The notes under the pieces were generated by a model. It was not told the origin of the DNA. It did not search any database and saw nothing but the letters and a program-made list of their open reading frames with translations. Position numbers and translations under genes: made by a program. Positions 1 to 30,012 of a DNA stretch of 30,012 nt are shown here, in pieces; the first letter of the stretch is position 1, and each line of letters opens with the position of its first letter. This DNA is from a virus. The DNA lies in the IMG/VR virus record IMGVR_UViG_3300044678_002033, positions 1-30,012 of that record; one strand, given 5' to 3'.

Positions 1-1072
1 TCATCGCTTTCCCTGCTGGCGGGCGGTGCGACGGCACGTTTCCTGGTGCCGACTTCATCTGCATGGCGATAATACCGACCTTCTCAAGGCCAGCATCGAC
101 GCACTCCTGTTCGAGCCTGTCGCATAGCCCGAGCGTCTTCTTGCCGTCCACCGTCTTTCTGACGCTGTCCTTGATGTTCACGGCCAGTATGCCGCCAGAG
201 CGCAAGGCGCGGCTGCACCCGCGGACGAGGCTGCGCAGAAAGCCTGAAACCCAGGAGTCGACCGTCGTGTACCTGGCCCAGGACTGCGCGCTCTCGTACT
301 GCGTACCAGAGGCATAGCGTTCGGTGTCGAAATACGGCGGCGATGTGAAAGCCAGGTCAAACTCGGATTGCCCAGCGTCAAAGTCCTCGAAGCACGAATC
401 CGTCACCCCCTGGAGCGCCGCGTTGCCGAACCTGTCGATGATCCCCTTATATCCAGCGAAGTTGCCGCTATTTGGGTCGACGCCCACATATCGAACACCA
501 CACGAGCACGCGGCGACGAGTCTGTCGCCCCATCCTGCGCACGGGTCGAGCACGCTCTTTGCTCCGAAGTGCCTGATCACAGCCGCCGCCACCGCAGGCT
601 TGAACTGCGCGGCGTTGTAGCAGGCACCGGACAGCCTAGTGACGGCACGCAGCAAGCCCTCATCAAGCCTGTCGGTCTTCGCGAACCTGGAGGCGCACCC
701 GATGACGCGCTTCCATGCGGGGCCGCCGCCGTCGGCGAGCGACGACCACATCTCACGCGGAGACGGCCGATCGTATCCGCCACACTCCATGCGGCTGTCG
801 TGCAGAAAGTGGTCGCTTGCAGACAATCCAACGTGCGTGAACGTGGCCGTTCCAAGCAGCCCATCGGCCGTGCCAAGCGAGTATCGGCCGGATGCGAGTG
901 ACGCGAACGACTTGTCTGCCTCCAGCAGCGTCGGCGCCGGCCAAGGAACACGCCTATCTCGAGCGCTAGCCTCGGCAGCGTCAAGGATAAACGACTCGAC
1001 GCTGTCCGTCCTGTACCCAGACACGCCAAAGTCTTCCTGGCCGCCAAAGAGAAAGTGCGTTGTCGCGCTCAT
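1..1072 (-). CDS. DNA methyltransferase (N6-adenine or N4-cytosine), 3' end cut by window edge
   Basis: I read 357 codons from ATG at 1072 with no stop before the left edge, so the C-terminus lies outside the window. The motif DPCAGWGDRL (residues about 176-185) is an S-adenosylmethionine binding motif I, and TSPPYF (about 243-248) is the catalytic motif IV of amino-methyltransferases that act on adenine N6 or cytosine N4. Motif I precedes motif IV. The roughly 150 residues before motif I are not recognised and could take part in target recognition. The ATG overlaps the TGA of the upstream gene (ATGA), so translation is probably coupled. A stand-alone phage methyltransferase without a visible nuclease usually protects phage DNA from host restriction; that role is inferred. 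The target base and site cannot be read from the sequence. Confidence 0.85.
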   Translation of the reverse strand, partial: MSATTHFLFGGQEDFGVSGYRTDSVESFILDAAEASARDRRVPWPAPTLLEADKSFASLASGRYSLGTADGLLGTATFTHVGLSASDHFLHDSRMECGGYDRPSPREMWSSLADGGGPAWKRVIGCASRFAKTDRLDEGLLRAVTRLSGACYNAAQFKPAVAAAVIRHFGAKSVLDPCAGWGDRLVAACSCGVRYVGVDPNSGNFAGYKGIIDRFGNAALQGVTDSCFEDFDAGQSEFDLAFTSPPYFDTERYASGTQYESAQSWARYTTVDSWVSGFLRSLVRGCSRALRSGGILAVNIKDSVRKTVDGKKTLGLCDRLEQECVDAGLEKVGIIAMQMKSAPGNVPSHRPPAGKAM

Positions 1073-1323
1073 TTCTCAAACCTCACATACAGCGGCCCGT
1101 TCTCACCGACGTAGGCGCCGAGGGTGTTGAACGACAGAAACTCGTCGGCCTCCTCGGGCGTCATGCCGTCACGCTCGACGAGAACGTCGATGCACTTCTC
1201 GATGTCATAGACGGCCACGATCGGGTGGTGGTGGTTCACGGTGTAGCCAACCAGGGCCGCCTCAAGGCCGTCGGCCAGGAGAGCGTCTGGGTTGAGTTCG
1301 GAGAGAAGTTCGAGAGTCGTCAC
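1069..1323 (-). CDS. Small conserved phage protein, function unknown (84 aa)
   Basis: The chosen start is GTG at 1323, which overlaps the TGA of the preceding gene (GTGA); the frame is open further upstream but would run through that gene. The product is acidic and contains the segments PIVAVYDIEKCIDVL and EEADEFLSFNTLGAYVG. I recognise this pattern (YD-x-x-K-C-I followed by FN-T-x-G-A-Y-V-G) as a small protein common in many unrelated phage genomes, with no established function that I know. It sits between a coiled-coil protein and the methyltransferase and is coupled to both by four-base overlaps, so it is probably made together with them. Confidence 0.75.
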   Translation of the reverse strand: MTTLELLSELNPDALLADGLEAALVGYTVNHHHPIVAVYDIEKCIDVLVERDGMTPEEADEFLSFNTLGAYVGENGPLYVRFEK

Positions 1324-1556
1324 TCCATCGCCTCCCTGACCTTCCTCGCCACCTCGGGGCTGCGGAACCAGCCCACGCTCCACGCACACTTCCACACCCC
1401 CTCGTCGTCGCCGTGGCCCATCGCGTCCAACTTCGCCACCAGAAACATCACGTTTCGCTCAAACAGCGCGACTCGTTCCTTCGCCTCGTCGAGCCGTCGT
1501 CGCAGGCGGCTGTTGCCTTTGATGGCTCCGGTGAGTTCCTTGCGGTAGGTCTTCAT
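1320..1556 (-). CDS. Small charged helical protein, function unknown (78 aa)
   Basis: The ATG at 1556 begins MKTYRKELTGAIKG. Residues about 15-45 are rich in Arg, Lys, Glu and Leu in a heptad-like pattern and probably form an amphipathic helix or short coiled coil. The C-terminal half has a WKCAWSVGWFRSPE segment. No family is recognised. The stop overlaps the GTG start of the next gene. Just upstream is a tRNA T-arm-like segment rather than a clear Shine-Dalgarno, so the exact start is less certain than the reading frame. Confidence 0.6.
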   Translation of the reverse strand: MKTYRKELTGAIKGNSRLRRRLDEAKERVALFERNVMFLVAKLDAMGHGDDEGVWKCAWSVGWFRSPEVARKVREAME

Positions 1557-1561
1557 CGAAG

Positions 1562-1653
1562 CAGCCCTTGCGGGGGTCGAACCCGCGTCTCCAGCGCTTT
1601 CTGGCGTTTTTCCTTGCCCGGCGTGCGCACATCCGGTTCCAAACTATTGGGCC
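1562..1653 (-). other. tRNA-like segment with a perfect T-arm, probably a degenerate tRNA
   Basis: On the minus strand, 1586-1570 forms a perfect five-pair T-stem (GCGGG/CCCGC) around the loop TTCGACC. It is followed by AAGGGCT at 1569-1563. A partial acceptor partner GGCCC lies at 1653-1649, giving about four pairs plus one G-U and two A-A mismatches. An inner CCAG/CTGG hairpin could be a class II variable arm. I could not place a normal D-arm or a seven-base anticodon loop, so this is not a functional tRNA by eye. It lies in the gap between two small genes. Confidence 0.3.
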
Positions 1654-1660
1654 ACGAATA

Positions 1661-1759
1661 TCACTCCCCAAACCAAGTCGTGCAGTGCAGGATCGAGAAG
1701 TACGTCACCGCGCCCGCTGCGACGAGGAAGCAGGCGACGTTGAGCCAGGCGTGCATCAT
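1661..1759 (-). CDS. Very small predicted membrane protein (32 aa) coupled to csrA
   Basis: This frame opens with ATG ATG at 1759 and ends with TGA at 1661. Its first ATG overlaps the TGA of csrA (ATGA), the coupling used throughout this phage, which supports real translation. The product starts MMHAWLNVACFLVAAGA and has one hydrophobic stretch at about residues 5-24, predicted to span the membrane, followed by a short tail ending WFGE. It is below the size cut-off of most gene callers. No family is recognised. A regulatory or lysis-associated membrane peptide is possible, but nothing in the sequence decides this. Confidence 0.5.
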   Translation of the reverse strand: MMHAWLNVACFLVAAGAVTYFSILHCTTWFGE

Positions 1760-1917
1760 GTGCGCACCTGTTGCTGCAACTCCGACCGCACGATCTTCGT
1801 CGTGTCCGGTGCTTTGATCGCCAGACGCACCTGGCCGTCGGCGACTCGCGTGACCATGACCTCGATGTCAGGCCCGATCTGAACCTTCTCGCCTTTGCGG
1901 CGCGTGATGACGAGCAT
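1756..1917 (-). CDS. csrA: CsrA/RsmA family RNA-binding translational regulator (53 aa)
   Basis: From ATG at 1917 the protein is colinear with Escherichia coli CsrA: it begins MLVITRRKGE, has IGPDIEVMV in the beta2-beta3 region, VRLAIKAP in the beta4 region, and Arg at position 44, the residue known in E. coli CsrA to contact the GGA motif of target RNA. The family works as a dimer that binds GGA motifs in hairpin loops and usually blocks the Shine-Dalgarno. At 53 residues it is slightly shorter than the usual 60 or so, with a trimmed C-terminus. The start is fixed by the conserved N-terminus and by AGGAG nine bases upstream. An in-frame extension to 1983 is open but would add unrelated residues. 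The leader has a GGA hairpin, suggesting autoregulation. CsrA homologues do occur in phages; targets here are inferred. Confidence 0.95.
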   Translation of the reverse strand: MLVITRRKGEKVQIGPDIEVMVTRVADGQVRLAIKAPDTTKIVRSELQQQVRT

Positions 1918-1921
1918 GAGA

Positions 1922-1937
1922 AACGGCTCCTTCCGTT
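1922..1937 (-). promoter_or_regulatory. Hairpin presenting the csrA Shine-Dalgarno GGA in a six-base loop
   Basis: On the minus strand AACGG (1937-1933) and CCGTT (1926-1922) form a perfect five-pair stem around the loop AAGGAG (1932-1927). The loop is the Shine-Dalgarno of csrA, nine bases before the ATG. GGA in a hexaloop over a ribosome binding site is the classic CsrA target architecture, so this is a candidate autoregulatory site. The structure is seen; binding is inferred. Confidence 0.55.
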
Positions 1938-1952
1938 GTCGTGGGTAGTAGC

Positions 1953-2429
1953 CTACAGACCGCCAGACCGCTTGGCAAGCCAAGTTTTCACCGCCTCGCG
2001 AACCGCAGGGCGGGGGTGGCTCTCGGCGGCCCAGGACAGGTAGTCTGCTCCCCGCGGCGTGGCGGCGGCCTCGTCGAGCGTCTGGCCGGCGTAGCGGCCG
2101 TCGCGGAACCGGAATGCGTCAGGCGCCGGCTCCTGGATGACGCCGGCTATCGCCTTCGCCTCCTGCTTCGTCCCGCAGAAACAGCACTCCAGGAGCCACT
2201 GACCGCGATCCTCGTCGAGGATGTCGTGGCACTCGGCTCCGCAGGCATCGTCGGCACAGGCGTAGGTTTGGTCGATGCGACCGAGGGGGCGAATGTCCCT
2301 AAATATAAGAGGCTTTTTGGGGACTGCTTCAGCCTCTGGCTGGGGGGTGGCAGTCGCGCGCGCGCGCTTTTGCTTCGACGGTTTCTGTTCTTCCGGCGGG
2401 ATGAATGTGTCGAACAGTAGGGTATTCAT
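1953..2429 (-). CDS. Zinc-binding protein with exonuclease X-like C-terminal (DUF3820-like) domain
   Basis: The 158-residue product has three parts. Residues 1-45 are low-complexity and basic (KPSKQKRARATATPQPE). Residues about 57-90 carry five or six cysteines (ACADDACGAEC, then ECCFCG), a probable zinc ribbon. Residues about 108-155 contain FRDGRYAGQTLDEAA and YLSWAAESHP, matching the short domain at the C-terminus of exodeoxyribonuclease X and in DUF3820 proteins (a GxYxGxT segment, then YLxW). The catalytic exonuclease domain itself is absent. The gene follows the UvrD-like helicase with a four-base overlap, which suggests a DNA-processing accessory role. Function is inferred from context and domain only. 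Confidence 0.7.
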   Translation of the reverse strand: MNTLLFDTFIPPEEQKPSKQKRARATATPQPEAEAVPKKPLIFRDIRPLGRIDQTYACADDACGAECHDILDEDRGQWLLECCFCGTKQEAKAIAGVIQEPAPDAFRFRDGRYAGQTLDEAAATPRGADYLSWAAESHPRPAVREAVKTWLAKRSGGL

Positions 2430-4081
2430 ATGGGCAACTCCATTCGATTCTTCGACCTCGGATCATGGGCCACGATCAACGTGTGCTTCGCGCGGGTGCA
2501 GGCGACGTATTCGATCCGCCGCTCCTCCGCGAACCGGGCGGGATCATTCTCCTCCGACGCCCGCGTCCTCCAGTTCACGCTCGTCAGCAGCACTACCTTC
2601 GACGCCTCCATGCCTTTGCTGGCGTGAATCGTCCCGATGCGAATCTTCGGCTCGCTGACGGCTTCGACTCCCCACTGCTTCGCGGCCCGCACCCACTTTG
2701 TGCCGCCGTCCGGCAGGCCACTCCACGCCCCCGACGCGATCGCGTCGCGGAGGTGCTCCGTTGCACCTAGGTTCCCGAGGTCTTCGGGGTAGACGCGGTC
2801 GAATTGCTCCGCGAGTCCCTTCTTCCAGTGAGCTTTGCTGCCCCTAACCAGCCACTCGCGGCCATCCGTCGTCTTCGACGGCAGCGCCTCGAGAATCTGC
2901 CCCCACTCCTCGCCGCTGATGCCGTTGCCGTGCTGGAGGTTCCAAAGGCCGCCCATTGCCTTGTCGCGGTTCTGCGCCCCGTTCTTGCTTTTGACGTACC
3001 GATACGGCACGCCGACGTCCTCCAGGATGTTCTTGATCCTGGAGACGTCCCGGTTCGTCCTGGCGATGACGAGCGTGTCCTCGTCGGGCCGGAGGTCGGA
3101 CAGGTCGTCCTCGAAGTTCTCGCTCTCCATGACCTCGCCGTCGTGGTCGGCCGGGGCGATGCCGCGATCCCAGTAGTCTGGGAGCCGCTGGAGGCAGCGT
3201 TCGCCGAGTTGCATGATCGGCTTCGGGCAGCGGAACGACTTCGGCATGATCGACTGTTTCTGGACGTCCCAGGACATGAAGTGATCCGCGCTCGCACCAG
3301 ACCACGAATACAAAACCTGATAGGGGTCGCCGACGAGCCAGGCCCACTTGCAGGCATCGCCGGTCACGAGCCGCCGGCAGGCCATGTCGAGCAGTTTGCT
3401 GGCGTCCTGGGCCTCGTCGAAAATCCATCCCACAACGTCATCGGGGACGCCGCCCTCGGGCGTCACGAAGTCCGGCCCCGTCTCCGGGTCGAAGCGGACG
3501 CCGCTGAAGCGGGCCAGGAGGTCGGTGAAGTCGACCCTGGCGTCCAGCCGCTTGGCCTGTTCGTACATCACGATCCGCTTGATAACCTCGTCGGCTGACG
3601 GCGCCTCGGGGTCTTGGTCGGCCTCGACCACCTCACGCAGCGGGATGACGAGGTTCCTCGACAGGCTCCAGTAGTTCAGGGCCGACGCCGCGACCCGGTC
3701 CCCGGTGTAGACCTGGACGCCGCCCTCATCGTCGTCCATCGAGAAGGCGACGTCGCTGCCGACGGCCTCCGACACCCACTTGGCGTCCTCGATGCCCCCG
3801 GTGCCGACGATCTCGCCGCGTGACACCCCCAGCATCTTGAAACACACCGCATGGGCGGTCTTGAACCACCCGTGCTGCATCAGTTCCTCCGGCGGCACGC
3901 CCCAAGCCTTCCCACAACGCATGGCTGCCTCTGTGCGGGCCGCTCGCGTCATGGACGAGAATCCTAGCGCCAGCGGATTGCCGGCCATCTCGGGCCTCGC
4001 CAGAGCCTTCTCCGCGATGCCCTTCATCATCGTGGTCTTCCCGGTGCCTGCCCCACCTATCGCTCTTGCGCAGATTGCCAT
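2426..4081 (-). CDS. UvrD/Rep-like superfamily 1A DNA helicase
   Basis: The 551-residue protein has the SF1A motifs in order: Walker A GGAGTGKTT (9-17), motif II DEAQD (222-226), motif III GDPYQVLYSWSG (251-262), motif V with TIHASKGMEASKVVLL, and motif VI EERRIEYVACTRAK near the C-terminus. SF1A helicases translocate 3' to 5' on single-stranded DNA using ATP. At this length it is shorter than UvrD (about 720), and the accessory subdomains are reduced, as in many phage helicases. It lies directly downstream of the Prim-Pol primase, separated by an iteron-like repeat region, so a role in phage replication or recombination is likely. The ATG at 4081 is just downstream of the first repeat copy and has only a weak Shine-Dalgarno (GGGAA). 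Confidence 0.92.
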   Translation of the reverse strand: MAICARAIGGAGTGKTTMMKGIAEKALARPEMAGNPLALGFSSMTRAARTEAAMRCGKAWGVPPEELMQHGWFKTAHAVCFKMLGVSRGEIVGTGGIEDAKWVSEAVGSDVAFSMDDDEGGVQVYTGDRVAASALNYWSLSRNLVIPLREVVEADQDPEAPSADEVIKRIVMYEQAKRLDARVDFTDLLARFSGVRFDPETGPDFVTPEGGVPDDVVGWIFDEAQDASKLLDMACRRLVTGDACKWAWLVGDPYQVLYSWSGASADHFMSWDVQKQSIMPKSFRCPKPIMQLGERCLQRLPDYWDRGIAPADHDGEVMESENFEDDLSDLRPDEDTLVIARTNRDVSRIKNILEDVGVPYRYVKSKNGAQNRDKAMGGLWNLQHGNGISGEEWGQILEALPSKTTDGREWLVRGSKAHWKKGLAEQFDRVYPEDLGNLGATEHLRDAIASGAWSGLPDGGTKWVRAAKQWGVEAVSEPKIRIGTIHASKGMEASKVVLLTSVNWRTRASEENDPARFAEERRIEYVACTRAKHTLIVAHDPRSKNRMELPI

Positions 4082-4087
4082 TTGGAT

Positions 4088-4202
4088 TTCCCGTCAGTTG
4101 TAAGTGCTTGTAGACAAAGGATTTGCGACACGTTGACGCAGATTTTCCGTCATTTCACGATTTTCCCGTCACTCGTAAGTGCTTGCTATTTCAGCACTTA
4201 CG
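4088..4202. repeat. Iteron-like direct repeats with a 10-bp inverted repeat; candidate replication origin or operator
   Basis: Two 23-base direct repeats at 4088-4110 and 4163-4185 differ at two positions; both begin TTCCCGTCA and end GTAAGTGCTTG, and their starts are 75 bases apart. A partial third copy, TTTTCCGTCA, is at 4143-4152. The second copy runs into a perfect inverted repeat, CGTAAGTGCT (4174-4183) and AGCACTTACG (4193-4202), with a nine-base loop. The array spans the 87-base gap between primase and helicase and the last codons of the primase gene. Local AT content looks higher than in the flanks. Repeats beside replication genes often bind an initiator; a dual role as operator or terminator is also possible. 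Confidence 0.5.
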
Positions 4203-6016
4203 TCACAAGACGCGGAATACGGACGCTCCGAGCAGGTTTTTGCCCCTCCGACCATCTCGTCTCCCCCGTATATAGGCGTTTTTTCCGTCACGGCCTTCGG
4301 GGCGCCCTCGGCGAGAGCCTGGACGGCCTCGACCCATGCCGGCGAGAACACGACGTAGGAGTGCCTGACAGTGCCGAACGTGTGCCGGCCCTCTGGCATA
4401 TCCGACGCCGCGAGCCGCTGGCAGAGGAGGTGGCGGATGCGAATCCGCTCGCCCGCCTGCACATCGTGCGTCCGCCCGATGTCCTCCCATGTCTTCGACC
4501 ACTTGAACCACAACTCATCCGGCTTCACCCAGCACGGGCGGCCGGAGATGTTCGGCTCCGGCTTTTCCTCGCTCCTGGGCTGCGTGGCTTTCGTGAACGA
4601 CTCCATGAGATAGGCCGCCAGGGTCGCATACCGCAGGCCAGACACGCCGACATGAATGTCGCCGTCCTTGCTGGTCTGCTTCTTCTCGATCAGTTTTTCG
4701 ACAAGACCACGAATCTTCGGCCGCTTGGCATTCCCGTCCTGCCCCCTCCACAACCGCTCCCACTCACCGCGATCACCGTCCAGGATCACGCGGCGTGTTG
4801 CCTGAAACACCTTGTTGGCAACCTTCGTGGCTGACCGAAAGTCATCGAAGCTGAACGTCACGCGGCCCTCGCACGGCGTGTCTGCCCACTGCTTGACGAC
4901 GAGGACGATCTCCGGCGGGTCGCCCTGAATCATCTGCACATCCCAGTCCCCCGGCATCCACTCCCCATCGGCCCAGCCGTCAACTGGCTTCCACTCCAGC
5001 CCGTGCAGTTGGTAGCCGCTGACTGGCTTCGGGACGACCTCCCCTTTCTCGATTCTCTCGGCGATCTTCTTCGCGGCATCGTCGATGTCGGCAGCCTTCT
5101 TCGGCACAAAATCGCCAGACTGCTCGAGTTGCCTCCTGTAGGACACACACGACTGCACGATGGACGCAACCTCGTCTCGAGACTTCGGAGGCTTGCATCG
5201 CTGCATATTCGTGTTCCATACGAGGCCGAGGATGTCCTCCTGCTCGTCATCGTCTTCGTAGTAGTCATTCCGCATGACCAGTTTTGTCGCCAGCGCAAGC
5301 AGCGTCGGATGGCGATAGCCTTCGCCAACGTCGCCGTGAATAACGTGCCGCGACGATTTCAACTTGGCGGTGCCGCCCGGCTTCGACTGGCCGCTCACGA
5401 TCGCCCGCACTAACTCTTCCGGCACCTTGGCGAACTCGACCTCGTCGACTCGCATGGTGGGCTTCCATTTGTATTGGATGCCCTTCCAGTGCCACGAGCA
5501 CGGCGTCACGCTCTGCGAAGCCTTCTTGCCGACGCCGAGCCGCACCTCGAGGCCGCCTGGGTACACAACAGCCCTCTCGACTTGCGAGAAGCGGTCATCC
5601 CACAAGAAAAGCCTGTGCTCCGACCGCCCCGACGAATACGTCGGCGTCTCGATCCTGGTGAGGCCGATCTGCTCCGCGTACTGCTGCGCTGTCGGGTCAT
5701 CCCATTCGATGTCGATGATCCCAGTTGACGGCCCCAAGAGCAGGCCGACGTTGAACGGAACTTTTGTCTTCTCGTATTCCTCAAGCCATGCCTCTACATC
5801 TTCTTCTGTCCTGGCAACGCGGTGCTGCCACCCATCGCCTCCGGCGGGGTGTTTGCCGCATTGCTTGTGGCCGCTCGCGTTGATGTGATGCCCAGCCTTC
5901 CCGCATGTGCAATAGCCCTCCGGCGTGATGCCATGCAGTTTCACACCACGGCCACCGACGGCGATGAGGGCTACGGTTTCCTTGAAGATCGCGTTCGGGT
6001 CGAACTCAAAAGCCAT
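4169..6016 (-). CDS. Bifunctional DNA primase/polymerase (Prim-Pol) with PriCT_1 domain
   Basis: The 615-residue protein starts at ATG 6016 (MAFEFDP), preceded by AAGGAG; an in-frame ATG at 6052 lies inside the upstream gene. Hallmarks of the Prim-Pol family (archaeo-eukaryotic primase fold) are a cysteine/histidine cluster at about 36-56 (CTCGKAGHH, then QCGKHPAGG), the acidic metal-binding strand IIDIEWDD (100-107), SGRSEHRLF (129-137) and PCSWHWKGIQYKW (172-184). Residues about 230-292 with GEGYRHPTLLALATKLV match the PriCT_1 primase C-terminal domain. The remaining 300 or so residues are not recognised and show no Walker A, so the helicase function is probably supplied by the separate downstream SF1 enzyme. 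Role: primer synthesis and possibly polymerisation for phage DNA replication. Confidence 0.88.
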   Translation of the reverse strand: MAFEFDPNAIFKETVALIAVGGRGVKLHGITPEGYCTCGKAGHHINASGHKQCGKHPAGGDGWQHRVARTEEDVEAWLEEYEKTKVPFNVGLLLGPSTGIIDIEWDDPTAQQYAEQIGLTRIETPTYSSGRSEHRLFLWDDRFSQVERAVVYPGGLEVRLGVGKKASQSVTPCSWHWKGIQYKWKPTMRVDEVEFAKVPEELVRAIVSGQSKPGGTAKLKSSRHVIHGDVGEGYRHPTLLALATKLVMRNDYYEDDDEQEDILGLVWNTNMQRCKPPKSRDEVASIVQSCVSYRRQLEQSGDFVPKKAADIDDAAKKIAERIEKGEVVPKPVSGYQLHGLEWKPVDGWADGEWMPGDWDVQMIQGDPPEIVLVVKQWADTPCEGRVTFSFDDFRSATKVANKVFQATRRVILDGDRGEWERLWRGQDGNAKRPKIRGLVEKLIEKKQTSKDGDIHVGVSGLRYATLAAYLMESFTKATQPRSEEKPEPNISGRPCWVKPDELWFKWSKTWEDIGRTHDVQAGERIRIRHLLCQRLAASDMPEGRHTFGTVRHSYVVFSPAWVEAVQALAEGAPKAVTEKTPIYGGDEMVGGAKTCSERPYSASCDVSAEIASTYE

Positions 6017-6752
6017 TGCGAATTGCTCCTTCTTCTCGCCAACTTGCTGCATTTTCCTTTGCAGACACTAACCGAAGCGTCTTGTTCGCCATGTGAAACA
6101 AAGACCACTTCTCTTCCAATGTTTTGTCTTTCATCGCAACGCCGCACACGACGTCTGATTTCGTTTCAACGTCTGTGAGCGACAGCCCTTCCTTCGCCAA
6201 GAAGGAGTCGCGAAGGCTCGCGAATGTTCTCGGGTAGTGATCGACGTTCGCGTCGCGCCACGCCAGCGGCTCGCCGCTTGCGTCACTCGTTACGCTGCCA
6301 GAGCCGCTCGCGTACCGCCATCGCTTGTAATCCGCGACTTGGTTGGCGACCGCCCGCCGCATTGCTTGCGTGGCCTGCGACTCCTTCTTGAACCCGGAGC
6401 AGCACTTCTTCCAACTGAAGTCGATTTCGTTTCCGCCAGAGTAGGCGACGAACGTGTGGTTGACATTCGTTTTTGATCCTCCGAACAGGGAGTGACCAGA
6501 CGAGTGTCTTACGCGGACGCCTTCGATCTCATGCTCGAGGCCGGGGATGATCTTCTCGTGCGGGCTGTCGTGGCGGACAAGTATTAACTCCAGCATGAAC
6601 AGCGAGTGGTCTTCGCTCATCATCTCGCCGTCAGAGTATGACGAGATAATCTCCCGGCACCGCCGCTCAATCGCGGCATTTGATGAAAACTGCTCGCCGC
6701 GAATCGTCGCATGGTTCCGTCCACGCATCTGCACGATGAACTCCTTGTTCAT
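6006..6752 (-). CDS. DCL/DUF3223-domain protein with HNH-like VDH motif, putative nuclease
   Basis: The N-terminal 140 residues have the DUF3223 (DCL family) pattern: a helix with REIISSYSDGEMMSEDHSLF, then ELILVRHDSPHEKIIPGLE, then FVAYSGGNEIDFSWKKCCSG. The C-terminal part contains ANVDHYPRTFASLRDSF, which resembles the VDH-x-x-P-x-T-F signature of phage DUF3223 proteins thought to carry an HNH-like metal site. Plant DCL proteins act in chloroplast rRNA processing; the phage versions have no proven role that I know. The gene is translated just before Prim-Pol, and its stop overlaps the Prim-Pol start by 11 bases. Base composition is lower in GC than its neighbours by eye, hinting at separate acquisition. 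A 14-pair hairpin covers its ribosome binding site. Confidence 0.65.
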   Translation of the reverse strand: MNKEFIVQMRGRNHATIRGEQFSSNAAIERRCREIISSYSDGEMMSEDHSLFMLELILVRHDSPHEKIIPGLEHEIEGVRVRHSSGHSLFGGSKTNVNHTFVAYSGGNEIDFSWKKCCSGFKKESQATQAMRRAVANQVADYKRWRYASGSGSVTSDASGEPLAWRDANVDHYPRTFASLRDSFLAKEGLSLTDVETKSDVVCGVAMKDKTLEEKWSLFHMANKTLRLVSAKENAASWREEGAIRNGF

Positions 6753-6756
6753 AAAT

Positions 6757-6793
6757 CCCCTCCCGGCCCCGCAGTCGCAGGGGCCGGGAGGGG
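6757..6793 (-). promoter_or_regulatory. Strong GC hairpin that buries the ribosome binding site of the DUF3223 gene; possible attenuator
   Basis: A perfect 14-base inverted repeat (6757-6770 and 6780-6793) with a nine-base loop lies four bases upstream of the ATG at 6752. On the minus strand its second arm is GGGGCCGGGAGGGG, which contains the only plausible Shine-Dalgarno. It is not followed by a T-run, so it is a poor intrinsic terminator, and translational control fits better. The rest of the 184-base gap from 6753 to 6936 shows no convincing gene. Confidence 0.6.
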
Positions 6794-6936
6794 CGTTGGT
6801 CGCCCGCTGCCGTGGCGGGAGGGAAAAACGCCGGATGGTCAGTCAGACTTCCCGTCGTTACAACGCCACTGACGGGCTGGGCCTGCCGGTCCACGGTGAT
6901 GAGTCGTGGTTTGGGCCTCCGGCCAGGCCGCCGTGA

Positions 6937-7713
6937 TCACTCCCCGTCGTGGCCGTCGCCGGCCTCGACGAAGGCGCCGACCGGGGGCGCGGAGAACATC
7001 CGCTTCAGCGGCTCGACGTAGATGCGTCGCGCCACCTCACCCTGCTCCTCGCTGACCTGGCCGACGACGCGAGGGACGATGAGGCTGTACGGCTGGCCGC
7101 CGCTGCTCTTCGCCTTCTCGAGTTTCAGCCCGATCACGCACTCGTAGTGGAACGAGGGCAGCCGCTTCTTCCACGGCAGGAAGCCTGCCAAGCTCCCCGG
7201 CCCGACGGTGACCAGGACCGGCCACACCTCGCCCTCCCGCAGGACGGCGACGATGCGGCTCTCCTTGCACCGCTTGCCGGCGCCCCCGCGGGCGCTCTTG
7301 AAGCCGAACTCGGGAGAGTTCGACAGCGCGATCCAGTCATAGCGACGGTCGCCGATGCGGTACTTCTCGAGCGCCTTCGGATCGATCGTCCCGAGGTCAT
7401 CCGACACGCGGTAGCCGACGAGGAGATCGTTCGTCACGATCACCGGCCGCTGGTCCGTCGGGTCGTCCTGGGGCCAGAGCACGCCACGGTTGGCGATGCA
7501 GACGCAGAGGCCGACGATCTCATCGACCGCTTCCTCGTTGCCGTTAACCGGCACCGACCACTTCGTGCCGCCGCCGGCCGGAGTTTTGACCCGCACGAGG
7601 TCTTGCTCCCGCATCGGCTCGCCCTCGAGGTTCGCCTCGATGATCCGCATCTGCCGACTGTCGGCCGCCAGGCCGGGGTAGTCGATCGTCTTCGTCGCAA
7701 TCGCAGTCGTCAT
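6937..7713 (-). CDS. Conserved phage replication-module protein, possible single-stranded DNA-binding function (258 aa)
   Basis: The start is taken as ATG 7713 (MTTAIATKT) because AAGGAG lies eight bases upstream; an in-frame ATG at 7737 lacks this. The product is beta-rich with segments GGTKWSVPVNGNEEAVDEIVG, here split as GGTKWSVPV (about 48-56) and EEAVDEIVG, then GAGKRCKESR, PVLVTVGPGSLAGF and VIGLKLEKAKSSGGQPYS. Proteins of this pattern (a KWxVP segment, later GKxCK, later LEK with GGxxYS) often sit beside phage primases, but I know of no proven role. The location in the replication module and beta-rich composition make a DNA-binding or SSB-like role plausible; this is inference. A hairpin in the leader exposes the Shine-Dalgarno and pairs the start codon. 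Confidence 0.6.
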   Translation of the reverse strand: MTTAIATKTIDYPGLAADSRQMRIIEANLEGEPMREQDLVRVKTPAGGGTKWSVPVNGNEEAVDEIVGLCVCIANRGVLWPQDDPTDQRPVIVTNDLLVGYRVSDDLGTIDPKALEKYRIGDRRYDWIALSNSPEFGFKSARGGAGKRCKESRIVAVLREGEVWPVLVTVGPGSLAGFLPWKKRLPSFHYECVIGLKLEKAKSSGGQPYSLIVPRVVGQVSEEQGEVARRIYVEPLKRMFSAPPVGAFVEAGDGHDGE

Positions 7714-7730
7714 GCTTTTCTCCTTGCATG
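7711..7730 (-). promoter_or_regulatory. Leader hairpin with the GGA Shine-Dalgarno in the loop and start codon in the stem
   Basis: On the minus strand CATGC (7730-7726) pairs perfectly with GCATG (7715-7711), which includes the start codon. The ten-base loop AAGGAGAAAA holds the Shine-Dalgarno. This is one of several GGA-in-loop leaders in this phage that could be CsrA targets. Five pairs could occur by chance, so the call is tentative. Confidence 0.35.
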
Positions 7731-7748
7731 TAGACAATCAAACCAGCG

Positions 7749-8240
7749 TCACCGTGACGCATTTCGGTGAAGCACAAACTCCCACCGAATCTTTTGGGCG
7801 TTGGCCTGTGTCGGCCGACGCGGGCGGCTCTTGCAAGACCACTCACTTGCACGCCTGCGTCCAGCAATGACCCATCCAGCAGCCGCGTAAATCGTCCCCG
7901 TGTGAACCGAGGTGTCTTGGTAGCTGACGAGCTTGTTGATGTGCGGCAGTTCAGCGCTGATCAAGTTCCGCATCACACGCAGCACTCTGCTGGCCGTGTT
8001 CTTTGGAGCATCGTCGGAGATTGCGAATCGGCGCAGTTCTAGCGTCCTTCCGTCGTTGAGCATCCTCGCGACCGGCGAAGTCCAGACGGCCGCCGCATAG
8101 GCGATTCCATCCAGCGACGCCGAGTAACAGACGTAGTCGCTGTTGCGGTAAATGTTTGACCGATCAATCACCGGGAGCCTGCTGTGCCACTTCCTGACCA
8201 ACTCACAAGCAAACAAGACCGCACACCTATCAACCTTCAA
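7749..8240 (-). CDS. GNAT-fold acyltransferase resembling phage Mu Mom; possible DNA modification enzyme
   Basis: The conserved core contains LVRKWHSRLP near the N-terminus, then LELRRFAISDDAPKNTASR, LVSYQDTSVHTGTIY and AAAGWV. This order (WH-S-x-x-P, E-L-x-R-x-x-x-x-D-x-x-P-x-N-T-x-S, then S-Y-x-D and G-x-I-Y-x-A) is what I recall for the Mom-like branch of the GNAT superfamily; Mu Mom modifies adenine in DNA to protect it from restriction. Acyl-CoA acetyltransferase activity on another substrate is the alternative. The start is uncertain: no ATG fits. TTG at 8240 is chosen because the frame further upstream reads through a tRNA gene; TTG at 8216 is also possible. Neither has a clear Shine-Dalgarno. 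Base composition is somewhat lower in GC than the flanks. Confidence 0.6.
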   Translation of the reverse strand: MKVDRCAVLFACELVRKWHSRLPVIDRSNIYRNSDYVCYSASLDGIAYAAAVWTSPVARMLNDGRTLELRRFAISDDAPKNTASRVLRVMRNLISAELPHINKLVSYQDTSVHTGTIYAAAGWVIAGRRRASEWSCKSRPRRPTQANAQKIRWEFVLHRNASR

Positions 8241-8244
8241 CTGA

Positions 8245-8317
8245 AGCGCAGAGGTCGGACTCGAACCGCCCCCTCCCTCTTGGAATAGAGGGTGTGCCAC
8301 CCGGCCACTTTCTGCGC
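8245..8317 (-). tRNA. tRNA-like gene, probably tRNA-Gly(UCC), with an enlarged anticodon loop
   Basis: A perfect seven-pair acceptor stem (GCGCAGA at 8317-8311, TCTGCGC at 8252-8246) encloses a D-arm (GTG...CAC), an anticodon stem CCCTC/GAGGG and a T-loop TTCGAGT. The anticodon loop reads TATTCCAA, eight bases instead of seven; T-TCC-AA suggests U33, anticodon UCC and A37-A38. The T-stem is extended to six positions with one mismatch, and the variable loop is short. No CCA is encoded. It lies between two protein genes with 15 bases to the upstream one. These departures from the standard fold mean it may be a decayed or specialised tRNA. Confidence 0.6.
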
Positions 8318-8332
8318 GGTGTTCCACTGCAA

Positions 8333-8782
8333 TCACCCAACCGTGACATGACGCAGTCGGGGGGCAACGTGCTCCCCGACAAGACCAGAGAACGGGGTGC
8401 CTTCGGAGTGGGAGGAGCGGGCGTCCTTGCCCGCCTCCTTCGCCATCTCACGCAGGAGGCTCTTCAGCCGAGCGGTGTTGACGCTTTCCAACTGCTTCCA
8501 GCAGCCGGCAGCCTTCGCCGCTTCGATGACAGCCTCCTTCCGGTCCTCCGTAACCGACATGAAGTGGTCGAACTCGACCCTCCACGACCTCCCTGCAACC
8601 CTGACTCCGTCCAGGCGTTGTGTCGTCATCTCCTCGACGGCCAGCGACTCGAGGTGCTGGCGGCGAGCCTTAAGTTGGTCGATGCGGTCATTGGCCTCGA
8701 CCATCTGTTTGTCGATGGCGGCGATTTCAGCGAGCACGGTCGAGAGCGTGCTGTCTGTGCTTGTAGCCTGTGATGAGTTCAT
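8333..8782 (-). CDS. Phage protein with N-terminal coiled coil, function unknown (149 aa)
   Basis: Residues about 15-55 (TVLAEIAAIDKQMVEANDRI and the following Lys/Arg-rich stretch) form a predicted coiled coil. The middle has GRSWRVEFDHFMSVTEDRKE and AAKAAGCWKQLESVNTARLK, and the end reads PFSGLVGEHVAPRLR. The order of a GRSxRV strand, a VNTxRL segment and a terminal GLVGExVxPRL recurs in small phage proteins, but I know of no function. Its start lies 56 bases inside the 3' end of the SNF2 helicase gene, in another frame, with AAGGAAG about nine bases upstream. A part in replication or DNA handling is suggested only by position. Confidence 0.65.
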   Translation of the reverse strand: MNSSQATSTDSTLSTVLAEIAAIDKQMVEANDRIDQLKARRQHLESLAVEEMTTQRLDGVRVAGRSWRVEFDHFMSVTEDRKEAVIEAAKAAGCWKQLESVNTARLKSLLREMAKEAGKDARSSHSEGTPFSGLVGEHVAPRLRHVTVG

Positions 8783-10112
8783 TCACGACTTCCTTGCGTT
8801 CACGAAGTGCCGCATAGACCCGGCCGTCCACGGTGGATCGGCCGCTGATCGTTGCGACAAGGTGGTAGATGACGGTCTTCGCCGTCTGGCCTGGGCGGTG
8901 CAACCGCGCGACGGCCTGCTCATATTCCGCGAGGCTGTAGCCGAGGCTGTAGAACCAGCAGTAGGCCGCCCGCGTCAGGTCGATGCCAATGCCGCCCGAC
9001 TGAATCTGCGCGACGAGAACAGATGTCTGTGCTTGCTGCCAATCGGCCAGTTCGTTGCGGTCGCCAGACAGTTCGCTGACCTTCCGCCCCAGAGCCTCGG
9101 CGACGCTCTTCGCCGCCTCGATGTCGCTTTTGAACCGGCAAAAAATCACTACTGGCTCCGACGCGGGCAAGTCCTCCAGCATATCACACAGCATCTTCGC
9201 CTTGGCCGGATGCTCGTCGATCCTGGTGGCCGTCTTCTCGTCGTCGAACCGGACGTAGCCGCCGCAGATTTGCTGGAGACGGAGAAGCTGCACCAGGGCG
9301 TTGGTCGGCGTCACCGTGCCAGCGTCGCACACCGCACAGAACTCGTTCTCGACCTCTCGGTAGAGGCTTGACTCCTGCGGCGACAGGTCGCAGGCGACGT
9401 CGTGGAACGAGATCGGCGGGAGGTCGATGACGTCGGTGGTGCGAACGTAGTGCGTCGTGGCCGCGATCTTCTTGTTGGCCTGGGACAGATTCTTGAATCC
9501 GACCACGAACTTCTGCGGCCCGTTGGCGAAGACGGCGTAGTTGGCCTTGTGGAGCGTGTATGACGACCCAAAAGTGGTACAGTCCGGCGCCTCGACGGCC
9601 CGGTAGATCGCCCAGGCGTCCAGGATCGAATGCGGGATCAGCGTGCCGGTGAGGCCCAGGCGCCGAGACGTCGGGTTGGCCTTCACCATCTTGGCCGCCC
9701 AGCGGCTCGCCACGCCAGTGGCACTCTTCAGGCGGTGAATCTCGTCCCACACGAAGCAGTCCCACCGAGCCTTTTCGACGCTCTTGAGCCGCCAGACGCT
9801 CTCGTAATTGCAGATGACGAGCACCGGCGAGGTGTCGGCCAGGGCCGAGACGACGGCCTTGTCCTTCGCAGCCGATCCGTTCTGCTCGAGCGCGATGACG
9901 CGGAGTTCAGGGAACCAGAGGCCCGCCTGCTTCACCCAGGCCGGAATCACGGCCTTCGGACAGCAGACGAGCGTTCGGTTCGCGCCGAGCCGGCGCAGAT
10001 ACTCAAGCGCCGTCCGCGTCTTGCCGCTGCCCATGCCGTGATGGAGCAGGGCCGCTTGGCGGTCGAGCGCCCAGCGAATCGCTTCCTCTTGATGCTGCCA
10101 AAGCCAACGCAC
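8727..10112 (-). CDS. SNF2-family superfamily 2 DNA helicase/translocase
   Basis: The 461-residue protein carries Walker A GMGSGKT (26-32), motif Ia CPKAVIPAW, motif II DEIH (123-126), motif III LTGT (154-157), a VIFCRFKSDIEAAKSV segment beginning the second RecA-like lobe, motif V GGIGIDLTRA and motif VI AVARLHRPGQT (about 400-410). The HRxGQT ending is typical of SNF2-type ATPases, which translocate on double-stranded DNA. Phage SNF2 helicases are common in replication modules; precise roles are mostly unproven. The start is GTG at 10112 with GGAGGAA five bases upstream, but that Shine-Dalgarno is inside a 10-pair hairpin. The gene overlaps the following one by 56 bases. Confidence 0.92.
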   Translation of the reverse strand: MRWLWQHQEEAIRWALDRQAALLHHGMGSGKTRTALEYLRRLGANRTLVCCPKAVIPAWVKQAGLWFPELRVIALEQNGSAAKDKAVVSALADTSPVLVICNYESVWRLKSVEKARWDCFVWDEIHRLKSATGVASRWAAKMVKANPTSRRLGLTGTLIPHSILDAWAIYRAVEAPDCTTFGSSYTLHKANYAVFANGPQKFVVGFKNLSQANKKIAATTHYVRTTDVIDLPPISFHDVACDLSPQESSLYREVENEFCAVCDAGTVTPTNALVQLLRLQQICGGYVRFDDEKTATRIDEHPAKAKMLCDMLEDLPASEPVVIFCRFKSDIEAAKSVAEALGRKVSELSGDRNELADWQQAQTSVLVAQIQSGGIGIDLTRAAYCWFYSLGYSLAEYEQAVARLHRPGQTAKTVIYHLVATISGRSTVDGRVYAALRERKEVVNELITGYKHRQHALDRAR

Positions 10113-10114
10113 GG

Positions 10115-10144
10115 CATTCCTCCATCCATGAGCGTGGAGGAATG
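10115..10144 (-). promoter_or_regulatory. Ten-pair hairpin covering the SNF2 helicase Shine-Dalgarno, with GGA in its loop
   Basis: On the minus strand CATTCCTCCA (10144-10135) and TGGAGGAATG (10124-10115) pair perfectly around the loop CGCTCATGGA. The second arm contains the GGAGGAA Shine-Dalgarno, and the loop contains its own GGA. The stem would block ribosome binding unless melted or bound. An RNA-binding regulator such as the phage CsrA could act here; that is inference. Confidence 0.55.
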
Positions 10145-10170
10145 TATCGGGCCGATAGGCTACGAGTCAA
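10143..10170 (-). promoter_or_regulatory. Weak candidate promoter for the SNF2 helicase and downstream early genes
   Basis: On the minus strand TTGACT (10170-10165) is separated by 16 bases from GATACA (10148-10143). The first hexamer is close to the sigma-70 -35 consensus; the second matches the -10 consensus only in part. The -35 overlaps the stop codon of the HTH gene. Host promoter consensus is unknown, so this is only a candidate. Confidence 0.22.
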
Positions 10171-10733
10171 GAGACTTTCTTTCGGGGCCGTCCCGGCTTC
10201 TTGCCGGCGGCCTCGAGCGCCCGCATCTCCTTGACGTTCTCCTGGCACGAACGCCGCGAGATGATGAAGACCTTGGACCCCGTCTTGCCCCGTGGATTCC
10301 ACGGCTTGCGGCCGACGACCTTGCCGCTGGCGATGAGCCGCGGGATGAGGGTTTGGTGGACACAGAGGATTTTCGCCGCCTCGGCCATGCCGATGGCGTC
10401 GGCGAAGACGATCGGCGCCTTCACCGCCTTCAGGTGCCGCAGGGCGTCGGGGCGTGTGTGAAGCCACGAGCGTGGCCGACGCTCCGTCTTGCCGCCCGCC
10501 GCCCGAAACCGCTCGTCGTAGTCCTGGTAGTTGGCCTCACACTCGGCCCCGTCATAGATCGCGTAGGTGCGGCTGGGGTCGTCGGAGTAGAGCGAGCCTG
10601 TGACGAGGTGGGACGTCAACTGCCCCTTCTCGACCATCCTGGCCGGCTGTGTCCAGTGGATGCCAAGGATGCCGGCGGCCTCCGCAGAGCCGACGGCCTG
10701 GGCAAGATAGTCAACCTTTTTCGACTTCCCCAT
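10167..10733 (-). CDS. DNA-binding protein with two helix-turn-helix modules and a C-terminal AT-hook
   Basis: From ATG 10733 (MGKSKKVDYLAQA, with GGGAGCGG just upstream) the product is 188 residues. An HTH-like module near residues 12-45 (VGSAEAAGILGIHWTQPARM) is echoed by a second at about 110-145 (IGMAEAAKILCVHQTLIPRL); both share the pattern GxAEAAxILxxH followed by a recognition-helix candidate and PRL or PARM. The C-terminus KKPGRPRKK is a classic AT-hook minor-groove motif. The gene is divergent from the integrase operon across a 98-base gap, a common position for a phage repressor, excisionase or early regulator. The in-frame extension to 10847 covers that gap and lacks family-like sequence. 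Function is inferred. Confidence 0.75.
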   Translation of the reverse strand: MGKSKKVDYLAQAVGSAEAAGILGIHWTQPARMVEKGQLTSHLVTGSLYSDDPSRTYAIYDGAECEANYQDYDERFRAAGGKTERRPRSWLHTRPDALRHLKAVKAPIVFADAIGMAEAAKILCVHQTLIPRLIASGKVVGRKPWNPRGKTGSKVFIISRRSCQENVKEMRALEAAGKKPGRPRKKVS

Positions 10734-10753
10734 TTTTCCCGCTCCCTGTGGAC

Positions 10754-10782
10754 TTGACCTGTAGTGGAGGATAGGGGATTCT
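10754..10782 (+). promoter_or_regulatory. Candidate promoter for the plus-strand integrase operon
   Basis: TTGACC (10754-10759) is followed after 17 bases by GATTCT (10777-10782). Spacing is ideal and the -35 good, but the -10 matches TATAAT at only three positions. The element lies in the divergent region between the HTH gene and the plus-strand operon, 49 bases before the GTG at 10832. It overlaps the 12-base repeat CTTGACCTGTAG (10753-10764), which recurs at 25043-25054. Confidence 0.3.
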
Positions 10783-10831
10783 AGGGGGCGGAAGGAAGCA
10801 GGACGCACAAACCCGCGGAAAGGAGGCCGGT

Positions 10832-11041
10832 GTGGGACAGCGGACATTTACGGTTCTGGTCGAGTGGGAGGACGGAGAGGTGTGTGACGCCGACGAGTTC
10901 GTGGTCATGGCAAAGTCTGCCGTCGAGGCAAAGAGTATCGCTCGTGCCATGTGGTCTGCGACCATCGGTGCCGAGTACCCCTCGTGCCGGGCGGAAAAAT
11001 TGTTGATTCTCACGAAACGCATGATGCGCTCGTTTGCCTAA
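10832..11041 (+). CDS. Small acidic phage protein upstream of the integrase, function unknown (69 aa)
   Basis: GTG at 10832 is preceded by a full-strength Shine-Dalgarno, AAAGGAGG, five bases upstream, which makes translation likely. The product starts MGQRTFTVLVEWEDGEVCD, a beta-hairpin-like acidic segment, continues with SAVEAKSIARAMW, a helix, and ends with a basic tail. No family is recognised; the beta-beta-alpha pattern occurs in many small phage proteins. It is co-directional with the integrase, 39 bases ahead of it, on the only plus-strand operon in the window, so a role in integration, excision or lysogeny is possible but not shown. Confidence 0.7.
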   Translation: MGQRTFTVLVEWEDGEVCDADEFVVMAKSAVEAKSIARAMWSATIGAEYPSCRAEKLLILTKRMMRSFA

Positions 11042-11080
11042 TCGCATGGATGTGGTACTCCATTTTGAGGAGACACCACC

Positions 11081-11935
11081 TTGACGCTGCAACAACTTTT
11101 GAACGATGTGTACGCTCCTCTGAAGGGGATTAGCGACAGGACGATTCGGCTCTACGGAATGACGATTGGGAAGTATCAAGAGTTTCTCGGCGGCGTCGAG
11201 CCGACCGTCGAGCAACACCTTGATGAACTGGAACTCGCCAAGTTCCTGGCCTGGCGTTTGCGGACTCGGTCTGTTGGGACAGCGGCGAAAGACCGCGCCC
11301 AGTTGCACGCGCTCGCCGAGTTCGCCGCCCGCCGTGGCCTCTGCCCCTGGCCGCAGATGCGCACGATCCGCGTGCCGGAGCGTGTGCCTCGAGCGTGGCT
11401 CATCGACGAGTTCAGGAAACTCCTCGTCGCCTGCGATGGCGAGCAAGGAGAAATCTGCGGCGTGCCGGCGGCTCTCTGGTTCCGCAGCATCCTCCAGACC
11501 GCGTACTGGACGGGCGAGCGGATCGGCGGCCTGCTGGCGCTCGAGTGGTCAGACGTCGAGCCGCAGGCGGTGATCTTCCGCGCCGAGGGCCGGAAGGGGC
11601 AGCGAGCCGACATCTATCGGCCGATTCCACTAGAGTGCTACGAGGCCGTCATGGCGACGAAGACGAAGCGGAAGATCGTCTTCGATTGGGATCGCAGCTA
11701 TACCCTCATCTGGCACCGCCTCGGCCGCATCTGTGAGCGTGCGGGCCTGCCGAATGACCGGATGAGCAAGTTTCACCGCGTCAGGAAGACGTCGGCATCC
11801 TACTACGCTGCGGCCGGCGGCGACCCGCAGACGCTGATGGGACACTCAAGTCCGGCCGTCACGAGGAAGTACCTGGACCCGAGGATCGTGCGGCCCGACA
11901 CGAACGCACCCGATGTCCTGCCGAAAGTCAGTTAG
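11081..11935 (+). CDS. int: Tyrosine recombinase (phage integrase)
   Basis: The 284-residue protein has an N-terminal SAM-like core-binding domain (about 1-95) and a C-terminal catalytic domain. Catalytic residues appear in order: Arg147 in TGERIGG, Lys172 in GRKGQ, His232 and Arg235 in FHRVRKTSASYY, His255 in LMGHSS, and the nucleophile Tyr264 in RKYLDP. Tyrosine integrases cut and rejoin phage and host att sites. There is no long arm-binding N-terminal domain, so this is a compact recombinase. The start is TTG at 11081 with GAGGAG about eight bases upstream; the frame is closed by TGA at 11066. Its 3' end overlaps the convergent minus-strand gene by eight bases. The att site was not identified. 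Presence of an integrase indicates a temperate phage. Confidence 0.93.
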   Translation: MTLQQLLNDVYAPLKGISDRTIRLYGMTIGKYQEFLGGVEPTVEQHLDELELAKFLAWRLRTRSVGTAAKDRAQLHALAEFAARRGLCPWPQMRTIRVPERVPRAWLIDEFRKLLVACDGEQGEICGVPAALWFRSILQTAYWTGERIGGLLALEWSDVEPQAVIFRAEGRKGQRADIYRPIPLECYEAVMATKTKRKIVFDWDRSYTLIWHRLGRICERAGLPNDRMSKFHRVRKTSASYYAAAGGDPQTLMGHSSPAVTRKYLDPRIVRPDTNAPDVLPKVS

Positions 11936-12209
11936 CCTCTGCCGGCAGCATCGCCGCGTACTGCTCGGCGGTGATCTCCTCAACGGCACCGCTGGTAATG
12001 AGTTGCGGGAGCATTTCGCTTGGCAGGTTGTAGGCGCAATACTCTGCCGAAATGCGTAGGTACACGCGCCCCAGAACGTCGCTCGGAAGGTCCGCCACTA
12101 GCGGCAGCGTCCGCGCGGTCTTCGTCGCCGCATTCGGATAGCCGTATGCGGCGTCCAACTGGGCGCAGATGCTTGCGTACACTGCGGGCGTGGAGCGGAA
12201 GTATCTCAT
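11928..12209 (-). CDS. Small phage protein at the end of the late operon, function unknown (93 aa)
   Basis: ATG at 12209 overlaps the TGA of the LamG-like gene (ATGA). The product begins MRYFRSTPAVYASICAQLD, has a central PLVADLPSDVLGRVYLRI segment and ends with an acidic helix, EEITAEQYAAMLPAEAN. It is predicted mostly helical with no membrane segment. No family is recognised. As the last gene of a chain of structural genes, and directly after a surface-type protein, it may be a tail accessory or chaperone-like protein; this is inference. Its end overlaps the convergent integrase gene. Confidence 0.65.
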   Translation of the reverse strand: MRYFRSTPAVYASICAQLDAAYGYPNAATKTARTLPLVADLPSDVLGRVYLRISAEYCAYNLPSEMLPQLITSGAVEEITAEQYAAMLPAEAN

Positions 12210-12985
12210 GCCACGGTGATGCCCCACTTGCGCCCGAGATACCGTTCAACCCGCAACCGCTGGGCGTCGGTGAGCACGCGGGGCCACACCAGTACCTCGC
12301 CGATCCAGCCGTCCAGCAGGTTCGCGCCGTTGCCGCCGCCGACAGAGACGGCCACGCTATCGGTGTCGGAGGTGTTACCGGCGGTCTGGAACGACGTGTT
12401 GCTGCCGGCGAGCGAACCCTCGGCGTAGACGAATGCGTCCGAGTTGGCGTAGTCAATTACGGCCGACGCGATCCTCGGATTGGTCGTCCCTGTGCCGTTT
12501 GCCCGGGCAAATGAATCGGCGTCCAGCCTGCGACCGCCAACCGACAAACTGTTGGCGACCGAAGCAATAGAACCGAGAGCCGCGCGGGCCTGCGTGGAAT
12601 TGGATCCAGACGAAAAGATTACGGCCGTATAGCCCAGCGAAATCGTGGACAGCGCGTCCCATTTGACGGCCGCGATGATCGTCGCCCCGCTCACGTTTCG
12701 CAGAAGCCCCAGCGTCGCGGCGTTGCCGAGCATCTCTTGCCCGCCCGTGTAGTCGAGGACGCGCCGGCCGTTCTGTGTGCGGTTCACCGCATTCGGCTGC
12801 GACGCGGCGGTCGCCTGCGCGACGTGCCGCCCGTTGCCCGACAGGTCGCGCCACTCGCTGACGGTGTTCCCGTTGAGCGTCAGGCTGCCGTCGTTGCTCG
12901 CGTCCAGCCACATGCCCAGATTGGGGATGGTGCGCGGGTCGAATCCGCTGGCTCTGGGCCGCAGCAGCCGGTTGTTCATCGCCAT
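12206..12985 (-). CDS. LamG/concanavalin A-like jelly-roll protein, probable virion surface or receptor-contact protein
   Basis: The 259-residue product (ATG 12985 chosen; ATG at 12979 also fits) begins with a short linker and then a lectin-like beta-sandwich: LGMWLDASNDGSL, VSEWRDLSGNGRHVAQATA, then repeated Ser/Thr/Gly-rich strands, and a closing GWIGEVLVWPRVLTDAQRLR segment followed by VERYLGRKWGI. The WxDLSGNGxH and closing EVLVW...LT...R...YL patterns are typical of LamG-like domains used for carbohydrate binding. In a phage this suggests a tail-tip or capsid surface protein binding host glycans, but placement at the end of the late region gives only indirect support. No signal peptide is seen. 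This domain arrangement is frequent in planctomycete sequences, which weakly suggests the host. Confidence 0.75.
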   Translation of the reverse strand: MAMNNRLLRPRASGFDPRTIPNLGMWLDASNDGSLTLNGNTVSEWRDLSGNGRHVAQATAASQPNAVNRTQNGRRVLDYTGGQEMLGNAATLGLLRNVSGATIIAAVKWDALSTISLGYTAVIFSSGSNSTQARAALGSIASVANSLSVGGRRLDADSFARANGTGTTNPRIASAVIDYANSDAFVYAEGSLAGSNTSFQTAGNTSDTDSVAVSVGGGNGANLLDGWIGEVLVWPRVLTDAQRLRVERYLGRKWGITVA

Positions 12986-12989
12986 GTGG

Positions 12990-13052
12990 TTATTTCCGCA
13001 GTGCCAGCACAAATACCGCGACGATCAGCAGGATCAGCAGCGTGTGTTCCAC
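12990..13052 (-). CDS. Twenty-residue single-span membrane peptide
   Basis: GTG at 13052 opens a frame encoding a hydrophobic peptide of 20 residues that starts MEHTLLILLIV and ends ALRK, with TAA at 12990. The hydrophobic core covers about residues 4-17, and the positive end suggests an N-out, C-in orientation. The gene fits snugly between its neighbours: three bases after the holin-like gene stop and four bases before the LamG start, with a GGGAG motif upstream. That packing supports real translation despite its size. It could be a lysis or holin-modulating peptide; no homologue is recognised. Confidence 0.45.
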   Translation of the reverse strand: MEHTLLILLIVAVFVLALRK

Positions 13053-13055
13053 GGC

Positions 13056-13355
13056 TCACTCCCGCCTCATGGCCTTTACGATCTCGTGGAGATCGCGCTG
13101 GCCGGTTGCCAACTCTTGCAGCGTCGCGGTCTGCTGCCGCTGCACCTGACCGATCTCTTTGAGCGTCTCGGCCGTGGCGTCCAGAAACTCGACATGGGAC
13201 TTGACCATCGGCTCGACGACCGTCCCGTGCAGGGCGATCGCGGCCTCGCGGCCAAAGAACATCACGACCGCCAGAATCACGCACGGCACGCCGAACCTGT
13301 CGGCGATGCGGAGAAACGTGTCCAGGACGCTCTGCTTGATCTCCTCGGCCGTCAC
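13056..13355 (-). CDS. Membrane-anchored coiled-coil protein, possible holin-like protein (99 aa)
   Basis: GTG at 13355 is preceded by GAGGGGG. After an amphipathic N-terminus (TAEEIKQSVLDTFLRIADRF) a single membrane span covers about residues 21-40 (FGVPCVILAVVMFFG). The rest, about 50-99, is a Gln- and Leu-rich coiled coil (EFLDATAETLKEIGQVQRQQ and beyond) ending in Arg. One N-terminal span followed by a cytoplasmic coiled coil recalls BhlA/UviB-type holin-like proteins, and size fits, but no endolysin is seen nearby, so the lysis role is tentative. An alternative is a membrane-linked tail or superinfection protein. Confidence 0.6.
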   Translation of the reverse strand: MTAEEIKQSVLDTFLRIADRFGVPCVILAVVMFFGREAAIALHGTVVEPMVKSHVEFLDATAETLKEIGQVQRQQTATLQELATGQRDLHEIVKAMRRE

Positions 13356-13368
13356 GGTCGCCCCCTCG

Positions 13369-13725
13369 TCAGGTCTTGAGGAGGACGACGCACGACACCG
13401 CCGCGCCGGCGGCTTGGCCGGCGACGAGTTTCAGCGCTCCGACGCCGTAGGCGGCGTCGGGGAGGGCGTAGACGCGGGCCTCGGTGGCGGCCGATTGGGC
13501 CAAGGTGATGTCGGCCGCACTGCCGCTGGCGTCATGGAGCCGGCCGAACGTGCCGTCCGTCGTGCCGCTGCACCAGAGCTGGATCGAGGTGAACGAGGTG
13601 CTGCTCGTCCCCAGCAGGACGCCGCCGCCTGCAACGTCGTCCCAGCGAATCGTGGTGGCCGCCGCGGTCGCCGTGGACAGCGTGACGTTGAGAGCCTTGA
13701 ACTTCCGCCTGATTTTCGGTTCCAC
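13369..13725 (-). CDS. Beta-rich small phage protein, function unknown (118 aa)
   Basis: GTG at 13725 follows AAGGAG with seven bases spacing. After a basic N-terminus (EPKIRRKFK) the sequence is rich in Thr, Ala, Ser and Gly and predicted to be all beta strand (LNVTLSTATAAATTIRWDDV, TSIQLWCSGTTDG, ADITLAQSAA, VSCVVLLKT). This composition is typical of small virion decoration or tail fibre-associated proteins. No family is recognised. It is the first gene after the nucleotide enzyme block and sits in a gap with two hairpins, one of which shows the Shine-Dalgarno in a six-base loop. Confidence 0.6.
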   Translation of the reverse strand: MEPKIRRKFKALNVTLSTATAAATTIRWDDVAGGGVLLGTSSTSFTSIQLWCSGTTDGTFGRLHDASGSAADITLAQSAATEARVYALPDAAYGVGALKLVAGQAAGAAVSCVVLLKT

Positions 13726-13728
13726 TCT

Positions 13729-13742
13729 GCACCTCCTTGTGC
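13729..13742 (-). promoter_or_regulatory. Leader hairpin with AAGGAG in a six-base loop
   Basis: On the minus strand GCAC (13742-13739) and GTGC (13732-13729) form a four-pair stem around AAGGAG (13738-13733), the Shine-Dalgarno for the GTG at 13725. The loop is identical to that in the csrA and tail tube leaders. A CsrA-type site is inferred. A separate eight-base inverted repeat, GCTACAGG (13775-13782) and CCTGTAGC (13805-13812), flanks the end of the dNMP kinase gene. Confidence 0.4.
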
Positions 13743-13784
13743 GTTGCGGGCCTCTATGGGCCTCACGGGGGCGTGCTACAGGGG

Positions 13785-14339
13785 CTATACCACCATTGTA
13801 GCGGCCTGTAGCCGTCTCATTGCGGCATCGACGGCGGTCTGGAGGGCGAAAATCCCGCCGTCGTTGACGATCTCGTCATCGACGTATTCGTCGGGGATGC
13901 CGCGCTCGCTCTCGTGGCTCGCCGTCTCGCCGTCCAGGACGCCAAAGCCGGGGCGCACCACCCGCCAAACGACGCCGCCGCGGGCCTTGATGGCCGCCGC
14001 CTCATTGGCAAAACGCACATCGGTGATGCAGAAATTGACCCCCGGCGCCGACTCGATCTTCTGCATCGTCGCCATGACCCAGATTTCCTCGTGGATCATC
14101 TTCCGGCCCCAGTCGGTGCCGAGGGTCTGAAGGAGCCTCCGGGGCGAGCAACTGATCCACCCCAGCGTGTTCTCCTTCCGGGAGCGGTCCTGCAACTGCT
14201 CGACCGTCAGCCCGGTGATCGCGGAGACGGCGTCATAGAGCGGATCGGCGAACGCGATCCACCTGTAGCCGCGGAACGCCAGCCGCGCCGCGACCGTGTT
14301 CTTTCCTGCCCCGGCCGCCCCGCAGAGTCCAATGATCAC
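13785..14339 (-). CDS. Deoxynucleoside monophosphate kinase
   Basis: The 184-residue product starts with GTG at 14339, overlapping the TGA of the deaminase gene (GTGA). It opens IIGLCGAAGAGKNTVAARL, with the P-loop GAAGAGKN at residues 7-14, followed by AFADPLYDAVSAITGLT, TLGTDWGRKMIHEEIWV and CITDVRFANEAAAI. This matches the phage T4 gp1-like deoxynucleotide monophosphate kinase family: the FADPLK-like strand, the TLGTDWGR helix and the DVRFxNE motif are characteristic. The enzyme phosphorylates dNMPs to dNDPs for DNA synthesis and can handle modified nucleotides in some phages. A frame extension beyond 14339 overlaps the deaminase and is not real. Confidence 0.88.
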   Translation of the reverse strand: MIIGLCGAAGAGKNTVAARLAFRGYRWIAFADPLYDAVSAITGLTVEQLQDRSRKENTLGWISCSPRRLLQTLGTDWGRKMIHEEIWVMATMQKIESAPGVNFCITDVRFANEAAAIKARGGVVWRVVRPGFGVLDGETASHESERGIPDEYVDDEIVNDGGIFALQTAVDAAMRRLQAATMVV

Positions 14340-14839
14340 AGCGTCATCTCCTGGCCGTCGAACTTGATGGTGACACCTAACGGTTCCGCGAGCCACCGCA
14401 TCGACACGTTCGCCTCGCGGAGCATGGCCTCGGCTTTGACGATGCTCGCCGTCCACCGCTCCGGTGTTGCGCACCGCGGCTTGACATGGCCGACGACCTC
14501 GGTGACCCCGGCCACGATGATCGCCCTGGCGCAGTCCATGCAGGCGAACCATGGGCAGTAGAGCGTCGCCCCCAGCGTCGGCGTGCCGACCCGCGCGGCC
14601 TGATAGATCGCCATCCGCTCCGCGTGTTCGATGTATTCGTACTTCGCCGGCCGCGCGAGCCGATCCGGCGCCGCCCACACGCCCGCCGGCACCCTGTTGA
14701 CGCCGACGCAGACGTAGGCCGCTGTCCGCGGCACCAGGATCGCACCATTCTGGGTGTGCATATCGTGGCTCCCCGCAGCGGCCTCCTGGGCGGCGATGCG
14801 GAGCCAGTCGATCGGGGTGTTGTGGTGCAGGGTAGCCAT
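14336..14839 (-). CDS. Deoxycytidylate (dCMP) deaminase family protein
   Basis: The 167-residue product has the zinc cytidine/deoxycytidylate deaminase signature: HAE at residues 72-74 (EYIEHAERMAIYQAA), with the catalytic Glu74, and the zinc-binding CMDC segment at 100-103 within PWFACMDCARAI. The reaction converts dCMP to dUMP, feeding dTMP synthesis. No thymidylate synthase is visible in the window. The start overlaps the TAA of the metallophosphoesterase gene by one base, and the end overlaps the dNMP kinase gene, so three enzymes form a coupled set. Some phage members act on modified or cytosine-containing nucleotides; substrate choice cannot be read here. Confidence 0.88.
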   Translation of the reverse strand: MATLHHNTPIDWLRIAAQEAAAGSHDMHTQNGAILVPRTAAYVCVGVNRVPAGVWAAPDRLARPAKYEYIEHAERMAIYQAARVGTPTLGATLYCPWFACMDCARAIIVAGVTEVVGHVKPRCATPERWTASIVKAEAMLREANVSMRWLAEPLGVTIKFDGQEMTL

Positions 14840-15996
14840 TATTCGACCCCCGCAACGTGCATGGAAACCAGCCCACCCTCGGGGCGGTACAGAAACGTCT
14901 CCATCGCCCGCCGTGACCCGATGAACCCGTTCTCGGCGTGCCAGTCATCCGGCGGGCAGAGGGCCGGGGCCGTCCTCACGATCACGCCGTCGATCGTCTC
15001 GATGGGCCGCTGCCACTCGGCAGCCTGCGAGTGGTAGTGGCCGGTGTGCCACTCGCGGCAGACAGACTGGCTCCAGTGCCGCGGCTGCTCCAGCGCCATG
15101 ATCTGGCCCAGTTTCCGCTTGGCCTTGTGGCCGTGGCAGAAGCCAATCAAGTTTTTGCCGCTTGTCGCGTACTGCCGGCCTGTCCACACCCCGGACACCG
15201 TGACGCGGCCGTCGTTGCGGAATCTTTCCGCCAACACCCGCTGGAATGCCCAGGACAGCGTTTCGTCGTGGTTTCCGTTGACGACCAGAACGTCTGTCGG
15301 CGCCGTCGAGGCCGACCGCTCGACGATTTCCAGCAGGCAGTCCCAGCCGATCTCGAGCATCTTCTGGAGCCGGCCGTCCCGCTCGAGTTGTGTGCCGGAC
15401 GTCGTCTGCCCCTTGGGGTTGTCATAGTGCAACAGGTCACCCAGAAACGCGATCGTCCGGCGGGCCGGCTTCAGGGCGTCGCCGACGGCGAGAAGCTCAC
15501 CCGATGCCTGACGCACCACCTTCTCGGCGATGTAGAGATCGTAGTCCTCGGCCCCGGTGGTTCCTCGCCAGGCATATTTTCCGAAGTGGGCATCGGCCAC
15601 GACGACGACTTGCCAGAGGCCGCTGCGCTTCGCCGGCTTCGGCACGGCCTTGCGGCGCAGGTCTTTCGTCGCCGCCTTGATCATCGCCTCGACGCACTCG
15701 CGGACCCCAGGCCCAGCCTTTGGCTTGAGCCTGACGAAGACGCGGTGCAGTTCGATGCTGCCGCCGTTTCCGTCACCGCACTCCCACTTGGTCGCTTCAG
15801 ACGAGGCGACTTCGTATGCCTGCATATCCGCGCCGATATGCCGCAACAGATCCTCGACGGTCTTGATTCGCCGCGAGGTGCTTTTCGCCTCGAGCGTGTC
15901 GCCATCTTGGCGCTGCGTGACCTGTTCGGAGTCCGCAGCCGGCGTCTCCGCAGGCAGCGCCGAGATGATCGCCGCCTTCAGCCCCTTTGCAGCCAT
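14839..15996 (-). CDS. Calcineurin-like metallophosphoesterase
   Basis: The 385-residue protein shows all metal-binding motifs of the family: D135-x-H137 (VVVADAHFGK), GD at 186-187 (LGDLLHYD), GNHD at 241-244 (VNGNHDE), His in CHGHK (288-290) and GHYH at 319-322. The N-terminal 125 residues contain a low-complexity linker (ALPAETPAADSEQ) and an unrecognised domain. The substrate may be a nucleotide, phosphodiester or DNA; phage members of this type have no firm role known to me. AGGAG lies seven bases before the ATG at 15996. The neighbouring dCMP deaminase and dNMP kinase suggest nucleotide metabolism or DNA end processing. Confidence 0.85.
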   Translation of the reverse strand: MAAKGLKAAIISALPAETPAADSEQVTQRQDGDTLEAKSTSRRIKTVEDLLRHIGADMQAYEVASSEATKWECGDGNGGSIELHRVFVRLKPKAGPGVRECVEAMIKAATKDLRRKAVPKPAKRSGLWQVVVVADAHFGKYAWRGTTGAEDYDLYIAEKVVRQASGELLAVGDALKPARRTIAFLGDLLHYDNPKGQTTSGTQLERDGRLQKMLEIGWDCLLEIVERSASTAPTDVLVVNGNHDETLSWAFQRVLAERFRNDGRVTVSGVWTGRQYATSGKNLIGFCHGHKAKRKLGQIMALEQPRHWSQSVCREWHTGHYHSQAAEWQRPIETIDGVIVRTAPALCPPDDWHAENGFIGSRRAMETFLYRPEGGLVSMHVAGVE

Positions 15997-16313
15997 GCTT
16001 CGACTCCTGGGAATCCGATCCGGCAGATGCCGCGCTCGTTGAGTTGCTTGGCGATCGCCTTGGCGAGCGTGCGACGCGGGGTCTTGATGGCGCCGGCCCG
16101 AAACTGCCGCTTGATCTCGTCCAGTTCCGCCCTGGCGTCGGCGGCGACGTTGTCGATCCAGTAGCCGATGCCGTGGTAGGTGTCGGGGAGGGTCGCGACG
16201 ACGGCGTCAAGCAGACTCGTCGCGGAGGCTCCAGAGGACGCGGGAGATGTCTCTGGCGGCCTCGGTAACGTGCTCTTCACTGGCCGTGGGGAACGAGACA
16301 TGGATGCACTCAT
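15978..16313 (-). CDS. Small DNA-binding-like phage protein, start uncertain
   Basis: The C-terminal part is convincing: DAVVATLPDTYHGIGYWIDN, then ELDEIKRQFRAGAIKTPRRT, then LAKAIAKQLNERGI and VEAWLQRG. The last two segments have the look of a helix-turn-helix (short helices, a glycine turn, then a W-L recognition helix). The first possible ATGs (16313, 16301) lie about 100 bases inside the peptidase gene, and the encoded Ser/Pro-rich N-terminus is the shadow of that gene. No ATG, GTG or TTG occurs in frame between 16301 and the conserved part. The true start may be a rare codon (CTG near 16214) or the long overlap may be real. Its stop overlaps the metallophosphoesterase start by 19 bases. 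Confidence 0.5.
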   Translation of the reverse strand: MSASMSRSPRPVKSTLPRPPETSPASSGASATSLLDAVVATLPDTYHGIGYWIDNVAADARAELDEIKRQFRAGAIKTPRRTLAKAIAKQLNERGICRIGFPGVEAWLQRG

Positions 16314-16491
16314 GCAGGATCGTCTCCAGGCGGGAGCGGCCCTTGAGCCGCTCGTCGATCAGAATCTTCCGCGGCATCTTCGGGTTCTTCGCATCCGGCA
16401 GATATGCCCACCCCGCCGCCTCGCCACGCAACCGCGTGAAGCGGAGGAGCCATCTGACGCCGTGGATCGTGAAGTGGTGGTCGCCTGCCAT
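16207..16491 (-). CDS. Small HExxH zinc metallopeptidase-like protein (94 aa)
   Basis: ATG at 16491 gives a 94-residue product with RSRLETILHECIHVSFPT, where HECIH (60-64) is the HExxH zinc-binding and catalytic signature, and a downstream EEHVTEAARDI helix that could supply the third ligand. Small phage proteins with this layout resemble SprT-like or ImmA/IrrE-type minimal metallopeptidases. ImmA-like members cleave repressors; others process proteins. A specific target is not deducible. The Shine-Dalgarno is weak. The frame upstream of 16491 overlaps the zinc-binding gene in another frame and is rejected. Confidence 0.7.
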   Translation of the reverse strand: MAGDHHFTIHGVRWLLRFTRLRGEAAGWAYLPDAKNPKMPRKILIDERLKGRSRLETILHECIHVSFPTASEEHVTEAARDISRVLWSLRDESA

Positions 16492-16513
16492 AGGTAATAT
16501 CGTGACAAGTAGG

Positions 16514-16930
16514 CTAGGGGTTGTCCACGGCTTTTTTGGCTTCCTTGCCCCACTTACCAACGGGGCAGGACTCGCCGGCCCACGCGAGCTTGCTGATGAA
16601 CTGCCTCTCCCGCACGACCGGGCAGCCGCACTTCGTGCAGGCAGATCCGTCGTAGAACTCGCAGCCTTGGCAGATGGCGAACCGCCGCTCGCGCTCGGCG
16701 TCGCTGCACTGGGGCATTCCGGCGGCGATGTGCTTCGCGGCCGAGGTGGCGAAGTTCGCGGCCTTCGTGATGATCGACACTCCGGGCCTCGCTCGCGGGT
16801 ACGCCGGGTGCGTCTCGTCAACCGTGATGGTGTTGCCGTCCTGGCTGACAATGCACGGTCGCACCTGCTCGAGCGTGTAGTCACGCTCGCGGCATCGGGC
16901 CTCAAGGTGTCGCAGGTGACAGCGAATCAT
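16514..16930 (-). CDS. Zinc-binding phage protein with cysteine knuckles, function unknown (138 aa)
   Basis: ATG at 16930 overlaps the TGA of the cysteine-rich gene. The N-terminal part contains RDYTLEQVRPCIVSQDG and a TVDETHPAYPRAR segment. The C-terminal half holds a cysteine cluster: CQGCEFYDGSACTKCGCPVV followed by GESCPVGKWG. CxxC...CxxCGC...CPxGKW is a pattern I know from short tail-associated proteins in phage genomes, likely a zinc or structural metal site. Location directly after tail-tip genes suggests a virion or assembly role, which is inferred. No membrane segment is seen. Confidence 0.65.
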   Translation of the reverse strand: MIRCHLRHLEARCRERDYTLEQVRPCIVSQDGNTITVDETHPAYPRARPGVSIITKAANFATSAAKHIAAGMPQCSDAERERRFAICQGCEFYDGSACTKCGCPVVRERQFISKLAWAGESCPVGKWGKEAKKAVDNP

Positions 16931-17661
16931 GGGAGGGGATTCAAGTCGCGAATAGCTACGGTGTCCATATTGATCCCCTGCCAGCAGTCTTTGTTGCAGT
17001 AGTCGCTGTCAATGTTGAAGATTGGATGCGGCTCCGTTAGCGGTTTCCATTGGCACCCGCCATCAGGACCATACCAATCAGACACGCTTGAGGTCAGTTC
17101 GTCGCCTAATGATTCGGGGCAGCCTGTTTCATCAAGAACGATTGAGAACGAGCGTTTTGTAAGCCTTCCGCGATTGCTGCCCGCTCCTGCGCAGTATTGC
17201 AATTGGCACACTTCCAGCGTGTATTCGCCAGCGGCATTACACAGAAGCCGCATGCACGGCGCCAGTTCTACAGACACCCACCAGATCGGAGGCGGGTCGC
17301 GCACGTCTGGGTTGTCTGTAAACTCGCATATGATGAAATCGACCGGCTCAAAGCCTTCGTAGCATCCACCGTTCCCACAAACACATATGTCACCATCCGG
17401 CACGATATCAAAATCGAAGCATGTTTGGCACGGCGTAAGGGTCTGCAAATAGCATGAATCGCTGGCGTTATAAGCGGTCGCCTCGCCTTCAGTTGGCTCT
17501 GGTGGCGTGTCGCCCAGCTCCCATTTGCCTCGCTGATTGAACGTGTAATCAACTGCTTTCTCGCAAGCGCACGGAATGCACCCGCAGCAGCACTCCTGCT
17601 CCGTTCCCACCTTCCCGTCACGCAGGACTGGCTTGCCGTCTTGAAACGTGATGAGCGTCAT
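16927..17661 (-). CDS. Cysteine-rich protein (about 21 Cys in 244 aa), tail-region, function unknown
   Basis: ATG at 17661 overlaps the TGA of the preceding gene (ATGA). The product begins MTLITFQDGKPVLRDGKVG and then has six cysteines within eleven residues (ECCCGCIPCAC). Further clusters are CQTC, CVCGNGGC and YCNKDCW; I count about 21 cysteines. Such density suggests many disulfides in the mature virion or several metal sites. There is no signal peptide. The coding sequence is visibly lower in GC than its neighbours and uses more A/T-ending codons, which suggests recent acquisition. Position among tail-tip genes fits an exposed fibre, tip or receptor-contact protein. No known family is recognised. 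Confidence 0.65.
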   Translation of the reverse strand: MTLITFQDGKPVLRDGKVGTEQECCCGCIPCACEKAVDYTFNQRGKWELGDTPPEPTEGEATAYNASDSCYLQTLTPCQTCFDFDIVPDGDICVCGNGGCYEGFEPVDFIICEFTDNPDVRDPPPIWWVSVELAPCMRLLCNAAGEYTLEVCQLQYCAGAGSNRGRLTKRSFSIVLDETGCPESLGDELTSSVSDWYGPDGGCQWKPLTEPHPIFNIDSDYCNKDCWQGINMDTVAIRDLNPLP

Positions 17662-18170
17662 GTGGCGGTTGATCCAGAGCAAGTAAGAACACTGTACCAC
17701 TGCAAGCCCAGGCAGGCCGTGGAGTTCGTATCTCCGGCACCGTGACCGAGAAGTTGAATCTGACCGGCGTCGTAGTTCGGCAGTTCGGTCAGATCGAATC
17801 CGCCCACCACCATCGTGCAAGTCTGCGTCGGCACCTGAATCTCGACAGCCGTCTGCGTCCCCATGACGGAGCCGAAGACGACGTTGAACGAGGCCGACGA
17901 TGCCGTGTCGCCCTCGGCCTCCACGCAGTAATTCGTGACCGCGATTGTCTGCGTCGAGCCGATCAGCGTCACGGCGACCGTTTCGCCAATGGCCCACGAG
18001 CCGGTGTAGGTGCCGCGCTTGAGCATCATCCCCGGCTGCGGCACATCCTCGAAGCGAGTCGGAATCCGGGTCAGCCCGGCCTGATAGGGCATCGAGTCGA
18101 CGCGCTTCACCACGCTGATGATGCGGTCGGTCAGGACGGGGCCGAATTGGTATGACCTGGCGTCGGCCAT
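17658..18170 (-). CDS. Probable minor tail or tail-tip protein, function unknown (170 aa)
   Basis: The product begins MADARSYQFGPVLTDRIISV, with an RIPTRFEDVPQPGMM segment after about 35 residues. The rest is Thr/Val/Gly-rich and predicted to be beta (WAIGETVAVTLIGSTQTIAV, FDLTELPNYDAGQIQLLG). This is typical of small virion proteins. The start ATG shares one base with the stop of the preceding 356-residue gene (TGATG) and the end overlaps the cysteine-rich gene, so it is part of one tail operon. No family with known function is recognised. Confidence 0.65.
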   Translation of the reverse strand: MADARSYQFGPVLTDRIISVVKRVDSMPYQAGLTRIPTRFEDVPQPGMMLKRGTYTGSWAIGETVAVTLIGSTQTIAVTNYCVEAEGDTASSASFNVVFGSVMGTQTAVEIQVPTQTCTMVVGGFDLTELPNYDAGQIQLLGHGAGDTNSTACLGLQWYSVLTCSGSTAT

Positions 18171-19240
18171 CAGATGATGTCCTGGATTCTGACGCCCATG
18201 TTCACGAAGTTATTGCCGAAGTCGACGGTTTCCTGCGTGATGTACCTGTCGGTCAGCACAGCCTCCTCGCCGTTCGGCGGGTTCTCGACGTCTCGAGGCG
18301 TACCGTCGCGGTTGAGCGCGACGGGCTGGGCCGACGGCCGCTGCATGGCCTTCTTGTTTGGCGAACTCACCAGCACCATCGCCCGCATCTTGTCCCCCTC
18401 GGTCCCCTCGGCCAACTCAAGCGGGCCGTCGGGCCAGTTCTTGACGACGTATTCCTCGTGCTCAAGGTTGAGCGCCTTGCGGTCCACCCCGGCGTCGCCC
18501 AATCCGTCGTTGATGATGTTGAAGCCTTCAAGAATCTGGTCGATGTACCATCCGCCCTGCTTCTTGACAGCAAACTCATAGGTTCGCTTGAAGCCCCGGT
18601 AAGTCGCTGAACCGAATGTCTCCACCACGGGCTGCACGCCGATGTTTCGCAACATGCAGGTGTATCGCGGGATCGGCAGGCCCAGGAAGTCGATGTCGTC
18701 GCCGTTGATCTTCCCTGCGTCGTCAAGCCTTGAAGTCGGCGAGTTGTCGAACTGCTCGATGTTGATGGACAGGATCGGCACCAGCATCGTGACGCCGTCG
18801 TACCTGTCTCCCGCGGGGTTGACAGGGGGCAGAGGCAACCCGCCGACGTTTCCGTTGTCTAATATTTTTCGCCATTTGACCGCCGGCACCTCCATCAGCG
18901 ACGACGAGATCGCGAACTGCGCGGGGCGGATGTCCGGCGGCTGCTTGTTTGGGTCGCTGCCGGGGTCAGCGCCTGGCGAAGTCCGGTAGTTCGCCGTGAC
19001 GATGCGCACGACCCTGGAGTCGCCTTCGGCCTTCTCGGAGATGGAGACGCATGGGAGGTTGCTGTTGACGGGGTGGACGTCACCGATGTAGACCCCGACT
19101 GCCTCCTGGACGTCATACGCCTCGGACGCCGAGTCGAGGATGACGCGGAAAGTCCGCACAGAAACGTCCGCGGTCTGGCTGTTCTCCAGGCTGCGGCTGT
19201 TCTCGCTGCCGGACGCTATTTCCCTGACGAGTTTCGGCAT
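18170..19240 (-). CDS. Tail/baseplate-region structural protein, function unknown (356 aa)
   Basis: ATG at 19240 is preceded by GGAGGG. The N-terminus has MPKLVREIASGSENSRSLEN, then VSVRTFRVILDSASEAYDVQ. Middle segments FLGLPIPRYTCMLRNIGV and TFGSATYRGFKRTYEFAVKK, followed by GGWYIDQILEGFN, look like mixed beta structure, and the C-terminus is Pro/Asp-rich. No transmembrane span or catalytic motif is seen. The position two genes after the tape measure is where siphophage distal tail and tail-tip proteins are encoded, so a baseplate role is inferred. No specific family is recognised. Confidence 0.65.
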   Translation of the reverse strand: MPKLVREIASGSENSRSLENSQTADVSVRTFRVILDSASEAYDVQEAVGVYIGDVHPVNSNLPCVSISEKAEGDSRVVRIVTANYRTSPGADPGSDPNKQPPDIRPAQFAISSSLMEVPAVKWRKILDNGNVGGLPLPPVNPAGDRYDGVTMLVPILSINIEQFDNSPTSRLDDAGKINGDDIDFLGLPIPRYTCMLRNIGVQPVVETFGSATYRGFKRTYEFAVKKQGGWYIDQILEGFNIINDGLGDAGVDRKALNLEHEEYVVKNWPDGPLELAEGTEGDKMRAMVLVSSPNKKAMQRPSAQPVALNRDGTPRDVENPPNGEEAVLTDRYITQETVDFGNNFVNMGVRIQDII

Positions 19241-19243
19241 GAA

Positions 19244-19612
19244 CTAGCCCTCCAGAATGTCGACGCGGAGTCGCGTGCCGGCGACGCCGACGGCCTGGTA
19301 CTCTGTGCCTGTAGCCAGCCGAAACAACTGCGGCTCGCCGGCCTTGAGCGTGGTGAAGGGAGCGAACGAACCGCCGGCCGTGATGCCGACCTGCGCCGTC
19401 GATGACGTCGCCGTCGAGAGGTTTCGCACGAACGCGATTCCGACGGCCGACAAGTTGGCCGTCGAGATGCTGACGGCGTTCGTCGTGAGCGTGTACGTCA
19501 CGCTCTTCAGCCCGACGTTACCCATGCTCGCGGTGACGCCGGCAGCGTCCACTCGCGTGGCGAGAAACCCCTTGCTGACGTTGAGCGTGATTCCGTAAGA
19601 AATATCTGCCAT
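19244..19612 (-). CDS. Small beta-rich virion protein, third member of a repeated family (122 aa)
   Basis: ATG at 19612 is preceded by GAGGG. The product is strand-rich: MADISYGITLNVSKGF, LKSVTYTLTTNAVSISTANL, VGIAFVRNLSTATSSTAQVG, LKAGEPQLFRLATG and GTRLRVDILEG. The core 'hydrophobic strand, K/R-N-x-S-T, strand, then L/I-x-x-G-x-x-x-L/F' is also found in the two neighbouring proteins encoded at 26539-27045 and 27050-27535, so the three are likely related copies. They look like small tail- or capsid-decorating beta-sandwiches. It lies between the tape measure and a tail-tip candidate. Confidence 0.65.
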   Translation of the reverse strand: MADISYGITLNVSKGFLATRVDAAGVTASMGNVGLKSVTYTLTTNAVSISTANLSAVGIAFVRNLSTATSSTAQVGITAGGSFAPFTTLKAGEPQLFRLATGTEYQAVGVAGTRLRVDILEG

Positions 19613-19614
19613 GT

Positions 19615-22600
19615 TTACCCTCTGATTTCAACGACCCCTGGGCCAGCCTGCTTTTCGATCGCGTCGATGACGCCTTGCAGCAAATCCGACTGCTTCTGGA
19701 GTTCGACGAGGTTGACGTCCTTGTTGGGATCGTCGCCGCGCAGAAGCCTGTTCAGTTCCCTGCTGCCCTCGACGGTCTGCGTGTCGGCGACGTTGAGCGC
19801 CGCCCTCGACGGCCCCTGGAGGGCGGCGTTGAGTCGCTCGTCGCGGAAGCCGGCGAGCAGCGGGGCGACTTGCTGGGCCTGCTGCTCGGCGAGGCGGTTG
19901 AGGGCGGCGTTGCGGCCTGCCTCGTCAACGACAATTCTCTTCCCGAGGATGTCTCTACTGAACGCCTCGTTGATCGCCGCCGCGTCCTGCGTAACCTGTT
20001 CGACGGCGCGTTGCACTGGTGTCATCGCAAGGTCGCGCCCTCGCGCAGCCAGCTCTTCCTGCCGACGAACGCGAGTGTCTGCGTCCCTCGCGGCGGCTAC
20101 CGCCGGGTCTTGGTTGACGACGCGGGATCGTATTGCAGACCTTTCCTCGATCAGCGCTCGCCGCTGCTCCTCGGAAATCAGGCCGACGGTGTTGAGCAGC
20201 CTGTCAATCTCGGCGACTCGGGCGGCATCCCGCTGCATCTGGCTGCCCTGCGTGTTGCCACCGGATGCCACCTCCCTGTTGAACCGCTCCTGCGCCAGCG
20301 CGATTTCTTTCTCGACCCGTGCGTTTGATTCCTGCTGCCGGCGAAGGCTCTCCTCTGTAGCCCTTCGCTCCTGCACGCTTCGCGGAGTGCTCACGCCAAG
20401 GTCGGCGCGGCGAGCCTGGTCGGCGTCGGACTGTGATTGCTGTAGGTTCTGCTGCGCCTCCTGGCGGGCGCGGTCAAGGACTTCGGCGAACCGCTCGACG
20501 GCGACCGTTGCAGCCGACAGGGCGGTAACTTCCTGCTCCCTGACGGCAAACATCGCACGAGCACGCTCGATGTCTTGCTGCGCAAGCGACGCCAGGAGGT
20601 CGAAAAGCCCTTGGTCGATGCGGTTTGCTGCAAGGTCGTCCTGGGCGCGTTTCAGCGATCGCAGGCCGTCTGCGAGGAGATCGGCAGCCGGCGAGAGATT
20701 GAGTTCAAGCTGCCTCGCGCCAGCGACTCCAGCCTTCTGGGCGTCAGCAATCGTCCTCTGCGACCCTTCCAGCGACCTCGCCAAGTCGTCAGCCGACTCG
20801 AAGATTCCGACGACCGCCGCATCGACGGCCCTGCGGACAGGGTCTTCGAGGGATGCAATGAGTTGCTGGAGTTGAACTGCTAGGGCGTTGTCGCCACGCG
20901 CTCGCGCTTCGCCCCGCGCTCGCACCAGCACGCTTTGCATCTCGTCTGGCGTTCTCGCTCGCTGCAACTGTGCCTGGATTTGCAGCCTGCGGCGCTCGCC
21001 TTCATCGAATGCCTCTCGCCTAGCCTCTTGTTCGGCGCCGGGGACGAGGTCTGGGCCACCGGCTCGCCTAGCAGCACGATTGCGGGCCTGCCGAAACGCT
21101 TCGTCGGCAGCGGCAGCGGCTCGCTCGGGAGTCAGTTCAGGTTGACGCCTGACACGTCCCTCCTCCTCGGCAAGCCGCCGCCGCGCGTCAGCCAACTGAC
21201 GCTGCGCCGCAATCGACTCGTCTCGCGTCGACGCTCTGGCGAGCCTGTTTTGCGCGACGTTGACGTCGGCCCTGGCAGCAAACACGCCTTCGTCGAGAGC
21301 AAGAAGGCGAGACTCGCGGAGTTCCCGCTGCTTGTCGGCGATGGCCTCGATTTCGTTTCGGAACGCTCTGGCTTCAGCCGCGGGGCCGGAAAATGCCCTC
21401 CTGGCGATAGAGTCACCGAGAGACGCGAACGCCTGCGCCAGTTCCTCGACGAGTGACTTCTGCCTCGCAAGCGCGTCGTTCAGCGCTTGCACCTGATCTT
21501 CAGTCGTCCGGCCGTTGTTGTACCACTTGATCAGAGAGGCGACCAACTGCGCGCCGATCGCCGTGCTGATGCCAACGATCAGGCCCGTTGTACCTCCGAT
21601 GATGAAGCCGAGTTGCGAGATGTTGTTGCCCGCGGCGCGGATTCGCTGGTCAAGGCCGCCCGTCACACTGAAGAAGTCGTCGACGGCGAAGGCAGCCTGC
21701 TGGATAGCGAGGCCAGCGTTCCCGAACCCTCCTCGGGCTACGTCTCCAACCCGTTGCAGTTGCTCCGAAAGTCGCCGCGGGTTGACGCCGAGAACGGCCG
21801 CGGCCAGCCTCGCCACCTCTTCGCGAGCCGCGACGATTGCCCTGCGGCCGGCTTCGGTGCTGATTGTGCCGTCCCTGAACGCCCTTGAGGCGACGGTTCG
21901 GTACTGTTCCATCGCTGCCAAGAGCGGGCCTCTCGCCTCGCCAGCAACGCCTGCAATTCTGTTTTGCAGGAACTCGAACTCTCCTGCGATGCCGCGCAGT
22001 GCTCGCTCGTCGATGCCGAGTCCGAGGCCGGCAGCGCCGGCGCCGCCAAACTGCTGCGAGAAGTTGCTGGCAATGCTCCCGCGGTTTGCGAGTGCTTCGC
22101 TGATTGCTCGCGTCTCTTGCCGCACTCGCTGCAAATCGTCGACCGTCGGCTGTAGGCCAGCGCGGCGAAGGTTGTTCCACCGCGTCGTGAGGTTGTCGAC
22201 CGTCGGGCCGAGTTCGTCGGCGACGCCGGGCAGTTCCTGGAGTTGGTTGCGGACGGCATTGATTTCACCGCCGACGCGGCCAAGGAATTGCTGCTGGGGG
22301 TTGACGCGAGACACTGCACCTTGGTTTGAGATGAGGTTCGACTCGCGCTGATCGACGTTGAGGAACCTAGACGCTGCTTCGGCGCGCCGCTGGGCGTCGG
22401 CGCGTGCCGCGGCCGTTGCCTCGTCAAGCCTCTCAAGTTCGCTGTTTGCATCCCTGACAGATTGTTCAAGCCTGTCGATGGCGTTTGTGAATGTGCCGAT
22501 TCCGGCAGCGCCGGCAGCCGCAGCATTAGACACGCTGTCAAACCGTGCCTTCTGGTCTTCGAGTTGCCTCTGCGTCTCCGCAGGCAGCGCTCGGAACTGC

Positions 22601-23646
22601 TCCTGCACGGCCCGCGCCCTCGCCAACTCCGACTCCATCGTGCGAACGACAGGGCCGAATCCGCTCGCCGAGGGCTGCTGGCGGGTCGTTAGGCCGGCGG
22701 TTGCGTCCTCAAATGCGTTCGCGTTTCGCCTGGCAGACGCCCCGCTGCGCCTGTCTCGCTCGGCGTCCGCGAATCTGTTTTGGGCTTCGGCAAGTTGCTG
22801 CGCTGCTGCCGCCGCCTGCCTGGATAGCGTGATCTCCTGCTCCAACTGATCATTGATCGCCCGCAGTCCAGCCACCTGGCGGTTGTACGCCGCCTCGGCC
22901 GCCTGCGCATCTCCATTCCGCGTGACGCGGATGCGCTCGAGCGTGGACAGGAGATTCTCTGCCTCCTGGGCTGCCTGCCGCTGCTGGCCGACGAGGGCCG
23001 CGACGCCGCTGCCGCGAATCTGCTCCGGCGACAATGCCGCTGCCTGCTGCTGGAGGGCGGCGGCGCGGGACGTCTGCTGGAGGAAGCCAGGGCGCTGGAA
23101 GCGGAGTTCTTGACCAGTGGCGAGGCCCGCGGTCGCCTGGCCCGCCTCGCGGAGGCGGCTCGCGGCCTGCGTGACGCGATTGATACGCGCCTCAAGGTTG
23201 GCGAAGTCTCGCTCGCTTACCCTGGCGCCGTTGCCGATGGAGGCGCGAAGCTGCTCGGCTGCCTTCTGCGCCGACTCGAGCGCCGGGGCGAAGTTTCGCT
23301 GCACCTGGGTCGACAAGCTGGCGAAGTCCTTCGCGGCTTGCGAGACGGGCTTGGCAATCCGCTCGGCGGCCTCGGCAAACTGCCGGATCGCCTGCACTTC
23401 CTGCTGGTTGACGAGCTTGAGATTCTGGCCGACGCCGACCTTGAGCGCTCGCTGCAACTTTTGCAGCGGCGTCAGGATGTTGTCGAACTCACGACCCGCG
23501 CGGCTAGTGGCACCGGAGATGGTGCTCTGAATCTTCCGCGCGAACTGCGTGACGTCCTTGGCGCCGGCGTTTAGCCCTCGCGACAGACCCTTGGAGTCTG
23601 CCGTGAGGATCGCCGAGATTTTGCCAAGGTAGCCGCGTCCAGCCAT
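19615..23646 (-). CDS. Tape measure protein
   Basis: At 1343 residues this is by far the largest gene. The sequence is dominated by long Ala/Arg/Gln/Glu-rich helices and coiled coils (for example AQRQAAQEAENLLSTLERI-like stretches) with a hydrophobic segment near residues 677-702 (LGFIIGGTTGLIVGISTAIG), as usual for tape measure proteins of siphophages. It follows directly the frameshifted tail assembly chaperones, the standard order. These proteins set tail length and pass through the membrane during DNA ejection. Using the common rule of about 0.15 nm per residue, the tail would be near 200 nm. The start ATG at 23646 has AAGGAT upstream inside a possible small hairpin. No lysozyme or peptidase domain was noticed. 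Confidence 0.92.
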   Translation of the reverse strand: MAGRGYLGKISAILTADSKGLSRGLNAGAKDVTQFARKIQSTISGATSRAGREFDNILTPLQKLQRALKVGVGQNLKLVNQQEVQAIRQFAEAAERIAKPVSQAAKDFASLSTQVQRNFAPALESAQKAAEQLRASIGNGARVSERDFANLEARINRVTQAASRLREAGQATAGLATGQELRFQRPGFLQQTSRAAALQQQAAALSPEQIRGSGVAALVGQQRQAAQEAENLLSTLERIRVTRNGDAQAAEAAYNRQVAGLRAINDQLEQEITLSRQAAAAAQQLAEAQNRFADAERDRRSGASARRNANAFEDATAGLTTRQQPSASGFGPVVRTMESELARARAVQEQFRALPAETQRQLEDQKARFDSVSNAAAAGAAGIGTFTNAIDRLEQSVRDANSELERLDEATAAARADAQRRAEAASRFLNVDQRESNLISNQGAVSRVNPQQQFLGRVGGEINAVRNQLQELPGVADELGPTVDNLTTRWNNLRRAGLQPTVDDLQRVRQETRAISEALANRGSIASNFSQQFGGAGAAGLGLGIDERALRGIAGEFEFLQNRIAGVAGEARGPLLAAMEQYRTVASRAFRDGTISTEAGRRAIVAAREEVARLAAAVLGVNPRRLSEQLQRVGDVARGGFGNAGLAIQQAAFAVDDFFSVTGGLDQRIRAAGNNISQLGFIIGGTTGLIVGISTAIGAQLVASLIKWYNNGRTTEDQVQALNDALARQKSLVEELAQAFASLGDSIARRAFSGPAAEARAFRNEIEAIADKQRELRESRLLALDEGVFAARADVNVAQNRLARASTRDESIAAQRQLADARRRLAEEEGRVRRQPELTPERAAAAADEAFRQARNRAARRAGGPDLVPGAEQEARREAFDEGERRRLQIQAQLQRARTPDEMQSVLVRARGEARARGDNALAVQLQQLIASLEDPVRRAVDAAVVGIFESADDLARSLEGSQRTIADAQKAGVAGARQLELNLSPAADLLADGLRSLKRAQDDLAANRIDQGLFDLLASLAQQDIERARAMFAVREQEVTALSAATVAVERFAEVLDRARQEAQQNLQQSQSDADQARRADLGVSTPRSVQERRATEESLRRQQESNARVEKEIALAQERFNREVASGGNTQGSQMQRDAARVAEIDRLLNTVGLISEEQRRALIEERSAIRSRVVNQDPAVAAARDADTRVRRQEELAARGRDLAMTPVQRAVEQVTQDAAAINEAFSRDILGKRIVVDEAGRNAALNRLAEQQAQQVAPLLAGFRDERLNAALQGPSRAALNVADTQTVEGSRELNRLLRGDDPNKDVNLVELQKQSDLLQGVIDAIEKQAGPGVVEIRG

Positions 23647-23649
23647 CGT

Positions 23650-23661
23650 CTCATCCTTGAG
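23650..23661 (-). promoter_or_regulatory. Candidate CsrA-like site in the tape measure leader
   Basis: On the minus strand CTC (23661-23659) and GAG (23652-23650) can close a three-pair stem around AAGGAT. The core CAAGGATG matches the known CsrA consensus core CARGGAUG and overlaps the Shine-Dalgarno of the tape measure gene. The stem is short, so the call rests mostly on the sequence match. Confidence 0.3.
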
Positions 23662-24291
23662 GCTTCTGCAACTTCATCAGTTCCGCAAGCATCGCGTCCT
23701 GCGACTGCTTCGGCCGCTTCGACGCTGGGATGAACACTTCTTCGTCAGGAACCCGCTTGTAGTTGCCCGACGCCGCCATGATCGTCCGGCATATCCTGGC
23801 AGTCTGTTGCCAACTGTTCTCCAGCGGCCACCGCTGCTGGTAGGCGTACCACTCTGACAATTCCTGCGAATCGACCGTCTCGAGAAGCTCTTTGACCGAC
23901 CGACCTAGCGCCAGCGCTAGGTCGAAGTAGAACCTTCGCTCGGGGCGGTCGGTGAATCGTTTCCCAGCGCTTCCACGGCCGCGTCGGTGAAGGCGTTGTG
24001 CTGCCACGCCTTGTCGAAGAGACGGTTGATCACGACGCTCGACTTGCCGCCGAGGGCGTCGATGTCGGCGTCGCCGAACAACCGCTCGCCCGACTCGTCG
24101 GCCAGCGTCAGGACGAGGAAGCGAACGCGGAACGCCTTCATCTTCTGCTCGCTGTAGGCTTCCTCGAACTTGTCGCGTTCGGTGCCGCTGATCGTGCGGA
24201 TGTAGACGTCACCGCCCCACTCCGGGACCGGGACTGCCTCGGACAACTTCACATCCTTCGCCGCCAGAATCTTCGCCTTGCTCAACGCCAT
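23651..24291 (-). CDS. Tail assembly chaperone fusion made by -1 ribosomal frameshift (G-T type, 213 aa)
   Basis: The upstream frame (24291 to the slip site) is read to codon 111, then the ribosome slips back one base at G GGA AAC (23965-23959) and continues in the frame ending at 23651, giving 111 + 102 residues. The T-part contains FYFDLALALGRSVKELLETV and ELSEWYAYQQRWPLENSW, the usual signature of the second half of tail chaperones (a LALxLGxxVxELL helix, then ExxEWxAY). These fusions bind tape measure protein and recruit tail tube subunits, but are absent from the virion. A separate start for the T-frame at 24007 is possible but would begin with a basic shadow sequence. Position directly before the tape measure gene is classical. 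Confidence 0.8.
23917..24291 (-). CDS. Tail assembly chaperone, short (G-like) product (124 aa)
   Basis: ATG at 24291 with AAGGA upstream encodes MALSKAKILAAKDVKLSEAV, then PVPEWGGDVYIRTISGTERD and KFEEAYSEQK. The EWGG-x-VYIR-x-x-x-G-x-ERDxFE segment is typical of phage tail assembly chaperones. It ends in the zero frame after EGSTST. Most ribosomes should produce this form, with a minority shifting into the longer fusion, as in lambda G and GT. It is transcribed with the tail tube genes four bases upstream. Confidence 0.82.
   Translation of the reverse strand: MALSKAKILAAKDVKLSEAVPVPEWGGDVYIRTISGTERDKFEEAYSEQKMKAFRVRFLVLTLADESGERLFGDADIDALGGKSSVVINRLFDKAWQHNAFTDAAVEALGNDSPTAPSEGSTST
23959..23965 (-). 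promoter_or_regulatory. Programmed -1 ribosomal frameshift slippery heptamer GGGAAAC
   Basis: The zero-frame reading is CTG GGA AAC, which gives the X XXY YYZ heptamer G GGA AAC. Slipping by one base gives GGG AAA, which enters the T-frame without a stop in between. The lambda G/GT site is G GGA AAG, so this is nearly identical. The zero frame ends about 40 bases downstream, at 23917. Confidence 0.85.
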
Positions 24292-24294
24292 GAA

Positions 24295-24678
24295 TCAGGT
24301 TCCTTGGTAGTCCGTAACCTTGAAGTTCGCAGTCCCTCGCACCAACTCCCCGACACGAGCCTCCATGTTGGCCGACTCGAGAATTGCTCGTCGCGTCACG
24401 CTCCATCGCGGCGACGAAAACGTCAGTTGGCCGATGCCCCTGACGAGACTCTGAATGTCCCCTGTGTCTCCAGTTGCAATGAAGTCCAGGGAGATACTCC
24501 CGCCAGACCACTCGCCCGTCGGGACGAGGACGGCGTAGCCAGATGGGTCGCTCGGGGACGTCATGTTGACGACCTCCGCGACCGGCGTCTCGACGCCGAT
24601 GCCGACGACGGCCCCAGCAAAGTTGCCGCGGGAGCCAGCGAACGTGAATGTTGCCCCTTGGGCCGCGAATCCCGCCAT
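24295..24678 (-). CDS. Tail tube protein paralogue 2 (127 aa)
   Basis: The product starts MAGFAAQGATFTFAGSRGNF and is strand-rich to the end (EWSGGSISLDFIATGDTGDI, then EARVGELVRGTANFKVTDYQ). It shares its opening pattern MAG-x-x-AQG-x-TF-x-F-x-GS and its terminal G-x-L-V-x-G-x-A-x-F-x-V with the adjacent upstream protein, so the two arose by tandem duplication. The location between the tail terminator and chaperones is the tail tube slot. Either copy may be the main tube subunit. There is no clear Shine-Dalgarno at ATG 24678, so translation may depend on the preceding gene, whose stop is three bases away. Confidence 0.7.
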   Translation of the reverse strand: MAGFAAQGATFTFAGSRGNFAGAVVGIGVETPVAEVVNMTSPSDPSGYAVLVPTGEWSGGSISLDFIATGDTGDIQSLVRGIGQLTFSSPRWSVTRRAILESANMEARVGELVRGTANFKVTDYQGT

Positions 24679-24681
24679 CGC

Positions 24682-25017
24682 TTACGCGACTCGGAACGTC
24701 GCACTCCCGGAGACGAGGGCGCCGACAGAACCGCCGATCGAAGACGACGCGATGGTCGCGTTGCCGCTGAACGAGATCGGGCCGGAGATCGACATGGAGC
24801 CGGACACGCCGGCCGTGAGGATGTTCGTGGAGATGTAGTCGATCTGCACCTCGCGGTCGGTCGCGAAGCCACCGACGTACTCCCGACGGCCGTTCGGGGC
24901 GATGCCCAGGTGGCTGCCGTCGATGAGGTCTTGGGTGTCATTGACCTGAACCGAGGTGACCGTGAGGTTGGACCCGCCGAACGAGAACGTGAGTCCCTGT
25001 GCCGAAACGCCTGCCAT
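24682..25017 (-). CDS. Tail tube protein paralogue 1 (111 aa)
   Basis: ATG at 25017 follows a strong AAGGAGG. The product reads MAGVSAQGLTFSFGGSNLTV, SVQVNDTQDLIDGSHLG, then EVQIDYISTNILTAGVSGSM and GGSVGALVSGSATFRVA. Strand content, size and the GS-x-LTVTSVQVNDTQDLID segment fit a phage tail tube monomer. It precedes a similar, slightly longer copy. A hairpin around its Shine-Dalgarno with the loop AAGGAG suggests regulation. The 12-base element CTACAGGTCAAG lies about 25 bases upstream and recurs before the two-HTH gene. Confidence 0.75.
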   Translation of the reverse strand: MAGVSAQGLTFSFGGSNLTVTSVQVNDTQDLIDGSHLGIAPNGRREYVGGFATDREVQIDYISTNILTAGVSGSMSISGPISFSGNATIASSSIGGSVGALVSGSATFRVA

Positions 25018-25022
25018 GAGTC

Positions 25023-25036
25023 GCGCCTCCTTGCGC
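25023..25036 (-). promoter_or_regulatory. Leader hairpin with AAGGAG in a six-base loop before the tail tube gene
   Basis: GCGC (25036-25033) and GCGC (25026-25023) form a four-pair stem around AAGGAG (25032-25027) on the minus strand. The loop is the Shine-Dalgarno of the tail tube gene at 25017. It is the same loop as in the csrA leader. CsrA binding is inferred. Confidence 0.4.
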
Positions 25037-25056
25037 CAGTGTCTTGACCTGTAGGG

Positions 25057-25482
25057 TTACGAGGCGGCCTCTTGCCACCTGATCTGATACAGTTGCCTGA
25101 CCTCGTAAGCCGGCGGGAGTTGTGCTCCGACGGCCGTAGGATCGAGGAAATCGTCAGTTTCGCTGACGAGCCTCATATCACTGATTGTAACCCCCATCGC
25201 GCTGCCGGTGTTGCCATCCAGAGCAAGCCGGACCTCGTCTCCCAACTCCCTGGCGGCGTCGTGGGTGAGCGCCCAGGAGGCGATCTGGATCGACAGGAGG
25301 GGCATGAACATCGGCCCGGTCAGGCTGGCCTCGCGGATGATGTTCTGCCGCTTGTAGACAATGAATGGGAACCCGGCCGACTTCGGCACGGCGATCGGAT
25401 AGACGTTGAAACCGACGAGTCGGGCGACCGCCGGGACGCTCGTCAGCCGGTAGTAGACGTAGTCCTCGGGCTTGATGATCAC
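25057..25482 (-). CDS. Tail terminator/tail completion protein
   Basis: The 141-residue product contains MIIKPEDYVYYRLTSVPAVA, the segment VYPIAVPKSAGFPFIVYKR, then LLSIQIASWALTHDAARELG and DEVRLAL. The order 'xxIYPxxxPxxxxxPxIVYxR ... IxIxxxAxxxxxAxxLxDxVRxAL' is typical of DUF3168-type tail completion proteins, which cap the tail and join it to the head. Position between gp10-like and tail tube genes is standard. Its ATG overlaps the stop of the gp10-like gene by four bases. Confidence 0.85.
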   Translation of the reverse strand: MIIKPEDYVYYRLTSVPAVARLVGFNVYPIAVPKSAGFPFIVYKRQNIIREASLTGPMFMPLLSIQIASWALTHDAARELGDEVRLALDGNTGSAMGVTISDMRLVSETDDFLDPTAVGAQLPPAYEVRQLYQIRWQEAAS

Positions 25483-26225
25483 CGGAGTTCCTCGATGTAG
25501 GTCTTCATGTTGGCGATGAGGGACGCCAGGACGGCCGAGGAGTTCTCGGAGATCGTCTTCTGCATCAGGCTCTGGGCTGGCATGAAGCGGATTGTCTCAC
25601 CCGGCTTCAGCGCGACGGGGTGCATCTCGCCTGGGGCGTCCGACCCGAAGTCGTGCGGGTAGCCGACGCCCATCTTGGCCTGTCGCGTCCGCTCCTTCTT
25701 CGACCCCATGAGGAAGTAGTATCCTCGGCCCATGCTCGCGAACTGCTCGTTGTTGAACGTGCCGGCCCGATTCATCTTCCCGTTGATCATCTGATGGACG
25801 TTGACATAGGTGCGGCGTCCCTGCGTGCCAGGCTTTCTTGCGCCGGTCCCGAACTCCACCAACCAGGCATGATTCCCGCTCCCTAGTTCAGGGTCGGCAC
25901 CGACAGGGCCGGTGACTCGCGGGCCTGTGACGGCGACCGTCGCGCCCTCGTACTGCCTGGTTTCCGTCCTGATCGACTTATTCAGGTTGTCGGTGACGTT
26001 GTTGATCTTGGCCTTGTAGCCCTTCTTGATGATCTCCGACGCCTTCTTGACGGCCTTGGCGCGAAGCTGGCCTGGGTCGCGCTGCGCCCGTAGGGCCATC
26101 AACTCCAGTTCCTTGGCGACCTCGCGGGCGCCGGCCGTCTGGATGCTGACGAACCCTTCGACGATCTGCTTGGCAGACTGCCCGCCGAAGTCACGCGGCT
26201 GCGTTGCGTCGATGAGTACCGCCAT
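25479..26225 (-). CDS. HK97 gp10-like head-tail/tail component (248 aa)
   Basis: ATG at 26225 shares a base with the TGA of the head closure gene. Middle segments include KKASEIIKKGYKAKINNVTD and AWLVEFGTGARKPGTQGRR, then HPVALKPGETIRFMPAQSLM. The LVEFGT motif followed by a Pro-rich PxPF-like substitute and helical end resembles HK97 gp10 / neck-tail proteins, with an insertion that makes it larger than the usual 130-180 residues. The function is assembly at the head-tail junction. The longer open frame upstream is a shadow. Confidence 0.75.
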   Translation of the reverse strand: MAVLIDATQPRDFGGQSAKQIVEGFVSIQTAGAREVAKELELMALRAQRDPGQLRAKAVKKASEIIKKGYKAKINNVTDNLNKSIRTETRQYEGATVAVTGPRVTGPVGADPELGSGNHAWLVEFGTGARKPGTQGRRTYVNVHQMINGKMNRAGTFNNEQFASMGRGYYFLMGSKKERTRQAKMGVGYPHDFGSDAPGEMHPVALKPGETIRFMPAQSLMQKTISENSSAVLASLIANMKTYIEELR

Positions 26226-26542
26226 CACTGCACCTCGCGGGCCAGGATTTCCAGGGCCGTGCGGTTGTCGCGCTCGACGACCGCTGCAATCTCCATGGTA
26301 CGGCCTCGCCAGACGAGGCGGTTGAGATGCGTGACGTCGGCACGGTAGCGGATGCGGATGCGGTGGGTCGCGATGACGTTGGCCTGCTGGGCCTGGAGGA
26401 TGTCCCGGCTCGAGAGGCCGCTGACGCTCGCCCACACCGTGGCGACGGTGGTGTCCCAGTCCATGACCGTCTCGCCGGAGGGCTTACGCACCTCCGTCTG
26501 GGACTTGATCGCGACCCGCTCACGCATGGTCCCGATGATCAT
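26225..26542 (-). CDS. Head closure (head-tail joining) protein
   Basis: The 105-residue product starts MIIGTMRERVAIKSQTEVRK, with GETVMDWDTTVATVWASVSG and LSSRDILQAQQANVIATHRI, then IRYRADVTHLNRLVWRGRTM. The MRERVxIxxxTxxxxxxGxxxxxWxxxxxVWAxV pattern is the signature of the SPP1 gp16-type head closure family (head-tail adaptor). It seals the connector after DNA packaging. ATG overlaps the previous stop (ATGA). Confidence 0.85.
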   Translation of the reverse strand: MIIGTMRERVAIKSQTEVRKPSGETVMDWDTTVATVWASVSGLSSRDILQAQQANVIATHRIRIRYRADVTHLNRLVWRGRTMEIAAVVERDNRTALEILAREVQ

Positions 26543-27045
26543 GTAACCGTGCCTTCGCCGATGAACAGGACTTCGTAGGTACAGGAGCCGGAGGCGGCCG
26601 AGAAACGGGCGGCGGAAGCAGACGCCGAAGCAGTCACGCTGACGCCGTTGTCCGTCGGGGCAGAAAACAAGTAGCACCCGCCGGGCGATAGCGTGAGCGA
26701 CATGTTGATCGGCAGGCCAGCGAACGCGCCAAGCCCCGAAACGCCGCCGATCCGAAGGTCTTGCGTTGTGCTCGTGTTCTTCACATAGACCAGCTTGATC
26801 TGCGTGAACGCCACCGTGACCGCGGCGCCGTCGCGTGTGTCGGCGAGACTCCAAAGCGTCAGGTCGTCGTTCGACGTCGTCGCCGTCCGCGCGTCGCTCC
26901 ACACCACCTGCGATTGATTGGCTCCGGTGCCGTCGGTGAGTCGGATCGCGTAGTTTGCCGGCGTGGCTCGCAGCGTCCGCGACAGGTCACCGCTGGACGT
27001 CTCGTGGGCAAGGATGGAGAGGGCGATCTGGGCGGTGAGTGCCAT
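26539..27045 (-). CDS. Beta-rich virion protein, member of the repeated family (168 aa)
   Basis: ATG at 27045 gives MALTAQIALSILAHETSSGD, QSQVVWSDARTATTSND, FTQIKLVYVKNTSTTQDLRI, LSLTPGG-like LTLSPGGCYLFSAPTDNG and YEVLFIGEG. These features align with the protein encoded at 27050-27535: VWSDxRT, IKLxxxKNxSTT, PGG/EGGxxxLS/FSxP and YEVxFxG. It is a tandem paralogue. This layout, between connector and head closure genes, is unusual for head proteins and suggests a small decoration or tail fibre component. No known family is recognised. Confidence 0.65.
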   Translation of the reverse strand: MALTAQIALSILAHETSSGDLSRTLRATPANYAIRLTDGTGANQSQVVWSDARTATTSNDDLTLWSLADTRDGAAVTVAFTQIKLVYVKNTSTTQDLRIGGVSGLGAFAGLPINMSLTLSPGGCYLFSAPTDNGVSVTASASASAARFSAASGSCTYEVLFIGEGTVT

Positions 27046-27049
27046 TCGG

Positions 27050-27535
27050 TCAAGTCCCCATGACGTAGATTTCGTAGTTCTGGCCCGTCGTCCCGCCGAC
27101 GCGGAGGATGCTGCCGCCGCTCGTCGTGGCGAAGCCGGCCGAGTTCGGACAAGACAGCATGAACGCACCGCCCTCGCGGATCGGGTAGCCGCGGATCGTC
27201 AATGCACCGAGGTTGATCATCGGCGAGAAGTTCCATGCCGACGCATCCTGACGGAAGACGCTGAACTGGCTCCCAGTCCACCCGGCCGACAGGGCAATCT
27301 GGTTCGTCGTCGACAGGTTTTTGAGGCAGAGCAACTTCACCGTGCCGATGCCGATCGCCGAGAAGTCGACCTCGTCGAAGCCCGACTCAAAGGTGCGGCG
27401 GTCGCTCCAGACCTTCGTGCAGTCACCGACGTCGAAGAAGAACGTCAGCGGGTGGTCGGCGATCTCCGTCGTCAGGCCGTTCGCGAACTGCGAACGTGCC
27501 TGCACCTTTGCCTGCACCTGGGCCTGGAGGCTCAT
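27050..27535 (-). CDS. Beta-rich virion protein, paired paralogue (161 aa)
   Basis: ATG at 27535 overlaps the TGA of the connector gene. The N-terminus is a helical Gln/Ala repeat (SLQAQVQAKVQARSQ), then KVWSDRRTFESGFDE, GTVKLLCLKNLSTTNQIALS, REGGAFMLSCPNSAGF and NYEIYVMGT. The aligned blocks shared with 26539-27045 show common descent with strong divergence. The fold is predicted all-beta after the N-terminal helix. A capsid- or tail-decorating role is inferred from composition and position. Confidence 0.65.
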   Translation of the reverse strand: MSLQAQVQAKVQARSQFANGLTTEIADHPLTFFFDVGDCTKVWSDRRTFESGFDEVDFSAIGIGTVKLLCLKNLSTTNQIALSAGWTGSQFSVFRQDASAWNFSPMINLGALTIRGYPIREGGAFMLSCPNSAGFATTSGGSILRVGGTTGQNYEIYVMGT

Positions 27536-28182
27536 CGGTAACCCCCCCAGCCGGACGCCGCCAGCAGCGTGTCGAACGTCTGCGGCACCGGCAGCACCTG
27601 GCTGAAGCCGGTGACCACGGGCTGACGCATCTCGAACCAGTGGGCGACGAGGAGAAGGATCAGACCCTTGACCGTGCTCGGCACGCTCGAGCCGCTGGCC
27701 CCGTAGCCTGCCGGCCAGCGGACGACGACGCTGTTCTCGTCGCCCCGCACCGCCGGCCAGACACCCTCGTAGACGGGGTAGATGCGGCCCGGCGTGGCGT
27801 AGTGGTCGGTCTGAAAAGCCCCCGTCGCCGAGGTGATCGTCTGGCTGGCGCCGGCCTCGTCGCGGTAGATGACCGTCACCGTGCCGCTCGCCATCGGCGG
27901 GCGGGGGAGGATGATCTCCCACAAGGGAAAGCAGTCGTAGCGGGCCTCGAGCGTCTGGGAGATGAGGCTGACGTCCAGCACGTTCTCGACGTACTCGGTC
28001 GCCATCGCGATCAGACTGTTCAGGTAGGTGTCCTCGTCGGAGGTGTCGACGCGGCACTGCGTCTTCGCCTCCGCGAGCGTCACCGGATAGGCCGCCGGGG
28101 CCGTATGCTTGATGAGGCTGCGGTACGGCGTGATGCCAGCCGACGGGTACTCCGGCGAGCCGTAGGTGATCGTGACGGTCAT
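27532..28182 (-). CDS. Head-tail connector protein (HK97 gp6-like / phiE125 gp8-like)
   Basis: The 216-residue product has PVTLAEAKTQCRVDTSDEDT followed by YLNSLIAMATEYVENVL near residues 33-70. The P-(I/V)-TLAEAKxxxRVD...DEDxYLxxLIxxATxYVE pattern is the hallmark of the gp6-like connector family, which forms the ring under the portal. The C-terminal half has PRPPMASGTVTVIYRDEAG and a closing helix, LILLLVAHWFEMRQPV, also typical. Its Shine-Dalgarno lies in a hairpin loop. Confidence 0.9.
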   Translation of the reverse strand: MTVTITYGSPEYPSAGITPYRSLIKHTAPAAYPVTLAEAKTQCRVDTSDEDTYLNSLIAMATEYVENVLDVSLISQTLEARYDCFPLWEIILPRPPMASGTVTVIYRDEAGASQTITSATGAFQTDHYATPGRIYPVYEGVWPAVRGDENSVVVRWPAGYGASGSSVPSTVKGLILLLVAHWFEMRQPVVTGFSQVLPVPQTFDTLLAASGWGGYR

Positions 28183-28376
28183 TTCGGCTTCCTCCTGGCC
28201 GGCTGCGGCATCGTGGCCCGCTCGCTCCGCTCTTCGACGGTCGCGGCCTCCAGCCGCCGCTCGCCGATCTCCTCGACCATGCCGCGGGCGATGTAGATGC
28301 GGGCCGCGCCGTCGCCCCAGTCAAACTCCTGGCCGGCGCGGTAGCCGGCGAATGGCTTCAGGATGCGAATCTTCAT
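28179..28376 (-). CDS. Small phage protein in the head operon, function unknown (65 aa)
   Basis: ATG at 28376 overlaps the stop of the glycosyltransferase (ATGA), and its own stop overlaps the connector ATG. The product begins MKIRILKPFAGYRAGQEFDW and has GDGAARIYIARGMVEEI, then a charged Arg/Glu-rich tail ending ARRKPK. The beta-hairpin with 'YRxGQxxDWxDGxAxxxIxRG' recurs in small phage proteins near connector genes. No function is established to my knowledge. Confidence 0.7.
   Translation of the reverse strand: MKIRILKPFAGYRAGQEFDWGDGAARIYIARGMVEEIGERRLEAATVEERSERATMPQPARRKPK
28185..28201 (-). promoter_or_regulatory. Leader hairpin with GGAGGA in the loop before the connector gene
   Basis: CGGC (28201-28198) and GCCG (28188-28185) pair around CAGGAGGAA on the minus strand; the loop holds the Shine-Dalgarno of the ATG at 28182 and two GGA triplets. 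It lies inside the 3' end of the upstream small gene. A CsrA-type target is possible; four pairs can occur by chance. Confidence 0.35.
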
Positions 28377-29101
28377 GGCACAAACCCCCAGGCTCCTTCC
28401 GGCGGCTTCCTTCCGTTGTTCCAGAACTCCGTCGTGTGCTGCTGCACCTTGCCCCCGTCGACTGTCCTAGACGGCCAGGTGATCATCAGTTCGGCGTGAC
28501 CGACACTGACGTTGGTGGCGATGCCCAGGCGGTTCCCGCTGGCGGCGAACTTCTTCCAGAAGTAGATGTCCTCGTCGATGTGGCCGCCCGTGAACGTCCC
28601 CTCGTCGTTGGCCTCGGCCAGGAACCACGGCTTCGGCATCTTCTTGATGGCGGCGGTGCGGATGAACGTGCAGCCGAAGTGGGCTGTCTCGACGGGCTGC
28701 ACGACCTTCTGGAACCAGTCGTTTTCGACCGTTGTCCGATCGTCGGGCGTGAACCCAGGCAGGGCGAACATCACCGAGTTCGATTCCCGCTTGGTCTGGA
28801 GCGGGGCGATGGCGTCGAAGCCCGAGTGCATCAGGAGGGCGAGGAGTGCTTCGACCGTCTTGGCGGTGAAGATCGTGTCGTAGTCGATCGTCAGCACGAC
28901 GTCGTGCGTGTCGATCACTTGCTCCATCGTCCGCTGGAGACACTGCCCGAAAAACGCCCCTGTGTATTTGATCGGGGCGATCCCGTGCGGCGCGAGAGCC
29001 TGCGAGATGCAGAAGAAATTATCAGTGAAGCCGAGGCGAGGGACGCTCATCAGAGCGGCTACCTTCACCTCGGCTTCACAATTACCGACACGCAGCAGCA
29101 T
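28373..29101 (-). CDS. GT-A fold glycosyltransferase within the head module
   Basis: The 242-residue product shows VVLTIDYDTIFTAKTVEALL with a DxD metal/sugar-nucleotide motif at residues 73-75, PVETAHFGCTFIRTAAIKKM and GGHIDEDIYFWKKFAASGNR, where ED may supply the catalytic base, plus a later VGHAE. This matches family 2-like, GT-A glycosyltransferases. There is no membrane span. Acceptor could be the capsid or decoration protein, given the position directly after them; DNA glycosylation is the alternative. AAGGAG precedes the ATG but is held in a seven-pair hairpin, so expression may be limited. The gene is coupled to the next by ATGA. Confidence 0.8.
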   Translation of the reverse strand: MLLRVGNCEAEVKVAALMSVPRLGFTDNFFCISQALAPHGIAPIKYTGAFFGQCLQRTMEQVIDTHDVVLTIDYDTIFTAKTVEALLALLMHSGFDAIAPLQTKRESNSVMFALPGFTPDDRTTVENDWFQKVVQPVETAHFGCTFIRTAAIKKMPKPWFLAEANDEGTFTGGHIDEDIYFWKKFAASGNRLGIATNVSVGHAELMITWPSRTVDGGKVQQHTTEFWNNGRKPPEGAWGFVP

Positions 29102-29105
29102 GGTT

Positions 29106-29178
29106 CGCTCCTTGTGAGGAGCGGGCGCGCATCCTTGCGCCTTTGTCGGCCGTCATGGCCGTCCCGCTTGTACGGGAC
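29106..29178 (-). promoter_or_regulatory. Four consecutive small hairpins between capsid-side genes and the glycosyltransferase
   Basis: Read on the plus strand the pairs are 29106-29112/29117-29123 (seven pairs), 29127-29131/29136-29140 (GCGCA/TGCGC), 29147-29151/29157-29161 (CGGCC/GGCCG) and 29161-29166/29173-29178 (GTCCCG/CGGGAC). Almost the whole intergenic gap is structured. None has a T-run. The last hairpin before the ATG includes the Shine-Dalgarno of the glycosyltransferase. The array could attenuate transcription or block RNA decay so that capsid-side genes are made in excess. Confidence 0.5.
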
Positions 29179-29615
29179 TAGCCAACGACTCGGCCGATGA
29201 CACCAGCGTCGGAGTTCGACACGGGCGACTCTTCGGCGCGACCCAGGCGGGCCACCATCGCCACGTTCGCCGTGGCGCCGGGCGTGTAGGACACCTTCAG
29301 GTAGCGCTTCTTGGCCTTCGTGTCGATGTCCAGCTTGAGGACGGACGTCAGGGCCGTGCTCGTGACAGCCGGGATCGAGAAGCCGCCGACACCGCCGCCC
29401 ACCAGGGCAGTGACGTTCGAGTAGGACGAGTTGTCGTCTGACTCTTCGACCTTCACGGCGTTCGCGAACACCGTGCTGGCGTTGCTGGCCCGCAGCACGG
29501 TCACGCTGGCGTGATCGTAGCCGATGGTGTCGATCGTCAGCGTGGCGGTCGCGGTCGCGCCGACAGCGGCCGACTCGAGGTTCGCAACGACCTTATGGTT
29601 CTGGGAGTGGATCAT
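29178..29615 (-). CDS. Possible head decoration or capsid-associated protein (145 aa)
   Basis: ATG at 29615 with AGGAG about ten bases upstream. The product is strand-rich: MIHSQNHKVVANLESAAVGA, TLTIDTIGYDHASVTVLRAS, VKVEESDDNSSYSNVTALVG and KKRYLKVSYTPGATANVAMV. The order 'DTxGYDxAxVxVxxG...VxESDDxxxxSxVT...KRYLKVxYTPG' is a recurrent phage protein often placed right after the major capsid protein. I do not know a proven role; decoration or head stabilisation is inferred from position and composition. Confidence 0.7.
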   Translation of the reverse strand: MIHSQNHKVVANLESAAVGATATATLTIDTIGYDHASVTVLRASNASTVFANAVKVEESDDNSSYSNVTALVGGGVGGFSIPAVTSTALTSVLKLDIDTKAKKRYLKVSYTPGATANVAMVARLGRAEESPVSNSDAGVIGRVVG

Positions 29616-29634
29616 GCTTCAGAGGCTCCTGTTA

Positions 29635-30012
29635 TCACGAGGCGGCCGAACGGAGAGCGATCACGGGACCGACCTCCGAAGTCGTGCCAAGGGTGTGTGC
29701 GACCGAATCGAACCGCATCGTTCCCTGGAGCAGGAGCTGGTCGGTGGTCGCGTAGACCTGATCGAACAGCCGCACCGAGAAGTCACGACGCCGGGCGTAG
29801 ATGCAGGCGAGGTTCAGGTTGCCGAAGAGCACCTTCACCTTGCTGGTGTCCGCGCCGAGGGTGCTGTTCATCACATGCACCATCCGCACGGGGTAGCCGA
29901 GGAAGGACTCGCCAGCCGCCGCACCGATGTTCTCGACGGTGTTGCCACCGGCCGCGTACTTCAGGCGGGCGATGCTCGCCGCGTAGCCGGCCGGCGACAC
30001 ATACCAGGCCGC
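29635..30012 (-). CDS. Major capsid protein, HK97-like fold, N-terminal part outside the window
   Basis: About 125 C-terminal residues are visible and the frame runs off the right edge. It contains AAWYVSPAGYAASIARLKYA, ESFLGYPVRMVHVMNSTLG and VKVLFGNLNLACIYARRRDF, then TTDQLLLQGTMRFDSVAHTL. The order 'WVxxPxxxAxIxxLKxAxG...LGxPVxxxxxM...xxxFGNLxxAxxxxxRxxxxV...TDQxLxxxxxRxD' is the C-terminal axial and peripheral domain of HK97-type capsid proteins. The protein ends with RSAAS at 29635. The usual upstream protease and portal would be beyond the edge. Confidence 0.85.
   Translation of the reverse strand, partial: AAWYVSPAGYAASIARLKYAAGGNTVENIGAAAGESFLGYPVRMVHVMNSTLGADTSKVKVLFGNLNLACIYARRRDFSVRLFDQVYATTDQLLLQGTMRFDSVAHTLGTTSEVGPVIALRSAAS

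What the first reader, a model, noticed from the sequence alone, without database searches (positions are those of the whole stretch)
1756..1937. Phage-encoded CsrA with GGA-in-loop hairpins at its own and several other ribosome binding sites: possible phage CsrA regulon
The 53-residue CsrA keeps Arg44. Its leader shows AACGG-[AAGGAG]-CCGTT, with the Shine-Dalgarno in a six-base loop. The same loop occurs in hairpins before the genes at 13725 (13729-13742) and 25017 (25023-25036). Other GGA-in-loop leaders are 7711-7730, 28185-28201, 23650-23661 (core CAAGGATG, a consensus CsrA match) and 10115-10144. The hairpins are seen; a regulon is inferred. Caveat: Shine-Dalgarno sites contain GGA by nature, and GC-rich leaders form short stems by chance.
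Basis: partly seen in the sequence, partly recalled or inferred. Interest (0 to 1): 0.75.

Follow-up and report, generated by a model that had tools for sequence, protein, structure and literature searches.

The report
Phage CsrA controlling phage genes
A group of uncultured bacterial viruses carries its own copy of the bacterial RNA-binding regulator CsrA, and many of the viruses' own genes, including csrA itself and a probable tail gene, begin with the exact small RNA hairpin that CsrA proteins grip, which points to a virus-run on/off switch for its own protein synthesis.

Summary
The window, a 30-kb uncultured phage contig, encodes a 53-residue CsrA (Pfam 71.7 bits). Its Shine-Dalgarno (SD) sits in AACGG[AAGGAG]CCGTT; the hairpins at 13725 and 25017 are also exact. 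Across related phages the csrA leader keeps an A-N-G-G-A-N hexaloop, while the stem is rewritten in at least ten ways, always re-pairing (covariation 0.69 against 0.21 shuffled). In csrA-carrying contigs, 121 of 664 ANGGAN-type SD leaders have a stem of 4 bp or more, against 8.6 expected. In ten csrA-lacking relatives it is 7 of 248, against 2.6. Only hexaloops with GGA at loop position 3 and A at position 1 are in excess; C, G or T at position 1 gives 9 of 966 against 9.8. That is the known RsmE/CsrA hexaloop rule. Target families include csrA, the probable tail-tube gene, a 118-aa late-region protein, Prim-Pol and the tape measure; a glycosyltransferase-like gene has the loop upstream of its SD. 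Best reading: an autoregulated, phage-encoded translational repressor with its own regulon. Binding, direction of control and relief are untested.

The parts
1756..1917 (-). csrA, 53 aa
   Evidence: Pfam PF02599 71.7 bits over residues 1-52; aligns end to end with solved CsrA/RsmE chains; R6, R44, E46 kept in the clade
1922..1937 (-). autoregulatory hairpin AACGG[AAGGAG]CCGTT with the csrA SD as ANGGAN hexaloop
   Evidence: exact; stem rewritten but re-paired in relatives, 5 of 5 pairs with two-sided changes
24682..25017 (-). probable major tail tube protein, 111 aa
   Evidence: synteny only: between tail terminator (25057-25482, phrog_347) and tail assembly chaperone (23917-24291, phrog_344); no direct family match; AlphaFold model low confidence
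25023..25036 (-). GCGC[AAGGAG]GCGC hairpin at the tail-tube SD
   Evidence: in 79 of 80 related loci, the exception cut at the contig end; CACGC/GCGTG compensated variant and a G.U intermediate
13369..13725 (-). 118-aa late-region protein of unknown function (MEPKIRRKFK family)
   Evidence: called gene; no Pfam match, only a weak PHROG of unknown function
13729..13742 (-). GCAC[AAGGAG]GTGC hairpin at its SD
   Evidence: 17 of 18 csrA+ members; longer stems CGCAC/GTGCG and ACGCAC/GTGCGT and loop AGGGAG in relatives
28373..29101 (-). glycosyltransferase-like protein, 242 aa
   Evidence: weak Pfam Glyco_trans_2_3, E=1.5e-4, below cut-off
29127..29140 (-). GCGC[AAGGAT]GCGC hairpin upstream of, and not itself, the SD
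   Evidence: in the listed csrA+ members loop A1, G3, G4, A5 invariant while positions 2 (A/G/T) and 6 (A/C/G/T) vary; absent from csrA- orthologs
29106..29123 (-). second hairpin CGCTCCT-CACA-AGGAGCG holding the SD in its stem
   Evidence: conserved in nearly all csrA+ members; predicted minimum-free-energy fold
23650..23661 (-). weak site CTC[AAGGAT]GAG at the tape-measure SD (3 bp)
   Evidence: 4-6 bp with changed stems in several relatives

Best explanation
This phage clade uses its own CsrA as a translational regulator of its own genome. Shown by sequence: an ANGGAN hexaloop on a short stem is kept, at the SD or just upstream of it, in csrA and several other phage genes, and tracks the presence of csrA. 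Inferred: the CsrA dimer binds these loops and keeps the 30S subunit off the SD, so CsrA limits its own synthesis and holds down its targets (probable tail tube, the 118-aa late protein, the glycosyltransferase-like gene, and in relatives Prim-Pol, an HTH protein, tape measure and others) until CsrA is diluted, titrated by rising mRNA, or antagonised. What relieves repression is unknown.
For: CsrA-family protein with conserved RNA-contact residues. csrA leaders: 20 of 45 distinct 16-mers pair over 4 bp or more vs 2.0 by permutation; all five pairs show two-sided changes, 80% cells paired vs 53%, covariation 0.686 vs 0.212, 0 of 500 shuffles; about 20 changes of the stem arm on a helicase tree. 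Genome-wide: csrA+ 121 of 664 vs 8.6; csrA- 7 of 248 vs 2.6; on distinct leaders 87 of 591 vs 7.5, and 70 of 571 vs 7.2 without csrA. Only ANGGAN geometry enriched. Shared gene families: 45 of 315 leaders in csrA+ vs 5 of 116 in csrA-. A non-SD site obeys the same loop rule. Reference rule: RsmE binds hairpins with an ANGGAN loop (PMC7652899).
Against: No binding or expression data. Folding energies of window leaders are not unusual, and the tail-tube hairpin is not in its predicted minimum-free-energy fold. Tail-tube stems hardly vary, so that family alone shows no significant covariation. A few csrA+ members lack a clear csrA hairpin (L307; G009 has 3 bp), and G079 has none of 42 SD leaders with the hairpin. 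csrA- relatives are about 45-49% identical in helicase and may differ in host and other ways.
Confidence: 0.88

Rival explanations
1. The hairpins are sites for the host's CsrA; the phage reads host physiology, and its own CsrA serves another purpose such as repressing host defence mRNAs.
For: CsrA proteins share one recognition rule (PMC7652899); phage RsmA homologs have been proposed to repress host CRISPR-Cas (PMC8450108).
Against: Hairpins are abundant in csrA+ phages and near chance in csrA- relatives, and the phage csrA has the site itself. Cross-talk in addition remains likely.
Confidence: 0.08
2. General SD hairpins tuning translation, with no CsrA involved.
For: SD-sequestering stems of other kinds exist in these phages (10115-10144, 29106-29123).
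Against: All other loop sizes and GGA offsets are near expectation apart from shifted registers of the same hairpins, and loops with C/G/T first are not enriched.
Confidence: 0.03
3. DNA operators (inverted repeats) for a transcription regulator.
For: The arms are inverted repeats.
Against: Arms are rewritten freely while the asymmetric loop is kept, always on the sense strand at or near the SD.
Confidence: 0.01

Closest known systems
Bacterial CsrA autoregulation (E. coli)
   Same: CsrA binds its own leader, one site over the SD, and inhibits its own translation (PMC7652899)
   Different: E. coli uses four sites; here one compact hexaloop hairpin at the SD, in a phage, with stems replaced many times
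RsmE with ANGGAN hexaloop hairpins
   Same: Identical loop rule: A1, G3, G4, A5 fixed, positions 2 and 6 variable (PMC7652899)
   Different: Targets here are phage genes
csrA/rsmA genes of cultured phages (F116, AUS531phi, Vibrio phages) and of plasmids and ICEs
   Same: CsrA carried by mobile elements (PMC7366521)
   Different: Role there unknown or proposed to act on the host (PMC8450108); leaders of six cultured phage csrA genes lack the hexaloop hairpin
Phage T4 RegA (from own knowledge)
   Same: Phage-encoded translational repressor with many phage targets and autorepression
   Different: Unrelated protein and recognition rule

Membership tests
CsrA/RsmA (PF02599) | CsrA domain above the curated cut-off | tested here: met
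   71.7 bits, cut-off 27
CsrA/RsmA (PF02599) | RNA-binding residues incl. Arg44 | tested here: met
   R6, R44, E46 invariant in the eight aligned; alignment to solved CsrA/RsmE
CsrA/RsmA (PF02599) | Domain-swapped homodimer | not tested
   no complex modelled
CsrA binding site (ANGGAN hexaloop) | A1 and GGA fixed in a six-base loop on a short stem | tested here: met
CsrA binding site (ANGGAN hexaloop) | Bound by the cognate CsrA | not testable with these tools
   needs gel shift or CLIP
Csr system with CsrB-type sponge RNA | RNA with many GGA hairpins | tested here: not met
   no such cluster outside coding explanations in the fetched contigs; Rfam finds nothing in the window

The most novel reading that the evidence does not exclude
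A whole clade of uncultured phages is run by its own CsrA as a post-transcriptional master regulator: an autoregulated repressor controlling a set of phage genes from DNA replication to tail assembly, with csrA and its target hairpins gained or lost together. No earlier paper describing a phage CsrA regulon within the phage genome was found in the open-access library searched.
Probability: 0.8. Interest if true: 0.82.

Novelty: new variant of a known kind. Interest (0 to 1): 0.77.

Why it matters
csrA genes have been noted in phages, but their role is open: one view is manipulation of host physiology or defence (PMC8450108), and tests of need were called for (PMC7366521). Here the sequence itself names the targets: the phage's own genes. 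It offers a natural data set of dozens of CsrA sites with known loop tolerance, a compact autoregulatory switch, and a direct bench test with synthetic leaders.

Tried and rejected
Hairpin inside 8333-8782 (8428): follows from codons Gly-Lys-Asp-Ala, and the same GGC-AAG-GAC-GCC occurs in a csrA- contig. CsrB-like sponge: none found. Start-codon stems with the SD in a large loop as a general class: 53 vs 55.6 expected; only the 7713 gene family shows it. Host: capsid profile at E<=1e-20 hits 8 of 392 genomes drawn from the phylum of a planctomycete MAG (Gemmataceae) vs 1 of 398 from the phylum of a proteobacterial MAG, too weak to name one. Cultured relatives: no DNA match (window 1-20000), and none for Prim-Pol or the glycosyltransferase-like protein, in 50,697 phage records. 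Tail-tube fold: low-confidence model (pLDDT 52.6), no fold search run. An early two-row alignment and one row used wrong coordinates and are not used.

Full report
What is in the window. The window is a whole 30,012-base uncultured viral record. A codon-usage gene call gives about 40 genes, almost all on the minus strand: the end of an HK97-type capsid gene, head-tail and tail genes, tape measure, nucleotide metabolism, an opposite-strand integrase, SNF2 and UvrD helicases, Prim-Pol, and then csrA. csrA is 1756-1917, 53 aa, Pfam CsrA 71.7 bits, and aligns over residues 1-52 with solved CsrA and RsmE chains.

The observation. AACGG[AAGGAG]CCGTT lies exactly at 1922-1937, GCAC[AAGGAG]GTGC at 13729-13742 and GCGC[AAGGAG]GCGC at 25023-25036. 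For a fair test I kept each SD in place and re-dealt 5' flanks among genes: in the window 3 of 14 leaders of the form A.GGA. have a stem of 4 bp or more, 0.15-0.36 expected, P=0.00085.

csrA leaders in relatives. Three scans gave csrA in dozens of viral contigs, and a scan with the neighbouring UvrD helicase gave an unbiased set in which 50 of 80 loci have csrA nearby. The loop is A[A/C]GGAN throughout. The stem is AACGG/CCGTT, GCTGA/TCAGC, CTGA/TCAG, CGGA/TCCG, AGGA/TCCT, TCCGA/TCGGA, AGTGA/TCACT, CGCAA/TTGCG, GCGA/TCGC, GGGCA/TGCTC or GAGG/CCTC. Of 45 distinct 16-mers from all viral csrA genes, 20 pair over 4 bp or more against 2.0 by permutation. On 23 leaders linked to the helicase, every pair has two-sided changes and the covariation score is 0.686 against 0.212 (0 of 500 shuffles; sliding the partner drops it to 0.17 or less). 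On a helicase tree of 48 loci the arm changes about 20 times.

A regulon, and its dependence on csrA. I fetched 52 contigs, called genes and ran the permutation test. csrA+ clade, 32 contigs after dropping near-duplicates (five of them are clade fragments in which csrA was not found): 121 of 664 leaders against 8.6 expected. Ten csrA-lacking relatives, most 50-56 kb, with no PF02599 match: 7 of 248 against 2.6. Three phages with a different, more distant CsrA: 0 of 38. Counting distinct leaders only: 87 of 591 against 7.5 (largest of 20,000 permutations 19), 70 of 571 against 7.2 without csrA; csrA- 7 of 233 against 2.6 (largest 11). In gene families present in both groups: 45 of 315 against 5 of 116.

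Specificity. All loop sizes from 4 to 9 and all GGA offsets were tested. Only the hexaloop NNGGAN stands out (117 against 16.4), besides two shifted registers of the same hairpins, and within it only A at position 1 (111 of 614 against 7.7); C, G or T there gives 9 of 966 against 9.8. This is the RsmE rule of an ANGGAN hexaloop (PMC7652899). An SD-based or GC-based artefact would not care about the first loop base. The glycosyltransferase-like gene adds an independent check: its loop lies upstream of the SD and so is not kept for ribosome binding, yet A1, G3, G4 and A5 are invariant in the listed csrA+ members while positions 2 and 6 vary; csrA- orthologs have a different hairpin there.

Targets. 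Hairpins (csrA+ / csrA- members): csrA 23 of 27; tail-tube family with its tandem paralogs 26 of 62 / 0 of 21; 118-aa protein 17 of 18 / 0 of 1; Prim-Pol 8 of 27 / 0 of 10; 92-aa protein 7 of 20 / 0 of 5; an HTH-like protein 6 of 39 / 0 of 14; tape measure 5 of 22; a 69-aa protein beside the integrase 3 of 19. Several rewrite the stem within one family, e.g. Prim-Pol CGAAGC, GCTAG, CGCTAA, AATCA. In the window: csrA, tail tube, 118-aa protein, glycosyltransferase-like gene, and weakly the tape measure. The tail-tube name rests on synteny only.

Mechanism. Shown: the sites, their rule, their covariation and their link to csrA. Inferred: binding by the phage CsrA, competition with the 30S subunit, repression including autorepression. 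Unknown: relief. No sponge RNA was found. In the 29101 leader an upstream loop and an SD held in a second stem resemble the glgC arrangement, where a high-affinity hairpin tethers CsrA near the SD (PMC7652899).

Limits. Contigs are related, so counts are not independent events; distinct-leader counts and the tree reduce but do not remove this. csrA- relatives are distant (about 45-49% in the helicase) and their hosts are unknown. Gene starts are computed. Folding energies of single leaders are unremarkable.

Known and new. csrA in phages is known (PMC7366521, PMC8450108; one search finds 89 records), mostly bacterial-type; leaders of six such genes lack the hexaloop hairpin. CsrA autoregulation at the SD is known in bacteria. 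A phage CsrA regulon inside the phage genome was not found in the papers searched.

Noticed in passing
7711-7730: Gene at 7713 (258 aa, phrog_23155, unknown function): hairpin with the start codon in the stem and the SD in a 10-13 nt loop, kept in 15 of 25 csrA+ members with changed stems (TCATGC/GCATGA, GTCATG/CATGAC, GCTCA/TGAGC, TGGTA/TACCA). A separate translational switch of unknown partner.
   Followed up: partly
10115-10144: SNF2 helicase gene: SD buried in a long stem CATTCCTCCA...TGGAGGAATG; similar anti-SD stems in many relatives.
   Followed up: partly
29106-29140: Two-hairpin leader of the glycosyltransferase-like gene; csrA-lacking relatives have a different, GC-rich, in part terminator-like hairpin at the same place.
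   Followed up: partly
23651-24291: Overlapping frames before the tape measure (23917-24291 matches a tail assembly chaperone); possibly the usual programmed frameshift pair.
   Followed up: no
24295-25017: Tandem paralogs of the probable tail-tube gene; in the window only the first has the hairpin.
   Followed up: no
27948-28038: tRNA-Glu call on the strand opposite a head-tail gene; probably spurious.
   Followed up: no
L191, L201: Distant viral csrA genes with their own leader hairpins CTCCA[CAAGGA]TGGAG and TTTGA[AAGGAA]TCAAA; autoregulation may have arisen more than once.
   Followed up: no
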